NCBI GenBank assembly: GCA_029881805.1
Contig: JAOULW010000002.1
Span: 248,001 to 312,000, forward strand
Direction of reading: 5' to 3'
Origin: Candidatus Bathyarchaeota archaeon
GTDB taxonomy: Archaea > Thermoproteota > Bathyarchaeia > Bathyarchaeales > Bathycorpusculaceae
Length of the DNA stretch: 64,000 nt
This document shows positions 1 through 64,000 of this stretch, one piece after another (positions within the stretch are counted from its first letter, which is position 1; each line of letters starts with the position of its first letter). Below the pieces are notes generated by a model. The model had not been told where the DNA came from, searched no databases, and saw nothing but the letters and a program-made list of their open reading frames with translations. Position numbers and translations under genes: made by a program.

Positions 1-215
1 CCGGAAGGAAACTGACAGCGGAGAAAGTTGCCGATGCAATTAAGGCGTCTAAAGTAGAAGACAAGGTTAAGCACAGAAGACTGATAATTCCAGGTAAGGC
101 AGCACGCTTAAGCGGTGAGATTGAGGAACAAAGCGGTTGGGAAGTGCTTGTTGGACCCAGAGATTCGTCTGACATTCCCAAATTCTTGCAGGAGAAATGG
201 CAAACCCCCGAATGA
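1..215 (+). CDS. cdhE: CODH/ACS corrinoid Fe-S protein subunit (CdhE-like), C-terminal end
   Basis: The window opens inside a gene read in the third frame, giving 70 codons before TGA at 213-215. The peptide contains RRLIIPGKAARLSGEIEEQ and GWEVLVGPRDSSDIPKFL, which I recognise as the C-terminal segment of the gamma (CdhE) subunit of the acetyl-CoA decarbonylase/synthase complex. That subunit carries the methyl group on a corrinoid between tetrahydropterin and the acetyl-CoA synthase site. The start and the N-terminal 4Fe-4S domain lie outside the window. The CdhD delta subunit has a related fold and is the main alternative. Its neighbours (MetV-MetF fusion, ferredoxin, CooT) fit a Wood-Ljungdahl locus. 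Confidence 0.75.
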   Translation, partial: GRKLTAEKVADAIKASKVEDKVKHRRLIIPGKAARLSGEIEEQSGWEVLVGPRDSSDIPKFLQEKWQTPE

Positions 216-322
216 TTTCTTGTTCATATTTTTATGCAATAGAAAAATGTTGAGAATTTGGTTTGAGGGCTCTTACTTTTCCACCATGGGTCTTGAAGCC
301 TACCACCGAGTCTCAGTGACTA

Positions 323-811
323 TTACTCCCTTGATTCTTCCCATTTCTTATATCTTCTAAGATAATCTTCCGGTTTTGGAAAAACGTCTTTAATTCTTTG
401 AAACCGCTTTCTGACGTTTATCCAATGCTGAAGTACCATAAAATCTTTCGGCTTGCCGAAACTTTCAATCTCGCCATTAGACCGTTTCCTTTCAATCCTT
501 ATGCAGTCATCTACAATGCAGCTCAACACGCATGCGCCGCAGTATATGCAAAGTTCTTCGGTTAATCCAACCTCTCCAGTCTTCCAAAATAAGGCGCTTG
601 TTGGACATGCCTTTATGCAGAGTTTGCACTCAATGCCTTTGCATGTTCTTTTATTGATGGTTATTTTTCCCTCGACAAAGAACTCCTTTACGTCTAAAGG
701 CGCAAGAAGCTCTTCTCTCCGTTTTTGTTTTTCTTTCTTAGTGGTCTCTGTTAAAAGCTGGAATATATCTTTGTGCGCGATTTTCCCTTTAAGCTTGCTT
801 TTCTTTGGCAT
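323..811 (-). CDS. 4Fe-4S dicluster ferredoxin-like protein
   Basis: This 162-residue soluble protein has a lysine-rich N-terminal half and a central two-cluster ferredoxin fold. The first cluster ligands are probably Cys57, Cys62, Cys65 and Cys69 before Pro70, with an unusual CX4CX2CX3CP spacing. The second cluster is CX2CX2CX3C at Cys88, 91, 94 and 98, and there is an extra Cys103 where a CP motif would normally be. About 60 charged residues follow (residues 104-162). It is probably an electron carrier for the adjacent CODH/ACS and methylene-tetrahydropterin reductase genes. It is convergent with the cdhE end and co-directional with the MetV-MetF gene upstream. The exact partner cannot be read from sequence. 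Confidence 0.75.
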   Translation of the reverse strand: MPKKSKLKGKIAHKDIFQLLTETTKKEKQKRREELLAPLDVKEFFVEGKITINKRTCKGIECKLCIKACPTSALFWKTGEVGLTEELCIYCGACVLSCIVDDCIRIERKRSNGEIESFGKPKDFMVLQHWINVRKRFQRIKDVFPKPEDYLRRYKKWEESRE

Positions 812-925
812 TCACTTCATCTTTTAATCAAACATCCGTTCTTGAAACGTATAATGTGTATGAATTATAACTTTTTATCCAAAATCCAGAGTGAAATGTG
901 GAAATGTTTGGAAACACCAAGTATC

Positions 926-2554
926 CTAGTTTATTCCGCTCCTTTCAATTATCTTTGGCACAATCCACTCGAAACCCACAGCCATCATGTGTATTCCTGC
1001 AGCGCTAGTTGTCTTGCGGATTTCGCCGATGAGCTCGCTAAAGATTTCAACGTTTTCCTCCAAAAAGGCTTCTTTGCTTTTCTGCTTCGCCCTCCGCAAA
1101 CGTTGCTCCACATCGCCCGGAACTTTGATGCCTGGGACAAATTTAATCATCCAATCCATCATTGCCTGTGACTTGAAAGGGGCAACACCAATCAGAACTG
1201 GTGTTTTCAGGTAGCCTATAGCGTCCAAAAAGCGTTTAGCTTGTTCAACAGTATAGATGCATTGAGTTTGTATGAAATCAACACCAAGTTTAACTTTCCT
1301 CTCAATCTTCAGAATCTCAGGTTCCAAAGGGTCGGCGTTCGGTGCAGCGGCGATACCAATATTGAATCTCGGCGGATTTTCAATTTTGTTACCGTTTAGG
1401 TCCACGCCTTCGTCTATAACTTTTCTCATCATGTACGTGAAAGTCGCAGAATCTAAGTCAAAAACGGGTTTAGACTGAGGTGTATCACCCACCACGGTGT
1501 GGTCCCCAGTTAAAACCAGAATGTTCTTTATTCCCAATGCGCCTGCAGCCAAAACATCAGAAAGTAACGCCAAACGGTTTCTGTCACGCGTTGTCATCTG
1601 GTAAACTGCCTCTAAGTCTCCCTTCTCCTGAATCAAATAAGATGGCACAAGCGCATTCATATAACCAAAAGCCGTAGGGTTATCGGTTACATTAACAGCC
1701 ACAACATGTCCCTTCAAAATTTTTGCGCCCTCAATAACCTCATGAAGATTCGTCGTCTTGACAGGTTCCAATTCACCAGTAAAAACAAATTTGCCATCCA
1801 TTATCTGTTTCATCAACTCACTATAAGCTTCAGGCTTTCTACGTATACTGATTTCGTCAACATTCACAGTCTCAATTTTCTTTTCAACAACTGTTTCGCC
1901 ACCTATTTCTCGCGGATGCTCCGAAATCCTGAAATCCAGAGGAGCCCTAAACTTGGCAAAAGAGTCAAGTCTATTTCTATCTTTCAATCGATTGTAAATG
2001 AGCACCCAAGCACAATCTTTCTTCCATCCACCGACTTCACACTTTCCGTTGACTTGTCCTCCACATGGTCCGTTGAGCAGGCTTTTTGCACATCTAGTTA
2101 TGGGACAGATCCCCCCTGTGTCAAAGAGAATGCAATCACCGCAAGCGCGGCACATCTCGTAAAACTTGCCTTCTTTCGTGTCATGCATTCCCAGAAACTT
2201 TGTGTCATTAGCTGGAATAACTAGCTTGTTTGGATACAAACCCCCGAGCGTCTGAATGCCGACACCACATGCCAAGCTTAGCACAGCATCATAATCATCA
2301 ATCAGCGGATGGAGCGAGCTTGCCACAATCTGCTTATCACACTGGCGTAAGATTGAAGTAGCCTTTATCTTAGATTGACTTAAGCCTTTAATTTTCCGAC
2401 GCATCTCTAGCAACATCTTCAAAATTTCAGCCTGCTTTTCACCACCAACCTCTATTATGCCCGCGCATCCATCACAGCCGAGTATCAGTAGACTTTGAAG
2501 ATTCTCAACCATTCCAAAAATTTCTTCAAGAGGTTTCTGCTGGACTATGATCAA
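926..2554 (-). CDS. metF: MetV-MetF fusion: methylenetetrahydropterin reductase with Cys-rich N-terminal domain
   Basis: The 542-residue protein joins two modules that are separate in acetogenic bacteria. Residues 1-215 resemble MetV (MTHFR C-terminal, zinc/FeS type), with cysteines at 27, 30, 72, 96, 135, 138, 141, 150, 155, 164, 172 and 181. Residues about 235-542 are a MetF TIM barrel; the FTGELEP segment carries the conserved glutamate (Glu261) that corresponds to Glu28 of the E. coli enzyme. It should reduce methylene- to methyl-tetrahydropterin in the methyl branch of the Wood-Ljungdahl pathway. The start is TTG with a strong GGGAGG Shine-Dalgarno at 2562-2567. It is divergent from a flavoprotein with an MvhD-like domain, a possible electron donor. 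Whether the pterin is folate or methanopterin is not visible. Confidence 0.85.
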   Translation of the reverse strand: MIIVQQKPLEEIFGMVENLQSLLILGCDGCAGIIEVGGEKQAEILKMLLEMRRKIKGLSQSKIKATSILRQCDKQIVASSLHPLIDDYDAVLSLACGVGIQTLGGLYPNKLVIPANDTKFLGMHDTKEGKFYEMCRACGDCILFDTGGICPITRCAKSLLNGPCGGQVNGKCEVGGWKKDCAWVLIYNRLKDRNRLDSFAKFRAPLDFRISEHPREIGGETVVEKKIETVNVDEISIRRKPEAYSELMKQIMDGKFVFTGELEPVKTTNLHEVIEGAKILKGHVVAVNVTDNPTAFGYMNALVPSYLIQEKGDLEAVYQMTTRDRNRLALLSDVLAAGALGIKNILVLTGDHTVVGDTPQSKPVFDLDSATFTYMMRKVIDEGVDLNGNKIENPPRFNIGIAAAPNADPLEPEILKIERKVKLGVDFIQTQCIYTVEQAKRFLDAIGYLKTPVLIGVAPFKSQAMMDWMIKFVPGIKVPGDVEQRLRRAKQKSKEAFLEENVEIFSELIGEIRKTTSAAGIHMMAVGFEWIVPKIIERSGIN

Positions 2555-2561
2555 TTTGTTG

Positions 2562-2567
2562 CCTCCC
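2562..2567 (-). promoter_or_regulatory. Strong Shine-Dalgarno selecting a TTG start
   Basis: On the minus strand GGGAGG lies seven bases before TTG at 2554-2552. No ATG or GTG in frame is better placed, so this site decides the start of the MetV-MetF fusion gene. Confidence 0.6.
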
Positions 2568-2698
2568 TAAAGAAGCTCATATCAACATAAGCCGACAATA
2601 TAAAAATTGCTGTAAGCATGACGGAAGTTTAATATCCATGAGATTGCATTCCTTAAGCTTCTTTACGGTTACAGTCTAAGACATTTGAGGTTGATGCT

Positions 2699-4807
2699 AT
2701 GCCCTTTGGAAAAGGTGCCGAAAAATGTTACCCCCCATGCCGTAAAGCCTGTCCTGCCGAGGTCAATATTCAGGCATACATCGCCCTCGCAAGCCAAGGA
2801 AAATTTCACGAAGCCTTGCAAGTAATAAGGAAATACATTCCTCTTCCGGCTGTTTGTGGGAGAGTGTGCTTTAGCCCTTGCGAAGAAGAATGCACAAGAA
2901 AAGATATTGATGAAGCGCTGAGTATTCGTGCAATAAAGCGTCTTATAACAGATTATGAGCTTAAAACGAAACAATATCAAAAGGCAAGTGTAATACCAAG
3001 GAAATATGAAGAGAAGATCGCCGTAATCGGCTCCGGCCCTGCTGGACTCGCTGTAGCCTATGAACTCGTAAAGATGGGATACCCGGTCACGGTTTTAGAA
3101 AAAGCTCCCAAACCTGGCGGCATGCTAAGAGAATGCATACCAGAATATCGACTTCCTAAGAGAGTACTCGACGCAGAAATCCAATATCTCACCGATTTAG
3201 GCGTGGAGATAAAAACAAAATCAGCGCTAGGCAAAGATGTAACAATAGAGGGTCTATTTAGCCAAGGCTACAAAGCAGTCTTTCTGGCCATTGGGGCTCA
3301 AGAGTGCCTAAGCCTAAATGTTGAAGGTGAAAACTTGGGCGGTGTCGCTCACTCTCTCGAATTTTTGCGAGACGTAAACTATGGAGAGCGCATCAACCTT
3401 GGAGATAAGGTAGCAGTAATAGGCGGTGGAAATGTGGCTCTTGATGCAGCCAGAACTGCTAAACGATTAGGAGCTGACGAAGTTACCATAATATATCGGC
3501 GGTCAGAGGAGGAAATGCCGGCTCACCGTCGAGAAGTTGACGAAGCAAAACAGGAAGGCGTGAACTTTCTCTTTCTAGCATCTCCGAAAAGATTTTTGGG
3601 CAAAAATGGAGATGTTGCCTCGATAGAATGCGTTCGGATGAATCTGGGATCACCTGATGAAACTGGCAGAAAACGTCCAATACCAATAGACGGCTCAGAA
3701 TTCAAGTTTCGAGTTAACACGGTGATATTGGCGATAGGAGAAAAACCTGATATCTCTTTCTTACCCAAAGAAGTTGAAGTCACAAGAAGAAATACGATCA
3801 TAGCCGACTCTGTAACGTTAGAAACAAAAATGCCTGGAGTATTTGCAGGAGGAGACGCGGTAACAGGACCAGCATCAGTTATAGAAGCCATAGCCGCAGG
3901 AAAGAAAGCAGCAATTTCAATAAACCGCTATCTGAGATGTCTCGACCTGAAGACTGGAAGAGAGGAAACAATCTTCGAAACAAAATGGGTTAAAAGCGAA
4001 AAAACGTTGGAGAAAAAGCTCAGGAAGCCCTTACAATTATTATCTTCCACTCAACGTTCTGGAAACTTCCAAGAGGTTGAACTCGGATTCGATCTTGAGA
4101 GCGGCTTCAAAGAAACCCACAGATGTCTCTTTTGTGGACCATGCGCCCAATGTCTTGAACTGGAAGACTTGTGCGAGCCAGATGACGTACTTGTGGACGA
4201 AGATAGATGTATAGCGTGTGCCAACTGCGAAAAAATCTGTGGATATGGGGCCATACAAGTTGAAAAATCCGTCGCGAAAGTCAACTATGACCTTTGCAAG
4301 GGTTGCGGAACATGTGCAGTGGAATGTCCAGTAATGGCAATTTCCATGAGCAATTTTACGAATGAGAAAATCCTAAAAGCGATAAGAGAAGCTCCAAAAA
4401 TATGGAGAAACGACACGCCCCATTTTATAGCATTCGTCTGTAACTGGTGTCACGGTGTGAGCATCGATCAGCTCAGGGCGTACGCGAACACCCAAATAAT
4501 TCCAGTGAAATGCGTTGGAAGGGTAGACCCGTTGCATGTTCTCCAAGCTTTTTGGACAGGAGCAGACGGTATTTTGATTCTAGGTTGCCACAGTTCAGAT
4601 TGTCACTATACTTCTGGTACTTCGGTTGCTGATAAAAGAGTTGAACAAACAAAAAAATGGCTTAAGGCAGTTGGAATAGAACCTGAACGATTGAGGATAG
4701 AGAAGACTTGCGTTGATGATAACAACGGTCTCAACGAGACTATAGTAAAATTTGCATCGAATCTAAAAGAGGCGGGTCCAAATCCCTTACAAAAGCATTC
4801 TAGCTAG
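2699..4807 (+). CDS. NAD(P)/FAD oxidoreductase fused to ferredoxin and MvhD-like domains
   Basis: This 702-residue protein belongs to the glutamate synthase small-chain/NfnB family with a C-terminal extension. Residues 1-90 hold an FeS domain with cysteines at 10, 14, 18, 53, 57, 61 and 65. An FAD site GSGPAG lies at 111-116 and an NAD(P) site GGGNVA at 242-247. A CX2CX2CX2C cluster follows near 478, then two 4Fe-4S motifs (RCIACANCEKICG near 503 and LCKGCGTCAVECP near 532). From about 575 an MvhD/FlpD-like domain begins with FVCNWC and contains ILGCHSSDCHY. MvhD-type domains link hydrogenase or formate dehydrogenase to heterodisulfide reductase. It probably passes electrons between NAD(P)H, ferredoxin and the divergently encoded MetV-MetF protein; bifurcation is inference. 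The ATG follows GAGGTTGAT. Confidence 0.85.
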   Translation: MPFGKGAEKCYPPCRKACPAEVNIQAYIALASQGKFHEALQVIRKYIPLPAVCGRVCFSPCEEECTRKDIDEALSIRAIKRLITDYELKTKQYQKASVIPRKYEEKIAVIGSGPAGLAVAYELVKMGYPVTVLEKAPKPGGMLRECIPEYRLPKRVLDAEIQYLTDLGVEIKTKSALGKDVTIEGLFSQGYKAVFLAIGAQECLSLNVEGENLGGVAHSLEFLRDVNYGERINLGDKVAVIGGGNVALDAARTAKRLGADEVTIIYRRSEEEMPAHRREVDEAKQEGVNFLFLASPKRFLGKNGDVASIECVRMNLGSPDETGRKRPIPIDGSEFKFRVNTVILAIGEKPDISFLPKEVEVTRRNTIIADSVTLETKMPGVFAGGDAVTGPASVIEAIAAGKKAAISINRYLRCLDLKTGREETIFETKWVKSEKTLEKKLRKPLQLLSSTQRSGNFQEVELGFDLESGFKETHRCLFCGPCAQCLELEDLCEPDDVLVDEDRCIACANCEKICGYGAIQVEKSVAKVNYDLCKGCGTCAVECPVMAISMSNFTNEKILKAIREAPKIWRNDTPHFIAFVCNWCHGVSIDQLRAYANTQIIPVKCVGRVDPLHVLQAFWTGADGILILGCHSSDCHYTSGTSVADKRVEQTKKWLKAVGIEPERLRIEKTCVDDNNGLNETIVKFASNLKEAGPNPLQKHSS

Positions 4808-4834
4808 TTGCTCTTTACAGCTTCTCAGAGGAAG

Positions 4835-4842
4835 TTTATAAC
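4835..4842 (+). promoter_or_regulatory. Putative TATA box for cooT
   Basis: TTTATAAC stands 37 bases before the chosen cooT start, in the short gap after the flavoprotein gene. The spacing predicts a leader of about 17 bases. This is by pattern only. Confidence 0.35.
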
Positions 4843-4878
4843 TAGGCTTGCACTTCTTACTTCTTGGTTGGATTAAAA

Positions 4879-5058
4879 ATGTGTGAATTCACCGTAATCT
4901 TTGATGGAAAGACAGTTTTCAAAGAAGCAATCTACGCGAAAATGGGAAAAAACAACTTAATCGTTAAAGACATAATGGGAAAATCCAAAGAATTTAAAAA
5001 CTGCAAAATCATCGAAGTTGACGTGAAATCCACACGTCTAATCCTTTCAAGCGCTTAG
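4879..5058 (+). CDS. cooT: CooT-like nickel-binding protein
   Basis: The 59-residue product starts MCEFTVIFDGK and has the small beta-rich pattern of the CooT family. In that family Cys2 binds Ni(II) for carbon monoxide dehydrogenase maturation. An ATG five codons upstream would place the Cys at position 7, so I choose 4879, which keeps Cys2. The gene follows the electron-transfer flavoprotein and lies about 4.7 kb from the CODH/ACS subunit end at the window edge, which supports a role in supplying nickel to CODH/ACS. Length agrees with the family (about 60-65 residues). Confidence 0.75.
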   Translation: MCEFTVIFDGKTVFKEAIYAKMGKNNLIVKDIMGKSKEFKNCKIIEVDVKSTRLILSSA

Positions 5059-5077
5059 AATCCGCCGGATACAGAAT

Positions 5078-5899
5078 CTAAGATATTAACAAAACTAGAT
5101 AACCCATTGCTAAACCAAAGATTACTGGAAATGGCAGTCCAGGGAACATTCCCTTCTTTTCCAACAATTTGAATGATAGTAGACATCCTAACAAAATGCC
5201 CATCATCGCGGCTGAACATGAGATGACGCCGAAATTGAGAAGCATATGTCCTGAAAGCATAGAATAAAACGTCAGATCTCCCAATCCCATCTGAAGGTCT
5301 CTAAAAGAGAAACTTAGACCGCGAAGTTGCTCAAGCCCGCTACGCGCTATTTTTCCAACAGGTCCATGATATACGGCAAATACATCGTATATCGAAAGAA
5401 AACCTAGAATCAACGTCAAGCTTAACGTAGGGATTGAGAAGCCTAAAAACGCTCCTAAAGCACCACCTACACAGAGAACTATAATATCACAAACTTTGCT
5501 TCTGGTTTTAAAAATCGCAAAATCCGCTAAAGCAGTCACAAGCACAGAAGACACTAAGGTCAAGATCTCTATGTAAGGAACATCAAACCTTGAAAATGCC
5601 GCAGATAAATAAACAATGGAAAGCATGAAAATCGCTGCTGTCAAAGCAAACCCAGTGATTAAATTAATCAATTTGTGACTTTTTCGTTTTAAAAGAAAAT
5701 ATAAAAGTGAAGCGCCAACTCCAGCTAAGACGACAAAATAGAACGCGTTGCCAAAAGAGCCAAGCGTGCCTTCTGGGAATGGTGTAATCCTATAGAACTC
5801 TTCCACTGTTGATACTAGAAATGCGCACAACACTCCGAAAATAAGGCTTGCTGAGATGGGCGCTAGGTGTATGAGCCCTGCTTCAAACTTGTCGCTCAA
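5078..5899 (-). CDS. Presenilin/SPP-like intramembrane aspartyl protease
   Basis: The 273-residue protein is almost entirely membrane-spanning (about eight to nine hydrophobic segments). It has both catalytic motifs of the presenilin / signal peptide peptidase fold: YD at 171-172 (SIYDVFAVYHGP) and GLGD at 205-208 (MGLGDLTFYS). The third motif, PAL in most members, appears as PGLPFPV near 253-259, so it is diverged. Such enzymes cleave transmembrane helices after ectodomain shedding. The first 17 bases overlap the end of the archaemetzincin gene, and the genes from 7737 to 5078 run as one minus-strand operon. No substrate is indicated. Confidence 0.85.
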   Translation of the reverse strand: MSDKFEAGLIHLAPISASLIFGVLCAFLVSTVEEFYRITPFPEGTLGSFGNAFYFVVLAGVGASLLYFLLKRKSHKLINLITGFALTAAIFMLSIVYLSAAFSRFDVPYIEILTLVSSVLVTALADFAIFKTRSKVCDIIVLCVGGALGAFLGFSIPTLSLTLILGFLSIYDVFAVYHGPVGKIARSGLEQLRGLSFSFRDLQMGLGDLTFYSMLSGHMLLNFGVISCSAAMMGILLGCLLSFKLLEKKGMFPGLPFPVIFGLAMGYLVLLIS

Positions 5900-6470
5900 A
5901 GCTCTTAACTTCCTGCATTTTTATAATTTTCTCAGCTTTTGCATGGCATTTGTTGCAGAATAAACTTTTTTTTCTATCGGTTTCGAAAATCGAGTTGGAG
6001 AAAAACATAACACAAAACGGATTTGAACAATGTCTTAGGCCTACAGCATGTCCAAGTTCGTGCACAGCCTCCTTTGTGCTTCTCTCCTCAAGAAGCTCTG
6101 TGTTTGGGGGTTTTCCGTAAAATTCTGGTCTGAGTCTCCATAAAGATACCAAGGCTGCTTTTCCCGGGCATTCGGCTTCTCCAAATACAAAGTTTAGCTC
6201 CGGAACAAAGATGTCGGCGTCAATTATTCCTAAAACCTTGTCTAAGGTTTTCTCTTTTTTGGCATAGTTGTGAATCTTGCTTAGTATGATGTCAGAACGG
6301 GACTGTTTTCTTGCTTTGTTGAAGGCTTCCTCTGGTATTGGGAAAGTTTCTGTAATTATCGCGCATTCTGTATCTGGAAAAATTATTTTCAGATTTTCTT
6401 GTATTCCGCTTACCGGATAGGAGTTTGCTTGTCCAATGCGCAAAATTCCAATTCTCATGTATTTTTTCAC
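5883..6470 (-). CDS. amzA: Archaemetzincin family zinc metalloprotease
   Basis: The zinc motif HELGHAVGLRHC (residues 137-148) is the extended HEXXHXXGXXH signature of archaemetzincins. It is followed by the family's structural cysteines Cys148, Cys153, Cys172 and Cys175 (FCNKC). The length of 195 residues is usual for the family, and there is no signal peptide, so it should act in the cytosol. The first start is GTG at 6470, one base after the stop of the upstream nuclease gene; ATG at 6458 (residue 5) is equally possible. It overlaps the downstream presenilin-like gene, so translation of the two is probably coupled. Confidence 0.9.
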   Translation of the reverse strand: MKKYMRIGILRIGQANSYPVSGIQENLKIIFPDTECAIITETFPIPEEAFNKARKQSRSDIILSKIHNYAKKEKTLDKVLGIIDADIFVPELNFVFGEAECPGKAALVSLWRLRPEFYGKPPNTELLEERSTKEAVHELGHAVGLRHCSNPFCVMFFSNSIFETDRKKSLFCNKCHAKAEKIIKMQEVKSFERQV

Positions 6471-6471
6471 T

Positions 6472-7737
6472 TTACAATTTGAACGTGTCTCCAGCTTTGG
6501 GTGCTGCTGCCTCTAAACCTAGTTCGCTCCTTGCCCATTTTGCGAGTAGTTCACAATTCCTTTCAGCGCCGTGAACCGCATAGATTTTTGGATTTCCGCC
6601 AAGTTTTTTCAATGCTTCTTGAAGCTGGCTTGCTCCGCAGTGGGATGAAAAGTCGAAATGCGCAACAGCGGCCTTGACTTTTCTCATTTTTCCATCTATA
6701 GTGCATATTCCTCTCTCTAGCAGCTGTTTTCCAGGCGTTCCTGGAATCTGATAGCTGACCAAAAATATGGCGTTGTGCGTCTTTTTTCCAATTTTTGAGG
6801 CGTAAAATACTGCCGGGCCACCCTTGAGCATGCCTGCTGGCGAAATTATCACGCCTTGTATTTTGGCTGCTTTTCTCCGGTCTCTCCATCCTTCAATCCA
6901 ATCGGCAGAATGTAGGGCATCTACATACTGTTTAGGGTCTCTGAGGAACTCCTTGCAATTCATTATTATTCTGCCTGCTTCGCGTGCCATTCCATCAAGT
7001 GTGATTGGATATTCAAAATGGTGGGCGGCTAAAACACACGCAATTTCTTGGGATCTTCCAACTCCGAAGGCTGGAACCAAGGCTGTCCCTCCTTTTTCTA
7101 CAACGTCTGTGACTTCATTCACAAAGTCTTTTTCGAGTTGCTGCCGTTCTGTGTGTTCTTCATTTGCGTAGGTGCTTTCAATTATGACCGCGTCCAAGTC
7201 TCCGCAATCCATTTTTGCACCTTCCAGAAGTCGCGTGTCTACGACGTTGAAGTCGCTTGTGTAGAGTATCCTTTTTCCTTCGGCCTCTATCAGTATTTGG
7301 GTGCTTCCCGGAATGTGTCCAGCGTTTAGGAATTTAAATTTGATGTCACCGATTTTTTCTTCTGTGTCAAAGTCTACATGTTTGCTGTTTCGCATCATTG
7401 ATTTAAGTTCGAGATATTCGAAAGGTAGGTAGTAGCTGGAGAGGTGGATGAAATCTGAAATCAGGACTTGGTTCAGTTCGGCGGTTAGCTTGTTTGCGTA
7501 TAGTGGTTTTTTTCCGTGCATGTAAAATATCGGGATTGCGCCTGAATGATCCAGATGGCTGTGAGTTAAAATTATTGCGTCTACATCTTTTGGTGGTATG
7601 TGCATTGGGAATCCTGGTGTATGGTTTAGCATTACTCCGTAGTCTAGCAGAACCTGCGTTTTTTCGGTCTTTACGGCTATTGCTATTCTGCCGACTTCTC
7701 GGGTTCCGCCTAGAAACCCTAGCTGTAATGGACTCAT
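6472..7737 (-). CDS. Beta-CASP metallo-beta-lactamase ribonuclease (aCPSF2-like)
   Basis: The protein (421 residues) has the metallo-beta-lactamase motif HSHLDH at 59-64, further zinc ligands in NAGHIPGS and YTSDFN, and the beta-CASP histidines in HFDFSSHCG and YAVHGAERN near the C-terminus. It lacks the N-terminal KH domains of aCPSF1, so it matches the shorter archaeal aCPSF2 group, which are 5'-3' exo- or endoribonucleases in RNA processing and decay. It is the first gene of a tight minus-strand cluster with archaemetzincin and the presenilin-like protease. The exact polarity of cleavage cannot be read from the sequence. Confidence 0.88.
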   Translation of the reverse strand: MSPLQLGFLGGTREVGRIAIAVKTEKTQVLLDYGVMLNHTPGFPMHIPPKDVDAIILTHSHLDHSGAIPIFYMHGKKPLYANKLTAELNQVLISDFIHLSSYYLPFEYLELKSMMRNSKHVDFDTEEKIGDIKFKFLNAGHIPGSTQILIEAEGKRILYTSDFNVVDTRLLEGAKMDCGDLDAVIIESTYANEEHTERQQLEKDFVNEVTDVVEKGGTALVPAFGVGRSQEIACVLAAHHFEYPITLDGMAREAGRIIMNCKEFLRDPKQYVDALHSADWIEGWRDRRKAAKIQGVIISPAGMLKGGPAVFYASKIGKKTHNAIFLVSYQIPGTPGKQLLERGICTIDGKMRKVKAAVAHFDFSSHCGASQLQEALKKLGGNPKIYAVHGAERNCELLAKWARSELGLEAAAPKAGDTFKL

Positions 7738-7780
7738 TTATTTTTCATCCGCTAATGTAGTAATCATGCCTTCTGCTATT

Positions 7781-8401
7781 TTAAAAATGTATTGACTTTT
7801 CTGTCTGGGCAACCCTAATCTGCCCCTTTCTTATTGCGCTAAAAATTTCGTCAATATCTGCAGAAGCTTGAATTTCTGTGTACACAGTCCACAATTCTTC
7901 CGCCACATGAGCGTCGCCGCCGGCAACACCCGGCAATCCCATTTCTCTAGCCAAGTCTTCAGCCATTCTGTTAATGTGGGAAGTCGAGACACCATTCAAA
8001 ACTTCTATGGCGTCAAAGTCGTAGTTTTTTGCTTTGTCTCCTAGGCCATACGCTCTGTAGGGATGAGCGACAATGGTTAGATTGTTTCTTTCTTTTGCGA
8101 AGTTGACAACGGTTTTGACAGTCCACGGTTTGGGTGGCAATTCAGCTGTACCTAAGATTACTACGTCGCCTTCGTTTGTGCTTATTTCGACTCCTGGAAT
8201 TATTAGGATGTCCTCATATGCAGAAGCTAATTTCCTAACCTTGTGATAGCCTTCAACGGTGTTGTGGTCTGTTATGGCTACGGCTTTGATGGATGAATGT
8301 GCGTAGAGTTGATCTGCTATGGTTTTTGGTTGTATTGATGCATCAGATGAGTATTTTGTGTGCACGTGCAGGTCTGCTCGGATCAAGGGTAGTTCACTCA
8401 T
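7781..8401 (-). CDS. PHP-domain metal-dependent phosphoesterase
   Basis: The 206-residue protein shows the four PHP motifs: DLHVHTKYSSD (His12, His14), AITDHNTVEGY (Asp45, His46), a PGVEIST metal ligand, and AHPYR with GGDAHVAEELW near the end. These form a trinuclear metal site that hydrolyses phosphoesters. The short stand-alone form is common in archaea and its substrate is usually unknown; there is no polymerase or histidinol phosphatase context here. It lies 43 bases upstream of the nuclease gene on the same strand and may be cotranscribed. Confidence 0.85.
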   Translation of the reverse strand: MSELPLIRADLHVHTKYSSDASIQPKTIADQLYAHSSIKAVAITDHNTVEGYHKVRKLASAYEDILIIPGVEISTNEGDVVILGTAELPPKPWTVKTVVNFAKERNNLTIVAHPYRAYGLGDKAKNYDFDAIEVLNGVSTSHINRMAEDLAREMGLPGVAGGDAHVAEELWTVYTEIQASADIDEIFSAIRKGQIRVAQTEKSIHF

Positions 8402-8508
8402 GTGTTTTGTGTGACGTTATGTCAAGTGATTATGTGTGATTTGATCTTGTTTGTCCTTTTTTCTCTGTAGTGACTAGTCCTCCCTTATATACGCATTGAA
8501 CTTCGGGG

Positions 8509-10089
8509 TCATAGTTTATGATGAAGTCTTGTTGTGTTGATTGTCTTGAGTCTGACTTGTTTTTGTTTACAGGTTTTTTTGATTGTGCATTGGATTGTTT
8601 CGTCCCAGTTTTGTAGGTCGTTTAGGAGAACGATGGTTTTGTAATCTGTTCGGTTTATGTACTCTGCTATTTGGTTTGCGACGTATTCCGTTGTTTCTTT
8701 ATCGAGTGGCAGAGCGGTTTCGTGTTGAGACAGGGGGTAAACTTCGTCGAGTTCTCTTGGGATTATACCGAATGGTGCTGCGTAAAAGCATACGTGAACC
8801 TTATTTGGGTCTTCTTCTAGCTCTTTTTTGAGCAGTTTTTTGATTTGCTTGTATTCTTTGGATTTGTGAAATGGTTTTTTTGGTGTCTGTGGCATTAGGA
8901 GAAGCGTTGTGTTTTGCTTGGGTTTGGTGTATCGTTGTTTCAGCATTTTTCTGTAGTGGACGATTTCTGGTCGCGTAAGCCCAATAGAGTTGAAAAAGAA
9001 CAAGCCGCTGTCTTTCACGCTTGGCGCGTACTTTTCTATGAAATCCTGATATTCAGCGAGTTTTTTGACGGCTTGTAGTAGCGCTGGATGTACGTGCACT
9101 CGCATTTCCAGATGCTCCCATAAGCGTCCGTCTCTTATGGCTTGTTTTATTCGTTTCAGCTCGGCAGCGCAAACGTATAGGTTGTGTTCTGCCAAGAAAG
9201 TTTCTCTTTCGTTTTGTGGCAGTTCTAATGTCTGTTTTGGAGTTGTTTGGGCGCATTTTGGGCACGTGCATGGAAAATAGTCCAGTTCACCAAGCCTGTG
9301 TGTGCCGTTTTCTGTCATGTAACGATTTTCTCTAGCGTATATAGCATAAGCCGCGGAATCAAAAAAGTCGCATCCGAGGGCCACAGCCAAAGCGAACATG
9401 AAGGGATGTCCAGCGCCGAAAAGGTGCAGTGGCTTGTCCATGGGTAAGTACATTTTTACAGTCATAATCATATCCACTAAAACATCGAATCGGTAGTTTT
9501 CCATGACTTCGGTTGGGCTTCCCAAAGCGTATATTTGAAAAGGTAGTTTGCTCATTTCAGCAGCGGATTTGGCTACAAGGTCCAAGTGTTTTCCTCCTTG
9601 GACTGGACCCACCCAGAGAATGTCGTCTCTGGTTTTTATTTTGAAGAGTTGTCTTGCTCGCTTTAATGTTTCAGTCACTGTTTGTTCTGCATATGCTTTT
9701 GTGACTTTCCAGCCTGTTGGAATGTCTAGGATTGTGGCTATGTCCGTGTCTACCAGCTCTTGATACTCCACAATTTCTTCGGGGCTGGTTTCTACGTCGC
9801 CGTAGACGAGAATTTGGTAAGCGCCAGAATCAGTCATTATTACCCCGTCGAAGTCTAAGAACTTATGTAAGCCTTTTTCCACGGGCTGGTTTCGGAAACG
9901 CTTTTTCAATATGTGTGCATTAGTTATTAAAGCGTCCAAGCCGAAATCTGTCGCTATCCTGTTCGGAGAAATAGACTGTATGTTAGGATTAATCACAGGA
10001 AAAAAAAGCGGAGTCTCTACTCTGCCACTTTTGGTTTTGAGCCTGCCAATTCTCGCAAGCACATCCTTCTCTTTTATCTCAAAAGACAA
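8509..10089 (-). CDS. tgtA: Archaeosine tRNA-guanine transglycosylase, no PUA domain
   Basis: The N-terminal 340 residues form a TGT barrel: MTDSGAYQ carries the catalytic Asp87, GCDFFDSAAY the second aspartate, and zinc ligands Cys274, Cys276, Cys279 and His302 follow. It exchanges guanine-15 of tRNA for preQ0 on the way to archaeosine. Residues from about 400 resemble the DUF5591 segment of TgtA/ArcS proteins (YAAPFGIIPRELDEVYPLSQ). The protein ends at 526 without the C-terminal PUA domain of many euryarchaeal homologues. Translation starts at TTG; no better start is in frame. The missing PUA may be supplied by another protein. Confidence 0.9.
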   Translation of the reverse strand: MSFEIKEKDVLARIGRLKTKSGRVETPLFFPVINPNIQSISPNRIATDFGLDALITNAHILKKRFRNQPVEKGLHKFLDFDGVIMTDSGAYQILVYGDVETSPEEIVEYQELVDTDIATILDIPTGWKVTKAYAEQTVTETLKRARQLFKIKTRDDILWVGPVQGGKHLDLVAKSAAEMSKLPFQIYALGSPTEVMENYRFDVLVDMIMTVKMYLPMDKPLHLFGAGHPFMFALAVALGCDFFDSAAYAIYARENRYMTENGTHRLGELDYFPCTCPKCAQTTPKQTLELPQNERETFLAEHNLYVCAAELKRIKQAIRDGRLWEHLEMRVHVHPALLQAVKKLAEYQDFIEKYAPSVKDSGLFFFNSIGLTRPEIVHYRKMLKQRYTKPKQNTTLLLMPQTPKKPFHKSKEYKQIKKLLKKELEEDPNKVHVCFYAAPFGIIPRELDEVYPLSQHETALPLDKETTEYVANQIAEYINRTDYKTIVLLNDLQNWDETIQCTIKKTCKQKQVRLKTINTTRLHHKL

Positions 10090-10138
10090 CAGTCAAACCT
10101 TAAACAAAGTCAATTAAACACGTTTATAAAAAATGTCG

Positions 10139-11335
10139 CTATTTAGGATTTTTCACTTTGGCTCCGGTCTCTTTTAGTAGGAGTGGCAGTATGGCAGATA
10201 TTCCCATGGTGATTGCGGATGCGCAGAAAGGTGCCCAATGACCCACGTCATCCCAGAATATACCGCTTAAAACGTTTCCCGTCATCTGTCCTACCCAAAA
10301 AGTCGTCGCGGAAAGTCCATTCACAAGGCCCCATTTTGCTGATGGTGTAGCTTCCATCATGAGCGTCTGAAACGCAGGCCACGAAGCACTCAAAATGGCA
10401 TTCGCGACGAACATGGAAACAATTAACTCCAACGCATTACGGGAATAGAAAAACAAAAGGAAAAACGGAGACGAAACCAAAAACGTCACAAACATAACCC
10501 ATCTCCTGTCAAATCTATTGCTACACTTGCCAGCCGGAATCTGCACAACAATCGAGGCAACTCCAAAAGTAATAGCGTACCATATGCCCACAAACGTGTA
10601 ATCCACAGAAAAGTTTGACACAATAAATATTGGAATCACGGGTGCAGTCATGCCTATGCCAATGCCCTGAACTATGTTAATCAACGAGAACACAACCACT
10701 ACAAACAACCAACCACTGACCAAGCCTTCTTTATTTTTCTCCATATCCGCCTTCACTTGCTGTCTCTTAGTCTCTCGCATAACAAGCGTAAGCGGAAAAA
10801 CACAAAGAATCAATACCGAGCACAAAAAGAAAGGCGAACGTATGCCCAAATAATCCGCGATCACCCCGCCAACAAAAGGAGCAACAGTAATGCCTAACAA
10901 CCAAGAAATGTTGATCCAACTGTAAGCTAAAGCCATTTTTTCAGGTGACGAAGCGTCTGCCACCATCGCCCATCGAAGAGGCAAATACAAACCCAACGAA
11001 AAACCAGACAACATGACCCAAGGCACCAAATCCAACCAATTACTAGCCAAAGCATACATCAACGGCGGAAAAGCCGCCAGCAACGTACCCAAAACGTGAA
11101 ACCACTTCCTGCCGTACCTATCAGAAAGGAAACCGCCAAGAATCTGCATAACCGCAGCAACACCATTCATTAAGGAAAATACAAATCCAACTTCAGTCAT
11201 AGAGGCGCCGAGAGAACTGTTAATGTAAATAGACAATATCGGACCAATCAAGTTAGTGGCAAAGGAGCCTCCTAAGAAAACGATGGAAAGGATTAAAATA
11301 TCTCTTCCGTACGTCATAAATCGGCTCAATTCCAT
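10139..11335 (-). CDS. MFS transporter
   Basis: This is a twelve-helix major facilitator superfamily protein. Between helices 2 and 3 it has the signature GGFLSDRYGRKWF, and the second half repeats it weakly as PAGKCSNRFDRRW. The reading frame can be extended to a TTG at 11380. I prefer ATG at 11335, giving 398 residues that start MELSRFMTYGRDIL, although the AAGGAG in front of it is only two bases away. It resembles drug/sugar efflux-type MFS permeases, but the substrate cannot be told. It lies alone on the minus strand, divergent from the PAC2 gene. Confidence 0.8.
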   Translation of the reverse strand: MELSRFMTYGRDILILSIVFLGGSFATNLIGPILSIYINSSLGASMTEVGFVFSLMNGVAAVMQILGGFLSDRYGRKWFHVLGTLLAAFPPLMYALASNWLDLVPWVMLSGFSLGLYLPLRWAMVADASSPEKMALAYSWINISWLLGITVAPFVGGVIADYLGIRSPFFLCSVLILCVFPLTLVMRETKRQQVKADMEKNKEGLVSGWLFVVVVFSLINIVQGIGIGMTAPVIPIFIVSNFSVDYTFVGIWYAITFGVASIVVQIPAGKCSNRFDRRWVMFVTFLVSSPFFLLFFYSRNALELIVSMFVANAILSASWPAFQTLMMEATPSAKWGLVNGLSATTFWVGQMTGNVLSGIFWDDVGHWAPFCASAITMGISAILPLLLKETGAKVKNPK

Positions 11336-11485
11336 TGCTCCTTGCCAAATGGATCGACCACCGCTCAAAAATGCGAACAATCTATTTAAGAATTATGGGC
11401 TACAGATGTGCATTCATCTGAGTCGAAAACATGCTTATATCTTGTTTTCTCCAAGTAATTTGCTCACTGCAAAGGTGGCAAAAAC

Positions 11486-12238
11486 ATGGTCTGCACAATC
11501 GAGATTTACGAAAAACCTAAACTCAATGACCCTGTTCTAATTGAGGGTTTGCCAGGAATAGGGTTCGTAGCCAACATTGCAGCGTTGCACTTAATCCACG
11601 AACTAGAAGCCAAACGTTTCGCCGAAATCTTCTCCGCAGCATTCCAAGACCTAGCCGTAACGACCGAAACAGGAGGCACACGCTCCCCAATGAATGAACT
11701 CTATTACTACAAAAGACAAGGAAACGGTCGAGACCTAATAATATGGTACGGCAACACACAAGCCCTAACAACCTTTGGACAGTACGAACTTTGTGGACGC
11801 GTTTTAGACTTGACCGAAGAACTAGGTTGCCATCTTGTGATATCAATAGGCGGATTTAAACAAGAAGAACTAAAGAGGCCACCACAAATCTACTGCGCAG
11901 CCTCAGACCACGAAACCCTAAAAGAAGCCCTAAGCCTTGGAACAAAAATAATGGTTGGACAAATATTCGGTATCGCAGGTCTTCTAATCGGACTAAGCAG
12001 AATAAGAGGACTAAAGGGCTTTTCACTTCTAGTGGAAACTCTAGGAACGTACCCCGATGCAAATGCTGCACGTTACGCCCTATCTGCTTTGAGCAAAAAT
12101 TTGAACCTGGAACTCGACCTGTCAAGACTAGATGTAGCAGCCGAAGAAACCAAAAAGGTATTGGAATCCTTCGGTCTAATTAGAAACATTGGAGAAGAAA
12201 AGAAGAAAGAGGAACAACCGTTTCGCTGGTTTATTTAA
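11486..12238 (+). CDS. PAC2-family proteasome assembly chaperone-like protein
   Basis: The 250-residue protein is a member of the PAC2 / DUF75 family, recognised from DPVLIEGLPGIGFVANIAA at the N-terminus and YCAASDHETLKEA and GIAGLLIGLSRIRG in the middle. Archaeal relatives PbaA/PbaB interact with proteasome subunits. The chain ends EEQPFRWFI; the final Trp-Phe-Ile resembles the hydrophobic-aromatic-X tail by which activators dock into the 20S proteasome. Function as a chaperone is inferred from family. It overlaps the convergent Lsm gene by four bases. Confidence 0.82.
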   Translation: MVCTIEIYEKPKLNDPVLIEGLPGIGFVANIAALHLIHELEAKRFAEIFSAAFQDLAVTTETGGTRSPMNELYYYKRQGNGRDLIIWYGNTQALTTFGQYELCGRVLDLTEELGCHLVISIGGFKQEELKRPPQIYCAASDHETLKEALSLGTKIMVGQIFGIAGLLIGLSRIRGLKGFSLLVETLGTYPDANAARYALSALSKNLNLELDLSRLDVAAEETKKVLESFGLIRNIGEEKKKEEQPFRWFI

Positions 12239-12663
12239 CCTTTGACTTCGCTGATGAATTGCTCGTAAACCCGTTGCACACGCTCTGCAGCTGGACCTGA
12301 ACCTTCAACAACACCCTTCTCAGTCAGCTTGACTTTATCCATTACCCATATGAACCCTTTATCCTCATAAAGTTTAACCATCGTTGGAAAAACCTTCTCC
12401 AAACGGTCTGCGAGGGCCTTCAAATCAAATGGTTTCTCTACACTTAATATTTGAGCCACGACATTGCCATTAAGGAAAACTCTGTGTAACGTCTTTCCTT
12501 CCTCATCCTTGGCCTCCGCAAGACATAGGCTTAAAGTGTCTGGGTTGATGCCAATCAAAATTCCACTGAACGTCTTTCCAGTAGTCGTTGAAACAATCAC
12601 ATGCTTATCTGATAACGCAGTGATTTCAGCAAAGAATTTCCTTTGCGCTACTGACAATTTCAA
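12235..12663 (-). CDS. Lsm/Sm-like archaeal RNA-binding protein with C-terminal extension
   Basis: Residues 1-75 show an Sm fold: the Sm1 segment HVIVSTTTGKTFSGILIGI and an Sm2-like segment HRVFLNGNVVAQILSVE. About 65 further residues follow, making 142 in all, longer than the usual 75-residue SmAP1. This suits the SmAP3-type archaeal proteins with an added C-terminal domain. It should form a ring that binds U-rich RNA. A GGAGG-like purine run precedes ATG at 12663. The gene is convergent with the PAC2 gene and ends within it. Confidence 0.75.
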   Translation of the reverse strand: MKLSVAQRKFFAEITALSDKHVIVSTTTGKTFSGILIGINPDTLSLCLAEAKDEEGKTLHRVFLNGNVVAQILSVEKPFDLKALADRLEKVFPTMVKLYEDKGFIWVMDKVKLTEKGVVEGSGPAAERVQRVYEQFISEVKG

Positions 12664-12786
12664 ACCTCCATTTCACCTATCACTTATAATAACACATATT
12701 TAGGATTTTAACAAAACGGCACCACCAGTAATCATCCACAACACTCTCGGTGCCGTCTTAAAAATACGTGAGGCAGAAGTCGAAAA

Positions 12787-14067
12787 CTACAGCTTCGAAT
12801 TCCTCTTCTCCACATCCTGCCTTAATAATGCAACGGTGTTAGGCGGCAAATCTCTGTGAACAACAAGGTTTGGACCGACCCAGCTGCCACTTCCAACTTT
12901 GATACCAGGCATTAAAAGAGCATTTATCCCTGTCTTAACATTGTCACCTAAGACTACCCCGAGTTTTCTTCTTTCGCTGTCAGCAACCTTGTCTTTGACC
13001 ACCATCTTTATCGTTCCGGTGTCAAGCCTATAATTAGCCGTTATGGTGCCCGCGCCCAAATTGCAGTTTTCACCAATTACGCTGTCGCCAATATAGGAGA
13101 GATGGCCGATATGCACTTTATCCATTATTATACTGTTTTTTACTTCGCAAGCGTTGCCTATTCGCACTTTTTTGCCTATGCTCGTGTATGGGCGTATGTA
13201 ACAATTGGGTCCCACATCGCTTTCTTCGTCTATGAAGGCTGGGCCTTCAATGTAAGCTCCAGAGCGTATGCGTGCAGTTTCAGCGACAGTCACCTGACCA
13301 ATAAGGTGGGCACCGTTCTCCACAATCCCCAAAATTTTGTGATGCATTCTCATCAGCGCCCAACAATTTGCCTCAAACAAATCCCAAGGTCTTCCAATAT
13401 CTATCCAGACGTCGCTTGAAATTTTCGAAGCAGCAACCGTTCTCCCACTTTTCAGTAATAGTGAGATTGCGTCAGTTATTTCCCACTCGCCTCTAATCGA
13501 AGCAGGCGTCTCTCTCAATTTCTCAAAAATTTCTGTCGAGAAAACATATATGCCCGCATTCGCCAGGTTTGATTGTGCTTGTTCGCGGCTCGGCTTCTCA
13601 ATTATGCGCGTAACATATTTTTCATTTTCAAGCTCCACTATACCATAATTTTCCGGTTTTTCAACGGGAACAACAGTCATTGTCGCGGCTGGTTTCTCTT
13701 CTTGATGTAATGATATGACATCTTCTACAGCCTTAGCAGCGAACAATAAATCGCCATAAGTGAGAAGGAAATTTTCCTTTACGTATGGTTCGACCATGCT
13801 TACAGCGTTGCCTGTTCCCAGCACTACCTTCTGCTCTACGTACTCAATTTTCAACCCAAACTTGTTTCCATCACCAAAATACTGACGAATCGCATCTGAC
13901 ATGTAATGTGTTACAATCAAGACTTCATTTATCCCGGAATTTTTCACAGCAGCCAAGCAGTGCTCAAGTATTGGTTTTCCTCCAATCTTTATCAAGTGTT
14001 TCGGTCTATTCGACGTTATTGGCTGAAGTCTTGTCCCTTCCCCTGCAGCTAAAATCACAGCCTTCAT
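12787..14067 (-). CDS. glmU: Bifunctional sugar-1-phosphate nucleotidylyltransferase/acetyltransferase (GlmU-like)
   Basis: The 426-residue protein begins with the nucleotidyltransferase signature LAAGEGTRLQP (residues 6-16) and RPKHLIKIGGKP. From about residue 245 it changes to a left-handed beta-helix of hexapeptide repeats, for example GPNCYIRPYTSIGKKVRIGN and GENCNLGAGTITANY. This is the architecture of archaeal ST0452-type enzymes that make UDP-GlcNAc (or dTDP-glucose) from sugar-1-phosphate. Its ATG overlaps the TGA of the upstream glmM by four bases, so the pair forms a UDP-GlcNAc pathway unit. Such sugars feed glycosylation of archaella, pili and S-layer; the pilus and surface-protein loci are nearby. 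Confidence 0.85.
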   Translation of the reverse strand: MKAVILAAGEGTRLQPITSNRPKHLIKIGGKPILEHCLAAVKNSGINEVLIVTHYMSDAIRQYFGDGNKFGLKIEYVEQKVVLGTGNAVSMVEPYVKENFLLTYGDLLFAAKAVEDVISLHQEEKPAATMTVVPVEKPENYGIVELENEKYVTRIIEKPSREQAQSNLANAGIYVFSTEIFEKLRETPASIRGEWEITDAISLLLKSGRTVAASKISSDVWIDIGRPWDLFEANCWALMRMHHKILGIVENGAHLIGQVTVAETARIRSGAYIEGPAFIDEESDVGPNCYIRPYTSIGKKVRIGNACEVKNSIIMDKVHIGHLSYIGDSVIGENCNLGAGTITANYRLDTGTIKMVVKDKVADSERRKLGVVLGDNVKTGINALLMPGIKVGSGSWVGPNLVVHRDLPPNTVALLRQDVEKRNSKL

Positions 14068-15437
14068 TTCACCATTTCCCCAACAAACCTTTTGACCAGC
14101 GTAACTCCTCTACCCATTATTTGTTTTGCAGCTTTTAATGATTCACCCTCCGCCGTAAGTCTTATCAAAGGCTCCGTCCCCGATGCTCTAACGAGAATCC
14201 AAGCACTTTCAAGCGCTAAACGGACACCGTCAACCGTTGAAATCTTTTTGCACGCTGGGAAAACAGACTTTAAGCCTTCTCTCACTTTTTCCACAACTAT
14301 ATATTTTACGTCGTTTTTGCAGGAAAAATTTTCTCTTAAAGTCATGTATTGAGGCACTTCAGCGATGAAATCTGACACACTCTTTTTTTCATTTTCTAGA
14401 GTTTTTAGAAATAGCACAGAGGAAAGTATTCCGTCAGGACAATAGTTAAATTGCGGATGTATCCAAGCTCCGCATGGCTCACCGCCAAAAAGGGCACCAT
14501 ACCTTTTCACTGCCTCAGCAACGTAAACGTCACCGACTTTTGTTCTTGCGACTCTGCCACCCTCTTTCTCCACCATTTTTTCGACACCCATAGAAGCTTC
14601 GACATTTGTAACAACAATTCCGCGACCTTTTTTTTTAACGATACATGCGGCGTACGCTGACAAAACACGGTCAAAATCCAGAAAGTTGCCTTTCTCATCA
14701 ATGAAAGCAACTCTGTCGCCGTCGCCATCGTAGGCTATTCCAACATCTGCCCCCAATTCTTGGACAATTTTGGCTAAAGGCTTTAAGGTGTCAGCATTCG
14801 GTTCGGGGCTTCTAGCTGGAAAGAATCCGTCAGGTTGCGCGTTTATGGCTGTCATCTTGCATTTTAAATTTCGAAAAATTTTCGTTGAAAGAGTATGCGT
14901 TGCTCCACATCCCGGATCCACTACGATATGCCATTTCTTGTGGAGTTCTACTGTCTTTAGCTTTTCAATATATAGAAAGCTTTTATCTATGTATGAGACT
15001 TCACCGGCATCACGCCAATCTGTCAAACCAAGTTTTTCCTTTCCCATAGCTCTTTCAATCTTGTCTTGGCTTTTCTCGTCGTAAGCCGTGCTATCATTAT
15101 TGAAGATTTTTATGCCATTATATTCGGGTGGGTTATGTGAAGCCGTAATCATAAAGCCAACGTCAACATTCAGTTTTTTTGTCAAATAAGCTAAGGTGGG
15201 AGTGGGCAAAACACCTACACAATTAACGCTTGCCCCTCCAGCCAATAAACCGGAAACTAATGCGTTCTCGAGCATCAAACCCGAAACTCTCGTGTCCCGA
15301 GCCACAAGCACCCTTTTCGCCTTGGAGAAGGTAGCAACAGTTAACGCTATCTTAGCTGCCAAAAGGGGCGTTAACTCAGCGTTAACTAACCCGCGCACCC
15401 CAGAACTGCCGAAAAGCTTTGACCCCAAAGTTTTCAA
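14064..15437 (-). CDS. glmM: Phosphoglucosamine mutase (alpha-D-phosphohexomutase family)
   Basis: The 457-residue protein has the phosphoserine loop ITASHNPPEYNGIK with the active Ser100, the metal loop DGDGD at 237-241, and the phosphate-binding motif RASGTEPLIR near the C-terminus. These identify a phosphohexomutase; adjacency to a GlmU-like gene favours glucosamine-6-phosphate to glucosamine-1-phosphate conversion over phosphomannomutase activity. The start is ATG at 15437. It is the first gene of a two-gene overlapping unit. Confidence 0.85.
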   Translation of the reverse strand: MKTLGSKLFGSSGVRGLVNAELTPLLAAKIALTVATFSKAKRVLVARDTRVSGLMLENALVSGLLAGGASVNCVGVLPTPTLAYLTKKLNVDVGFMITASHNPPEYNGIKIFNNDSTAYDEKSQDKIERAMGKEKLGLTDWRDAGEVSYIDKSFLYIEKLKTVELHKKWHIVVDPGCGATHTLSTKIFRNLKCKMTAINAQPDGFFPARSPEPNADTLKPLAKIVQELGADVGIAYDGDGDRVAFIDEKGNFLDFDRVLSAYAACIVKKKGRGIVVTNVEASMGVEKMVEKEGGRVARTKVGDVYVAEAVKRYGALFGGEPCGAWIHPQFNYCPDGILSSVLFLKTLENEKKSVSDFIAEVPQYMTLRENFSCKNDVKYIVVEKVREGLKSVFPACKKISTVDGVRLALESAWILVRASGTEPLIRLTAEGESLKAAKQIMGRGVTLVKRFVGEMVK

Positions 15438-15494
15438 TCGTCCCTCACTATTTATGCGTCTTCATGGTTAAGATGGTAAAAGCGCTTAAATAAC

Positions 15495-16628
15495 TTAAGC
15501 AAATGACGGCTTTACCTTCATACAGAATTCTATCAGCTGTTTCCATGAGGGATGCGTTCCATTTGGGCTAGAAATGTAATAGGCCGCAACCGCGTTTGCC
15601 AATGCTAGCCTATCTTCGCATGAAAGTCCATAAGCATCCCCTAAAATGTTTCCAGCGTTCCAAACGTCTCCTGCTCCGGTTGCCCTCAAAACTGGCACTT
15701 TGAAGACCGGAACGATTGTCTCGTCTTTTTTAGTGTAAGTCGCTGAAAAGGTTGTCGTGTGCAAATCGACTCTTGCCGACAGACGCGTTGCCAATATCCT
15801 TGCGGATTCCTTTGCCAACTCGTCCAGTCGTAATTTTCTTTTCTTAAGTTCCATTATTTCGTCGCTAAGGAGGGATGCATAGCAAACTGCTTCGTTCTCA
15901 TTTAAACTCAATATGTCCACGTGTTTACTTTGCAAAACATTCTTCATTAGCTCTGGAATTTTTTCCTCGTTGGGACTTGGGTCTGCCGTGTCATAGTAGT
16001 TTTTGCCTTTTCCTCTGGCTTTCACATGACTAAAAACCGTTCTAGCCAATTCTGTTCCAAATTGTTTGGTCCCAGCCCAATTAAAAACGCAGACATAATC
16101 AGCGTTTTCAATTGTTTTGAAATCCCCATTGTCCAAATGATGGGGTCCAAAATCTGCAAGCGCGCCTACATCCCTAAGCATAACATTGGCTCGTCCACCT
16201 CCAACTCTAAACTCTAACGCCGTCGTTATCGATGGTTCCTTGAAGATTTTGATGTGAGAAAAATCGACTTTTTTCGATTTGAGATAAGACTTGATTAATT
16301 TCAGCCCAAACTTGCTTGTACATACTATTGGAATGACATTCACATCCAATTTGGCCAGTGCGGAGACGGTGTTAATCGCGTTTCCACCCCTCATGTCTGC
16401 TTGCTCTATTCCATCTATGCTACCTCCTTTCTTCTCAGTTGCACTCTCGACAGCTTCAGAAAAGGCTACCACGTCCCAATTTAGGGTTATGAAGCGATCA
16501 AGGAAAAAATCTGGCATAACAACAACATTAAGTTCTCTAATTTCACTCTCTAAGAACGTTTGCATTTCTTTAAGAGGATTATCAAACAAGCTCTTGTCCA
16601 CCTGAAACAAAATGGTTGCATAGCGCAA
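15495..16628 (-). CDS. PfkB-family carbohydrate kinase
   Basis: The protein (377 residues) has an early PfkB region with RGGNAINTVSALAKLDVNV and the C-terminal ATP/catalytic motif RATGAGDVWNAGNILG near residue 320, with the base Asp in GAGD. It belongs to the ribokinase/PfkB superfamily, and the divergent N-terminal 60 residues (MPDFFLDRFITL) are typical of an archaeal subgroup of unknown substrate. The first possible start is TTG at 16628 with no evident Shine-Dalgarno. It lies 57 bases upstream of glmM on the same strand, which makes a sugar substrate linked to amino sugars possible. Confidence 0.75.
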   Translation of the reverse strand: MRYATILFQVDKSLFDNPLKEMQTFLESEIRELNVVVMPDFFLDRFITLNWDVVAFSEAVESATEKKGGSIDGIEQADMRGGNAINTVSALAKLDVNVIPIVCTSKFGLKLIKSYLKSKKVDFSHIKIFKEPSITTALEFRVGGGRANVMLRDVGALADFGPHHLDNGDFKTIENADYVCVFNWAGTKQFGTELARTVFSHVKARGKGKNYYDTADPSPNEEKIPELMKNVLQSKHVDILSLNENEAVCYASLLSDEIMELKKRKLRLDELAKESARILATRLSARVDLHTTTFSATYTKKDETIVPVFKVPVLRATGAGDVWNAGNILGDAYGLSCEDRLALANAVAAYYISSPNGTHPSWKQLIEFCMKVKPSFA

Positions 16629-16682
16629 ATAACATTTTTCACGAAATATTCTCGTACGTTCAGAGTGTATGAGTTAACTTTG

Positions 16683-17052
16683 TTGAAAACACACCCTATT
16701 CGAGGAATACAATTAAAGTTTAAAACCGAAATCTCCTTACTTCTTTTAGCAATCGCAGTGTGTATTGTGAGTGCTTTTTGCTATTCTTGTGAAGCCTACA
16801 AGCAAGGGCACCGTTTCTATCATGGGTTTTGTTGTCTTCTCTTGGATTTTGAGAAAATTGCTAAGGGAGACGTTCCTGTTTAGATGAGTAATTCTTGGAT
16901 TAAGCCTCTTTCGACTCATAATTCCAACACTTGTGTTGGCGATGCTCGCTAATCCACAACGTGATTTGCAGTTGGTTTACCTTCCCCCAGCATTTATGCC
17001 GTCACTGCTACTGTTTTTCGTAGAGTATTTCTCGGTATTATCCAAGCAATAG
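16683..17052 (+). pseudogene. Decayed small membrane protein gene
   Basis: In the gap between the PfkB and prepilin-peptidase genes, two plus-strand frames together read like one broken membrane protein. From TTG 16683 the first frame gives KFKTEISLLLLAIAVCIVSA, a clean transmembrane segment. It loses that character after about residue 40. A second frame then carries MGFVVFSWILRKLLRETFLF, a TGA, and GLSLFRLIIPTLVLAMLANP to a stop at 17052. This needs one frameshift and one in-frame stop. The end overlaps the convergent peptidase gene by 15 bases. Chance hydrophobic frames in AT-rich DNA are the alternative. Confidence 0.35.
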
Positions 17053-17862
17053 GCGAATGCAAACCCACACGATATCGCCGAATAATAAGGCAAGGACCAA
17101 CCCCGCTGTGATGAAGATCAGCATTGGCAAGCCTGGTGTCGCCCAGACAGCGTCACTAATCTTTCCAGTTTCAACAGCCTTGGCTAATTTCTCAACCATC
17201 ACATTTCGGTTCTCGTCTCTGGGTATAACAACCAATCTTCTTTTAAGCGTATTTTCATTGCATTCTTCTATGTCTTCTAGAAGGTAAATATGCCATTTCT
17301 CCCTTAGTTTAGCAATTGAGACTTTATAGCCAGTTATCAAAACCAAAACCTTTCTGCCCAAAGACGCATTTTCATAGCCTTCAAAAAGCCTGTTACCAGT
17401 CATCAGATGCCATGCTACGTTACGGAGAAACATGTAAACCGCCGCCGCTGCAGCAAGTAGAACTGAATTGCTGAAAACAGTCACTGGAAAAAAGATTTCT
17501 GAAATCGGCGATACTCTTTCCAAAAATGTGAGCAAGTTTGACGGATAAAATGGTAACGCAAGCGCCAGGCACATTAAGGCTTTCGCGTCAGCGCCTCCAA
17601 AACCCCCAAAGTAGAACAGTATCACTGCGAAGGCTGCGGTCAAACCGAAACACATGCCATAAGAAAGTACGCTCAAAGTTTCTCCATAGGAAAACAGCTC
17701 AATGAGCGTTAATGCCAGTGCTGGTGGAGCAAAAAGCAACCAAACATTGTTACTCACTTCACGGGTTTTATAGTCGCTCCACGACGCATATAATAGAAAG
17801 ATTAGGGTGAGTGAGGTTCTTATTGTAGTGAGTATTAGCTGCACTTCCAAGCAAAGCACCAC
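17038..17862 (-). CDS. Prepilin/preflagellin peptidase, A24 family (FlaK/PibD-like)
   Basis: This 274-residue membrane protein has the two aspartate motifs of type IV prepilin peptidases: YASWSDYKTREV with Asp30 and FGGADAKALM with Asp92. The usual GxGD appears as GGAD. It lacks the N-terminal methylase zinc domain of bacterial PilD, as archaeal FlaK/PibD do, and has about 100 extra cytoplasmic residues before a last membrane helix. It should cleave the class III signals of the pilins encoded next to it. It is the last gene of the minus-strand pilus locus. Confidence 0.88.
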   Translation of the reverse strand: MVLCLEVQLILTTIRTSLTLIFLLYASWSDYKTREVSNNVWLLFAPPALALTLIELFSYGETLSVLSYGMCFGLTAAFAVILFYFGGFGGADAKALMCLALALPFYPSNLLTFLERVSPISEIFFPVTVFSNSVLLAAAAAVYMFLRNVAWHLMTGNRLFEGYENASLGRKVLVLITGYKVSIAKLREKWHIYLLEDIEECNENTLKRRLVVIPRDENRNVMVEKLAKAVETGKISDAVWATPGLPMLIFITAGLVLALLFGDIVWVCIRLLLG

Positions 17863-17984
17863 TAAGTATTGCTTAGTTTCGCCCTATTTTTGGCATAGCG
17901 TCAAGGTAAGTGATCTAATAATCAATATAAATGATTGGATATGTTTTTTGAAGCATTAGCATCAAGTGCTTGTTGAAAATTTAC

Positions 17985-18425
17985 TTATTGCGGCGCTTGT
18001 TCCAGCCACTCTAAAGTTTGTCCAGCAGAAGATGCGACTTTGAAATAGTATGCCGCTCCATTCGTCCATGTATAGTTCACGGTTATGCTTCTAATTGAAC
18101 CTGCTGGGAGTGATATTGGAAGTGCAGGGGTCGTCGTTTGATTTTCCAGAGTTGAGCTTGAGGTTCCCACGTAAACTTGTATTATTAGAGTGTCGGAGGT
18201 TCCGGTATTTTGAACATCTATGTCTATTTTCTTTGTGGCGTCTTGCGTATAGAAGTTTACATTTGTTTTCCACAGTCTAACTCCTGCTTGTTCGCCCGCG
18301 CTGCCCATGTACATCATTATCCAGGAATATGTGACGACAATGGCTGCTACCGCTATAACTATCAACAACAGCGTGGCAAGTATTGGCGATATAGCCTCTT
18401 TGGCTTTTAACAGCTTTTGTTTCAA
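17985..18425 (-). CDS. Archaeal type IV pilin
   Basis: The 146-residue product starts with a short positive leader and the class III site KAKEA/ISPILATLLLIVIAVAA (cleavage expected between Ala11 and Ile12), followed by one hydrophobic helix. The rest is a beta-rich, Thr/Ser-rich head (NTGTSDTLIIQVYVG) typical of archaeal pilins with the archaeal_pilin N-terminal domain. It is the smallest, most ordinary pilin of the locus and may be the major subunit. A 122-base gap separates it from the peptidase gene. Confidence 0.88.
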   Translation of the reverse strand: MKQKLLKAKEAISPILATLLLIVIAVAAIVVTYSWIMMYMGSAGEQAGVRLWKTNVNFYTQDATKKIDIDVQNTGTSDTLIIQVYVGTSSSTLENQTTTPALPISLPAGSIRSITVNYTWTNGAAYYFKVASSAGQTLEWLEQAPQ

Positions 18426-18530
18426 TATATCTTCACCTTTTGCTGTTTAGGAAATCTCCATATTACTTATTTAACTCATATGAACCCAAAATCTACATTC
18501 AGAATAACTTGAAGACCAAATAGTGGAGGC

Positions 18531-20855
18531 TTAGCTCTCAGTTGAAACAGTGATTGCTGGAGGATATTCAACTGTTATCCATAACCCCGTTTTTTGATCA
18601 GTTTCCACTTTGTACAAAGGAGTTGTGTTGTAGAATGTGACTACTGCTCCGTGCCAAGTTATATCTAAAGAATTTGTGAAACTCACTGGCGCCATGGTTA
18701 CTGGAAGCAATTCAATCGTCCTTTCTGGAGTATTGGACACTTTGAGAGCGCCTGTTTTGCTTCCTGCTGTTGCGTCAAAGAAGTAAAGCCTTTGATTTGC
18801 ACTATCCGTGAACGTGATTCCTGCTCCCTGATCTCCTGAGCCAAATTGGCTCCAATGGTGCGTCCAATAAGAAGACGATAGATTATAGAATAGACCTGTT
18901 ACATTAGAGATAATTGGGAACCCATTTTCTGTTCCATTTTCAGTCTGCGGTGAACCGAATGGAATAGTCAATCTGATTGGGCATAGATCCGTAATAGTTC
19001 TGCTTTGTTGGCTTTCTATGAACATTAATCTTAATTGGTAAGTGAAGTATGTGGCGTTAGCTGGAAAGGTTACCACGATGTGCGCATAAAGGTTCGGACA
19101 GTTGTCGGCGCCGCCACTCCATTCAGCCTCTTGATGAATTATGTCCCTCACGATTCCATGATGAATGACATAAGCTGGGGCAGCCCCGTAAATGCTCCAT
19201 CCATTGTTAATGCGCATGAACCGGGCGGTGCTTTCAGACGTTCCTATTGTTGATTTTATTTGGAATCTACCGCTCGACGTGATTACGGTCAAGCTCATGA
19301 TTCCATTGGTTAAAAATCCATTATCAGGGTCATCACCAGTGAAGTATCGGTTAGTGAAGGCATAGAATGTCTGGTTAGCCGCGTCACTTCCTTCCCACCA
19401 TATAGTAACTTTCGAGACTTTACTACATACTAAGAAAACTAGCATTGTTCTTCTACTGAAGACGCTTGCGTTGTTTGCTAAGCCCAGCGGAATTCTGTAC
19501 TCTGACGCCCAGTCTTCTATCTGAAATGGCACTTCACAGTTTACGCCATCAATCGTCTGATTTACATGAATTGCCTTCACTGGTATGGGCGGAATAGGTT
19601 TTGCCTGTGTTGTTAAATGCAGGTTTTGACCGAGCCATCTCATTGTGCCGTTTTGCAGTAACTCCACAACTAGAGTTTCATTTGGAATTGTTGAGTAGTT
19701 TCCAGCGATGTCGACTACTACTGTAGCATAGATTGCGTCAACATAGGCATCAACATTAAGATTATTTCTGAATTGAATATGAGTAGTGTTAAGGTTGTTC
19801 CAAGTCCAAACTGCTCTCAAGCTTGTAGCGTTGTATGTCCTCGTCAAAGGAGATGTTGTACTTCCACCTTGGGGTAAGTCTTCGATTTTATTCCACGCGC
19901 CACCATCTAGCAGATAATACCATTCTAAAGCTCCATTGCCTGAACCGTAATAAGTTATGTTGAAATAAACCTGTTCTAGTATCCCTGTTCCGTCCTGATA
20001 ATCAGTCACTTCGCACGTGGTTCCTTTTCCAATTGTTTCGTAATTCCCATCAGGTACTCCAGTAATTGCAGAACTGCTTCCTGCGACAGCATACTTGGTC
20101 GGTGATTGAGGATTCCACGAGAATGTGCACGTGTAATGGCTAAAGGATGAAGCTACGACGATTATTCCCCTAGAGTCTTCAACTTGAATCACATAGGAGT
20201 ACTGATCTATTCCCGATGGAATGTCAATTAGGTACGTGCCGTTTGCAAAAGCTGTTGGTTCGCTACTTGGATTGACCAACTCCCATGTCGAGCTTGCATG
20301 AATATAACGATAAAATTTGAAGTTCTTTTTTCCAAGATTTATGAGCGGCTCGTCTTCGTCTTTAGTTATTATCAAATGTGTCTGATTGCTTGAGGTGGCA
20401 TTTTCAACTTGTACCGTTAATCGACAATAGGTTTCATAGGTTATTCCGTACATTCCAAGTCCAATCAAGCTGTAATTCACAGCCAGGTTTCCAGTGCTGT
20501 AACTTGCATTTGTAAACCAGTAAGTGCTCATATCAGAGTAACTTACGTCGAATGATGCTCCCCAGTCTGGGTGCATGTCAGCTATGTTTACCAATCCACT
20601 GTGAAGATAGTTTCTTGCTAGCATTTTTGCATATGAAGAATTCCCAGTGACTTGTAGCACGGAGCCATAATAGCCAACCGTAAAGCCGAGGATTTGTTTT
20701 AGAGCAAGATTTGTCTCGTCTATCGCACTTAGAACTTGCGGCTGGTCTCGGACCGGACTGTTACGTATCGTGGAATAAGTGATTATTACAGTGGCTATGA
20801 GTATTACTGCCACAAACAGAGCCGCAATGATTGAAAACTGACCCTTGCAGTTCAT
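18531..20855 (-). CDS. Large pilus-locus surface protein with pilin-like N-terminus
   Basis: The product has 774 residues. The start MNCKGQFSIIAALFVAVILI places Gly-Gln-Phe before a 20-residue hydrophobic helix, as in pseudopilins, although the class III site is not canonical. The remaining 740 residues are extracellular in character: Asn-x-Ser/Thr sequons, many aromatic and Thr residues, and no catalytic motif that I recognise. It is three bases downstream of the stop of the next protein in the operon (20859-22184) and must be cotranslated. It could be a tip adhesin or minor pilin. No family name is assigned. Confidence 0.7.
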   Translation of the reverse strand: MNCKGQFSIIAALFVAVILIATVIITYSTIRNSPVRDQPQVLSAIDETNLALKQILGFTVGYYGSVLQVTGNSSYAKMLARNYLHSGLVNIADMHPDWGASFDVSYSDMSTYWFTNASYSTGNLAVNYSLIGLGMYGITYETYCRLTVQVENATSSNQTHLIITKDEDEPLINLGKKNFKFYRYIHASSTWELVNPSSEPTAFANGTYLIDIPSGIDQYSYVIQVEDSRGIIVVASSFSHYTCTFSWNPQSPTKYAVAGSSSAITGVPDGNYETIGKGTTCEVTDYQDGTGILEQVYFNITYYGSGNGALEWYYLLDGGAWNKIEDLPQGGSTTSPLTRTYNATSLRAVWTWNNLNTTHIQFRNNLNVDAYVDAIYATVVVDIAGNYSTIPNETLVVELLQNGTMRWLGQNLHLTTQAKPIPPIPVKAIHVNQTIDGVNCEVPFQIEDWASEYRIPLGLANNASVFSRRTMLVFLVCSKVSKVTIWWEGSDAANQTFYAFTNRYFTGDDPDNGFLTNGIMSLTVITSSGRFQIKSTIGTSESTARFMRINNGWSIYGAAPAYVIHHGIVRDIIHQEAEWSGGADNCPNLYAHIVVTFPANATYFTYQLRLMFIESQQSRTITDLCPIRLTIPFGSPQTENGTENGFPIISNVTGLFYNLSSSYWTHHWSQFGSGDQGAGITFTDSANQRLYFFDATAGSKTGALKVSNTPERTIELLPVTMAPVSFTNSLDITWHGAVVTFYNTTPLYKVETDQKTGLWITVEYPPAITVSTES

Positions 20856-20858
20856 TTG

Positions 20859-22184
20859 CTAGACCCCTCCAGTTTGCCCGAGTTGCAAAACAACAAGCCT
20901 AGATGTCCCGGCAGCTGTGTATTCTGAACGGTAAAGTCTCGGCTTATAATCGAACAAGAGACCTAAGGCTGTAAGCCTAATGTCCGGAGTTCTCGTCAAA
21001 CCAAGCGCAAAAAGCGAACCAGTAGAGTCAGTGTCACCAGGAGAAAAGTGTCTGTAAACTGCACCTGGAAGCCAGCTGCCTACTTGGCTGAAGACGTAGG
21101 AGGTCACTGTTAAGTGATATGTGCTCAGTATTGATGTTGGAAGTGCTCTTGTTGCTGTTTGATAGGAAGAAGGATAAATGCCATAATAATTGCAATAGTA
21201 CAAGGCTTCAGATGAAAGATAAACAACACCGAGCTCTGACGTTATCCAACCAGAATTGTAAGCATATGCCTGATTATCTAAGCCTCGGAGGAATGCATTT
21301 AACCCTGCTGGGCCAACATGTCTCATTCCATAAATTCCCCACGTGTTATGTTCACTTGGGAATAGCCCCTTGTTACTGACATAATAAAGCGGATAGCCTA
21401 CTATGTTGACCCAAGTCCAGTTGTATTGCCGTATTCTTTGACCTAACGTGTGGCAATATCTGGCGTAAGAGTTTTGGACAGGGTCGTACCCAACGCCTGA
21501 GCTTGCGTAATATCCTGCTGGTATTGGCACTGCTTCTCCGCATGTGTTTATTACAACGGCATTTTGGAGGATCTCTCCTTGAAGCGCTGTGCCGTTTAGT
21601 ATTTGTCCTAATTGCGTTGTGTTTTGTATCATTATTGTGCGTTGAAAGTATAGTGAAAGTAAGTTGTATAGGTCTTCTGCTAAACTGTGGGCGGTATAGC
21701 CAGTAATCCACCAGCCATTTGCGTCGCTGCAATTCAATATATAAAGGGTGCCTCCGCCTCCATGTTCCCCGATCTTTTCAGGAATGACCCCGAAAGTCAC
21801 GTTAGACGAAGCTACGAGGTAAGAAGATGCGTCGGATGCTATCCCTAAACTTTCAGCGTTTGAAATCGATTTAATGGGAAGATAAAGCTGTCCTCCGCCA
21901 CCGCTTTGCACTTCATAGACTGTCAAGTTATAAACTATGTTAGGCGGTAGACAAGCAGAAAGCGCAACCTGCAATTGTCCCCAATCCGGATCTGATTCGT
22001 TCTTAAACACTATTTCGCTCAGGTCATAGTCCACGTCCAATGTTTGAAGGGTCGTTAATGCAATTCTTCTAAGGTTTAGTGGCGAAACGCTTCGTGGCTG
22101 AGGTAAGACGGCGAAGAAAGAAGAGATTATGAATGCTCCTGTGACAATGAGTATTACTAGAAATATCTCAATTGTCCGCATCAT
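20859..22184 (-). CDS. Pilus-locus protein with N-terminal membrane anchor
   Basis: The 441-residue protein opens with MMRTIEIFLVILIVTGAFII, one transmembrane helix directly at the N-terminus, and continues as a long Tyr/Ser-rich extracellular domain with several sequons (for example VYNLTV). No enzymatic motif is visible. It lies between two other large anchored proteins with one to four bases between reading frames, so it is an integral part of the pilus operon. I do not recognise a family; a minor pilin or assembly component is inference from position. Confidence 0.65.
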   Translation of the reverse strand: MMRTIEIFLVILIVTGAFIISSFFAVLPQPRSVSPLNLRRIALTTLQTLDVDYDLSEIVFKNESDPDWGQLQVALSACLPPNIVYNLTVYEVQSGGGGQLYLPIKSISNAESLGIASDASSYLVASSNVTFGVIPEKIGEHGGGGTLYILNCSDANGWWITGYTAHSLAEDLYNLLSLYFQRTIMIQNTTQLGQILNGTALQGEILQNAVVINTCGEAVPIPAGYYASSGVGYDPVQNSYARYCHTLGQRIRQYNWTWVNIVGYPLYYVSNKGLFPSEHNTWGIYGMRHVGPAGLNAFLRGLDNQAYAYNSGWITSELGVVYLSSEALYYCNYYGIYPSSYQTATRALPTSILSTYHLTVTSYVFSQVGSWLPGAVYRHFSPGDTDSTGSLFALGLTRTPDIRLTALGLLFDYKPRLYRSEYTAAGTSRLVVLQLGQTGGV

Positions 22185-22185
22185 C

Positions 22186-23418
22186 CTAGCCCACCACCGG
22201 ATAACTTTCTAAACTCCACAATGCAAGCTTGGCTTGATAGGCGACTCGATTAACTATTACTTGTCGTAGGTCTGTTGCGACCCATTCCTTTCCAGATGTG
22301 TCTTCTCCAAAAGTCACTGGAAAGGCCATAGAACTTATTCCCCAAGGCATTAAGATGACGCCACCTTCAACAGCGCTTTTTCTGTATGTAATTATCAAGA
22401 TTCCAGGGTTGTAGGTTGGAATTGTAACAACTTTGTAGGGTTTTCCTTCACCATAGTTGACTTTGCCAACTTTCCCTGTGTCATTGTCCATGGGCATTTC
22501 GCGTAGAGTAAAGTCTTCGGTCAATAGGACAAAGGTTGCGTTGTATGATAATTCTGCTACGGGCGGTCCAAAATATTGCACGTCATAGCTGTGGGCTATG
22601 AGCACTTTCCTCTCTTCTAGATTATCAATGAATGGAATGATGTATTGTTTATCTGAATTTACTCGTTCATGGTAGCCCACTCCAATTAATCCGCTAAGGT
22701 GAGCATATGCGATGAAAGCGTAGGAAATCCCGTCATCATCAACCTCAGCGAACTCTAATACAACTGACCCTTTATCATCAGCGTAGGTGGTGCCATACTC
22801 CGTTTTGTAAGACGGGTATTCTCCTCCACCTTCAGCTAATGCGACTGTAAGAAAGCAATAACTTATTGCAGCGTTTGCAAGCGGAAAGCCTGTTCCGGTA
22901 ACCTCAACAGAGATCTTTAAAGGATTTTTGGATTGAACCTCCTTAACTGAAACTGTTATAATCGGAGTTATAGTCAGCTGGAACCCGTATGTGTTATTTA
23001 CTCCAAGCAGTTTTGCCACGGTGGAGTAGTTAATGGCTTGGGTGAAAGATACCAGCAGAAAATTGCCAAAACCCATGGTTATATTACTATAATATGACCC
23101 AGTCTTAGGATAGTATACTGGTTGTCCATATGAAGATCGCAGTCGCATGAGCGAGAATGGACTGAGCTTGTACTGCGTGAATTCTGGGTCTTGCACTCCG
23201 AAACCCGTTGGAGTGCAATTACTTCTTCCCCAATTGACTGGGATGCCCGGGTTCAGCAACATGTTATCAAGCAGATCACTACATTTTGTTGCAAGGTTTC
23301 TATGACGCTGATATAGTATTGCTGTTTGGAGGGTTTGGTTGAAGAGGCTTATGAAGAGCAGTATTGCTCCTAAAAACACGGTGACAGAAATCAGATGATC
23401 TATAGTTGAACCTGCCAT
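22186..23418 (-). CDS. Pilus-locus protein with N-terminal membrane anchor
   Basis: This 410-residue protein has an N-terminal helix (DHLISVTVFLGAILLFISLF, residues 7-26) followed by a short coiled segment and a beta-rich exposed domain. A stretch near 170-260 resembles a carboxypeptidase-regulatory or Ig-like fold (NPLKISVEVTGTGFPLANAA). It has no catalytic motif. Its gene begins one base after the previous stop in the operon and is 15 bases from the small anchored protein upstream. Its N-terminal helix after a short leader resembles TadE/pseudopilin organisation. Confidence 0.65.
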   Translation of the reverse strand: MAGSTIDHLISVTVFLGAILLFISLFNQTLQTAILYQRHRNLATKCSDLLDNMLLNPGIPVNWGRSNCTPTGFGVQDPEFTQYKLSPFSLMRLRSSYGQPVYYPKTGSYYSNITMGFGNFLLVSFTQAINYSTVAKLLGVNNTYGFQLTITPIITVSVKEVQSKNPLKISVEVTGTGFPLANAAISYCFLTVALAEGGGEYPSYKTEYGTTYADDKGSVVLEFAEVDDDGISYAFIAYAHLSGLIGVGYHERVNSDKQYIIPFIDNLEERKVLIAHSYDVQYFGPPVAELSYNATFVLLTEDFTLREMPMDNDTGKVGKVNYGEGKPYKVVTIPTYNPGILIITYRKSAVEGGVILMPWGISSMAFPVTFGEDTSGKEWVATDLRQVIVNRVAYQAKLALWSLESYPVVG

Positions 23419-23433
23419 AATTCTGTGCCCCTC

Positions 23434-23916
23434 TCAACCTCCGAAGAACAAACTTATAGTGCCGTTAGCTAATTTCTCTGCTCTTATGCATGCATTTGTT
23501 GAGTTACTTATGAAAGTCGATTCTTGCCATAGAACATTTTGACCCAAAATAACAGAGGTAGATGCAATTGTTCCGGCAGTCTTTAGTCTAAGCGTTATTT
23601 CCAATATTTTGCTCGAATTCAAAGCTGGGTCTAGAATCGTTCTTAGTGTAGCGTTTCCTGTGTAAGGGTAATTTTCTATGAATGATGGAACGTTTGATTT
23701 TTGTGTAACGGTTCCGGTGGATATTGTCGCGTGGTTTAAAGCGAAGTATATCTGCTGTATTGTGCTTCCTAGTTGGCTTGCGGCTTCCTGCAGCACAAGC
23801 GTTCTGCGTGAGTCCACCCAGATATTCATGAGCCAGTTTGCCGTCAAAGGGAAGAGGAAAATCTGTAAAACTAAAACTGGAACCATAATCACATATTCGA
23901 TGGTCACATGAGGCAT
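23434..23916 (-). CDS. Small TadE/pseudopilin-like protein
   Basis: The 160-residue protein begins MPHVTIEYVIMVPVLVLQIF, a hydrophobic N-terminal helix of the type found in TadE-like and pseudopilin proteins, followed by a heptad-like stretch (RRTLVLQEAASQLGSTIQQI) and a small beta domain. Without a basic leader it may not be processed by the peptidase. It sits between the 280-residue pilin and the larger anchored proteins in the same operon, which makes a minor pilus component likely. Family assignment is by analogy only. Confidence 0.65.
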   Translation of the reverse strand: MPHVTIEYVIMVPVLVLQIFLFPLTANWLMNIWVDSRRTLVLQEAASQLGSTIQQIYFALNHATISTGTVTQKSNVPSFIENYPYTGNATLRTILDPALNSSKILEITLRLKTAGTIASTSVILGQNVLWQESTFISNSTNACIRAEKLANGTISLFFGG

Positions 23917-23938
23917 TTAATAATCGCCCTCTCAAAGG

Positions 23939-24781
23939 TTAGATATGCAATCCTAAAGAGGTAATCACCTCGGCTGTGTAAAACTCGATAACGGAGCCAT
24001 CAGGGACGTCCACAATCTCTTCTGTGTTCTTAAATCTGAAGAAGTCAGCGTTGAAACCAAGACTGGCCTTTGGAAAAGTAACGGTTATCTTTATTGTATT
24101 GCAGGCCTCGGTTTTAGCTGAGATAGAGCTTCCACTCAGCGTTACAGATTGCGAACGACGCGGATGCGAGCCTTGGCTGAGAATTGGCAAATAAAACTTG
24201 AAATAGTTTTTTGACTCCCCACCAGTGGATATTGTTGAATTCAACACTCTTAGGGACGGAGCAGCAACCACTCGTATGAAGTTGCCATCGTTCATCGGTA
24301 GTTTTTCAATAACGTATATGTAGCATACTGGTGCTGAAGCACCTTTCTGGAGGAATGCGCCATCTGAAGATGGAGATATAAGTCCGTAGTAGTCGTTTCC
24401 GATAGAGTATTTGTATATATGCATATTAAACAGAAGTATGCCTACGCTATAGCTAGCGAAGTAGGTGTATCCTCCTGTCTTGTTCAAGTAGACTGTATAA
24501 TTTAACGCCAAAGATTCAAAGTTTACTTCTCCATATTTGCTGGCGTAACGAACTGTTTGCGTACGTCCAACGGTCCAAGCTACATCATCAATTTGAAGCC
24601 CAACTGTTTGCATGAATTGTTTCATTGTACTGAATTCGTTTTCAGCCATTCTTGCGTTTAGGAAGTTGTTTGCAAAAACTATTGTTACTAATAGCATTAC
24701 TACAACTGCACTTGTTAGTATGACGGTTGAAATCGCTGGGCTGATTGCTCTCTTGTCTTTTCCGAATCGAGTAAGCAGCAA
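23939..24781 (-). CDS. Archaeal type IV pilin-like protein, class III signal
   Basis: The product (280 residues) carries a clear class III prepilin signal: FGKDKRA/ISPAISTVILTS with cleavage expected after Ala13, followed by a hydrophobic helix to about residue 35. The C-terminal 240 residues form an exposed beta-rich domain. It is about twice the length of the other pilin in the locus, so it may be a minor or tip pilin. Its gene is directly downstream of the membrane platform gene by 27 bases. Confidence 0.82.
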   Translation of the reverse strand: MLLTRFGKDKRAISPAISTVILTSAVVVMLLVTIVFANNFLNARMAENEFSTMKQFMQTVGLQIDDVAWTVGRTQTVRYASKYGEVNFESLALNYTVYLNKTGGYTYFASYSVGILLFNMHIYKYSIGNDYYGLISPSSDGAFLQKGASAPVCYIYVIEKLPMNDGNFIRVVAAPSLRVLNSTISTGGESKNYFKFYLPILSQGSHPRRSQSVTLSGSSISAKTEACNTIKITVTFPKASLGFNADFFRFKNTEEIVDVPDGSVIEFYTAEVITSLGLHI

Positions 24782-24807
24782 GGTTTTGAACTTCGTGATT
24801 TTCCCTC

Positions 24808-26508
24808 CTAGCCAAATTTTACAAACATCGGGACTATTTTAGCTGCTAAAACGGCGATTATCACAAGGATAGATGCATGTTTGAATCCTGCCGCAATAGA
24901 TTCTTCACTTATTTTTCCCGCCACCAAGCCTATCAAGTAGCTGTGGAAAATGCATGAAGTGATGAATGTTGTTATCATCGGGCTTAGATCCCTTTCGACG
25001 CCTGTCTCAGCCACGCCTAGTGTTCCCGAAGTAAAGCCTATCATCATCGTCGTTGTCGCCACAAGCAGAATAGCCGCGAAATACGGCATTAGTATATATG
25101 GGCGAACTGCCATTTTCTTCTCCTTCTCGACCTCATTGGTTAGGTTGTTGAATCTTGCCAGAGATTCAATCATGGCAATTGTGCCTCCGCCCACATCTAT
25201 TGTTTCAACAAGTAGAAACATTATGACTTGAGTCATCCAGCTTCGTGTTCTCTTGACAAAATCCATTACCACCTTTTTGACGGGAACTCCCCAAGAAATC
25301 TCTGAGCTTATTTTACGCAATTCTTTGCTGAATTCACCATAATCGCGGCGGGCAAGACTTTCAATACATCTTTCAGGGGATAAACCCGTTTTTCTGACTT
25401 CAGTCAGGTCTCTTAGAAAACTGTTAATTCCTTGTTCGATGCTTGCTTTTCTCTTCGAGACCTTGCTGTTCACTATTGCGGCTGGTGCTGTAGCAATAAA
25501 GAGGACTATGGCAATTGCCACAGGTAGGTCAATTATTGTTTGAAATGAGCCGAAAAATGGAACTTGTATGTACCCCATAAAGTTTGTCAGCAATAGGAAG
25601 ATTACTATGGCTATAATGCTGCAGATTCCGAATGTCTTGTATGGGCGGGTTTCTACTACTGGCGTCTTGGGTTGCATGCTGTGCGCCAGATAAATGAACA
25701 TTAGTGAAAGCATTGGTGTGAATAAGTAAGTGTAGAGAATTATGCCTGAATACATTGTTATGCCGATGCTGTAGATGGATTCCACGCTGAATAGAATGTA
25801 AAAGCAAAGAGACATCAAAACCATAACAATTATGAACGTCTCTAAGAGCATTCCAAGCCTTTCTGCAGCAGCCTTGACACGCAAGGCTCTTGTCTTGAAG
25901 ATGTCTTCAGCTTTTCTCTCAAGAAAGTGCCCAATGTCGCCGCCGATTATTACTGTTGAGGCGTACCCGGATAGGAAATCTTTGAAGACGTCTAGTGGGT
26001 TTTTCTTTGCTGCATTCTCTATGGCTGTTAAAGGGTCTATTCCAAAAATTTCCACATCTTTTATGATTTCCCTTGCTTCACCACTCATTGCGGGCATTAA
26101 CTCAACTTCAGCGAGTCGTTTGAAACTTGTGTAAGGTGCAATACCTCCAGAAGCCATAACGCTAATGTAAGCTGCTGCAAAAGGCATCTCCCTTTCTAAG
26201 TTGCTTGCCCTTTCACTGGCTCTAGACATAGGTATCAATAGAAATCCTATCATTACGTAAAACGGAAGTGGAATTAAGAAGATTATAGGAAGGAAACCGT
26301 AAAGATATAGAATCACCAACGATATTATGGGCACTGGGACTGTCAACGCTGCAATAAAGAACATTAGCGAGACGTAAGTTTCTGGGTAGATTTTTATTTT
26401 TGCTCTTTCCAGATAATCCTTAAACTCAAAAACGTTTTTTAGAAAGGAAGGCGCGGTGCTTCCGAAGAGGCGGAAGGACCATGCCTCAAGGGTTTCTAGA
26501 AACGGCAA
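24808..26508 (-). CDS. Type IV pilus membrane platform protein (TadC/GspF/ArlJ family)
   Basis: The 566-residue protein contains two copies of the type II secretion F-domain fold, about residues 55-290 and 330-550, each a cytoplasmic four-helix region followed by membrane helices. Archaeal ArlJ and Tad-type platform proteins share this layout. It anchors the pilus assembly machine in the membrane and is driven by the ATPase encoded directly upstream. The start overlaps the ATPase end by 23 bases, which implies coupled translation. Confidence 0.85.
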   Translation of the reverse strand: MPFLETLEAWSFRLFGSTAPSFLKNVFEFKDYLERAKIKIYPETYVSLMFFIAALTVPVPIISLVILYLYGFLPIIFLIPLPFYVMIGFLLIPMSRASERASNLEREMPFAAAYISVMASGGIAPYTSFKRLAEVELMPAMSGEAREIIKDVEIFGIDPLTAIENAAKKNPLDVFKDFLSGYASTVIIGGDIGHFLERKAEDIFKTRALRVKAAAERLGMLLETFIIVMVLMSLCFYILFSVESIYSIGITMYSGIILYTYLFTPMLSLMFIYLAHSMQPKTPVVETRPYKTFGICSIIAIVIFLLLTNFMGYIQVPFFGSFQTIIDLPVAIAIVLFIATAPAAIVNSKVSKRKASIEQGINSFLRDLTEVRKTGLSPERCIESLARRDYGEFSKELRKISSEISWGVPVKKVVMDFVKRTRSWMTQVIMFLLVETIDVGGGTIAMIESLARFNNLTNEVEKEKKMAVRPYILMPYFAAILLVATTTMMIGFTSGTLGVAETGVERDLSPMITTFITSCIFHSYLIGLVAGKISEESIAAGFKHASILVIIAVLAAKIVPMFVKFG

Positions 26509-28114
26509 CTACCCTCACCTCTTCCCCTGCGATAACTTTTTCATAGATCTGCTTTGGTCTGGCATAGTACTCTGCAACAATTGCAGCTACGTCCTTGTAG
26601 CTTCTGATGTTGCGTTCCAGCATCCAATTCAATATATTCTTGCGTCTATCTATTTCTTCAATCAGTTCTTTCATGCCAACACCTGTTCTTTCAGAAATTG
26701 CCGATAACATAATGCTTTTGTCGAAGGTTGGTGCATATTCATCCTCAGATGGGTGCCATGTAAAAGAACATCTGTAGTCTTCGTAGTCACTGATTTCGTT
26801 AACATTGATTACACGTCTGTAAGCCTTCTTTTCTGCGTCTTTTGTCAGATGGACTCTTTGAATCGATAACACAATGTTCATTAGTGGAATATAGGCAGGT
26901 GAGATGTCCATGGGCCTCTGTGTCAAACGTTTGACTGCGGAGTCCAAGTTTTCAGCGTGCATTGTGCACAAACCACCGTGACCTGTGGCTAGAGCTTGGA
27001 AAAGCACGTAAGCTTCTTGGCCTCTCACCTCTCCTACAATCAGCACATCCGGACGGTGTCTCATTGAGGTCTTAACAAGGTCAAAGAGGTTTACTTCGCC
27101 GACGCCGCTTCCGCCTAAGCCATAACTTTGTCTGGCAATAAGAGAAACCCAGTTTTCATGAGATAGGTTAAGTTCCGCTGTCTCTTCTATTGTGATTATT
27201 TTGCTTCCAGGCTTGATTAGACAAGCTAAGGTGTTTAGAGCTGTTGTTTTTCCGGCGGCTGTTCCGCCTAAGATCATTATTGAGGCCCTGTTTTCCAGGC
27301 ACAGCCAGAAGTAAGCAGCCATCTCCTCTGAAAATGTGCCCAATTTTATTAGGTCTATTATCGAATACGGGTCTTCCCTGAATTTCCTAATTGTAAAGGC
27401 TGTTCCGAAGGGTGTGACTTCTCGTCTATAGCAAACCGCCAGTCTGTGCTTGCCAGGTAATGAAGCGTCTACTATGGGGAAGGCTGAGCTTACGTGTTTT
27501 CCAGCCATGTGCACAAGTTTAACGACCATGTTGTCAAGCTCTTCATCATTTTCGAACTCGATGTTTGTTTCGATGCTTTCATAACCTCTGTGCCAAACAT
27601 ACACTGGTTTGGTTACTCCGTCGCATGAAATATCTTCTATGTTCGGGTCTCGCATTAGAGGGTCGATTCTGCCAAAACCTACTAGGTCTCTTTCAGCATG
27701 ATACAGGATTTTGTACCATGAAACATCAGGTAGCCAACCGAGGCTAATGCGATACTTGTCAACAATCTTTTTGGCTTCTTCCGCAAAAAACTTTCTAGGA
27801 TCAAGAATTTCTTCTTTAGGTGATTCTATTTCTGAAAGCAATATTTCTAAAATGCGGTTGTAGATGCTTCTTTCTAGTGGATCAAGTTGCAATTCATCCA
27901 GTATGTATTTGGCCTCGCCCGTTTTTGGATTTTGTACTATGGCAACATGAGCAAAAGGCTCGTAGAGGGGATATTTATCAACGACTTTTAGTCCTCTAGG
28001 CACGGATTTTGTCGAGGGTGGCGGAATGTCCACCTGTCCGCGTTTCCTTGGATTTATTTTTATTTTTACTTTTTTCAGTTTGGCGAATGCTTCCCTGAGT
28101 CGCGATTTTGCCAT
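26486..28114 (-). CDS. Type II/IV secretion system ATPase (TadA/ArlI/GspE-like)
   Basis: The 542-residue cytosolic ATPase has a Walker A motif GGTAAGKTT near residue 281, a Walker B segment DVLIVGEVRG near 353, and an upstream Asp/His-box region (LMRDPNIEDISCDGV) typical of the VirB11/GspE family. It powers pilus extension through the platform protein encoded next, with which its frame overlaps by 23 bases. It is the first gene of the pilus operon. Class III pilins and the two-domain platform suggest an archaeal adhesion-pilus (Aap/Ups/Tad-like) system rather than an archaellum. Confidence 0.88.
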   Translation of the reverse strand: MAKSRLREAFAKLKKVKIKINPRKRGQVDIPPPSTKSVPRGLKVVDKYPLYEPFAHVAIVQNPKTGEAKYILDELQLDPLERSIYNRILEILLSEIESPKEEILDPRKFFAEEAKKIVDKYRISLGWLPDVSWYKILYHAERDLVGFGRIDPLMRDPNIEDISCDGVTKPVYVWHRGYESIETNIEFENDEELDNMVVKLVHMAGKHVSSAFPIVDASLPGKHRLAVCYRREVTPFGTAFTIRKFREDPYSIIDLIKLGTFSEEMAAYFWLCLENRASIMILGGTAAGKTTALNTLACLIKPGSKIITIEETAELNLSHENWVSLIARQSYGLGGSGVGEVNLFDLVKTSMRHRPDVLIVGEVRGQEAYVLFQALATGHGGLCTMHAENLDSAVKRLTQRPMDISPAYIPLMNIVLSIQRVHLTKDAEKKAYRRVINVNEISDYEDYRCSFTWHPSEDEYAPTFDKSIMLSAISERTGVGMKELIEEIDRRKNILNWMLERNIRSYKDVAAIVAEYYARPKQIYEKVIAGEEVRVVAVSRNP

Positions 28115-28181
28115 TGCGTTTTCTCCTATCTGTCTATATGACCTTAACAGTCTATTAAATCTTGCGTCTCACGATATACCA

Positions 28182-30824
28182 CTACTCTTCTTCCCCCGCG
28201 GAGAATGAGATAACCTTCAACTTAATCAAGACAACAACAATGACAACGATCACCACTGGAATTAGAATCAAGAGTATTGTTGTCAGAGACCATGGATTCG
28301 ATGCCTCTGGAGTTACACTTATTGTTGTTTGATTTCCTCCGCTTATGTACCCATTTTTGGATGCGTTGACTGTGATAACAATCGGTGGCAGTTGTTGAGT
28401 CGTTCCTGGGGCATTGTAAACAAACATGCATTGACCATTCAAATCGGTGAACCCTGTAGAGACAGGTAGATCTCCTTGACTTGCCGATATCATGAGTGAG
28501 ACATTCGCGACAGGATTTGTATTGCATCTCACATTGACCGTGACGACAGCCGATTCCCTAGACATTACTTCAGATGGATTAGCTTGAACTTCGACGTTGA
28601 GTATTCCTGGGTTCACCGTTATGTTTAATGTGTATTCTCCGTCAGCGTATCCAGTTTTTGATGCGTAAACTACGACGGTGATATTAACCGATGCAACAAC
28701 TTGGGGTGCAGTGAAGATGAAAGTTGCATAACCCTCGAAATCAGTCAATGCCGTAGCTGTAAGTAGAGTTTCCGATGTTATAGTGACGTTGGCTTCCTGA
28801 ATAGAATTCGTATCGTACAAGACCTGAACAGTTATATTCGATGTTGCTTCTGAGACGATTTCTGCAGGTTCAGCTATTACTTCTAAAACAAGTGTTTTTT
28901 GCTCCACGATCAACACAGCTTGACCGTATCCCTCACTGTATCCTGCCTTGGTAGCCGATGCCAGAATTGTAACGTCGATTTGACTTGATGTTTGAGGGGC
29001 TGTAAACTCAAATTCCGCTTTACCATTTGAGTCTGTAAATCCATTCGTAGATGAAAGAACGCCATAATCAACCGATAATTCAAGTGAAGCATTTGTAATT
29101 GGTTCTTCAAAGCCGCCTGTTACAAGTACAGTCACTGTTGCCTCTTCTTCTGATTTAACTTTCGTCGGCTCAGTAGATATTTGGACTTGCAGAGGTGGGA
29201 TAACCTCCAAATACTGGTAGTCAGAACCGTCTGCATATCCAGTCCCAGAGGCTCTTGCAATAATTCGGAGATTGGTAATTTCCGTAACATTTGGCGTAGT
29301 AAAAGTTGCTGCAAAGTAACCAATTGAATCTGTTAAGCCCGATATCGGATTAAATTCTCCACTTTTTACTGAAAACAGTGTCACATTTGCATTTCCCAAA
29401 GCGCCCGTTTCATTCGACACATAAACAGTGACAGAAACTTCAGTGTTGTGATTAGCTGTATAATCGCTGAGAGTAATTAGTACGCTCAAAGGTGTCAGGT
29501 CTTGAACGCTTATAGTTGCTGTTGCGATGTTTGTGCTTGTGACGTTGAAATCGTCAATTACCGTTAGGCTTGCGATGTATGTTCCTGTTGAGGTGTATGT
29601 GTGATTATAAAGTGATAGAGTAGTCCAATCGCTACTGGTTCCGTCTCCGAAGTCGTAGAAATATTGGTCAACACGTCCGTCATCATATGAATCAGCGCCT
29701 ATGAATGTGACTGTTTGATTTGGTGCAACTAAGACCTTGTCTGTCCAAAGGCTTGCGGTGGGGAGCGTATTACTATTATCGATTGGTGCTGACAGGAAGA
29801 ATATGAAGTCAAGATTTACTCCGTCGCCACCTACGGGGTTTCCTTTTCCATAAGGATTTAGTAATTCATGTAAGGGCCCACTTCTATGCCCCCAATAATT
29901 ATATGTTGCATCTACGGTGGCGGTTGATGAGACATCCACGCCCATTGAATTATCGCAGACATCATTGAAGTGTGCCTCATGAGAATTTCCGATTTCGTAA
30001 TATATTCCCACCATGTTATTTGAGATATAATTGCGAGTTATGTGAGTGCTTGTATCAGTTGAAACGCGAAATCCGTTAAGATTTGCTGAAATATCATTGT
30101 TGATGATAACGGTGTTGTCGTAGGCATCTGCGGCGAGTACTATTCCACTTTGGTCGTTAAGCGAAATGATGTTTTGCTCTATATGTATTTCTCCAATAAG
30201 AATCCCGGTTAAGGATATTCCGTCACCGTTTGACTTTATTCCATTACTTTTTATTGTAATCTGGGCGCCACCAGTTAAATAGATTCCACTCATCGCGTTA
30301 TTGTCAATCTCGTTATTCTCAGCAATCACGACACCATTGTCGATTACTATTCCATTCTGAGAATTTAATCTTGTAAAACTGTTTAGCATGATTAAAGAGC
30401 CATCTTCTACTGTTATTCCGTTTGTGCCGTATTCTATTATGCAGTTGATTAGCGAACACTGCTGTATTGAATTGATCAGAATTGTATTCCAATCTCCTTT
30501 CTCCGGTACAAGCTTGTTTGATGTGAAACGTATCATCTTGTCTGTTAATCCGTTTGCCAAAATTCTTCCATTCACTATCAGGCAAAAGCTTTCCCCAAAC
30601 TTCACTTCAACTCCAGACTCTATTGTCAACGTTGCATTTGGGTATATGGTAACATTGTTTGATAGCACAAATGGACTGTTTACAAGAGTCCAAAAGGTGT
30701 CTTGTGTAATTGGGCCTTCCACATAGGTTGCGTTTACAGGGTGGAATAAGGTTATGCTTGCAAGATTAAACATGCTAAAAACCAAAGTTAGTAGGATAAC
30801 TAACAGTTTCAATTGTTTTTTCAT
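28182..30824 (-). CDS. Secreted surface protein: beta-helix, PKD and four Ig-like domains
   Basis: The protein reads as four parts. A signal peptide (MKKQLKLLVILLTLVFSMFN) comes first. Residues about 60-330 form a right-handed parallel beta-helix of the NosD type with NNIAL/NNAMSG repeats. A PKD domain follows (DFGDGTSSDW), then four tandem Ig-like units with the pattern TDxxGxAxFxFTAP and GYxxG, resembling Big_1/invasin domains. A C-terminal transmembrane helix (IPVVIVVIVVVLIKL) and short charged tail anchor it. I choose ATG 30824 because GAGGATG precedes it; the longer frame starts at 30911. It may be a pilus-linked or S-layer-associated adhesin. Confidence 0.8.
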   Translation of the reverse strand: MKKQLKLLVILLTLVFSMFNLASITLFHPVNATYVEGPITQDTFWTLVNSPFVLSNNVTIYPNATLTIESGVEVKFGESFCLIVNGRILANGLTDKMIRFTSNKLVPEKGDWNTILINSIQQCSLINCIIEYGTNGITVEDGSLIMLNSFTRLNSQNGIVIDNGVVIAENNEIDNNAMSGIYLTGGAQITIKSNGIKSNGDGISLTGILIGEIHIEQNIISLNDQSGIVLAADAYDNTVIINNDISANLNGFRVSTDTSTHITRNYISNNMVGIYYEIGNSHEAHFNDVCDNSMGVDVSSTATVDATYNYWGHRSGPLHELLNPYGKGNPVGGDGVNLDFIFFLSAPIDNSNTLPTASLWTDKVLVAPNQTVTFIGADSYDDGRVDQYFYDFGDGTSSDWTTLSLYNHTYTSTGTYIASLTVIDDFNVTSTNIATATISVQDLTPLSVLITLSDYTANHNTEVSVTVYVSNETGALGNANVTLFSVKSGEFNPISGLTDSIGYFAATFTTPNVTEITNLRIIARASGTGYADGSDYQYLEVIPPLQVQISTEPTKVKSEEEATVTVLVTGGFEEPITNASLELSVDYGVLSSTNGFTDSNGKAEFEFTAPQTSSQIDVTILASATKAGYSEGYGQAVLIVEQKTLVLEVIAEPAEIVSEATSNITVQVLYDTNSIQEANVTITSETLLTATALTDFEGYATFIFTAPQVVASVNITVVVYASKTGYADGEYTLNITVNPGILNVEVQANPSEVMSRESAVVTVNVRCNTNPVANVSLMISASQGDLPVSTGFTDLNGQCMFVYNAPGTTQQLPPIVITVNASKNGYISGGNQTTISVTPEASNPWSLTTILLILIPVVIVVIVVVLIKLKVISFSAGEEE

Positions 30825-30929
30825 GGTTACACATCCTCTTGTAATTATGTTATCAACTATCCATGTAGCTAGTTTTAGTTTAAGCATTATGAATTCGAAA
30901 TAAAACTTCAAAATCTATACTAGTATGTC

Positions 30930-30955
30930 TCGTTCGAACGAAATAATAAATAAAA
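30930..30955 (+). promoter_or_regulatory. Palindrome and TATA-like region before cofE
   Basis: The 12-base palindrome TCGTTCGAACGA spans 30930-30941, followed by AATAATAAATAAAAG (30942-30956), a likely TATA element for cofE. A regulator could bind the palindrome and affect cofE or the divergent surface-protein gene. It could be a chance palindrome. Confidence 0.35.
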
Positions 30956-31003
30956 GATTTAATGAAGGAAAAGAACCAAACTAAACTAAATGGAGGAGAC
31001 TAT

Positions 31004-31777
31004 TTGAAAACTTTCACAGTAAATGCCTTGGAAGACTTTCCATTAATAGAATCAGAAAATGACATAGGGAGAATGATTGTTAAGATATCTAGAAAAGAAG
31101 GTCTAAAACTCGAAGATGGAGATGTAATAGTTATTGCGCAAAAAATCTTTTCAAAAGCTGAAAAAAGAATAGCAGGATTGAAGGACGTTGTTCCCTCAGA
31201 GAAGGCTGAAATAATTGCAAAAACAATTGGCAAAAGCCGTAAGTTTGTCGAGCTAGTTCTGAGAGAAACAAAAAACATAGTTAAGGTATCGAAGGAGGTG
31301 TTGTTGGTAGAAGATAAACGTGGCTTAGTCTGCATAAATGCTGGAATAGATAAGTCAAACGTGAAAGGCAGAGACAACTTCACGTTGCTTCCAGAAAACC
31401 CTGATGAGTCAGCTAGAAAATGCCGTGTGACCATCAAGAAACTTACAAGTAAGAATGTCGCAGTGATTATATGCGACACCTACAGTCGCCCTTTTAGACG
31501 TGGGCAGGTAAATTTTGCGATAGGCGCGTCTGGAATTAATCCATTCAAAGATTATCGCGGCAAAAAAGACCTTTTCGGTCAAACTTTAAAAGTGAAAAAC
31601 GTCGCAGTGGTAGATGAGATAGCCGCGGCAGCAGAGTTGCTTATGGGGCAAGCAACAGAGGCAAGACCGGTCGTCATTATTAAGGGCTTAAATGATGTTG
31701 TAGATGTCCATGAAAAAAGTAGCATAAACGAATTATACATTTCAAAAGAAGAAGACTTATTCAAAGATACATTGTAA
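31004..31777 (+). CDS. cofE: Coenzyme F420-0:L-glutamate ligase
   Basis: The 257-residue protein matches CofE, which adds gamma-linked glutamates to F420-0. Recognisable parts are KEGLKLEDGDVIVIAQKIFS near the N-terminus, the metal-binding region with CDTYSRPFRRGQVNFAIGAS, and DEIAAAAELLMGQATEARPV. The start is TTG at 31004: GGAGGAG at 30992-30998 lies at the right distance, whereas the upstream ATG at 30962 has no such site. The presence of CofE means the organism makes F420, used for hydride transfer in archaeal C1 and redox metabolism. Confidence 0.9.
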   Translation: MKTFTVNALEDFPLIESENDIGRMIVKISRKEGLKLEDGDVIVIAQKIFSKAEKRIAGLKDVVPSEKAEIIAKTIGKSRKFVELVLRETKNIVKVSKEVLLVEDKRGLVCINAGIDKSNVKGRDNFTLLPENPDESARKCRVTIKKLTSKNVAVIICDTYSRPFRRGQVNFAIGASGINPFKDYRGKKDLFGQTLKVKNVAVVDEIAAAAELLMGQATEARPVVIIKGLNDVVDVHEKSSINELYISKEEDLFKDTL

Positions 31778-32413
31778 TTATAGCCATTGTAGAAATGGAT
31801 TACTAGCCTTTTCTTTCCCAATTGCCGTTGTCGGTCCATGTCCCGGATAAACAATTAAGTAATCAGCCAAGTTTGCTAGTTTTCTCAAAGAAAGTTTCAT
31901 GCTCTCTGCAGAGCTTTCAGGAAAATCTGTTCTTCCAACAGAACCTAGAAATAATGTGTCACCCGTAAAAACCTCTTTGTCTCCCACAAACGATATGCTC
32001 CCCTGACTATGTCCTGAAGTAAGCATAACTTTTAGGGTAGTCTTTCCGAACTTCACTAGCTCCCCATCATGCAATAGTATGTCCGGTTGAATTGAGAACT
32101 TCTCGAAACCAAATAATTCTGTGATCTCATTGCTCGAGCTTTCAAGTATGTGCGCGTCGTATTCATGAATTAAAATGAGCGATTTGAATTTCTCTTTCAT
32201 TGTCCGATTGCCGCACGTGTGATCTGGGTGCCCGTGAGTGTTTAGAACAAACTTCGGCGTCAATGAATTATCATCAACGAACCTGAAGATTTTTTCGGCC
32301 TCATAGCGGTTCTCAAAACCAGGGTCAATTACAGTCGCCTCTTTTGTTTGTTCGCAGCCTACAACATAGCAGTTTGTGAAAAACCTGCCAACAGTAAATG
32401 TGTTAACAATCAT
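31778..32413 (-). CDS. MBL-fold hydrolase (glyoxalase II-like)
   Basis: The 211-residue protein contains the zinc motif THGHPDHTCG and further ligands in TSGHSQGSIS and YPGHGPTTAIG, the standard metallo-beta-lactamase hydrolase set. The compact length and ATVIDPG region near the N-terminus fit the glyoxalase II-like subgroup. Substrate is unknown. It is convergent with cofE and the stops abut. Confidence 0.85.
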   Translation of the reverse strand: MIVNTFTVGRFFTNCYVVGCEQTKEATVIDPGFENRYEAEKIFRFVDDNSLTPKFVLNTHGHPDHTCGNRTMKEKFKSLILIHEYDAHILESSSNEITELFGFEKFSIQPDILLHDGELVKFGKTTLKVMLTSGHSQGSISFVGDKEVFTGDTLFLGSVGRTDFPESSAESMKLSLRKLANLADYLIVYPGHGPTTAIGKEKASNPFLQWL

Positions 32414-32534
32414 AATTATCAGCCACTAAGTATCGACTATGAAATTAATAAACCGTTCAGTTTATCACTTAAAATCGCGCACCAAAATTATTAAATTTCC
32501 AGAAAGGAAACATTCTGTGAGAGGGGAGGACAAA

Positions 32535-32735
32535 TTGAAACTACGGGAAATTGAGGACACATTTCACAATCTAAGCATGTGCCCGAGATGTAACTCTAAC
32601 GAAGGTTTTTGGCTTGGACTAAGGAGCGGTCACGTTTATGTTCAGTGTAAGGGCTGCGGAGCCAAGCTCGAGTTCTTTAAGATCTTTCCAATGGACGAGA
32701 AAGTAAAACCGTTAAGACGTTGGAATTTTTTTTAG
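32535..32735 (+). CDS. Small zinc-ribbon protein
   Basis: The 66-residue product has two CXXC pairs, CPRC and CKGC, about 25 residues apart, which form a single zinc ribbon. The start is TTG at 32535 because GGGGAGGAC precedes it; the longer frame from 32439 has no Shine-Dalgarno. The sequence after the ribbon is short and basic (VKPLRRWNFF). It is probably a nucleic-acid- or protein-binding adaptor, but nothing further can be said. Confidence 0.65.
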   Translation: MKLREIEDTFHNLSMCPRCNSNEGFWLGLRSGHVYVQCKGCGAKLEFFKIFPMDEKVKPLRRWNFF

Positions 32736-32843
32736 GGATATAGCTCGGCTTATTATTCTTGAACGAGAAAAGGAGATAATTCCAATAGACTTTTCTATAG
32801 CTAGGTGCTCTAATATTGCCAAAAAAGAAGTGTTAAAAACATC

Positions 32844-33971
32844 ATGACCGAAACGCCAGAGGAAGGCATAGGGACGGGCACGATTCAGCAAACTGGATTT
32901 GAAGAAATAACCACAATGGTCTCGGCCGAGTTTCAAATCGAAGAGACCATACTGGAACACAATATTCCCACATATTACTTAAAACAGCCGCAGGAAACAA
33001 AAGACGCCTTCTTAAGACTTCTCCAAAAGCTTGAAGCGATGAGTTTGATCGCCGTCCTGCGAAGAATAGATGGAAGAGTCGTTTTGAAAGTCATTTCTAA
33101 GCCTCCAACAAGACGAAGTAACGTTTTAGTTAACTGGGTACTATTTTTTGCAACTATTGGAACGACTTTTCTTACGGGATACATGCTCTCAGAAGGTATG
33201 ATTGATCCTATACTTGGCGGAGCTACATTCACAATTGCGATAATGGCTGTACTTGGCATGCATGAAATGGGCCATAAACTAGCTGCAAACAAAGAGGGAA
33301 TAGACGCCACCCCCCCATACTTTATTCCTGGACCGCCACCTATTGGAGGTTTTCTTGGCATTGGGACTTTTGGGGCCGTAATAATGCAAAAGTCACTTCC
33401 GCCAAATAAAGATGCATTATTTGACGTGGGCTCTAGTGGTCCAATTATTGGCTTTGTCATATCTCTTGTTGCACTTGTTGTAGGTTTGCCATTTTCCGTA
33501 CCTGATTGGGTTCCTAAAGACACTTCAACTCTTCCAGTGCCATTGTTGCTTGAATTGATAATAGGGTATTTTCCTCTTTCTGGAGGTCCTCCTAGCCCAG
33601 GACCTGATTATGTCCCTGTGATAATGTTGCATCCGGTGGCTGTGGCCGGCTGGGTCGGCATATTTGTTACTATGCTTAACTTGTTACCTGCTGCAATGCT
33701 TGATGGCGGACATGTTGCCCGCTCATTGTTCGGTGGGAAGACCCGGTCTGTTCTGACAACTCTTTCAATAATTTCTTTGGTCTTTGTAAGCTTTCCAATG
33801 GCGTTTTTTGTTCTCTTTATGTCTATGTATAAACATCCCGGTCCATTAGATGATGTTTCTAGTTTGTCAACAAACCGGAAGCTCTTGGCAATAGTGCTAT
33901 TGGCAATTTTTGTGCTTTCTTCGTTTTTGCACTATTTTGTCTACCTTCTACTCAGTCTTTTAGGTGGTTGA
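32844..33971 (+). CDS. Site-2 protease family (M50) membrane metalloprotease
   Basis: The 375-residue protein has an N-terminal cytosolic domain of about 90 residues, then several transmembrane helices with the M50 zinc motif HEMGH at 140-144 and the second motif AAMLDGGH near 285-292. These are the zinc ligands of site-2 proteases, which cut transmembrane helices of regulatory proteins. Archaeal members of this group lack PDZ domains, as here. No anti-sigma-type partner is adjacent. The reading frame is plain with ATG at 32844. Confidence 0.88.
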   Translation: MTETPEEGIGTGTIQQTGFEEITTMVSAEFQIEETILEHNIPTYYLKQPQETKDAFLRLLQKLEAMSLIAVLRRIDGRVVLKVISKPPTRRSNVLVNWVLFFATIGTTFLTGYMLSEGMIDPILGGATFTIAIMAVLGMHEMGHKLAANKEGIDATPPYFIPGPPPIGGFLGIGTFGAVIMQKSLPPNKDALFDVGSSGPIIGFVISLVALVVGLPFSVPDWVPKDTSTLPVPLLLELIIGYFPLSGGPPSPGPDYVPVIMLHPVAVAGWVGIFVTMLNLLPAAMLDGGHVARSLFGGKTRSVLTTLSIISLVFVSFPMAFFVLFMSMYKHPGPLDDVSSLSTNRKLLAIVLLAIFVLSSFLHYFVYLLLSLLGG

Positions 33972-34117
33972 GACTGATGAAAAATCTGGGTAAGAGAACA
34001 TTACTTGTATTTTTGTTGAACAGCTATACAAGAAGGTTTATTAAATATTGCGATATTTGATAAGCTTGTAGAGGTACTATATTCAACAACGATCTATACC
34101 CTAGAAGGTAATTACGG

Positions 34118-34342
34118 ATGAGAGGCGTACTCATCTTGGCGGTTTTCTTTCTATTTTTCGCATTTGTGTCGCTGTTGATTCCTTCGCCGATGTTTCCTGG
34201 AAATGTTTTCTGCCCACTGATTGGAGGCGCAATGGGTGGATATTCTGATTTTTTCTGTGCGATTCTTAATGGCGTCTTTTATGGCGTAATCTTGTGGTTA
34301 GTTTTTGTCACTATAGGTAAGAAACTTGAAGAAGAGAAGTAG
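34118..34342 (+). CDS. Small two-helix membrane protein
   Basis: The 74-residue product has two hydrophobic segments (residues 3-24 and 45-66) separated by a Gly-rich stretch with Cys34 and Cys49, and ends in a charged tail (KKLEEEK). TTTATTAAA lies about 75 bases upstream and may be its promoter. No family is recognised. Confidence 0.5.
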   Translation: MRGVLILAVFFLFFAFVSLLIPSPMFPGNVFCPLIGGAMGGYSDFFCAILNGVFYGVILWLVFVTIGKKLEEEK

Positions 34343-34362
34343 CTTGACTTTTCGTCGCTGGT

Positions 34363-34611
34363 TTAGCTCTCTGGTTGAGTTAGAAAACCTTCAAGTTTAA
34401 TTGTGCTTCCACACTTGTTGCACGTCAGAAGTAATTCTGCAAGTTCGTCATTTTTGACTTTTGTTTCGACGATTTGGTAGATTTCTTCCGTTTCGTCATC
34501 AGGTGATATGATGATTCCACATTTAGGGCAGGGAAATGCTCCGTCTCCATCGATTTTGGTCAAGTCGATTGTATAGTTGATGGCTTTCTTAATAGCTGCT
34601 TTTTTCATCAT
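34363..34611 (-). CDS. Small zinc-ribbon protein
   Basis: The 82-residue protein has CPKC and CNKC pairs about 38 residues apart, separated by an acidic segment, indicating one zinc ribbon. It is convergent with the two-helix protein and lies upstream of pckA on the same strand in a separate unit. The role is unknown. Confidence 0.6.
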   Translation of the reverse strand: MMKKAAIKKAINYTIDLTKIDGDGAFPCPKCGIIISPDDETEEIYQIVETKVKNDELAELLLTCNKCGSTIKLEGFLTQPES

Positions 34612-34783
34612 TTAAACACACCTTTTCATTTTAGTTCTAATGATTTTCCATGCTTAACCAAGAATTAATTAACAATTATGAATCACTAATATAGATAGCA
34701 AATCCACTTTTGGCAATAACATTAGTTCTTCTTCGAAAACCATGGAGTACGACTTTTTCTCCCTAACTACTATATTTATGCTT

Positions 34784-36433
34784 CTAAAGCTTGACTGCAC
34801 CAAATACTGCGGGGTTTAGTTCTTTAAATTTCCTTAACCATGCAAGTCTTTCGTTTTTCAATTTGTCAGCGTAAATTTTGATTTGCTCTTTAGTGTAGAA
34901 CTTGGACAGATCAAAGTTTGTCATTTGCAACCCATTGACGTTTTTGGGCACTAAGGTGTCAAAATAGGGGTCTGTTTTCCAATCAACCGAATTTCTGACG
35001 ATTCCCCTTATAATGGCTGCCATCTCAGGTATCTCCACTCGTGTAGCTTGCTTAACGATTTTGTTTCCTTCTTCTCTAACCTCTCCAACCCCACCCGTGT
35101 TGAGAAGGTAACATTGAGTTTTGTCTTTGTGTGTCTTCAGGAAGTCGTAGAACCAGTTTCCTTCGAGGGACTCGTCGCCGACAATGAAGGGGTTGGTTCC
35201 AGTTTCTCTTACCGATTCACCTGCTCTGCTTGGGTCTCCTGCAGAAGTTTCAACCGACTCACCTAACATGAAGGCTGCTGCAGCTTGTTCGATGGTCAAT
35301 TTTGACGCGATAGGTACTACTGTGTTTCGTCTAGTGATGAAGATGATTATCATTTCGTCCAATTCGCTGAGGGGCGGTAGATTTACGCTTTCAGATTTGT
35401 CTGTTCCCAAATCGTCTCTCTGTATTATGGCTCTGCCATTCTCAGTTAAGGTTGTGTCATCGAAGTGTACGTTGCCAAGATAGTCGACCATCACATTCTC
35501 GAAGATCGTGTTGTGGCTTATGGCTGCCCTGAAGATTATGGGCTGTATTTTCGGATTTATATAGCCGGTTTTAAGATAGAAACCTCTTTCAGTTCCTAGT
35601 GCAGAGCCGTCTGGTCTTATGAAAACTACGTCGTCTTGGACGATTTCTTGGCCTTCTCCGTCTTCAAGTAGACCATGGTTGTGGCAGGCATGGGTGGTCT
35701 TGCCTGTTGCGCTCAGTCCAAAGAGAATCATGCCGTATCTTCTAATTCTTCCAGTTCTGTCCTTCGCTTTGATTATCTTCGCTCCGGCATGAACTCCTAG
35801 CATTCCTTTCTGCTTTGCTGTCCACATAGCCATTCGCAGAAATCCTTTCTTTGCTTCTCCGTAGTAGTCTGAACCGAGGACGTAAGTAACTCCAGCCTCA
35901 GGAAAGACAAGAATTTGTCTGTCTTTTTCTTGCCATTCCGGCACGTAAAGGAGATCCAATTCTGGTCCGGGCGTCTTCTTTGACGGGAATAGGGTTTGTC
36001 CAATCATGTAAGCGAGACGTATCATTTCTTTTCTATGCACGGATACGTATAGCGTGCAGTGGGGGTTGAAAAAAGCGTTATCGCCCATCGTTCTTTCAAC
36101 GCATACGACGGGTGTTCCCTCTATGTATCTGTGCACATTTTTCACTGTTTTCGGTGCATTCATGAGAATTTCTTTTTGCCTATGGTTTAGTTCAGATTGA
36201 AGCACCTTTTCGCTTCCAATGTACACTGTTAACCATGCGCTTCGGTTTTTTACCGTTGATACAAAGTTATAGTTGCCATAAACCGTTCGAACGCCATATC
36301 TCTCCGCTGTCTGTTTAAGCTCCTTCGGTGCTGGATGCGCCACATTGTCAGCATTACGTAGGCTTTTCACAGTAGCCAAAACTGTTTGAAGTAGAGTATT
36401 CATATCGTATTCAACGCATTCTTGAATCTGCAT
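34784..36433 (-). CDS. pckA: ATP-dependent phosphoenolpyruvate carboxykinase
   Basis: The 549-residue protein has the PEPCK kinase P-loop LFGLSATGKTTH near residue 242, followed by DGEGQEIVQDDVVF, which holds the metal-binding Asp residues. The protein is the ATP-dependent form rather than the GTP form by its P-loop type. It converts oxaloacetate to PEP for gluconeogenesis. The ATG at 36433 is preceded by GGGGAT. It lies next to asparagine synthetase on the same strand with a 50-base gap, so the two may be cotranscribed. Confidence 0.92.
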   Translation of the reverse strand: MQIQECVEYDMNTLLQTVLATVKSLRNADNVAHPAPKELKQTAERYGVRTVYGNYNFVSTVKNRSAWLTVYIGSEKVLQSELNHRQKEILMNAPKTVKNVHRYIEGTPVVCVERTMGDNAFFNPHCTLYVSVHRKEMIRLAYMIGQTLFPSKKTPGPELDLLYVPEWQEKDRQILVFPEAGVTYVLGSDYYGEAKKGFLRMAMWTAKQKGMLGVHAGAKIIKAKDRTGRIRRYGMILFGLSATGKTTHACHNHGLLEDGEGQEIVQDDVVFIRPDGSALGTERGFYLKTGYINPKIQPIIFRAAISHNTIFENVMVDYLGNVHFDDTTLTENGRAIIQRDDLGTDKSESVNLPPLSELDEMIIIFITRRNTVVPIASKLTIEQAAAAFMLGESVETSAGDPSRAGESVRETGTNPFIVGDESLEGNWFYDFLKTHKDKTQCYLLNTGGVGEVREEGNKIVKQATRVEIPEMAAIIRGIVRNSVDWKTDPYFDTLVPKNVNGLQMTNFDLSKFYTKEQIKIYADKLKNERLAWLRKFKELNPAVFGAVKL

Positions 36434-36483
36434 AATATCCCCTTAGACAGATCATAGACTCACGTTAGAGTTGATGAAGATCC

Positions 36484-37488
36484 TTATAAATCATAGACCA
36501 ATCCAGGTATCTTAGGAAACGGTTGCGTTTCTCCAACATGTTTGGCTCCCGCTATCCAATTGACTAATCTCTCTATGCCTATTCCTGCGCCGGCAGAAGG
36601 TTTTAGTCTTCTTTCTTTCGCTAACTTCAAAAGCGTTTGATAGTTTTCTTTTCTGATGTTGTCTCTTTCCATTTTTCTCGTTATCTTGTCATATTCATAT
36701 TCTCTTCTGGCACCAGACAGCACTTCTCCATATTTGGGCATCAGTAGATCGTAATTATCCCACTTATTCTGGTCGAAGTCTTCGAAGTCATAGAACTCTC
36801 TGGGAATATTTGTAACCCATATTGGATCACAAGTTTCAAGCATTAGCTGGGTTTCCCAGTTTCTTCCGTATCTTTCTTGGAGTTCTTCTCTGTCATAGGT
36901 TCTGAATGGTATTTCAGGAACTTTCAAACTGTCGTGTCTCTTGAGGTAGATTAGCTCTTTGCGCATTTGTTTTTTTAGGCTGCTTACTAGTCCGCGAAGT
37001 ATTTTTTCAACGAGGCTTTTGATCTCTTTGGAAGTGGCGCTTTTGACTTCGAAATCCAGTTGTGTAAACTCGTAAGCGTGTATTCCGCTGTATGCTCTTT
37101 CTGTTCTTTCGATTCTCACGTTCGGGGATAATATAAACAACTTGGGGTAAGCTAAAGAACAAGCCACAATCTTATGAAGTATCATGCTCAGTGTCGTCCT
37201 GACGGATTTTCCATAAATTTCTACTTCAATCCGTTTCTCTATGGATGCTCTCGGATCTGGCCATAAAGGGTCTGTTGACTTGGAAAATATCACTGGCAGC
37301 AACCATTCGAACTCTTCATTTACGAATTGACAAGTGAGATACTTCAATTCGTAGGTCATTAATCTGCTAATGCATTGTTTTCTTTCTAGTTCGCCTTTGG
37401 AGAGCCGTTCTAGAGGTTTTGGCATTCCCGCTAATCGGTCCCAACTAACTGCCAAACTTTTCTGAACGACTGCTCGTTTCCTGCTCAT
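36484..37488 (-). CDS. asnA: Class II synthetase-like asparagine synthetase A
   Basis: The 334-residue protein is a class II aminoacyl-tRNA synthetase catalytic core without an anticodon-binding domain. Key parts are LSPNVRIERTERAYSG (motif 2-like), QLDFEVK and the motif 3 stretch GAGIGIERLVNWIAG near the C-terminus. It closely resembles archaeal asparagine synthetase (the Pyrococcus AS-AR type), which makes asparagine from aspartate, ATP and ammonia. I choose ATG at 37488 because GGAAGG is placed correctly; the longer frame starts at 37512. It is divergent from an Lrp/AsnC regulator, with a palindrome between them, the same arrangement as E. coli asnC-asnA. Confidence 0.85.
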   Translation of the reverse strand: MSRKRAVVQKSLAVSWDRLAGMPKPLERLSKGELERKQCISRLMTYELKYLTCQFVNEEFEWLLPVIFSKSTDPLWPDPRASIEKRIEVEIYGKSVRTTLSMILHKIVACSLAYPKLFILSPNVRIERTERAYSGIHAYEFTQLDFEVKSATSKEIKSLVEKILRGLVSSLKKQMRKELIYLKRHDSLKVPEIPFRTYDREELQERYGRNWETQLMLETCDPIWVTNIPREFYDFEDFDQNKWDNYDLLMPKYGEVLSGARREYEYDKITRKMERDNIRKENYQTLLKLAKERRLKPSAGAGIGIERLVNWIAGAKHVGETQPFPKIPGLVYDL

Positions 37489-37541
37489 ACATTCGCCTTC
37501 CAACGTAAACATTCTGACTAACGGTCTGCTCCATCCACAGT

Positions 37542-37555
37542 CGAATATGTATTCG
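37542..37555. promoter_or_regulatory. 14-base palindrome between asnA and Lrp/AsnC gene
   Basis: CGAATA, TG, TATTCG is a perfect inverted repeat. The TATA-like AAATTTATAAT for asnA lies just upstream on the minus strand, so a protein bound here would block the asnA start. It is a plausible operator for the adjacent regulator. Confidence 0.5.
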
Positions 37556-37606
37556 TCATTATAAATTTTTTATAAAAAAATATGTTCTTTTTCCAAAAAG
37601 TTAAGC

Positions 37607-37614
37607 TTTTATAT
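37607..37614 (+). promoter_or_regulatory. Putative TATA box for Lrp/AsnC gene
   Basis: TTTTATAT stands 25-32 bases before ATG 37639. That spacing matches an archaeal TATA box with a leaderless transcript start near the ATG. Confidence 0.45.
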
Positions 37615-37638
37615 TTGAATTTATATAAAAATTACAAC

Positions 37639-38145
37639 ATGTCGCCAAAGTTGGATGAAAAAGACCTAGCTATACTGGCATTGCTGCAGAAGAATTGTAG
37701 AACAACTGCAAGGGAGATTGCCCGGAAAATAGATTCGCCAATAACGACAGTATTTGCAAAAATGAAGAGGATGGAGGAACAGGAAATTATTAAGTACTAT
37801 AGAGCCATTCTAGATGCCAGAAAGTTAAATCTTGACACAACCGCCTTCATTTTAGCTTCATTTTCCTACAGAGATGGAGAAAAACCGCTTTCGCAAAGGG
37901 CTATGGCTGAGCAGATTGCGAAATTTCCAGAAGTCCAGGAAGTCCACATAATAACTGGGGATTGGGATCTTTTAATAAAGGTTAAAGCCCAGAATGTTGA
38001 TGCAGTGGGAAGATTTGTTATCGATAAATTAAGGCTTGTTAAAGGAATAGAGAAGACTCTCACCTGCATGGTTTTTGCCACTCAGAAAGAGACAACAGAT
38101 ATCCCTCTGCCCTTAAAAAGACAATTACTAGAGAAAATTCAGTGA
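37639..38145 (+). CDS. Lrp/AsnC family transcription regulator
   Basis: The 168-residue protein has an N-terminal winged helix-turn-helix (LDEKDLAILALLQKN and ARKIDSPITTVFAKMKRMEE) and a C-terminal RAM (alpha/beta) ligand-binding domain with EVHIITGDWDLLIKVKAQN. These sense amino acids in the Lrp/AsnC family. ATG 37639 is chosen because the TATA box sits 25-32 bases upstream; the frame extends to 37582 without a ribosome site. Its divergent partner is asparagine synthetase, so an amino acid such as asparagine or aspartate may be the ligand, by analogy with E. coli AsnC. Confidence 0.9.
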   Translation: MSPKLDEKDLAILALLQKNCRTTAREIARKIDSPITTVFAKMKRMEEQEIIKYYRAILDARKLNLDTTAFILASFSYRDGEKPLSQRAMAEQIAKFPEVQEVHIITGDWDLLIKVKAQNVDAVGRFVIDKLRLVKGIEKTLTCMVFATQKETTDIPLPLKRQLLEKIQ

Positions 38146-38175
38146 GAGAAAAGGCTTCATTCAATGCAGTCATGT

Positions 38176-38604
38176 TCAAAGAGAGCTGGAATAATAAAGT
38201 AATGGTAATGCCAGAAGTACGACGTTCTTCCCTTTTGTTGTGAGGGCATATTCTACTCTTAATGGCGGTCCGATGTCAACTTCTCTCTCAATGTACCCGT
38301 GTTTTTTCAGCATTTTGAGCTTGTCTGATAACGTGCGGGAGTTGACGCTGAGGATTTTCTTGAGTTCGCTGAAACCAGTCGAAGTCTTCAGGAACAACGT
38401 GTATAGTATCTCCAGATTCCATTTTTGGGATAGCAGGATGAAACTTTTCTCTAGACTTTGTATGTCTTCTTTCAAATCTTTCAAGCTTACTTCTTGCTTT
38501 TCCAATGCTTGTATAAGCGTGTCTTCTATTCCTTTAAGAGTATGTTCTATGCGTGTCTCTACGAGTTTGCGGAGTTCATTACTCAGCGTTAACTGTGAAT
38601 CCAT
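38176..38604 (-). CDS. HxlR-like winged-helix transcription regulator
   Basis: The protein has a long coiled N-terminal region (residues 1-60) and an HxlR-type winged helix around SQKWNLEILYTLFLKTSTGF and LSVNSRTLSDKLKMLKKHGY, ending in a wing and GPPLRVEYALTTKGK. I choose ATG 38604 (142 residues) because the minus-strand TATA (CTTTATAAATT, 38643-38650) is too close to an ATG at 38631 but well placed for this one. A 15-base inverted repeat lies at the predicted transcription start. Its divergent neighbour is geranylgeranyl reductase. Confidence 0.8.
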   Translation of the reverse strand: MDSQLTLSNELRKLVETRIEHTLKGIEDTLIQALEKQEVSLKDLKEDIQSLEKSFILLSQKWNLEILYTLFLKTSTGFSELKKILSVNSRTLSDKLKMLKKHGYIEREVDIGPPLRVEYALTTKGKNVVLLALPLLYYSSSL

Positions 38605-38621
38605 TTGCCTACACTTGGTGT

Positions 38622-38636
38622 GAAGTAGCATACTTC
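38622..38636. promoter_or_regulatory. 15-base inverted repeat, candidate HxlR operator
   Basis: GAAGTA, GCA, TACTTC is a perfect inverted repeat immediately upstream of the chosen HxlR-like start and downstream of its TATA box. It is well placed for autorepression. Confidence 0.45.
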
Positions 38637-38668
38637 ATAATTTATAAAGGTTTACTTATACAACAAGG

Positions 38669-38676
38669 TATATAAA
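38669..38676 (+). promoter_or_regulatory. TATA box for geranylgeranyl reductase gene
   Basis: TATATAAA is 30-38 bases upstream of the TTG start at 38707, a normal archaeal spacing with a very short leader. Confidence 0.5.
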
Positions 38677-38706
38677 ATATATCAGCAATCGGACGGTGAA
38701 CATCCC

Positions 38707-40068
38707 TTGGAAAAGTTTGATGTCGTGGTGGTTGGTGCTGGGACGGCCGGATGCCTAGCCGCAAAAACAACCGCTGAAGCGGGTTTGAAGGTTTGCCTGA
38801 TCGAAAGGAAAAGGAAAGAGGGAATTGGAGAAAAAATCTGCGGAGACGCTCTTGGAGAGCATCACTTGAAGAATTTAGGTTTAGAAAAGCCGCAGGGCGG
38901 CGAATTAGAAAAAAGGATTGAAGGTATTAAGATTTATTCTCCAGATCTGAAGACTGTTTTCACTGTTGAGCATGAAGATTTTGTCGGTTACTTGTTGAAT
39001 AGACGTCTTTTTGGGCAGTGGCTTCTGAAAGAAGCCGTCGATGAAGGCGCTGTTGTTCTTGATTATATGCTGTGTTTGGAGCCTGTCATTGAAAATGGCT
39101 TTGTGGTTGGTGTTCTTGTTAAGGATTTGAAGACGGGTAAGAAGGTTGAGTTAGGCTGTAAAATGGTTATGGATGCTAGTGGTTTTTCGGCGGTAGTTCG
39201 GCGAAAGCTTCCTGAGAAGATGGAAATAGAAGACAAAGTCCCGAATGAGGATGTTGAAGCCTGTTATCGTGAAATAAGGCAGCTTAAACAGGAGACTGAA
39301 GACACAAAGCATTGTGAAATCTATCTGAATCAAAGGATAACTCCTGGAGGTTATACTTGGATTTTTCCGAAGAGTGGAGCAAAAGTCAACGCTGGCTTAG
39401 GAATTTGTATGCGTGGCAAGTTTCCAAATCCCAAGAACCAGTTTTACAAATACATCTTAACTAGGCCTCTTTTTGAGGGTTCACTGCTTCTGAGCGGAGG
39501 CTCTTGGTATGACCCAACACGTAGACCTTTGAACAACATGGTTGGAAATGGAGTTGCAATTCTCGGCGATGCAGCGTGTCTTGTGAACCCGATTCATGGC
39601 GGTGGAATAGGTCCTTCGATGTTGAGCGGCTATCTTGCTGGAAAAACAATAATTGAAGCCTTGGAAAAGAGTGATGTTAGTCAAAAATCCTTGTGGTCTT
39701 ACAACTGCAAATATATGGAAATGTATGGCGCAAAGCAAGCCGGACTTGATGTTTTTCGTATTTTGCTTTTGACAAGTCGTGACGAGGACCTAAACTATGG
39801 AATGGGATATAAACTCTTGACAGATGAAGATGTTTTGAAAGCTGGCTTAGGTGAGGAATTTCATTTGAACATAACTGAAACTGCCAAGCGCGTCTTTCGT
39901 GGGTTGAAGAGAATACGATTCTTGAACAAGCTTAGGCTTACAGTCAACATGATGAAGCAAGTTAAAGCCCATTATGGAAACTATCCTGACGCTCCCGAAG
40001 AATTTAGGAAGTGGAGGATGAGAACAGAGGCCTTGTTTGAAGAGGCTCAGTCAAAACTCATGGAGTAG
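38707..40068 (+). CDS. Geranylgeranyl reductase family FAD protein
   Basis: The 453-residue flavoprotein starts with the dinucleotide motif VVVGAGTAG (residues 7-15). Further family segments are ICGDALGEHHLKNLG, FPKSGAKVNAGLGI and GDAACLVNPIHGGGIGPS, the latter being the flavin-contacting GD motif. The archaeal family saturates geranylgeranyl chains of membrane lipids (digeranylgeranylglycerophospholipid reductase); the substrate of this member is inferred. The start is TTG after a GGTG element. An HxlR-like regulator is divergent. Confidence 0.85.
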   Translation: MEKFDVVVVGAGTAGCLAAKTTAEAGLKVCLIERKRKEGIGEKICGDALGEHHLKNLGLEKPQGGELEKRIEGIKIYSPDLKTVFTVEHEDFVGYLLNRRLFGQWLLKEAVDEGAVVLDYMLCLEPVIENGFVVGVLVKDLKTGKKVELGCKMVMDASGFSAVVRRKLPEKMEIEDKVPNEDVEACYREIRQLKQETEDTKHCEIYLNQRITPGGYTWIFPKSGAKVNAGLGICMRGKFPNPKNQFYKYILTRPLFEGSLLLSGGSWYDPTRRPLNNMVGNGVAILGDAACLVNPIHGGGIGPSMLSGYLAGKTIIEALEKSDVSQKSLWSYNCKYMEMYGAKQAGLDVFRILLLTSRDEDLNYGMGYKLLTDEDVLKAGLGEEFHLNITETAKRVFRGLKRIRFLNKLRLTVNMMKQVKAHYGNYPDAPEEFRKWRMRTEALFEEAQSKLME

Positions 40069-40127
40069 GTGTCGCACTCGTTAACCTCATCGGTTGATGA
40101 AAAACTGTAGTGAGATGTGTGCCTGTT

Positions 40128-40799
40128 ATGCGTCTTGCAGTCTTGGCAACAGGGGGAAAAGATTCCACTTTAGCGTTGCATCGAGTTTTGAAGAAGAGCT
40201 ATGATGTAGAGTATCTTGTGTGCATGGTTCCGTTGAGTGAGGACAGTTGGATGTTTCATTATCCAAACATATGTTTGATAGATTTGTTTGCAGAGGCTGT
40301 TGGGATTCCACTCGTAAAGGCTGAAACTGCGGGAATTAAGGAGAAGGAAGTTGGAGATCTGAAACGGTTAATTGGAACGCTTGATGTTGAAGGGATAGTT
40401 TCTGGCGCAATAGCTTCCAACTATCAAAAAACACGGATAGAAAGAATCTGCAAGCAGTTAAAGCTTAAGTGTATAACGCCTCTTTGGCATGAAAACCCGC
40501 AGGGAATGCTAAGCGAAATTTTGGACCTTAATTTTGAAGCGATAATTACTGGAGTTTATGCACACGGTTTTAGTAGGGAATGGCTTGGAAGAAAAATCGA
40601 CGATGCGGCTGTTGCCGATCTAATTGAGCTAAATAAGCAGTATGGTGTTTCGCTGGTTGGCGAAGGAGGAGAATACGAAACTCTTGTACTTGACACGCTT
40701 TTCTTTAAAAGAAGAATAAAGGTTGTTGAGGCGGAGAAGATTTGGAAAGGTGAAAGTGGCTATTTTCTGGTTACCAAAGCAGAATCTGAGAGCAAATGA
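40128..40799 (+). CDS. dph6: Diphthine-ammonia ligase family ATP pyrophosphatase (Dph6)
   Basis: The 223-residue protein begins MRLAVLATGGKDSTLALHRV, the PP-loop of N-type ATP pyrophosphatases, and includes GIVSGAIASNYQKTRIE and GEGGEYETLVLDTLFF, motifs of the Dph6 (DUF71) family. It makes the final amide of diphthamide on elongation factor 2. A GTG at 40110 is an alternative start; ATG 40128 retains the usual N-terminus. It is followed by 416 bases without another strong gene. Confidence 0.82.
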   Translation: MRLAVLATGGKDSTLALHRVLKKSYDVEYLVCMVPLSEDSWMFHYPNICLIDLFAEAVGIPLVKAETAGIKEKEVGDLKRLIGTLDVEGIVSGAIASNYQKTRIERICKQLKLKCITPLWHENPQGMLSEILDLNFEAIITGVYAHGFSREWLGRKIDDAAVADLIELNKQYGVSLVGEGGEYETLVLDTLFFKRRIKVVEAEKIWKGESGYFLVTKAESESK

Positions 40800-41215
40800 T
40801 TAGATGCATTTTAGGTTGTGAGGAATTGCTTTCTCGCTATTATCTTTTCGATTTTTCCTTTTCACATAGGTTCTTTGGCATATCCCGAGTGCTCAGTTTA
40901 GAAGCCAGTAAGCTTTTTCAAAATAGCATATCTACCATTCTGTAAATGTTCAAGAGATTACGTGAACCTCCTCCACGTTAACTCTAACGTCTCGTTTACT
41001 GTCAAATTGTTATCGAAATCAAACATTCCAAGTTTCACGCGCAGGTTACAAGTCCAAGTTCAATCTATTGCAAGGGAGTAGGAGACCGAGAGACAAGTTT
41101 TCTAGAAAAGGTTTATTTTGTCCCATGATGCTAAGAATCAAGCTACTGGCGGATTAACCGTCCGCTGGGATGTAGCCGCACAGGCTGAACCATAAACTAA
41201 TTGCGAGGTGAAAAA
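40800..41215. other. Noncoding stretch before ribosomal L15e
   Basis: I see no credible protein gene. A TATA-like GTTTATTTT at 41111-41119 may serve L15e. A short hairpin (GGCGGA, TTAACCG, TCCGC) at about 41149-41165 would fall in its leader. Nothing supports a named RNA. Confidence 0.3.
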
Positions 41216-41779
41216 ATGGCATACAAGTACATTGCTGAGGCTTGGGCAAGACCTGAAAGATCTTATGTAGACGAGTTAATGCGCCAAAGATTAATAGATT
41301 GGCGTAGACAACCAGTAGTGTTCCGCATTGAAAAACCGACACGCCTGGATAAGGCAAGAAAATTGGGTTACAAGGCAAAGCAAGGCTTCGTGATGATTCG
41401 CGTCCGCGTTAGAAGAGGCGGATTAAGAAAGCAGAGACCTAAGGCAGGAAGAAGACCGAAACGCATGGGCGTCAAGAAATTTAAACCTGCCAAAAATCTG
41501 AGACTTATCGCTGAAGAAAGAGGTGCAAGAAAGTTCCCCAACATGGAAGTACTGAACTCCTACTGGGTCGGCGAAGACGGTCGATCAAAATGGTTTGAAA
41601 TCATACTAATTGATCCTGATCATCCAGCAATAAAGGCTGACAAAGACATCGGCTGGATATGCGAGAAACAACATCATGGAAGAGTTTTCAGAGGCTTAAC
41701 AAGTGCAGGCAAAAAAGCCAGGAGCCTGAGAAGAAAAGGGCGCGGAGCAGAAAAATTCAGACCTAGTAAAAAAGCGTAA
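41216..41779 (+). CDS. rpl15e: Large ribosomal subunit protein L15e
   Basis: The 187-residue basic protein starts [20 protein letters not shown] and contains [20 protein letters not shown] and [20 protein letters not shown], the conserved L15e segments. ATG 41216 is preceded by GAGGTG; an earlier frame at 41201 is not the start. It is the first gene of a translation/RNA-processing unit continuing with L13e. Confidence 0.95.
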
Positions 41780-41797
41780 AGGAGAAAACTAGACCCC

Positions 41798-42031
41798 ATG
41801 AGAACGGTCAAGCCGAAAGTCCTTAAAAAAGGCGGAAAGCAACGCTATGGAAAAGGCTTCAGCAAAGAAGAACTGAAAAAAGCTGGGCTAAACCCAAAAG
41901 AGGCTTTGAGGCTTCATATTCCAATAGATTCCAGAAGAAGAACGTCCTATGAAGAAAACGTGGATACAATTAAGAACCTTTTGGGTAACAAGAAACCTGC
42001 TTCCAAACCTAAGAGAAAATCTAAAAGTTGA
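41798..42031 (+). CDS. rpl13e: Large ribosomal subunit protein L13e
   Basis: This short basic protein (77 residues) has the conserved stretch RYGKGFSKEELKKAGLNPK and DSRRRTSYEENVDTIKNLL of archaeal L13e. L13e occurs in TACK-group archaea and eukaryotes but is missing from Euryarchaeota, so it is informative for taxonomy. It is 18 bases after L15e and its stop overlaps the TTG of the DUF54 gene. Confidence 0.85.
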   Translation: MRTVKPKVLKKGGKQRYGKGFSKEELKKAGLNPKEALRLHIPIDSRRRTSYEENVDTIKNLLGNKKPASKPKRKSKS

Positions 42032-42510
42032 ATCAACCTATATCCCAAATAGTGATGAATGCTTTGTCTTCTAAGATTCCAATAGCATACATTGACATAC
42101 GAGTCTTTGCACACGCAACCGAAGATGTAGATAAAGTTCTCAGTGCAGCACGCAGCCTCCTTCCTACGACATTAATTGACACCGTTGTATTTGGAAAGTC
42201 CAATTTGACTGGTCATTATGGAAACCCAATAATTCTTTTGGAAGCAAGAATTAAAGAAAAAAACGCTGTCCAAGCAGTTTTCGAGAGGGTTTCCTCTGGT
42301 TTAAGAATCTTGGACAAGGAACTATTAAGTAGCCAAATCAAGCAGCACTTCGACAGAGGGAACCTCTACATGAGACTTGACAAGCAATCCGCGTATCTGA
42401 ACGAAATCAAGCTCTACCAAACGGATCCCATACATCTGCGCATACACTTTAGAAAGCACAGCCTAGAAGAAGTGATAGACGCCTGCAGAAAATTCGGGTT
42501 GCTACCATGA
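42028..42510 (+). CDS. RNA-binding protein of the DUF54/COG1325 (exosome-associated) family
   Basis: The 160-residue protein matches the archaeal DUF54 family, with AYIDIRVFAHATEDVDKVL and DTVVFGKSNLTGHYGNPIIL near the front and a beta-rich C-terminus. Homologues sit beside RNase P and exosome genes. The TTG start at 42028 overlaps the L13e stop. The downstream rnp3 ATG overlaps its end by four bases, so the genes are translationally coupled. Confidence 0.8.
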   Translation: MNQPISQIVMNALSSKIPIAYIDIRVFAHATEDVDKVLSAARSLLPTTLIDTVVFGKSNLTGHYGNPIILLEARIKEKNAVQAVFERVSSGLRILDKELLSSQIKQHFDRGNLYMRLDKQSAYLNEIKLYQTDPIHLRIHFRKHSLEEVIDACRKFGLLP

Positions 42511-43238
42511 AAAGAAACTATGCCGATTTGCACTTATGCCCAAATTCGAAAAATTTCGAGCAAGTTTCTCTAATGATAAAAAAGGCTTCAGGGCTCGGAT
42601 ATCGCTTAATAGCCGCAACTTCGCAATTAAACTATATCGGAGAAATTGAACGCCTAAAAGAGTCTTGCAGAGAAACCGGAGTCGATTTTGCATCTCGTTT
42701 AGACCTTAAACCCAGAACACCAAATGAGCTAAAGCACAATTTACGCAAGTTGAGGAGAAAATTTGAAATCGTCGCTGTGATATGCGAATCCAAAAACGTC
42801 GCAAGACAAGCAGCAAAAGACCGCCGTGTAGACCTTCTGAACTTTCCATCGCTTGATTTTCGCAGAAGGTTCTTCGACGCTGCCGAGGCTGAATTAGCTT
42901 CGAAAGCCTTGGCTTCTCTTGAAATAGACATGAAACCGTTACTCACTTTGGAAGGACCCTTGAGAATCAGGCTTCTGTCGAATCTGCGCAGAGAAGTGGA
43001 TATTGCTCAAGAATTTTGCATTCCAATTGTTATATCAAGCGGAATCTCGAATGAGTACCTTATGCGTAAACCAGTTGACCTAGCGGCCTTGACATCCCTT
43101 TTCGACTTGGATATGGTTTCTGCAGTAGATGCAGTTTCCAAAAATCCAATAGCAATCGTTAAGAGAAACAGGGAAAAGCTCAGTCCTCAGTTTGTTGCGC
43201 CGGGGATACGAGTAGTCCGGAAGGGGAAAGATTGCTGA
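42507..43238 (+). CDS. rnp3: RNase P protein component 3 (Rpp30)
   Basis: The 243-residue protein has a TIM-barrel Rpp30 pattern, with YADLHLCPNSKNFEQVSLM at the start and IPIVISSGISNEYLMRKPVD late. It belongs to the RNase P holoenzyme and pairs with Pop5, whose gene overlaps its 3' end by seven bases. The order L15e, L13e, DUF54, Rpp30, Pop5 is a compact translation and tRNA-processing unit. Confidence 0.92.
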   Translation: MKRNYADLHLCPNSKNFEQVSLMIKKASGLGYRLIAATSQLNYIGEIERLKESCRETGVDFASRLDLKPRTPNELKHNLRKLRRKFEIVAVICESKNVARQAAKDRRVDLLNFPSLDFRRRFFDAAEAELASKALASLEIDMKPLLTLEGPLRIRLLSNLRREVDIAQEFCIPIVISSGISNEYLMRKPVDLAALTSLFDLDMVSAVDAVSKNPIAIVKRNREKLSPQFVAPGIRVVRKGKDC

Positions 43239-43552
43239 AAAAAGTGAAACGCCGCTACCTAGCCTTGGCGTTAGATTACGATGGTGCGCTTGATTCTAAG
43301 GAGTTTATGGCCACTGTCTGGAACGCCTTCTTGAAGCTTTACGGCGAATATGGTGCAAGCCGAACAGGCTTAACCTTGATTGACTACGACGCGGAAAAAA
43401 GATTTGCTATTATACGCACGGTTCACACGGCTGTCGAAATGGCTAGAACAGCTTTAGCTTCAATAAGCAAAATAGGAAATAAGCCAGCTGCGGTGCATGT
43501 TTTAGTAGTTTCTGGCACTCTGAAAGCCCTTTACAAGAAGATACAAGGGTAA
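43232..43552 (+). CDS. rnp2: RNase P protein component 2 (Pop5)
   Basis: The 106-residue protein shows the Pop5/Rpp14 core: RYLALALDYDGALDSKEFMA, TGLTLIDYDAEKRFAIIRT and AVHVLVVSGTLKALYKKI. It dimerises with Rpp30 to support the RNase P catalytic RNA. The TTG at 43232 follows AAGGGGAAAG and overlaps the rnp3 stop. Confidence 0.9.
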   Translation: MLKKVKRRYLALALDYDGALDSKEFMATVWNAFLKLYGEYGASRTGLTLIDYDAEKRFAIIRTVHTAVEMARTALASISKIGNKPAAVHVLVVSGTLKALYKKIQG

Positions 43553-43593
43553 CTGTATGAAAGCTTATTTGACGGTTCGTCTTCTATTCTCAT

Positions 43594-43659
43594 GGGGGAT
43601 GATGATGCCGTCCCAGTCTGAGCTTGTGCAGATGAGGAACTCATGACGGACAGACCCCT
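43594..43659 (+). ncRNA. Candidate C/D box guide RNA
   Basis: A perfect C box ATGATGA (43599-43605), a D' box CTGA (43618-43621), a degenerate C' AGATGA (43630-43635) and a degenerate D CAGA (43651-43654) are framed by GGGGG (43594-43598) and CCCC (43655-43658), which could close a terminal stem. The C-to-D' spacer is 12 bases, a normal guide length. It lies directly after rnp2. The imperfect D box keeps this uncertain, and a long hairpin in the same region is an alternative. Confidence 0.35.
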
Positions 43660-43672
43660 AAAACTTGCGAAA

Positions 43673-44359
43673 CTACAGACTAGAACGAGCTTCTCGGGCC
43701 CTTTTCCTTTTGAGTCCAAAAGCTAACGCCAGAATAACTCCTGAAACAAAGCCGCCGACGTGTGCCCAATATGCGACACCGCCAGAGATGTCAAAAATCC
43801 CGTAAATCCATTGCATGATAAACCAGAAGCCTAGAAAGACAATTGCTGGGACTGGCAGTATGAAATAAAAGACTATTGTGAGAACTTTTGCTTTTGGATA
43901 AAGAACTGCGTAGGCACCTAAGATTCCAGAAATTGCTCCTGAAGCCCCGACAACGCCTGTCCTAAGATCTGCAACGCCTGCGAGACCTGTATTGATGCTT
44001 GCTATATGCGCAAATACTGCCGATAAACCGCAGAATATGTAAAAAGCGAGATAACTGATATGTCCAAACGCATCCTCAACGTTGTCCCCAAAAATATAGA
44101 GGAAAAGCATATTCCCAAGCAGATGAAGCCAATCAGCGTGCATGAACATCGACGTAAATAACGTGTAAAGTCTCTGTCCATCGAGTATTTCATTCGGAAA
44201 CGTCACAAAATTTTCTTCGATGTTGCTGGCGAATCTGTTGTCCAAGATGTTTTGGGTAGAGAGCCAATAAAGTGTAAAGATGATAATATTTATGATTAGT
44301 ATCCAACGGTTTATGTGGGGCGTTGTAAAAGAACGATTCAGATCTTTTATTGGAAGCAA
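43673..44359 (-). CDS. Rhomboid-family intramembrane serine protease
   Basis: The 228-residue protein has six to seven membrane helices, the catalytic Ser140 in VGASGAISG and the partner His200 in YWAHVGGFVSG. A conserved HADWLHLLGNMLFLYIFG segment (L1/TM2) precedes them. These are the defining rhomboid features. The start is TTG at 44359 with GGGTTAGAA before it. With the presenilin-like and site-2 proteases, this is the third intramembrane protease type in the window. Confidence 0.9.
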   Translation of the reverse strand: MLPIKDLNRSFTTPHINRWILIINIIIFTLYWLSTQNILDNRFASNIEENFVTFPNEILDGQRLYTLFTSMFMHADWLHLLGNMLFLYIFGDNVEDAFGHISYLAFYIFCGLSAVFAHIASINTGLAGVADLRTGVVGASGAISGILGAYAVLYPKAKVLTIVFYFILPVPAIVFLGFWFIMQWIYGIFDISGGVAYWAHVGGFVSGVILALAFGLKRKRAREARSSL

Positions 44360-44438
44360 ATTCTAACCCATCAGAATACCAATTAACGGATATTTAACTC
44401 TGATTTCAATAGGGAAAAGAAAAATCAATTATGCAATG

Positions 44439-44819
44439 TTAGCTGGTTAGGCACTCGATCATTTTGCTGCATGTCAAGCATTCATCTGGAAACGAAGAGT
44501 CCTTGGGACGTTTCTTCAGGTACCCCATAAAATGACTGCACTTTACACTTTCGTCCAATTCTGCCGCTGGTTTCTTAGGCTCCCTTGCAGGGAACAGGTT
44601 TTCTTTGATTTCTTCTCTTTTTTGGCTTTCAGCGTCACTTACCTTAGTAAGACAACGCGGACATGCGTAAAACTTCTGGACATTCGTATCAGATGCGAAA
44701 GTTGCTAAGAGCGGCTTTCGAAATTTCTCCCCGCATTCCCCACATTTAAACCCTGCAGGGTTCTCTCTCAAATAATAATCTCCGTCATTCGATCTGAACG
44801 AACTTAGAGTCTTTTCCAT
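44439..44819 (-). CDS. Zinc-finger-like protein with multiple CXXC
   Basis: The 126-residue protein has CGECG at 26-30, CPRC near 53, a lysine-rich linker and C-terminal cysteines in CSHFMG and CLTCSKMIECL. The N-terminal pairs likely form a zinc ribbon; the C-terminal four may form a second metal site. No named family is recognised. Confidence 0.6.
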   Translation of the reverse strand: MEKTLSSFRSNDGDYYLRENPAGFKCGECGEKFRKPLLATFASDTNVQKFYACPRCLTKVSDAESQKREEIKENLFPAREPKKPAAELDESVKCSHFMGYLKKRPKDSSFPDECLTCSKMIECLTS

Positions 44820-44904
44820 TGTGAGCCTCCAGAGGCTAAAGGTATATCAAATATTGATATTTAATAAACCTTTCCGTCTACCCGTTGAACAAAAAGACAC
44901 TAGT

Positions 44905-44977
44905 GGGCCCGGCCGGATTTGAACCGGCGATCTTCGCCGCGTGAGGGCGATGTCCTAACCAGCTAGACTACAGGCCC
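44905..44977 (-). tRNA. tRNA-Val (CAC)
   Basis: On the minus strand GGGCCTG pairs with CGGGCCC as acceptor stem, the D arm is GTCTAGCTGGTTAGGAC, the anticodon stem TCGCC/GGCGA encloses loop CTCACGC with anticodon CAC, and the T arm is GCCGG-TTCAAAT-CCGGC. No CCA is encoded. Confidence 0.95.
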
Positions 44978-45080
44978 TGATGTTTCTTGGCTTGAATTAT
45001 CGCGCCTCTGGTTTTCTTAATTCTTGCTGTTGGATTTGTAATACTTATTTTCGTTTCATAAAATCTTTTTCTAACGTTTC

Positions 45081-45221
45081 TTACAGGAAAAACCCAGGCG
45101 ATTCATTTGGATAGTCAGGATGAAAGGTTTGAAGATAATGCGAAAGTTGACAAAGTTTTACTAGTTCTGTGTTTTCTGGCGTCTGCATTGGTTGGCCATA
45201 TTCTATCGCGTTATCTGCCAC
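45081..45221 (-). CDS. Possible small protein or downstream half of a broken gene
   Basis: Starting at GTG, 46 codons give a coding-like peptide (MADNAIEYGQPMQTPENTEL and HYLQTFHPDYPNESPGFF). It is in the same frame as the next upstream small open frame (45234-45392), separated only by TAG TAA and three codons. The two may be one gene interrupted by tandem stops or a pair of tiny genes. There is no strong ribosome site. Confidence 0.3.
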   Translation of the reverse strand: MADNAIEYGQPMQTPENTELVKLCQLSHYLQTFHPDYPNESPGFFL

Positions 45222-45233
45222 TCTGAGGTTTTA

Positions 45234-45392
45234 CTACTTATCCAGTATTATGTTCTTCACATTTAAGTCAAAACGAATCGCAATCATGTCTTTGTGGAAT
45301 CCATCAAGGAGTTCGTGTGCAGTTTTGTCATTAGTTTCATCAGTAATTTCAGCAACCGATTCAATTGTAATCGCTGCTTTTTTCTTTTTCAT
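45234..45392 (-). CDS. Small conserved-looking protein
   Basis: ATG at 45392 starts a 52-residue peptide, MKKKKAAITIESVAEITDET, then DKTAHELLDGFHKDMIAIRF and a C-terminal hydrophobic patch, ending in TAG TAA. Amphipathic composition suggests a real small protein. It lies in the 658-base gap between the two tRNA genes. Family not recognised. Confidence 0.4.
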   Translation of the reverse strand: MKKKKAAITIESVAEITDETNDKTAHELLDGFHKDMIAIRFDLNVKNIILDK

Positions 45393-45635
45393 ATCTTAGA
45401 CCTAAACGTGATTTACATTAGTTTTGATTCTTTATCGGTTTTACCCTTTTGCCGTGTGCCATTAGTTACGACTAGGATCAGTCCTCTATAGAATAATGTT
45501 CTATAATATTCCTCTATATGCTCTGCTCAAGAAAACGAGCAGATATGAAAATCAGAAAACAAACACCCACGCCTATCCTCTGTTTGATTCAGAAAACTTA
45601 AAAGCGTACCTCTCTTTTTTGTAATGGCTGATGTT

Positions 45636-45712
45636 GCCGAGGTAGCTCAGCCTGGGAGAGCGCCCGGCTGAAGACCGGGTTGTCGCCGGTTCAAACCCGG
45701 CCCTCGGCACCA
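45636..45712 (+). tRNA. tRNA-Phe (GAA), CCA encoded
   Basis: GCCGAGG pairs with CCTCGGC, D arm GCTCAGCCTGGGAGAGC, anticodon arm CCCGG-CTGAAGA-CCGGG with anticodon GAA, T arm GCCGG-TTCAAAC-CCGGC. CCA follows the discriminator A at 45709. Degenerate copies of its 3' end occur at 48988 and 50804, so it is the target gene of past integrations. Confidence 0.96.
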
Positions 45713-45743
45713 CAATTGACTTTTGGAATAAGCCCAGGACACT

Positions 45744-45896
45744 CTACCTTCTCTTGCGAAAGAACCTAAGTTCAGCTTGACCGCACACGTATTCAAAGCC
45801 GCTTTCAATTAGTTCTTTTACTTCAACTGAAGTTCTGGCGACTTTGCAGACATAATCATCGTCTGACAAATTCTTTATGAGCTGCGTGTATAGCAG
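45744..45896 (-). pseudogene. Gene fragment next to tRNA-Phe
   Basis: Fifty codons read LLYTQLIKNLSDDDYVCKVA and SVEVKELIESGFEYVCGQ, then a basic tail and TAG. The reading frame is coding-like and opens at a TAA just upstream at about 45906, but contains no ATG, GTG or TTG before the body. It looks like a gene whose 5' end was removed, possibly by insertion next to the tRNA gene. A CTG start is unlikely but not excluded. Confidence 0.4.
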
Positions 45897-46065
45897 AGTG
45901 CGCCTTTCTACTTAACTTGAAGAAGAAATGAAGAGTTGCGGAAGACACTGATACAGTGACGGCATCACTATTTGACCCAGGGTTCAAGTCAATGTGTGTA
46001 TGGGATAATGCAGAGGTTTGTTCTCTACTCCCCAAAATAGAGCGCGCGCTTGTGGCGCGTGTAAA

Positions 46066-47571
46066 TCAAGGATTTAGGCTTGCTGTTGGCAAGAACTCTG
46101 GCGGCTTGCGAACCTTCGTTGCCTGTTCAAACGCATAAGCCAATTTGATAAGCGTCGGCTCTTGCCATGCTTTGCCGAAGAAGGAAATGCCGACGGGCAA
46201 GCCAAAGATGTATCCTGCTGGCACGGTGATATGCGGGTACCCTGCTACCGCAGCAGGCGATGAGCTGTCTATTTCCCAACCAACTGTGTCGCCATTGATC
46301 AAGTCGATTATCCAAGATGGGCCTCCTGATGGCGCGACAATTGCATCAAGTTTGTGTGCTCGCATGGTTTTGTCGATGCCTTCCTTGCGTGTCAGACGAT
46401 GATTCTTCGCAAGTGCATCGAGATATTTCTTCTCGTGTAGTGAGCCTTTCTTCTGAGCGGTTTCCATATGTTCCTGTCCGAAGTATGGCATGACACGATC
46501 CTTGTTTTTTTCATTGAACTTTATGATTTGGGCCAACGCCTTCACTGGGGTTTTCGCGCTTGCGAGGTACTTGTTCAAGTCCGCCTTGAACTCGTAATGA
46601 AGGACTTCAATTTCGGTCTTACCGAATTTTTTCGGACCTAAGACGTCGACTGGGTCAACGGTTACTGCTCCCATTCGCTTCATTGCATCAAGACACGTCT
46701 CAAAAATCTCGGTGATACGTCTGTCAGTCCCTATCATTTTTCTTGCAACACCAATACGAGCACCATTAAGGCCGTTCTCATCAAGGAATTGTGTGTAATC
46801 TTTGAACGCTCTTTTCTTACTAGGCTTTGTAGCTGAATCTTGCTGGTCGACTCCTGTGAGTGTTCCAAGCAGAATCACCGCGTCTGCGACGGTGCGTGCC
46901 ATCGGTCCGGCTGTATCTTGACTATGGGCAATGGGGATGATTCCGCTCCGACTCCACAAACCAAGTGTGGGTTTAATTCCTACAACGCCGTTCGTTTGAC
47001 TTGGGCAGATAATCGAGCCGTCAGTCTCTGTACCAATCGAGGCCGTGCATAGGTTTGCCGCAACTGCAACTCCTGAACCTGATGATGAACCGCAGGCGGA
47101 ACGATCAAGCACGTAGGGATTACGTGTGAGCCCACCGCGAGATGACCAGCCGCTGACTGAGTGTTTGCCGCGGAAATTCGCCCATTCGCTCAAGTTGGTC
47201 TTACCTAATATCACTGCGCCTGCTGAGCGCAGTTTCTTGACGATGAATGCGTCGCGCGGTGCGAAATGACCTTCGAGCGCGAGGGAGCCAGCTGTGGTCT
47301 GCATTCGGTCATGTGTATCAATGTTGTCTTTGATAAGAATGGGAATGCCGTGGAGTGGGCCACGCGTTTTGCCGACACGCCGCTCTTCATCGAGGGATGA
47401 AGCGATAGCAAGAGCGTCTGGATTTGTCTCGATGACGGAGTTCACTTTCGGGCCGTTCTTGTCTACTGCTTCAATCCGATCCAGATAAAATTCGACGAGG
47501 TGACGCGATGTCACCTCGCCTATGGTCATCATTGATTGTAACTCAGAGATCGACCATTCTTGCAATGCCAT
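46066..47571 (-). CDS. Amidase signature family hydrolase
   Basis: The 501-residue protein carries the Ser-cisSer-Lys catalytic set: Lys81 in HGIPILIKDNID, the cis-Ser in ACGSSSGSGVAVAAN (162-163), and the nucleophile Ser186 in GTETDGSIICPS. These amidases hydrolyse amides, including amino acid amides and peptides; it is not a GatA by gene context, since no GatB/C neighbours exist. Parts of the gene are richer in GC than the surroundings (GCGCGC runs near 46040 and 47200), and it sits between tRNA-Phe and tRNA-Phe 3'-end copies, so recent transfer is likely. Confidence 0.85.
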   Translation of the reverse strand: MALQEWSISELQSMMTIGEVTSRHLVEFYLDRIEAVDKNGPKVNSVIETNPDALAIASSLDEERRVGKTRGPLHGIPILIKDNIDTHDRMQTTAGSLALEGHFAPRDAFIVKKLRSAGAVILGKTNLSEWANFRGKHSVSGWSSRGGLTRNPYVLDRSACGSSSGSGVAVAANLCTASIGTETDGSIICPSQTNGVVGIKPTLGLWSRSGIIPIAHSQDTAGPMARTVADAVILLGTLTGVDQQDSATKPSKKRAFKDYTQFLDENGLNGARIGVARKMIGTDRRITEIFETCLDAMKRMGAVTVDPVDVLGPKKFGKTEIEVLHYEFKADLNKYLASAKTPVKALAQIIKFNEKNKDRVMPYFGQEHMETAQKKGSLHEKKYLDALAKNHRLTRKEGIDKTMRAHKLDAIVAPSGGPSWIIDLINGDTVGWEIDSSSPAAVAGYPHITVPAGYIFGLPVGISFFGKAWQEPTLIKLAYAFEQATKVRKPPEFLPTASLNP

Positions 47572-47684
47572 AGTTCACTACCTTTAGTGTAATGTTACTA
47601 CTGAAAGCTCATAAACTTTCACGCGCCACACTAATGTATACGAGCCCACCACAACAATGCAGGGAAAGGAAAAAAGAGGGATTG

Positions 47685-47698
47685 TGCGGGTGATATCT
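47685..47698. repeat. 14-base motif shared with the tRNA-fragment boundary
   Basis: TGCGGGTGATATCT is identical to 48971-48984, where it leads straight into the first tRNA-Phe 3' copy. Preceding bases (AAAAAGAGGGATTG) are similar too. Here no tRNA sequence follows. Confidence 0.45.
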
Positions 47699-47721
47699 CC
47701 ACTCTGACAGGATTACGCTCG

Positions 47722-47892
47722 TTATGGCTCAGGTACTTCCCGTTCCAATAACACGTAAACAGCAGAAATGCCGGTTGGAGCGCCCAAACCGCCTATCGAC
47801 TTAGCTTGCCAACCTTCTTTTGCCATACGATTGATTTTAGCAACAAGCTTTCGACAAGTGCCAGTGTCAGAGAGAATTTCATATTCCTTCAT
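47722..47892 (-). CDS. Small DUF4177-like protein
   Basis: The 56-residue protein starts MKEYEILSDTGTCRKLVAKI and has the WQAKSIGG core and YVLLERE end of the short DUF4177 fold. GGAGG lies nine bases before ATG 47892; an ATG at 47907 is less well placed. The role of these proteins is not known. It lies in the accessory region between the amidase and DUF362 genes. Confidence 0.6.
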   Translation of the reverse strand: MKEYEILSDTGTCRKLVAKINRMAKEGWQAKSIGGLGAPTGISAVYVLLEREVPEP

Positions 47893-48056
47893 TTCAATGT
47901 CCTCCATTCAGAGTCTAGCATTGATTAAATATTTACCTTCTGAAGCGCGTGCGACCAAAAAGTGTACGGAACTTGCGCTATGCATGTATGCTGATTGTGT
48001 TTCAAGCAAACCTTTTACCCGAAGGGTGAGTCAGTTGAATATAGAGGAATGATGTA

Positions 48057-48914
48057 TTGGATTCTGTCGCTATAGTCAAGCATGAGGACGATGTTGAGAA
48101 GGCTCTTGAAGCGGGTATTAGGCTGTTAGGTGGGTTCGGGGTCTTACAATCGCCCTTCATTATCAAGCCCAACATCTGTGCAGATGTGGTTAAGACCAGG
48201 TTTGCTGTTACCGACGTAAAGATAGTTGAAGCTTTGATAAATCTGGTTCTCAAAAAGGACAGAAACCTTTCGATCAAGATAGTGGAGTCAGACAGTGAGT
48301 CAAAGTTCGCAGATGAGGCCTTCGAAAAATTCGGTTACAAAAGTCTAGAAGAGAAGATGGGGAAGTTAGGCTTTGATGTGTCTCTGGTCAACCTCAGTCA
48401 TTCACCTACATTTCCAGTCAAACTAGACGGACTTTACTTCAAAAACCCTGAGCTTCCTAACTTGATTACTGGGTCCAAATACTTCGTCTCCATTGCTATT
48501 GCGAAAACCCATTATTTAACCTTCATAACTGGAACCCTGAAGAACCTCTTTGGGCTTCTCCCAAGAAAAGATCAATCATTTTATCATGCCCGCATTAACG
48601 CGGTCATCGTTGACCTAAACAGGCTTGTAAGACCCGATCTTTGCATCGTTGATGCAAGAGTAGGTCTAGAAGGCTGGGAAGGCCCGAAAGCAAGACGGCT
48701 TAACACGTTTATCTTGGGAAGGAAACCAGTGTGCGTAGACGCTACCATGGCTAGGATTATGGGGTTCAAACCGGAGAAGATTCGTCACTTGGTGGAAGCA
48801 GAGAAACATGGTCTTGGTAGCTTAGACCCAAAGATTCTGGGAAAGAGCCTCAAGTCCACAACAGTAAAATTCAATCCACCGTCTCACTTGTCTCAGTCAG
48901 CTCTTCTGAACTGA
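48057..48914 (+). CDS. DUF362 family protein
   Basis: The 285-residue protein matches DUF362 by FIIKPNICADVVKTRFAVT, IKIVESDSESKF, SIAIAKTHYLTFITGTLKNL and DLCIVDARVGLEGWEGPKA. The family occurs in archaeal and bacterial proteins often fused to ferredoxin; this one has no ferredoxin cysteines, so it is the short form. The TTG start at 48057 follows GAGGAATGAT. Function is unknown. It sits directly upstream of a tRNA-Phe 3' copy. Confidence 0.82.
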   Translation: MDSVAIVKHEDDVEKALEAGIRLLGGFGVLQSPFIIKPNICADVVKTRFAVTDVKIVEALINLVLKKDRNLSIKIVESDSESKFADEAFEKFGYKSLEEKMGKLGFDVSLVNLSHSPTFPVKLDGLYFKNPELPNLITGSKYFVSIAIAKTHYLTFITGTLKNLFGLLPRKDQSFYHARINAVIVDLNRLVRPDLCIVDARVGLEGWEGPKARRLNTFILGRKPVCVDATMARIMGFKPEKIRHLVEAEKHGLGSLDPKILGKSLKSTTVKFNPPSHLSQSALLN

Positions 48915-48987
48915 CTCATCGCCACGCGTGCATCTGTGGCTCCACTCAACAAACATAAAAATGGGGAATTTGCGGGTGATATCTACA

Positions 48988-49031
48988 TTTGTCGCCGGTT
49001 CAAAGACCAGGTCGTCAGCACCAAAATTGAC
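48988..49031. repeat. Degenerate tRNA-Phe 3' end, copy 1 (att-like)
   Basis: TTGTCGCCGGTTCAAA is identical to the tRNA-Phe T-arm region, diverges in the T-stem/acceptor, then CACCA-AATTGACT matches again, including eight bases beyond the tRNA. It is preceded by TGCGGGTGATATCT. This is the expected trace of integration into the tRNA gene, with the intact gene regenerated upstream. Confidence 0.75.
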
Positions 49032-49064
49032 TCACGAAAGCACGCGGGTTCATGAAAGCATGTT

Positions 49065-50636
49065 CTAGGCAGTTGCCATTCTCCACAAGGCCTGCTTCAT
49101 TTGATTGCCATGTTTCAGTCCATAATAGATTCCCGCCATTTTGGCTGAGTATGGAATCACTATTCTTTTTATGGCATTGAAGATTATCGGGTTGCGGAAT
49201 CTGTGTTCAAGGAATGTGTCCCCCCAAATTCTGATGTTATATTCCCAGCAACGGATGAGGAGCTCCCAGCGTATTTCTGAAAGTGAATCAATCTGTGCGC
49301 CCTTCTTGTGCATCAGCAAACAGTTTTCTAATGGTACGAAAAAAAGCGGCACATAGAAGGCGTTGTAGTCTTTCAGGTCATCAATCAGCTCAAGCGTTTC
49401 CGCAACATCCTCTTCACTTTCTTCGGGAAGTCCGATAATCAAAGTGGCAAGGGGATACCAGTCGTTATCATTCAGAATCCCGAAGGCTTGGGCGACTACC
49501 TCACTCCACTGCTCAGGCTTGTAAGGCAGCATCTTGCCAGCCATGTACTTTCTCATTAGTCTAACGCTGCCCGTCTCAATGCCTGTTTCAGACGTAACAA
49601 TGGCCTTCTTACTATGAGAATACCAATTATGCTCAATCAGAACTTCAGCCACTTCCTTCACCATGCCGGGGTTGCAGGCAACAGGTGCCAAAGATATATG
49701 TGAGGACTGAATGCCTTCAACACCTGGGTGATTAGCAACGCTTTTGACAAGTTTCAAGACTGCTTTTTTATTCGGAATGAACTGTTTGTCCTTTGCGCCA
49801 TATAGAAACAGGTCTTCGGTGACCAAGGTGATGTTGGAGCTTCCTTCCATCGTTGTTGTCTCTATTTCTTTCATTATTATGTCCAACGGCATGTCAACCT
49901 TACTCTGCATGGTAGGTGTGCAGAACTGACAGTTTCGACCGCACCCCTTAGAGATCTCTACTGCGCCATGAATAGCTGCATGCCTTATCAATGGCATACT
50001 TTCGTCGTCTGAGGCATGTGGGTTATTTTCAGAATGGACTACATTTGGAAGAGGTTCTCCATTGACTGCTTTGCTGAAAATGTCAACTATCTTCTCTTTT
50101 TTTCGACCGATGAGTACACAATCAACACCATAGTCGTCAGCCACCTTTTTGCGTTCGAGTTGCCACGAACCGAATCCGCCAACAACGATTTTGGGTCTGA
50201 ACGTTCGAATGCTTCGATGCTTGACCAGCTTTCGAAACTCGACGGCATTAATTGGTTCGCCCCCACCTAAGAGCGAAGAGTAGGTTTTGCTGACGTATCC
50301 CATTCCCAAAGGATCCATGGAAGAGATCCCAACCACTTTCGTGTTCGGACCGATGAAAGTGCCCAAGTCGTCAGGGTGAACTACTGCAACATCGGACTCG
50401 CTGAAACCATTCTCCAAGAGAATGGCTTCAACCTTCCTCAGACCATAAGGTGCATACTTGGCCCTGTTGTCATAGTTGCGTTGAATCGGTGGATAGATTA
50501 TCTTTCTCAGAAGCCACATGGGGACGGGACCCTTGGCGAAACCTGCCACGAAGGCGACAAAAGGGCTGTTATAGTAGTCGCTCATCTCTGTAGCTGAAGC
50601 CGTAAGCACAACCTTGACACCTGAGTCGGTCACCAT
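49065..50636 (-). CDS. B12-binding-like radical SAM protein
   Basis: The 523-residue protein has an N-terminal Rossmann-like cobalamin-binding type segment (VVGISSMDPLGMGYVS, IVVGGFGSWQLERKKVAD) and a radical SAM motif CGRNCQFC with Cys232, Cys236 and Cys239. These enzymes perform SAM-radical methylations or rearrangements; the exact reaction is not visible. Residues from about 470 are hydrophobic and could associate with the membrane. It is alone between the two tRNA-Phe 3' copies, so it seems to be cargo of a second integration. Confidence 0.82.
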   Translation of the reverse strand: MVTDSGVKVVLTASATEMSDYYNSPFVAFVAGFAKGPVPMWLLRKIIYPPIQRNYDNRAKYAPYGLRKVEAILLENGFSESDVAVVHPDDLGTFIGPNTKVVGISSMDPLGMGYVSKTYSSLLGGGEPINAVEFRKLVKHRSIRTFRPKIVVGGFGSWQLERKKVADDYGVDCVLIGRKKEKIVDIFSKAVNGEPLPNVVHSENNPHASDDESMPLIRHAAIHGAVEISKGCGRNCQFCTPTMQSKVDMPLDIIMKEIETTTMEGSSNITLVTEDLFLYGAKDKQFIPNKKAVLKLVKSVANHPGVEGIQSSHISLAPVACNPGMVKEVAEVLIEHNWYSHSKKAIVTSETGIETGSVRLMRKYMAGKMLPYKPEQWSEVVAQAFGILNDNDWYPLATLIIGLPEESEEDVAETLELIDDLKDYNAFYVPLFFVPLENCLLMHKKGAQIDSLSEIRWELLIRCWEYNIRIWGDTFLEHRFRNPIIFNAIKRIVIPYSAKMAGIYYGLKHGNQMKQALWRMATA

Positions 50637-50803
50637 CTTTCATTTCCCTTAAGTGGATTTACAAAGACATGTTTCATTGTCCTATTAAGAATTATTGTTG
50701 GTAAATCCTCTTTGAGACGAGCAGCAACTGGCAAAAAATCTGCTGAATTACGCCTCAGATGTAGAATCACAGAAAAATAAGGGCATTCACATAGTATCTT
50801 CAT

Positions 50804-50833
50804 TTGTCACGGGTTCAAACCCGGCCCTCGGCA
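50804..50833. repeat. Degenerate tRNA-Phe 3' end, copy 2 (att-like)
   Basis: TTCAAACCCGGCCCTCGGCA is 20 bases identical to the tRNA-Phe 3' end, preceded by TTGTCACGGG. Bases before it resemble those before copy 1 (AGGGCATT...GTATCTTCA). After CA the sequence departs from the tRNA flank. Confidence 0.75.
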
Positions 50834-50883
50834 CTATACACGGACCCTAGACACGTAGAAAGATGAATAAGCTTGTTTTGAGA

Positions 50884-51051
50884 TTATTTTCTCTTACTGA
50901 AGAGTTTCCCATAGTTTCCTGCTTTTAGCTCAAGTCTCTTACTTTCGCCTTCAGCATATTCGGAGACCATCACTTTTGGTCTCTTTTCCGTTGAAAAAGA
51001 AACCAGAATGCCATTATCACTGACAAATAAGCTTAATACCTTGTTGCGCAT
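50884..51051 (-). CDS. Small protein of unknown function
   Basis: The peptide (55 residues) begins MRNKVLSLFVSDNGILVSFS and ends in lysine-rich residues. ATG 51051 is preferred over 51066; neither has a clear ribosome site. It is divergent from the small CXXC protein. No family recognised. Confidence 0.4.
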   Translation of the reverse strand: MRNKVLSLFVSDNGILVSFSTEKRPKVMVSEYAEGESKRLELKAGNYGKLFSKRK

Positions 51052-51104
51052 GATGGGAGTATGCAAACAAACAGATTTGCATTAAATAGTGTAAGGAGTT
51101 GAGA

Positions 51105-51248
51105 TTGCGAATGGCGAGAAGAGAGATGCATAAGGCAGTTTGTGCTGAATGCGGAAAAGAATGTGAAGTTCCCTTCAAACCCGATGGAAGCAGACCAGTA
51201 TATTGCCAAGAATGCTATTCCAAGCGAAGACCACCGAGAAGATACTAA
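51105..51248 (+). CDS. Small CXXC-x17-CXXC zinc protein
   Basis: The product contains HKAVCAECGKECEVPFKPDG and CQECYSKRRPPRRY: the two pairs CAEC and CQEC, with 21 residues between the inner cysteines, make a zinc-binding unit like the TIGR04272-type archaeal domain. GGAG at 51094 fits a TTG start at 51105; ATG 51111 is the alternative. It may bind nucleic acid or act as an adaptor. Confidence 0.72.
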   Translation: MRMARREMHKAVCAECGKECEVPFKPDGSRPVYCQECYSKRRPPRRY

Positions 51249-51381
51249 CGACGCAACTAACATTCATCCGCTGTCCACAATTTTTCGTTTCCCCATTTTC
51301 GGTACTTGCCCCTGCCATTAACAATAAATAGGAAGAACACACTTCTGTCTATTCATTAGAGCGTAAGAGTAAGGAAACGTA

Positions 51382-51525
51382 ATGCCTAATGATCCAGTTT
51401 GCGGTGCGATTCTCGATGAGAAGACGTCAAAATTCAAGATTACTTATGACGGAGAAACATATTATTTCTGCAGCTTGACCTGCAAGAAAAGGTTCAAGAG
51501 ACATCCAATGAAATTCATAAAGTAG
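51382..51525 (+). CDS. YHS domain protein
   Basis: The 47-residue protein reads MPNDPVCGAILDEKTSKFKI then a YFCSLTCKKRF core ending at Lys. PVCG with CSLTC forms the TRASH/YHS metal-binding site, likely for copper or zinc sensing or trafficking. It stands alone with a short leader and may act with the metal-related genes nearby. Confidence 0.78.
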   Translation: MPNDPVCGAILDEKTSKFKITYDGETYYFCSLTCKKRFKRHPMKFIK

Positions 51526-51805
51526 CATTATGATCAACGAACACGAAGGAGTATGATAACGGTTCGAAACAAAGTTTCACATGGCGAATATCTCGCTTTC
51601 TTTCGGTAAACTATGAGGTTGATTCTGACAAGTTATTCCACGGGCGATTTCAGCAGAGAAAGAGCAAAAATCAATGTGTGGAAAACTTCCGAATGAATTC
51701 CGTAGCGCGCGCGTGTTATGGTTGTTTCTAAGGCTGTTCTGATGCGTCAATGAAGTTAATTTTTAAGTAACGTATCTGATAAATTGAATAATTGAGGTTA
51801 TCGAT

Positions 51806-52144
51806 TTGAGCAAGAGCGACTTCATTGTCGTGACGACACCTACAGTGGCTGGATACAAAATCAAGAAGGTTTTGGGAATGGTTACGGGTCTTACCCCCAG
51901 AACCAGAGGGGTTGGCGGTATATTCAAAGCTAGTTTGCAGTCGCTCAAGGGCGGAGAGATAACGGCTTTCACGTCTGAGATAGAGAAAGCCAGAATTGAG
52001 GCAGTAGAAAGGACGATAGAGAAAGCGAAGGAGATGGGAGCGAATGCAATCGTTGGCATGGACATGGAGACATCTGACATTGGCCAAACAAACGTAACTT
52101 TGATATCTGCAACAGGGACAGCGGTCATAATAGAGGCCGAATAA
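51806..52144 (+). CDS. YbjQ/UPF0145 family protein
   Basis: The 112-residue protein has the UPF0145 core: IVVTTPTVAGYKIKKVLGMV, GLTPRTRGVGGIFKASLQSL, then AKEMGANAIVGMDMETSDIG. Archaeal and bacterial members form pentamers and have been linked to metal binding. TTG 51806 follows GAGGTTAT and is the only start before the core. A T-run at 52190-52197 may end the transcript. Confidence 0.82.
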   Translation: MSKSDFIVVTTPTVAGYKIKKVLGMVTGLTPRTRGVGGIFKASLQSLKGGEITAFTSEIEKARIEAVERTIEKAKEMGANAIVGMDMETSDIGQTNVTLISATGTAVIIEAE

Positions 52145-52496
52145 GGAGAAGGCAGAATCCTATAATCACCACACTGACCAATTCCCTTCTTTTTTTTGGT
52201 GATAGTTTCCTATGCATGGCTTTTGAGGTTTCGCTTTGAATTCGGGTTTGTAGATATTCGAGAATTGAGGTTGATGCCTTTTCCGTGATTTCGGATATGC
52301 CTGGGTTTTTTCTCTCACTTCGTCTATGAGATATGGAGATAATGCGATTCCAAGCGTTTGTTTAGAGTTTTTCTGTTTACCTTAGCTCGATAGTTTTGGC
52401 TATTTCACTCGAGTATTTTTTCTAGTGAAAACTTTCTCCCGTCATATTTTGATTTCCCCTAAATTAGCAGTTCTTGCAAACGCAAACGCATAATCG
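52145..52496. other. Noncoding stretch between UPF0145 and MBL genes
   Basis: Apart from the T-run, I see no supported feature. One minus-strand frame reads SKQTLGIALSPYLIDEVREK but has no start and runs into the UPF0145 gene; it may be a decayed ribbon-helix-helix fragment. Confidence 0.3.
52190..52197 (+). terminator. T-run after UPF0145 gene
   Basis: A run of eight T residues (TTCTTTTTTTT) 45 bases past the stop resembles an archaeal transcription terminator. Confidence 0.3.
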
Positions 52497-53144
52497 CTAA
52501 CTAACAGGAAATTCTTCTCCTTCTCGCAATAGCTTTACTTTGATGTTTGAATCCGCTTCGACTTTCTTCCGGAATTCTTCCGGTCTTGTGCTCCAACGGT
52601 GCATTGGTATTACAGTTTCTGGATTTATTGCTATTACAGCTTGAGCGGCTTCAACATTATCCATTGTGTAGGTGTCTCCGCTGGGGAGTAAAGCAACATC
52701 TACGTGCCCAAGCTGTCGCATCTCTGGAATGAAATCTGTGTCTCCCGCGTGATAGATCGTCTTATTTTCGATGGTTATCAAATAACCGACTCCAAAATCT
52801 TTCGGGTGATAAGGGTTTCCAGGGGACCTGAAACGTTTAACGTTGTAGGCTTCTACAGCTCTAACTATTATGCCATTCACTGTTGTTTCCTCTCCAGGTC
52901 TGAGCGTCTTGACATTTCCGCCGATTTTTGAAATACAGTCTTTAGGCGCTATTACCAAAGTGTCCTCCTTCACCACTTGTTTGATTCTTACTGGATCGCA
53001 ATGGTCAGTGTGTGAATGTGTTACCAAGATTAAATCTGCTTTTTCATCAGGTTCACCATACTTCTCCAGGTCTATATAAATGACCTTTCCTCCACCTCTA
53101 ATTTGAAAACTGGCACGGGCGAGCCATTTGACAAAGACAACCAT
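52497..53144 (-). CDS. MBL-fold hydrolase (UPF0173/UlaG-like)
   Basis: The 215-residue protein has THSHTDHCDPVRI as zinc motif, HAGDTDF as second, and IPMHRWSTRPEEF near the end. The pattern belongs to the stand-alone MBL hydrolases related to UlaG/RNase Z. Substrate unknown. ATG at 53144. Confidence 0.85.
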   Translation of the reverse strand: MVVFVKWLARASFQIRGGGKVIYIDLEKYGEPDEKADLILVTHSHTDHCDPVRIKQVVKEDTLVIAPKDCISKIGGNVKTLRPGEETTVNGIIVRAVEAYNVKRFRSPGNPYHPKDFGVGYLITIENKTIYHAGDTDFIPEMRQLGHVDVALLPSGDTYTMDNVEAAQAVIAINPETVIPMHRWSTRPEEFRKKVEADSNIKVKLLREGEEFPVS

Positions 53145-53317
53145 CTTGCATCACTTTTAGTATGCTCTGCCAGCATATATTAGTCTTAGAGAGGGAAAAC
53201 TCTGGTCTCGAGTTTGTTGCGCGCTATTTATGGTTACAGGATGCGGAAGAAGCATCAGTTTTTGCTTGAGAAAAAGCGACAAGAAATTATGTTCGTTTTC
53301 TGAACATACTCAATGGG

Positions 53318-53626
53318 TTGATTGTGAAACTCGAGCCAATAGAGAAGGGTAAACTGCTACGACTTAAGGAGTCAAAAGTCACTCGGAGGAGAAGAGACCG
53401 TCGCGACATAATAGTGGCAATTTTGAAAACCGCTCGAAATGGAGTGCGTAAGACACATTTGATGAAGAAAGTCGGAATGAGCTACAGTCAGCTTAAGCTG
53501 TATTTGAAAGTTATGAAAAAAGCAGATCTTCGTGAGAAATCAGATATCTGGGAAACGACTGAGAAAGGCTTTAGAATTGTAGAGGCATGTGAGATTTGTT
53601 ACCGTCTTGCAAAGGAAATCTCGTGA
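53318..53626 (+). CDS. Small winged-helix transcription regulator
   Basis: The 102-residue protein has RDRRDIIVAILKTARNGVRK followed by THLMKKVGMSYSQLKLYLKV and a wing (EKSDIWETTEKGFRIVEAC), the HTH_45/ArnR1-like pattern common in archaea. TTG 53318 and GTG 53324 are both possible starts. Target unknown. Confidence 0.8.
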   Translation: MIVKLEPIEKGKLLRLKESKVTRRRRDRRDIIVAILKTARNGVRKTHLMKKVGMSYSQLKLYLKVMKKADLREKSDIWETTEKGFRIVEACEICYRLAKEIS

Positions 53627-53808
53627 ATAAGCAAGAATTGCACCTAAATTCGTAGAAAAAATAGAGTTTATGTTGAATCTCGTCTACGGTTTTTGGCATT
53701 CCTTCTTTCAGATTACCTGTCAAAGCAGATGGTTTCAGGTTCCGAAATATTTCTAGAAGGTTTATAACCAAAGATAAGATGGAAATATGAATAGCGAGCG
53801 CTAACAGT

Positions 53809-54777
53809 CTATACATTTATGATGAGTGCTTGGAACAGAATATAAGTTAGCAGTAGGATTGCTCCACCGGCTTTCGAGACTCCCCCCCTCATTATGAAGC
53901 GCCAGAAGATGATGGTTGTCATTAGTAGGAATGGGAGGATCTCAGTGAAGATGTTCATGTCAACTTCGAAGGGAGAGGTTAGGAGGACCAGTCCCAGAAC
54001 AAGTGTTAGGTTAGTGAGGTTAGAGCCGATGAGGTCTCCGATTGCGAGTTGCACTCTGCCTCGTCTGACCGCTGTCAAGCCGAGTGTGAGTTCCGGAAGC
54101 GAGGTGCCGATGGCGACTATTTTTGCGCCGATCAGGATGGGTGGAACCCCTAAAGCGAGAGCCATGTTTGCCGCAGAGTAAACTGTTAGGCGTGCAGCTA
54201 CTGCTACGATTGTGATGCTTAACAATAGTGTTATACCAACAACGCCTTTTTCTCCTTTGCCGACTTTGCTTTCGACTTTACTGTTGTCCGATTTGACAGG
54301 GGGCGTTCTTTTTCGCGCAATAAGAAACATGTTGATAAAAAAGGTTGCAAGGAGGATGATGCCAATAATAGGGCTTGGGATGTCAAAAATGTGGTATTGA
54401 TTTATAACAAGAAGTATAGGGATAACGGTTGCTATGAAGAGAATGTCCGATAGTTCCACGAGTAAGTCGGTACAACAGGCTTTGAGGTATCCAAGTATGC
54501 CCAGTATGCCGAGGACCGCGCCTACATTGAACACGTTAGAACCTAGGATATCGCCAATACTTATAGCAGGATTTCCTTGGAATACTGAGAATCCAGCGAC
54601 GGTAATCTCGGGGGTGGAGGTCAACACAGCAAGGATTATGAAGCCCGCCGATGCCTCACTCAATCCAGTGATTTCGATAAGTTTTTCCACTGATTTTATA
54701 GCAAAATGGCTAGCCGAAGCTAAACCAACTAATGAAGCAATCAGGATCAGCAGCTGTACTACTGGATCTTCCAACAT
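53809..54777 (-). CDS. CaCA-family sodium/calcium-type exchanger
   Basis: The 322-residue membrane protein has both alpha-repeat motifs: LTSTPEITVAGFSVFQGNPA with GDILGSNVFNVG, and AIGTSLPELTLGLTAVRRGR with GDLIGSNLTN. Ten helices are apparent, with a hydrophilic loop near residues 155-180. These signatures define the cation/Ca exchanger superfamily. The exported ion is not distinguishable. Confidence 0.9.
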   Translation of the reverse strand: MLEDPVVQLLILIASLVGLASASHFAIKSVEKLIEITGLSEASAGFIILAVLTSTPEITVAGFSVFQGNPAISIGDILGSNVFNVGAVLGILGILGYLKACCTDLLVELSDILFIATVIPILLVINQYHIFDIPSPIIGIILLATFFINMFLIARKRTPPVKSDNSKVESKVGKGEKGVVGITLLLSITIVAVAARLTVYSAANMALALGVPPILIGAKIVAIGTSLPELTLGLTAVRRGRVQLAIGDLIGSNLTNLTLVLGLVLLTSPFEVDMNIFTEILPFLLMTTIIFWRFIMRGGVSKAGGAILLLTYILFQALIINV

Positions 54778-54992
54778 AGTATTCCAACTTTCCTATGCGA
54801 GCTAGATATACTTTATGCGACCAGTAGGAACATGATTTTGTCACAGTTCCACAGAAGAAATTTCGCGTGCGTTTCGTGCCACTTATTTCGATGGCTGTTA
54901 TATTCTCAAAGAAGAATAGGGTATTAAGCCTTTATTTGCTCTGTAATTAATGAACAAACAGATGCATATAGAAGAGGGGGACGGGCATTCGA

Positions 54993-56750
54993 ATGAAGTC
55001 GTTCTCAACATCAAAGAAAACCGTCTTTGCGATAGTGGTTATGTTGTTTCTTTTGAGCACTCTAACTTCGAGAGTCAAAAATCAATCAGTCAAAGCAGAA
55101 CCTGGTACGTTGACTGTTCCATTTGACTACGAGAAAATACAGTGGGCCATAGGAAACGCCACCTCAGGAGACACAATTCTCATACTCAACGGAACTTATT
55201 ACGAGCATCTGAGTGTAGACAAGTCCCTAACTCTAATTGGAGAGAGTAAGGAAAACACCATCATTGACGGAAATGGGGAAAATCGAACGGTTATCGAGAT
55301 AATCGCCAACAACGTTGTCATCAGCGGGTTTACTGTTCAAAACACTTCACAAGCGGCTGGAACTTCATACGCTGGCATCAGAGTCTCGGGGAGCGGTTGC
55401 AACGTTACTAATAACATTGTATCCGGAACCAAAGTAGGTATCTTTGTGACCTCGCAAAAAAACCAAATAAGAGAAAACGTTGCGAGAAACAATGGGCACG
55501 GCATAGCTCTACACTCCGCCTCTGAAGTAACGATGGAAGGAAACAATGCTTCGGCAAATACTGTAGGCATTTCATTGGCACTTTCCTCTAACAACATGAT
55601 TGTAGAAAACAGCGCAGTAAATAGTTCCATTGGGGGACATGGGATAATCCTGTCGACAGGCTCTTTTAATAATACCATATTTTCGAATTATCTAGCGGGC
55701 AATTATCATGGTATGTGGCTTTCAGATTCCTATGAAAACCTAATTATGAACAACACGATAACAAAGAACGAACTTTTAGGCATTGAACTGGCCAGTTCTG
55801 CGAACAATACATTCTATCACAACAACTTCATCGACAATCCCAAACACATTGTTATCGATAATAAATCAATAAGCATTTGGGATGATGGATACCCCTCAGG
55901 CGGCAATTATTGGCACGGTTACGTCGATGTCGACGAAAAAAGTGGCCCCAATCAAGACCAGGATGGCCCCGACGGAATCTGGGATCATCCGTACGTTATA
56001 GACAATGATAACGTCGACAGATATCCTTCAATGAAAGTCCATGGCGAGATTCTTGATGAAACTTCACCAGTGACTTCTCATGATTATGATGGTTCTTGGC
56101 ATACGGAAGACTTCACCATCACCCTCATAGCCACCGATGAATTTAGCGGCGTAGCAGAAACCTACTACAGAATCAATGCAGGCCAGACAAGAGTAATCAA
56201 AGTGGACGGACAGCCCCTCATATCCACAGAGAGTAGAAACAATAGTCTAGAATATTGGAGCGTAGACAATTTTGGAAACGAAGAAAGCCATCAAATTTTG
56301 ACTGAGATCAAATTGGACAAGACAGCTCCTGATGGTTCCATAATAATTAGCAATGGTGATACCTATACGTCTTCGGTTTCGGTGATTTTAACACAGACCG
56401 CAACTGACACAACATCCGGCGTAGCCAGAATGCGGTTTTCCAACGACAACGTCACATGGACTTCATGGGAAACATACAATAGTTCCAAGAATTGGGCACT
56501 CACAACAGGTGACGGAACAAAAACAGTGTACGCTCAATATATAGACAACGCCGGCTTGATTTCACCAATATTTTATGACACAATTACATTAGACACAACG
56601 GATACACAAGGGCTTGAGCCTTCTCCTTGGACTATAGCAGCAGCCATAATGATGGGGACACTTGTTATATCTGCGCTTCTCTGGATAGGCATAGGGAAGA
56701 GTAAGAGAAGAAAAAAGCTGAGAAAGACGCGTTCGCGGGGACATCTTTAA
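54993..56750 (+). CDS. Surface beta-helix (NosD-like) protein with OmpL47-type domains
   Basis: The 585-residue protein begins with a signal peptide (KKTVFAIVVMLFLLSTLTSR). Residues 40-280 form a right-handed beta-helix of PbH1/NosD repeats, with repeated NNxIxxN patterns (ENSAVNSSIGGHGI). Residues 350-535 are Ig-like domains similar to the OmpL47-type repeat (AETYYRINAGQTRVIKVDGQ). A C-terminal helix (WTIAAAIMMGTLVISALLWI) and a basic tail anchor it. It stands before the giant PKD protein on the same strand and may be part of one surface locus. Confidence 0.82.
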   Translation: MKSFSTSKKTVFAIVVMLFLLSTLTSRVKNQSVKAEPGTLTVPFDYEKIQWAIGNATSGDTILILNGTYYEHLSVDKSLTLIGESKENTIIDGNGENRTVIEIIANNVVISGFTVQNTSQAAGTSYAGIRVSGSGCNVTNNIVSGTKVGIFVTSQKNQIRENVARNNGHGIALHSASEVTMEGNNASANTVGISLALSSNNMIVENSAVNSSIGGHGIILSTGSFNNTIFSNYLAGNYHGMWLSDSYENLIMNNTITKNELLGIELASSANNTFYHNNFIDNPKHIVIDNKSISIWDDGYPSGGNYWHGYVDVDEKSGPNQDQDGPDGIWDHPYVIDNDNVDRYPSMKVHGEILDETSPVTSHDYDGSWHTEDFTITLIATDEFSGVAETYYRINAGQTRVIKVDGQPLISTESRNNSLEYWSVDNFGNEESHQILTEIKLDKTAPDGSIIISNGDTYTSSVSVILTQTATDTTSGVARMRFSNDNVTWTSWETYNSSKNWALTTGDGTKTVYAQYIDNAGLISPIFYDTITLDTTDTQGLEPSPWTIAAAIMMGTLVISALLWIGIGKSKRRKKLRKTRSRGHL

Positions 56751-57080
56751 CAGGCAGAATATTTATCGTTGGGCGCTTGAAATCTCCTAGCTTGGCTTTT
56801 TGCGAATTACATCACCCCGACATACTATTCTGTTGTTGCTTCAATTCCGCAACTTACGTACACAAGCAACATTGCACACGGAAGGATAACATTCCGAAAC
56901 TGTAATATTCGATCTGTTGAAGCACTGCTTAAACCACATCAAACATTTACTTTTAAGGGTTGACATGACAACCCCATCAAAGACTGAAGTCGACGGTAGC
57001 ATAGAACAAAAATCCAAAACACTTTTTACAGTGTGCAAGAAGAGTTTCTTAGCGCCGAAAGGAGAGAGGGATTCATTCAA
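56751..57080. other. Gap between surface-protein genes, possible short leader peptide
   Basis: ATG 56965 opens a 39-codon frame that ends TGA at 57082-57084, overlapping the next ATG as ATGA. It could be a leader peptide for the PKD gene, but its composition is not convincing. GGAGAGAGGG at 57061-57070 is the Shine-Dalgarno of the PKD gene. Nothing else supported. Confidence 0.25.
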
Positions 57081-60000
57081 ATGAAACAAAGAGCAGGTGC
57101 TATCACACATAAATTCTCTTCGTCGCCTGCTATGACAAAGAGGAGTTTCCCATTTTCGTTACTGACACTTGTCTTCATACTGTTGTTTTTAAATTATTAT
57201 TTCGTATTTCAGGTATATTCAAGCCCCTACGTGACTGGATATTATCCTTTAACGTACAATCTTCTAGGTCAAACACAGTGGTTTTCGGGTGAGCTAAGCG
57301 ACCTGACGTCAGATAATGGAGTTCACATGACGTTTAGAAGCTACGGGTCTTCATATGCAACAGGTAATGAAGCGATGTTCGCTTACGGCGAAGACACTGC
57401 AAGTACCCCGCGTTACAGGATCTGGGATGGTGCGAACTGGGGCACTGAAGTCAGCGCCTCTGAAACGGCATCGACTATTCAGTGGCTGATCTTAGAGTCT
57501 AACCCAAATCGTAACGAAAAAATACTAGGCACGTTAGCTTCGACGGGAGCAATTCACGTTCAGGTCTGGAACGGGTCTTCTTGGAGTTCCGTGCAGCCTT
57601 TAGGTAGCGGAGTTGGAACAACCAATGACGCATATCGAAGTTTCGACATCGCTTATGAGCAGGCTTCAGGAAGAGCAATTGTAGTCTTTGTCCCATCATC
57701 CACAGCCGTGGATCCTCAATATGTGATATGGAACGGTTCTTCTTGGACGGCTCCAGCAACCATAGACATTTCGACAACAGGTGCGGTTTACTGGGTCAAA
57801 CTTGCTTCAAGACCGCTTTCGAATCAAATAGCTCTAATGACTCTAGACGCCAACGCTGACATAGCTGGGATAATTTGGAATGGAAGCACCTGGCACAATA
57901 CAAAAACGCTCACGACATCCGCGAGCACAGCGTTAAGAGAATGTTTTGCCGTGGAATACGAACAACAAAGTGGCTACGCGATGTTTCTATGGGGCGAACT
58001 AAGAACAGACCTTTACTACTGGCGATGGGATGGAAGTGCATGGATAGGAACGGCTGCAACGCTTTTGGATATACCAAGTCAAGGTGGGGTTTCCAACTGG
58101 ATTTCGTTAAAGGCAGACTCAAATTCAGATAGGCTGATGATTGGTGTTCAGGACGCTGGAGCGGATCTAAACACTCGAGAGTGGAGCGGTACTGCTTGGG
58201 ACACAGCAACTGAACATCCAGAGCACGATAGCACGGTCGAGAGTGTTCTTTCACGAAGTTTTGACATAGAATACGAGACATTCCCTGGGCATGAGGGACA
58301 TGCCATGCTTGTCTGGGGAGATGCTTACTATGCAAGCTGGAAACATTGGACACCAGCTACTGGCTCTAGTGGCTGGTCATCCAGAACCATCCTTGCAGGT
58401 TCCGACGATACTGCTGTAACTCAGTTGAGGCGCAACAGTGATGGCAGAATCTTTGCGGCCTTACTAGACGATCCAGCCAGCGGCTCTGACGATCTTGTAG
58501 AGTATAGATGGGATGGTAGCACTTGGTCAAGCAGGCTCGTAGTCGAGGATACGCCTACTAGGGCTGCTCAACCCATGATGGAACCATTCATGATCGCTCC
58601 AGATACGCATCCAACACCGATCGAATATATAACAGAAGTCGAGTTTACTGGGTCATCAAACACTTACGATTGGACTGAGCTGGTTTGGACGATTAATAGT
58701 GCTTGGACTTCGGAAAACGTAGCTGTGACGATACAACTCTACAACTACACACTCGGCGACTATCCAACCAACGGGAACGGGTACATTTCCTACACATCGA
58801 GTTCAATTCCAAACACAGACGAAACCAAAAGTCAAACCATAACTACAAGCCCAACGCACTTCCGTGATACTCTAGGCAACTGGAAAATTAAAGTCAAAGG
58901 TGTAAAAACGACCTCGACGCAATTTGACTTTAAAGCAGACTTAGTCAAACTCGAAGTCACACACTTGGACACAACACCCCCAGAATGGTCAAACGCCGAG
59001 ACAAATAGCACCATCGCAGGACAGCCAACACTTTTCCATGTGAAATGGACAGATGACTTCGAGTTGAGCGGTTTCATCTTTGGAACTAACAACACTGGAA
59101 CATGGATCAACGATACGTGGGCACCCATGGGCGGATCCACCAACTGGAGTAATGTAACCAAAATCTTGAGCAGCACCGCTCTCGTAGTGCAATGGAGAGT
59201 TTGGGCAAACGACACATCCAACAACTGGAACGACACAGGCATACTGGAATTCACGCTTCTTCATCTTCCAGTGGCATCTTTCACATACACGCCTTCTACA
59301 GCATACACTGGCGAGACAGTCACATTCGACGCTTCTGCCAGCTACGATCCAGACGGCACAATAACCAGCTATTTCTGGAATTTTGGAGATGGAACAAACA
59401 GCACCGGCACGGTCACCACTCATTCTTACGCTGACGATGGAGTGTATACAATACCACTCACAGTCACTGACAATGACGGACTGACAGATACAGAAAGCCA
59501 GACCATAATTATTCTCAACCGACTTCCCACAGCGTCTTTCACAGAATCTAACACATCGGTACCCACCGGCACAACAATCTACTTCAACGCGTCTTCCAGC
59601 TTTGATCCGGATGGTTCTATTGTTAGCTACTTCTGGGATTTTGGTGATGGAATAAACGGCACTGGAGTCACGATAGAGCATACATATACTGACAATGGAA
59701 CATACACCGTCGCTTTAACGATTACAGATGATGACGGTGCGACAGCAAACGCAACAGCAACAAAAACAATCTCCAACAGACCCCCGACAGCATCCTTCAC
59801 AGAAAGCGCCACAACAGTCTATACTGAAGAAAACATTCATTTTGATGCATCAGGAAGCATCGACCCCGACGGTTCTATTGTTAGCTATTTCTGGGACTTC
59901 GGCGACGGGACAAACGCAACAGGCCTAACAGTAGACCACTTCTATGCCGAAGACGGAACATACACAGTCACATTGACAGTCACAGACAATGACGGGGCAA

Positions 60001-63000
60001 CCGCAACTGCTGTGGCAACCAAGACGGTGCTGAACAGAGTCCCAGTGGCCTTTTTTACTGAATCGGCTACAGCCGTGTTCACTAATGAAATTATCACGTT
60101 TGATGCCTCGGGAAGCTATGACCCGGACGGCTCGATCGTTAGTTACTTCTGGGATTTTGGTGATGGTACAAATTCTACTGGCCTGACTGTCACCCATGTC
60201 TATCCAGATAACGGCAATTATTTGGTTACTTTGACTGTTACGGATGACGATAGCTCAACAGATTCAACATCTGCCACAAAGACTGTTTTGAACAGAGTTC
60301 CGGTTGCTTCATTTGCCGAATCTGCAACAACGGTACTTACCAACGAGGTCATATATTTCAACGCCTCCGCCAGCTACGATCTAGATGGCACAATCCTTAG
60401 CTATTTCTGGGATTTCGGAGATGGAATAAATGCAACGGGCATGACCGTGAGCCACGCTTATACCGACGACGGAACATACAATGTTACTCTTACCGTTACG
60501 GATAATGACGGCTCAACAAGTACGGCGAATGCTGTCAAAACGGTCTTAAACAGAGGCCCTGTGGCGTCCTTCACCGAAACAGCTACCAGCGTGCTTACGA
60601 ATGAAGCCATCTACTTCAATGCTTCTCAAAGCTATGATCCAGACGGTTCGATCGTCAGCTATTTCTGGGATTTCGGTGACGGGACAAACGCAACAGGCAT
60701 GGCTGTGAGCCACGCATATGCAGATAATGGCATTTACACAGTGATTCTAACGATCGCGGACGACGACGGCGCTGAGGCTTCTACTGACGCCGCAAAAACT
60801 ATTTCGAACAGATCACCAGTTGCCAGCTTTACTGAGACGGCAGAGACAGATTATACTGGCACAGCTATCACGTTCAACGCCTCTGCCAGCTACGACCCGG
60901 ATGGCTCCATTGTAACGTACTTCTGGGATTTCGGAGATGAAACAAATGCGACGGGTGTTGTTGTGAGCCACGCCTACGCCGACAACGGCACATTTGTTGT
61001 CACTCTAACGATTACCGACGACGACGGCGCAACCAGTACAGCCACGTCTACAAAGACTGCGTTGAATAGGTCGCCGGTCGCATCTTTCACGGAATCCTCG
61101 GAAACAGTGTATAAAGGTGAAGTTATCACATTTAACGCCTCTAGCAGTTATGATCCAGACGGCACAATAACCAGCTATTTCTGGGATTTCGGAGATGGTA
61201 CAAACGCTACCGGCTCGATAGCGAGTCATGCTTATGCAGATGACGGCGTCTATACCGTCATATTGACTGTTACAGACAATGATAATGCAACTGGAGTCCA
61301 AACGGCTACCAAAAATGTATTGAACAGAACACCTGTTGTTTCGTTTACCGAATCCGCGACCACTGTGTTTACCAGTGAGATTATCTATTTCAATGCGTCA
61401 GCGAGCTATGATCCAGATGGTGTGATTGTTAGTTATTTCTGGGATTTCGGAGATGGGACCAATACAACTGGTGCTACTACAAGTCACGCCTACACGAATG
61501 AGGGTGTTTACACGGTTGTACTAATAGTCACTGATGACGATGGCGCAACGGGAAATGCCACTGCAACCAAAACCATTCTAAATCGAGCCCCAGTTGCTTT
61601 ATTTACCGAAAGCACCACAACTGCTCTTACAGATGTAGTCATTAGCTTTAATGCTTCCGACAGCTATGACACGGATGGTACGCTGGTTAGTTATTTCTGG
61701 GATTTTGGTGATGGTACCAACGGCACTGGCGTAACAGTGGACCATGCTTATCTGGATGATGGCGTCTACACTGTGACTCTAACCGTCACAGATGACGATG
61801 GAGCGACGTCAACTGTAACCGCCACAAAAACAATTCAGAACAGACCTCCAACGGCATTGTTCACAGAATCTGCCACTACAGTGTACACGGGGGAGATCAT
61901 CTACTTTAATGCTTCATCCAGTTACGATCCAGACGGCGTCATCCTTAGTTATTTCTGGGATTTTGGCGACGGTACAAACGCAACTGGAATCTTGGCTAAT
62001 CATACATATGTTGATAATGGAACCTACACTGTCGACTTGACTGTCACAGACGATGATGGTGCAACCAGCACAGCATCTTCCACAAAAACTGTTTTGAACA
62101 CGTCTCCTGTGGCGTCTTTCACCGAGTCTTCAACAACAGCGTACAAAGGAGAGGTAATTCGCTTTAATGCATCGGTGAGTTATGATCCAGACGGTTCAGT
62201 TGTCAGTTATTTCTGGGATTTTGGTGACGGAACAAACGCTAGTGGCGTGATTGTTGACCACGCGTACACAAACGTGGGAACATACACGGTGACGCTGACT
62301 GTAACCGATAATGATGGTGCAACGGCTTCAACAACAGCCGTCAAAACTGTTTTGAGCAGACCTCCTGTAGCCAGTTTCATCGAATCTGCCACAACGGTTT
62401 ACACGGACGATGTCATTAATTTTAACGCATCGATTAGTTATGACCCTGATGGTGTGATTGTTAGTCACTTCTGGATTTTCGGCGATGGAACAAATGCCAC
62501 AGGAGTTATTGTTAGCCACGCTTATGCTGACAATGGCACTTATGTAGTGACTCTTGCGGTGACTGACAACGACGGGGTCACTGCCACTGCCACAGCAACC
62601 AAAACTGTTTTGAATAAGTCACCGGTGGCCTCGTTTTCGGAATCAGCAACCAACGTATACACCTATGAGCCGATCACATTTAATGCTACATCCAGTTATG
62701 ACCCTGATGGTTCCATTGTGAACTATACTTGGAATTTTGGCGATGGCAACGTGACAACACTCACTAGCCCAATAGTCACTCACACTTATGTGGATGATGG
62801 AACATATACCGTGACTCTAACCGTGACTGATAACGATGGCGCAACTGCGACCTCCACCGCCACTAAAAATGTTTTAAACAGAGTCCCAGTGGCTTCGTTC
62901 ACCGAGTCTGCCAGTGTTGTCCCAACTGGTGAGGCCATAATGTTCAATGCGTCAGCCAGTTATGATCCCGACGGCTCCATTGTAGGTTACTTCTGGACTT

Positions 63001-64000
63001 TTGGAGATGGAACAAATGCGCCTGGCGTAGTTGTGACTCATGCTTATGCTGACAATGGCACATACGTAGTTACCTTAACGGTAACAGACAACGACGGAGC
63101 AACAGCATCAAATACCGCTACTAAGACCATTCTTAACCGCCCACCAGTAGCATCATTCACAGAGTCCGCCACAACAGTGTACACTGGCGAAGTCATTTAC
63201 TTCAATGCGTCAGCCAGTTATGATCCCGACGGCTCCATTGTTAGCTTCTTCTGGGACTTTGGAGATGGAACCAACGCCACAGGTATAATTGTTAATCACG
63301 CCTATGCAGACAACGGTGTTTACACAGTTGCTTTAACCGTTACCGACAACGACGGTGCGGTGGCCGCAGTCTCCGCTATTAAGACTATCGGGAACAGACC
63401 TCCTATCGCGTCGTTTACTGAGTCAGCTACCACAGTGTTCACGAATGAAATCATCTACTTCAACGCTTCCGTGAGTTACGATCTTGACGGCTCCATTGTT
63501 AGTTACTTCTGGAATTTCGGGGATGGCGCAAACGCCACTGGCATTACTGTAAACCATGCCTACGCTGATAACAATATCTACACGGTTACTCTAACCGTTA
63601 CGGACAACGATGGAGCGACTGGAACAGCCACTGCGACAAAAACCGTGGTTAACAGACCCCCTGTTGCCTCTTTCACCGAAAACGCCACAACGATTCTCAC
63701 TGGTGTAGCCATTCGCTTCAACGCGTCAGGTAGTTATGATCCCGACGGCACTATCGTGAGCTACTTCTGGGATTTCGGTGACGGAGCAAACGCTACGGGC
63801 ATAGTAGTTGACCATGCCTACTTGGGCAATGGAGTCTATACAGTGACTTTGAATGTAACAGACAATGATGGAGAGATTGCGACTTCTAGCGCTACTAAGA
63901 CCGTTTTGAACAGGTCTCCTGTGGCGTCGTTCTCGGAATCAGCTACAACCGTCTACACCGGTGACAGCATCACCTTTAATGCCTCTTCGAGTTACGACCC
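57081..64000 (+). CDS. Giant secreted PKD-repeat surface protein, 3' end outside window
   Basis: From ATG 57081, with a good ribosome site, one frame stays open to the window end (over 2300 codons). A signal-anchor-like helix (SFPFSLLTLVFILLFLNYYF) is followed by about 450 residues with repeated WDGSxW/WNGSxW units (IWNGSSWTAP, WRWDGSAWIG, YRWDGSTWSS), which look like beta-propeller blades. An Ig-like stretch precedes tandem PKD domains from 59265 on. Each has 86 residues and the core SYFWDFGDGTNATG. At least 18 are complete. PKD repeats form long rigid stalks on archaeal surfaces. No transmembrane anchor is seen yet. It is probably an S-layer-linked adhesin or fibre. Confidence 0.88.
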   Translation, partial: MKQRAGAITHKFSSSPAMTKRSFPFSLLTLVFILLFLNYYFVFQVYSSPYVTGYYPLTYNLLGQTQWFSGELSDLTSDNGVHMTFRSYGSSYATGNEAMFAYGEDTASTPRYRIWDGANWGTEVSASETASTIQWLILESNPNRNEKILGTLASTGAIHVQVWNGSSWSSVQPLGSGVGTTNDAYRSFDIAYEQASGRAIVVFVPSSTAVDPQYVIWNGSSWTAPATIDISTTGAVYWVKLASRPLSNQIALMTLDANADIAGIIWNGSTWHNTKTLTTSASTALRECFAVEYEQQSGYAMFLWGELRTDLYYWRWDGSAWIGTAATLLDIPSQGGVSNWISLKADSNSDRLMIGVQDAGADLNTREWSGTAWDTATEHPEHDSTVESVLSRSFDIEYETFPGHEGHAMLVWGDAYYASWKHWTPATGSSGWSSRTILAGSDDTAVTQLRRNSDGRIFAALLDDPASGSDDLVEYRWDGSTWSSRLVVEDTPTRAAQPMMEPFMIAPDTHPTPIEYITEVEFTGSSNTYDWTELVWTINSAWTSENVAVTIQLYNYTLGDYPTNGNGYISYTSSSIPNTDETKSQTITTSPTHFRDTLGNWKIKVKGVKTTSTQFDFKADLVKLEVTHLDTTPPEWSNAETNSTIAGQPTLFHVKWTDDFELSGFIFGTNNTGTWINDTWAPMGGSTNWSNVTKILSSTALVVQWRVWANDTSNNWNDTGILEFTLLHLPVASFTYTPSTAYTGETVTFDASASYDPDGTITSYFWNFGDGTNSTGTVTTHSYADDGVYTIPLTVTDNDGLTDTESQTIIILNRLPTASFTESNTSVPTGTTIYFNASSSFDPDGSIVSYFWDFGDGINGTGVTIEHTYTDNGTYTVALTITDDDGATANATATKTISNRPPTASFTESATTVYTEENIHFDASGSIDPDGSIVSYFWDFGDGTNATGLTVDHFYAEDGTYTVTLTVTDNDGATATAVATKTVLNRVPVAFFTESATAVFTNEIITFDASGSYDPDGSIVSYFWDFGDGTNSTGLTVTHVYPDNGNYLVTLTVTDDDSSTDSTSATKTVLNRVPVASFAESATTVLTNEVIYFNASASYDLDGTILSYFWDFGDGINATGMTVSHAYTDDGTYNVTLTVTDNDGSTSTANAVKTVLNRGPVASFTETATSVLTNEAIYFNASQSYDPDGSIVSYFWDFGDGTNATGMAVSHAYADNGIYTVILTIADDDGAEASTDAAKTISNRSPVASFTETAETDYTGTAITFNASASYDPDGSIVTYFWDFGDETNATGVVVSHAYADNGTFVVTLTITDDDGATSTATSTKTALNRSPVASFTESSETVYKGEVITFNASSSYDPDGTITSYFWDFGDGTNATGSIASHAYADDGVYTVILTVTDNDNATGVQTATKNVLNRTPVVSFTESATTVFTSEIIYFNASASYDPDGVIVSYFWDFGDGTNTTGATTSHAYTNEGVYTVVLIVTDDDGATGNATATKTILNRAPVALFTESTTTALTDVVISFNASDSYDTDGTLVSYFWDFGDGTNGTGVTVDHAYLDDGVYTVTLTVTDDDGATSTVTATKTIQNRPPTALFTESATTVYTGEIIYFNASSSYDPDGVILSYFWDFGDGTNATGILANHTYVDNGTYTVDLTVTDDDGATSTASSTKTVLNTSPVASFTESSTTAYKGEVIRFNASVSYDPDGSVVSYFWDFGDGTNASGVIVDHAYTNVGTYTVTLTVTDNDGATASTTAVKTVLSRPPVASFIESATTVYTDDVINFNASISYDPDGVIVSHFWIFGDGTNATGVIVSHAYADNGTYVVTLAVTDNDGVTATATATKTVLNKSPVASFSESATNVYTYEPITFNATSSYDPDGSIVNYTWNFGDGNVTTLTSPIVTHTYVDDGTYTVTLTVTDNDGATATSTATKNVLNRVPVASFTESASVVPTGEAIMFNASASYDPDGSIVGYFWTFGDGTNAPGVVVTHAYADNGTYVVTLTVTDNDGATASNTATKTILNRPPVASFTESATTVYTGEVIYFNASASYDPDGSIVSFFWDFGDGTNATGIIVNHAYADNGVYTVALTVTDNDGAVAAVSAIKTIGNRPPIASFTESATTVFTNEIIYFNASVSYDLDGSIVSYFWNFGDGANATGITVNHAYADNNIYTVTLTVTDNDGATGTATATKTVVNRPPVASFTENATTILTGVAIRFNASGSYDPDGTIVSYFWDFGDGANATGIVVDHAYLGNGVYTVTLNVTDNDGEIATSSATKTVLNRSPVASFSESATTVYTGDSITFNASSSYD
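59265..64000. repeat. Tandem 258-base PKD-coding repeats
   Basis: Units start near 59265, 59521 and then every 258 bases (59779, 60037, and so on to 62617), with one 264-base unit at 62617, then 62881, 63139, 63397, 63655 and 63913. The last is cut by the window end. The units share the protein motif FGDGTNATG but differ at many silent sites. Confidence 0.9.

Follow-up and report, generated by a model that had tools for sequence, protein, structure and literature searches.

Two divergent genes near one end of the window, that is, the 64,000-nucleotide stretch of a Candidatus Bathyarchaeota contig analysed here, raise the question of whether they code for a bifurcating methylene-tetrahydropterin reductase condensed into two polypeptides, as was suggested in a first-pass annotation, or for an enzyme with another mode of electron supply. 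The wider problem of how electrons are delivered to or removed from the methylene/methyl step in archaea that lack Mer or have MetF instead has been raised for ANME-1 (PMC9012536) and also for those Bathyarchaeia families that yielded no mer (PMC8407382). With a conserved electron-input unit of two genes, whose set of cofactors is defined, this problem becomes testable on two recombinant proteins.

The gene pair and its surroundings

The first gene (926..2554, minus strand) codes for a 542-aa protein in which MetV is followed by an MTHFR barrel (MetV/DUF5981 E=2e-32, MTHFR E=7e-27 in the domain search). The MetV half, residues about 1-228 (2554-1871, minus strand), contains 12 cysteines at positions 27, 30, 72, 96, 135, 138, 141, 150, 155, 164, 172 and 181, all 12 being conserved without exception among seven aligned fusion proteins, namely the window protein and six homologues with 55-81% identity. 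The MetF barrel covers residues 249-540 (1810-935, minus strand), and the predicted structure, which has a mean pLDDT of 62 and served for fold matching only, matches the MTHFR fold. Since an MTHFR barrel and a MetV part with conserved cysteines are the features of MetVF-type reductases, the protein is probably a methylene-tetrahydropterin reductase of this type.

The second gene (2699..4807, plus strand) is separated from the first by a divergent spacer of 144 bases (2555..2698), with similar spacing in relatives, and codes for a 702-aa protein. It consists, in this order, of an N-terminal Fer4_20 two-cluster domain (residues 10-90, 2726..2968, E=9e-20), an FAD/NAD(P) domain (Pyr_redox_2, residues 106-401, 3014..3901, E=5e-36), a cysteine-rich stretch with the motif CxxCxxCxxC at 476-485, which aligns with the N-terminus of NfnB-type proteins, two 4Fe-4S ferredoxin motifs (Cys504-514 and Cys533-543, 4205..4348, Fer4 E=2e-9) and an MvhD (FlpD) domain (residues 577-693, 4427..4777, E=7e-33) with the invariant cysteines 581, 605, 630 and 635, all on the plus strand. 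The MvhD unit of Hdr-type MTHFR complexes is therefore present and encoded beside MetVF, joined to a flavin domain of the StnC type and not to that of HdrA; the HdrA flavin domain is absent from the 702-aa protein, with the HdrA and HdrA2 models matching only its Fer4-MvhD end. The predicted structure is poor (mean pLDDT 58), was used for fold matching only and is uninformative on the path between the clusters.

Both ORFs are exactly as the first-pass annotation gave them in length and domains, including the fusion with its 12 cysteines in the N-terminal half, and the MetV and MvhD homology on which it had staked its reading beforehand was found in the profile searches. Its description of the flavoprotein was right as to the FAD/NAD(P), ferredoxin and MvhD parts and incomplete as to the clusters, since the two motifs that it counted are accompanied by Fer4_20 and the CxxCxxCxxC stretch. 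The archaeal host and the proposed neighbours, CODH/ACS and CooT, also proved correct. The C-terminal end of CdhE lies at 1..215 (plus strand), the remainder of this last gene of the CODH/ACS operon (L002 ORF 16776-18215) and the other cdh-like genes being located upstream, outside the window. A CooT-like protein of 64 aa (4864..5058, plus strand; PF10133 E=2.8e-6, barely above the cut-off) is encoded directly after the flavoprotein, and a 162-aa ferredoxin-like protein with two 4Fe-4S motifs, found by ORF and domain search and with orthologues close to the two genes in genomes of families f1 and f5, is encoded at 323..811 (minus strand). Upstream of the window are mer, AsnC-like and CBS genes, cofE, two cooC-like genes and the CODH/ACS operon, with the canonical mer (TIGR03555 above cut-off) about 12 kb from the pair in the same cluster. 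Inspection revealed no ORF for HdrB or HdrC next to metVF in positions 1-5100 of the window or among the L002 genes examined.

We propose, with a probability of about 0.55, that the pair would constitute a two-protein linear electron chain, in which a MetVF-type methylene-H4MPT reductase is fed by the NADPH-oxidising, MvhD-tipped 702-aa subunit. In the archaeal Wood-Ljungdahl pathway it would act at the step between methylene-H4MPT and methyl-H4MPT, with MetVF as the catalytic part, carrying a flavin in the MetF barrel and Fe-S clusters in MetV. The 702-aa protein would oxidise (or reduce) NADP(H) at its StnC-like FAD and pass electrons one at a time along its 4Fe-4S clusters to the 2Fe-2S tip of MvhD, which would dock on MetV, the flow being probably linear and non-bifurcating; the ferredoxin-like protein and an FrhB homologue described below probably provide additional ports for ferredoxin and F420. 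We infer complex formation, the NADPH donor, the direction and the linear flow from sequence and gene order. In Sporomusa pull-downs, MvhD interacted with MetF and HdrA (PMC9430772).

Conservation of the pair and exchange of its partners

Strong MetV/MetF matches were detected in 67 of the 251 genomes of the class and the flavoprotein-MvhD fusion in 15; 398 sampled genomes of the phylum yielded no carrier of the fusion beyond those found in the class. Among named organisms, related MetVF is carried by Candidatus Bathyarchaeota (JdFR-07 and others), Hecatellales, Borrarchaeum and Methanomethylicota. The flavoprotein gene directly adjoins metV(F) in divergent orientation in all 14 testable genomes, which belong to two families, f1 with fused MetVF (G000, which is the window genome, G218, G230 and G241) and f5 with split MetVF (G066, G150, G164, G179, G199, G222, G215, G235, G117 and G233), and the gap amounts to about 144-206 bases by gene coordinates. 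G230, in which a contig end cuts the flavoprotein gene, is counted here; in G191 both genes are located at contig ends. The neighbourhood in related genomes, which had been put up as a check on the earlier reading, is thereby confirmed, and the exact divergent adjacency supports functional coupling well, so MetVF and the 702-aa protein very probably work together.

The partner is not universal, as the close relative G192 (95% complete) possesses a fused MetVF with no flavoprotein-MvhD partner nearby, a close FrhB gene likewise not being found, and several f17 genomes contain MetV-MetF with no MvhD partner in the stretch examined; MetVF may thus also work alone with ferredoxin. In other lineages the place beside or near MetVF is taken either by an HdrA-MvhD protein of about 1110-1200 aa (L123, L092, L131) or by a protein with 4Fe-4S motifs and MvhD and without a flavin domain (L084, L086, L091, L097, L127-129). 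The element common to these exchanged partners is MvhD with ferredoxin motifs. Partner exchange, as read from gene order, is the strongest sign that MvhD would be the connector to MetVF, and it suggests that MvhD acts as an interchangeable plug through which StnC-like, HdrA or ferredoxin-type partners, depending on the lineage, serve MetVF.

The notion of functions condensed into two polypeptides turned out to be too simple, since the pair is accompanied by the ferredoxin-like protein and by an FrhB homologue. In f5 genomes, the gene after the flavoprotein codes for an FrhB/FpoF-like F420 oxidoreductase (PF04432 E=5e-43), followed in some of them by the orthologue of the 162-aa ferredoxin-like protein, and in f4 FrhB is located near MetVF (L130, L131). 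The orthologue in the window genome (contig C24, 232965-233990) is 58% identical and belongs to the same cluster, about 16 kb off.

A strong mer is also present in 12 of the 15 genomes with the module, so the module is not simply a replacement for Mer; over all MetVF genomes the overlap with Mer is 24/67, which is neither exclusion nor strict co-occurrence. It may rather connect the methylene/methyl step to another electron pool beside Mer. G150, where mer is gone from the cluster and Mtd follows metF directly (L074), was considered as a natural mer knock-out and rejected, as a divergent Mer-like protein (35% identity; 273 bits vs a cut-off of 349) is encoded elsewhere in the genome, adjoining an Mch paralogue; its cluster without mer is kept as weak support only. 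Fno (F420:NADP oxidoreductase) was above cut-off in none of the 15 module genomes vs 42 of 251 in the class and, among mer-bearing genomes, in 0/12 vs 16/42 (Fisher p=0.011, relatedness ignored). This absence would fit a role in exchange between NADPH and F420, although lineage could account for it as well.

These data bear on a possible but unlikely role of the module as an electron hub standing in for the missing Fno, in which FrhB would handle F420, the 702-aa protein NADPH and MetVF the C1 unit. The position of FrhB in f5, f4 and the window genome's cluster and the distribution of Fno speak for it; however, FrhB is not adjacent to the pair in the window genome and could serve other enzymes, and the absence of Fno follows lineage and may mean nothing. 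Such a hub extends the linear chain proposed above and does not exclude it. On a tentative view, which we hold with some doubt, the module would be a new archaeal reductase complex with a StnC-like NADPH subunit, fused to MvhD, in place of HdrA; this subunit, FrhB and the ferredoxin-like protein would together move electrons among NADPH, F420, ferredoxin and the methyl branch, beside Mer.

It is rather improbable that the two genes are neighbours by pathway only, with MetVF fed by ferredoxin alone and the flavoprotein serving another enzyme such as CODH/ACS. For it, the flavoprotein is missing in many Bathyarchaeia that have metV-metF, the genes around the pair form a general C1/CODH neighbourhood, and ferredoxin has been proposed as the donor for clostridial MetVF (PMC8760232). 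Against it, rearrangement of the remaining cluster leaves the exact divergent adjacency of the pair intact in 14/14 genomes, and other MvhD-bearing proteins occupy the same place by MetVF.

Flavin type, pterin carrier and the question of bifurcation

The solved relatives closest to the 702-aa protein are the large subunits of NfnABC (9n5u, 9bov) and StnABC (8oh5), with 44-49% identity in structural alignments. In StnC the FAD-proximal cluster is ligated by K170, a position taken by Glu in NfnB, and the FAD of StnC reportedly no longer bifurcates and serves as an NADPH entry port (PMC10482914). By counting through the HMMER alignment, K170 was assigned to Lys80 of the 702-aa protein (codon at 2936..2938, plus strand), which takes the place of the Glu ligand of NfnAB. 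Wherever the gene call reaches this position, the module orthologues have Lys, as do the Hdr-associated paralogues, and Glu is present in the canonical NfnB-like proteins of the class (L105, L013-L015). The flavin domain thus belongs, by sequence, to the StnC/NfnABC large-subunit type, Lys80 being a means of classification and not proof of absent bifurcation. The YRR motif is conserved in the module flavoproteins as in the NADPH-using StnABC/NfnABC relatives, and this motif similarity points to NADPH rather than NADH as the putative donor.

The large subunits of StnABC (Sporomusa) and NfnABC (Caldicellulosiruptor, Thermococcus) thus share with the 702-aa protein a GltD-like FAD/NADPH domain with Lys in the ligand position. 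Unlike them, it has no NuoG/FdhF-like region by domain search, which speaks against full membership in that type; it ends in ferredoxin motifs and MvhD, and no HydB/HydC-like partner was seen among the part of the neighbours scanned. With the NfnAB transhydrogenase the module shares the NfnB-like fold with FAD and clusters, but no NfnA (FNR-like, 2Fe-2S) is encoded beside it, PF10418 matches in the window genome being confined to contigs C6 and C11. Near full-length matches in G126, G062, G161, G140 and G163 (L098-L102) were rejected as fusions, as in the stretches examined the NfnB-like and MvhD-like parts are encoded by separate genes next to large HdrA-like ones.

The carrier was assessed in 16 genomes, namely the 15 with the fusion and G192. 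Mch is present in 11 of them, including the window genome, and neither FolD above cut-off nor FTHFS was found in any (0/16 each), so H4F was rejected as the carrier in favour of H4MPT or a close analogue; Mtd is located near metF in several f5 and f4 genomes. The E0' of methylene-H4MPT is near -320 mV, about the potential of NAD(P)H and close to that of F420, which leaves little driving force for bifurcation. In contrast, methylene-H4F reduction at -200 mV (PMC5861303) could drive bifurcation from NADH at -320 mV (PMC3685469). For F420 the value is -340 mV (PMC8498797). With H4MPT as the carrier, the thermodynamic reason for the bifurcation proposed for Moorella is largely gone, and the energetics argue for a near-equilibrium, reversible linear enzyme.

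The bifurcating enzyme suggested in the first-pass annotation, in which NAD(P)H would reduce methylene-H4MPT and ferredoxin together at the NfnB-like FAD, draws on the GltD/NfnB fold with FAD and clusters, the ferredoxin-like gene travelling with the pair and the proposal of bifurcation for Moorella MetFV-HdrABC-MvhD (PMC5861303, PMC9430772), but is improbable in view of Lys80, the missing HdrA FAD domain, the lack of a neighbouring NfnA homologue (PF10418 matches lie on other contigs or far away), the potential of the H4MPT step and the finding of no ferredoxin or NAD(P) co-reduction in Sporomusa (PMC9430772).

Relation to known systems

By sequence comparison, the pair is probably a conserved form, lacking HdrA, of the Hdr-type methylene-pterin reductase known from acetogens, NADPH-linked and non-bifurcating. 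The MetVF-HdrABC-MvhD methylene-H4F reductase of Moorella and Sporomusa likewise has MetV, MetF and MvhD encoded together with a flavoprotein that presumably oxidises NAD(P)H. Unlike it, the module contains no HdrA flavin domain, HdrB or HdrC, its flavoprotein is StnC/GltD-like and fused to MvhD, MetV and MetF are fused, and the pterin would be H4MPT and not H4F. The Korarchaeia gene groups FrhB-HdrA-MvhD (PMC10667645) also combine FrhB with an MvhD unit and a flavoprotein, with the difference that they are HdrA based and that the available part of that report does not mention MetVF. The MetFV-HdrA-MvhD of Ca. Syntrophoarchaeum and the MetF of ANME-1 represent archaeal MetF of a clade including Bathyarchaeota, tied in one case to MvhD, and a lack of Fno was noted for ANME-1 too (PMC9012536). 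The module differs in that HdrA is replaced by a StnC-like protein and most of the module genomes retain mer.

MvhD-bearing partners of metV(F)

In three of the loci read, metV(F) lies directly downstream of a gene coding for a ferredoxin-motif protein of about 380–400 aa with an FlpD (MvhD) domain (L084, 1–1143; L086, 6698–7897; L097, 8151–9341). In locus L123, an HdrA-MvhD protein (2–3340) is encoded directly upstream of a fused MetVF sharing 81% identity with that of the window, which is a partner swap inside the fused clade.

C1 genes and an Hdr/hydrogenase operon

The cluster containing MetVF also harbors a canonical, F420-dependent mer (L002, 5678–6691; G000:C24:235678-236688), adjoined by AsnC-like and CBS genes, an arrangement found again in the related family f5. 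In genome G150, which possesses five Mch homologues, one of these adjoins a divergent Mer-like protein in the stretch L149, 3455–5483; nearby genes, identified by sequence reading only, code for an AOR-like protein and for a sugar kinase, and the group may represent a second C1 branch.

Another contig of the window's genome carries an operon (L103, G000:C35:91000-102069) coding for a Lys-type NfnB-like protein, an MvhD-like protein, a double HdrA-like protein, MvhD, an HdrB-like CCG protein and MvhG/MvhA-like [NiFe]-hydrogenase subunits, which may form an NADPH-linked HdrABC-MvhADG complex.

Pilus-type cluster

The minus strand of the window contains a putative archaeal pilus-type cluster (17038–28114), its predicted members, judged from ORF sequences only, being a prepilin peptidase-like protein, a secretion ATPase and membrane proteins.

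Follow-up and report, generated by a model that had tools for sequence, protein, structure and literature searches.

In Escherichia coli, the asnC and asnA genes are divergent, and the AsnA enzyme family is PF03590. The accessible part of one account states that E. coli AsnC activates asnA and represses itself, and that asparagine lowers the activation (PMC8707732). Archaeal Lrp activators are described, in the excerpt available of PMC2995911, as binding just upstream of the BRE, with clusters of sites on one face of the DNA. Ah-BarR, according to the available sections of PMC10201364, represses itself and activates its divergent partner through sites such as TTGTACTTTTTACAA. Among the paper titles and abstract openings searched in the open-licence literature, none was found that describes an Lrp-asnA pair in archaea. 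The locus reported here lies in a 64,000-nucleotide stretch of DNA from Candidatus Bathyarchaeota archaeon (contig JAOULW010000002.1), referred to below as the window. The window genome is 2.2 Mb and 100% complete, and its closest relatives by Lrp mostly carry Bathyarchaeota or Bathyarchaeia names in public records.

Results

Genes of the locus

Four genes of the window are considered here (positions are counted from the first letter of the window):

36484 to 37488, minus strand: asnA, archaeal asparagine synthetase (AS-AR type, class II aminoacyl-tRNA synthetase fold), from NCBIfam and PDB matches
37639 to 38145, plus strand: lrp, Lrp/AsnC-family regulator of 168 aa, with Pfam HTH_24, HTH_AsnC-type and AsnC_trans_reg above their cut-offs
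38176 to 38631, minus strand: HxlR-family HTH gene (Pfam HxlR), downstream of lrp and part of the syntenic backbone
38707 to 40068, plus strand: geranylgeranyl-reductase-family gene (TIGR02032 above cut-off), part of the syntenic backbone

Translation of asnA from the ATG at 37488 gives a protein of 334 aa, and from an in-frame upstream ATG at 37512 one of 342 aa. The protein scores 369.1 bits against NCBIfam NF005054 'asparagine synthetase A' (PRK06462), above the equivalog cut-off of 309, and PF00152 (tRNA-synt_2) is the sole Pfam family matched. The best solved relatives are PDB 1nnh (E=1.7e-76) and 3p8t ('Archaeal asparagine synthetase A', E=1.5e-75). By homology, the window asnA is named an asparagine synthetase, which would make asparagine from aspartate; its match spans residues 39-331 of 334, which leaves little space for an N-terminal tRNA anticodon-binding domain. 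The lrp reading frame is open already from an ATG at 37582, yet conservation begins at the ATG at 37639 when the protein is aligned with 15 orthologues, and this is the start that we use. With 39.4 bits for PF13404 (cut-off 27) and 62.4 bits for PF01037 (cut-off 25), the regulator belongs to the Lrp/AsnC (FFRP) family. It reaches 61.4 bits against the AsnC equivalog model NF008384, whose cut-off is 227, and scores slightly higher against the LysM and Lrp models. The two genes diverge (asnA minus, lrp plus) across a 126-bp intergenic region, with a 73-bp asnA leader. These family matches bear out the first-pass annotation, which had named an asparagine synthetase divergent from an Lrp/AsnC regulator.

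The gene that comes next after asnA on its strand encodes a phosphoenolpyruvate carboxykinase (34784-36433). Locus L005 has a carboxykinase homologue downstream of asnA too; in L172, where asnA is unpaired, a carboxykinase-like frame overlaps it or comes after it, as judged by eye.

The AsnC ligand domain is matched 12 times in the window genome, the window Lrp included, with 11 matches above the cut-off, so another Lrp could in principle bind at the asnA-lrp region. The genome also encodes an AsnRS and an aspartyl-tRNA synthetase that scores best as the non-discriminating type (L188 and L189); given this pair, charging by AsnRS would need free asparagine. In addition, an AsnB-like protein of 484 aa (L176, G000:C37) falls below the NCBIfam asparagine synthase cut-off. 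Its presence means that asnA may not be the sole route to asparagine and that the work may be shared. After the AsnB-like gene comes one that by eye looks deacetylase-like.

Distribution of the asnA-lrp pair

The divergent arrangement is kept across Bathyarchaeia. In public genomes, asnA lies divergently next to relatives of the window Lrp in 71 of 80 loci, these being the loci kept of 121 confirmed. From the enzyme side, 60 relatives were searched and a divergent Lrp was found at 26 of 29 AS-AR-like synthetase loci (L001-L029), the exceptions being L003, L008 and L029, in which asnA is broken. The asnA of L029 (G004), like that of L016 (G025), is split by stops or frame changes, by gene decay or by assembly error.

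After collapsing duplicates, 85 loci with an Lrp orthologue were compared: 49 with a window-like asnA (type-1), 27 with a second kind (type-2), 8 without asnA next to it and 1 that is incomplete (L095). The type-2 count includes L039, which raises the 26 called by script to 27, because tblastn shows its asnA.

Outside the class, we examined the loci of 52 of 65 phylum-level genomes with a matching synthetase. L118 is uninformative, since its sequence stops some 91 bp out from asnA on the upstream side. This leaves 51 loci, and none of these 51 has an Lrp orthologue beside the synthetase; L147 has a weak Lrp match that lacks the AsnC ligand domain. On the strength of these 51 loci, we rejected the idea that the wider phylum had passed the pair on. 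The same-class loci L130 and L134 likewise have no Lrp orthologue beside their synthetase.

Candidate operators and core promoters

The region between the two genes contains the following elements:

37542 to 37555, no strand: palindrome CGAATATGTATTCG, 6-bp arms with a 2-bp spacer, present but not conserved
37559 to 37575, minus strand: asnA core promoter block TTATAAATTTTTTATAA, containing the asnA TATA box
37583 to 37595, no strand: O2, putative second operator, TGTTCTTTTTCCA, 41 bp upstream of O1, a weak copy in the window
37607 to 37613, plus strand: lrp TATA box TTTTATA, between O2 and O1, from an aligned T-rich/TATA block in 16 loci and the column profile
37624 to 37636, no strand: O1, putative operator, TATAAAAATTACA, a one-mismatch copy of TGTAAnnnTTACA that ends 2 bp before the lrp ATG

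The 13-bp O1 consensus TGTAAnnnTTACA is perfect in 47 of the 76 paired loci and occurs within one mismatch in 65, where shuffles predict 1.4; the other 11 have no such site. Every one of the 68 loci that match within two mismatches has the O1 start 13-16 bp before the lrp ATG. The O1 half-sites hold 1.53 bits against 0.15 bits for columns of the asnA leader (21 representatives, Lrps less than about 75% identical), a contrast that is flattered by the use of O1 as alignment anchor. O1 is thus a conserved short pseudo-palindrome over the start of the regulator gene, and a putative Lrp operator. The exact O1 word TGTAATNWTTACA was found in 8 of 10 genomes, each time at the asnA-lrp locus, with one other copy in all ten (G036:C55) and 6 matches for the reversed control pattern; these ten genomes had been chosen for their already known loci. 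Near-uniqueness of this kind fits a local regulator. There is no sign of a wide O1 regulon: the ten genomes have that one extra exact site, and the window genome has 20 places within one mismatch of O1 as compared with 42 for the reversed-pattern control.

When a weight matrix built from 74 O1 sites was used to find the best second site, this lay 40-42 bp upstream of O1 in 52 of the 74 loci, as against at most 1.4 second sites at any single distance in shuffles. The 41-bp placement is the sole distinguishing mark of O2: with 0.66 bits, its columns do not exceed the AT-rich flank (0.71 bits), and the window copy scores -0.7, lower than the TATA block taken as a second site. O2 is therefore supported as a candidate Lrp-type site more weakly, and less securely, than O1. 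Both window copies are weak, O1 having one mismatch and O2 its low score.

For asnA, 56 of 76 loci carry a block within one mismatch of ATAAATTTTTTAT (0.45 expected) and 69 within three, 62 of the latter at 75-80 bp upstream of the lrp ATG. The lrp TATA box is about 25 bp before the ATG, which suggests a near-leaderless lrp mRNA. O2 sits between both TATA boxes, at a distance of 7 bp on the asnA side and about 11 bp on the lrp side; from this position it could equally affect lrp or repress asnA.

A candidate asparagine switch

We consider it rather probable that the locus is a local, self-regulated switch for asparagine synthesis, which follows the logic of E. coli AsnC-asnA and was assembled independently in Bathyarchaeia. 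In the control region that the two genes share, Lrp would bind both 13-bp pseudo-palindromes, which are separated by 41 bp or about four helical turns, and the DNA between O1 and O2 would be wrapped on an Lrp tetramer or octamer. From the positions of the sites we infer two consequences of such binding. At O1, over the lrp transcription and translation start, Lrp would block RNA polymerase and so repress its own gene; at O2, just upstream of the asnA TATA/BRE, it would probably activate asnA. The feedback effector would be asparagine, the natural guess, or a metabolite related to it. The four-turn spacing of O1 and O2 is outside the two or three turns, centre to centre, that are given for archaeal Lrp sites in the available part of PMC2995911.

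Alternatively, Lrp could be purely a repressor, with O1 and O2 in one complex that closes both of the divergent promoters under an ample supply of asparagine (or nitrogen). O2 does lie between both TATA boxes, and a large oligomer could reach the asnA-side promoter block. However, a scan of the 100 bp upstream of O1 gave, past O2, mainly the TATA block as a further Lrp-like site, and among the archaeal Lrps described in the excerpted text of PMC2995911, activators occupy a place just upstream of the BRE. We regard pure repression as unlikely.

A palindrome that is not conserved

The palindrome CGAATATGTATTCG had been proposed in the first-pass annotation as the operator of the pair, lying between the asnA TATA and the asnA start. 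Its location holds true, between the AT-rich asnA TATA block (37559-37575) and the start of the gene. As an operator it is not supported, because it is not conserved, the very result that the annotation had named as refuting the idea. Across Bathyarchaeia, in a comparison in which the window genome stands alone for its genus, none of the 75 other paired loci matches within two mismatches, and we rejected CGAATATGTATTCG as a conserved operator. In terms of the pattern CGAATANNTATTCG, the window is alone among the 76 paired loci within two mismatches and one other locus matches at three, where shuffles give about 4.6 at two to three.

That the repeat exceeds chance was not confirmed. When the 126-bp intergenic region is dinucleotide-shuffled, 52.6% of the shuffles hold some inverted repeat with 6-bp arms and a spacer of 0-8, and 12.2% hold one with a spacer of 2. 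Shuffles of the 73-bp leader alone give 7.4% and 0.8%, respectively, the last being the most favourable figure. Besides CGAATATGTATTCG, the intergenic region contains eight more 6-bp-arm repeats, nearly all AT-rich, and a 6-bp-arm repeat of any kind is present in 5 of 75 orthologous leaders (9.1 expected). The exact CGAATATGTATTCG word occurs once in the window genome and the remaining matches are all at two mismatches; the near copies (9 forward and 11 reverse) are not clearly above the control (10 and 6).

It could still be argued that CGAATATGTATTCG is an operator in the window lineage only, where a bound repressor would block asnA. At some 25 bp from the TATA block, the palindrome overlaps the probable start site of asnA, a position that suits a repressor, and its arms are perfect, with the low frequency in leader shuffles in its favour. 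Set against these points are the missing matches in the other paired loci, the 0.15 bits of the leader beside the anchor-flattered value of the O1 half-sites, the frequency of such repeats in whole-intergenic shuffles and the near copies at about control level. We judge a lineage-only operator to be very improbable. Words like GTACACTGTGCA occur near the asnA start in the leaders of L045, L046, L048 and L052, which belong to one Bathyarchaeia subgroup, and may be a lineage-specific element.

Two synthetase subfamilies in one slot

Type-1 asnA, the window-like form, scores best against NF005054 and type-2 (two tested) against NF005052, both models being named asparagine synthetase A; identity between the two types is about 31-38%. 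The 49 type-1 and 27 type-2 enzymes adjoin the same regulator, promoter and backbone. This backbone consists of an M50 peptidase (a name tested on L036 only), Lrp, HxlR and geranylgeranyl reductase, and it also surrounds the asnA-less loci L033, L049 and L061. The HxlR gene adjoins lrp in many of the 85 loci, and the reductase gene neighbours lrp in type-1, type-2 and asnA-less loci.

The two gene trees place the window differently. Its regulator falls among the Lrps of type-2 loci (support 94/94), as do those of L006 and L014, and its asnA groups with type-1 enzymes (88). L082 has an asnA that clusters with synthetases lacking an Lrp neighbour (94). Exchange between asnA subfamilies has taken place at this slot, leaving the number of exchanges apart. 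As to that number, the Lrps of type-1 loci form a single clade in 0% of 200 bootstrap trees, and the AU test of their monophyly gives p=0.027 with all rows and p=0.067 after dropping three long-branch and nine asnA-less rows, so that repeated enzyme exchange is favoured, not proven. Two enzyme subfamilies beside one regulator constitute a natural experiment, in which the control region and the regulator were kept on replacement and the enzyme was not.

A regulator possibly older than the pair

Lrp orthologues are also present in Asgard archaea (Odinarchaeota/Baldrarchaeota), where O1 is perfect in L095 and L097 and has one mismatch in L078; L097 has an O2-like site at 42 bp. No asnA was seen next door at L078 and L097, and L095 is uninformative in this respect, as its sequence holds just 39 bp upstream. 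All three loci have an elongation factor 2-like gene, identified by eye, next to lrp. Of other asnA-less loci, L033 and L061 keep O1 within one mismatch, and L049 and L093, which count against an operator older than the pair, have no O1 within three. L061 retains an asnA-side TATA block at the lrp promoter, as after recent loss of asnA.

One explanation of such loci is that O1 and O2 serve lrp autoregulation alone, with asnA a syntenic neighbour and not a target. It draws on the Asgard orthologues that keep O1 with no asnA seen beside them, including the O2-like site of L097, and on the O1 copies of L033 and L061. But two asnA subfamilies reached the same divergent slot with the same promoter, and the asnA TATA block is at a fixed distance from lrp, both of which argue against it. 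On balance, autoregulation alone appears quite unlikely.

At one position of the recognition helix, which is Ala40 in the window Lrp, eight Lrps carry Ser and the rest Ala, apart from one with Thr. At the loci of the eight with Ser, 24 of 30 half-sites are of the CGTA type as compared with 12 of 182 elsewhere. The association gives a Fisher p=8.5e-8 with kinship ignored, and two independent supported contrasts, both in the expected direction, give a sign test p=0.5. As a sign that Lrp binds these sites, the covariation is a lead, not proof, and it provides a cheap test of Lrp specificity. We tentatively put forward, at somewhat less than an even chance, a history in which the regulator came first: Lrp with its twin-site operator would predate the asnA pairing, would have taken the synthetase into the divergent slot, and would have swapped subfamilies at least twice while keeping the control region, with Ala or Ser in the recognition helix setting TGTA or CGTA half-sites.

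Discussion

This analysis provides a sequence-level candidate operator, together with its likely regulator, for an uncultured archaeal class. Like E. coli AsnC-asnA, the window pairs an Lrp/AsnC regulator with an asparagine synthetase gene in what appears to be a local role. The parts differ. The window enzyme belongs to PF00152/AS-AR and not to the E. coli AsnA family, the window regulator scores 61 bits where the AsnC equivalog cut-off is 227, and the promoters are archaeal, whereas those of E. coli AsnC-asnA are bacterial. The first-pass annotation had left it undecided whether the shared logic was convergent or inherited. The enzyme family, the low AsnC score, the 51 outside-class loci and the Asgard O1 sites with no asnA seen beside them favour convergence and speak against inheritance, and the resemblance is probably convergent.

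Among archaeal regulators, the FL11 consensus is reportedly TGAAANNNTTTCA. Ss-LrpB has a palindromic, AT-centred site, TTGCAAAATTTGCAA, in the accessible part of PMC4046817, and the putative window sites are likewise palindromic and AT-centred. Ptr2, LysM and Ss-LrpB resemble our model in that they activate from a dimer site immediately upstream of the BRE, as described in the available portion of PMC2995911; unlike the window, they have other targets and a spacing of two or three turns. BarR of the Sulfolobales (for example Ah-BarR) is also an archaeal Lrp-type regulator divergent from one metabolic gene, with several semi-palindromic sites between the promoters, to which O1 and O2 would be the counterparts here. 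In the sections available of PMC10201364, the BarR target is an aminotransferase and the effector beta-alanine, whereas the window partner is asnA, and there are three or more 15-bp sites, with two-turn spacing in Sa- and St-BarR, as opposed to two putative sites 41 bp apart. The inner 13 positions of the Ah-BarR site TTGTACTTTTTACAA given there are one base off the O1 of L017 (TGTAATTTTTACA). The locus would show the AsnC-asnA logic in an archaeon, put together from different components, and would join the known local Lrp/AsnC switches.
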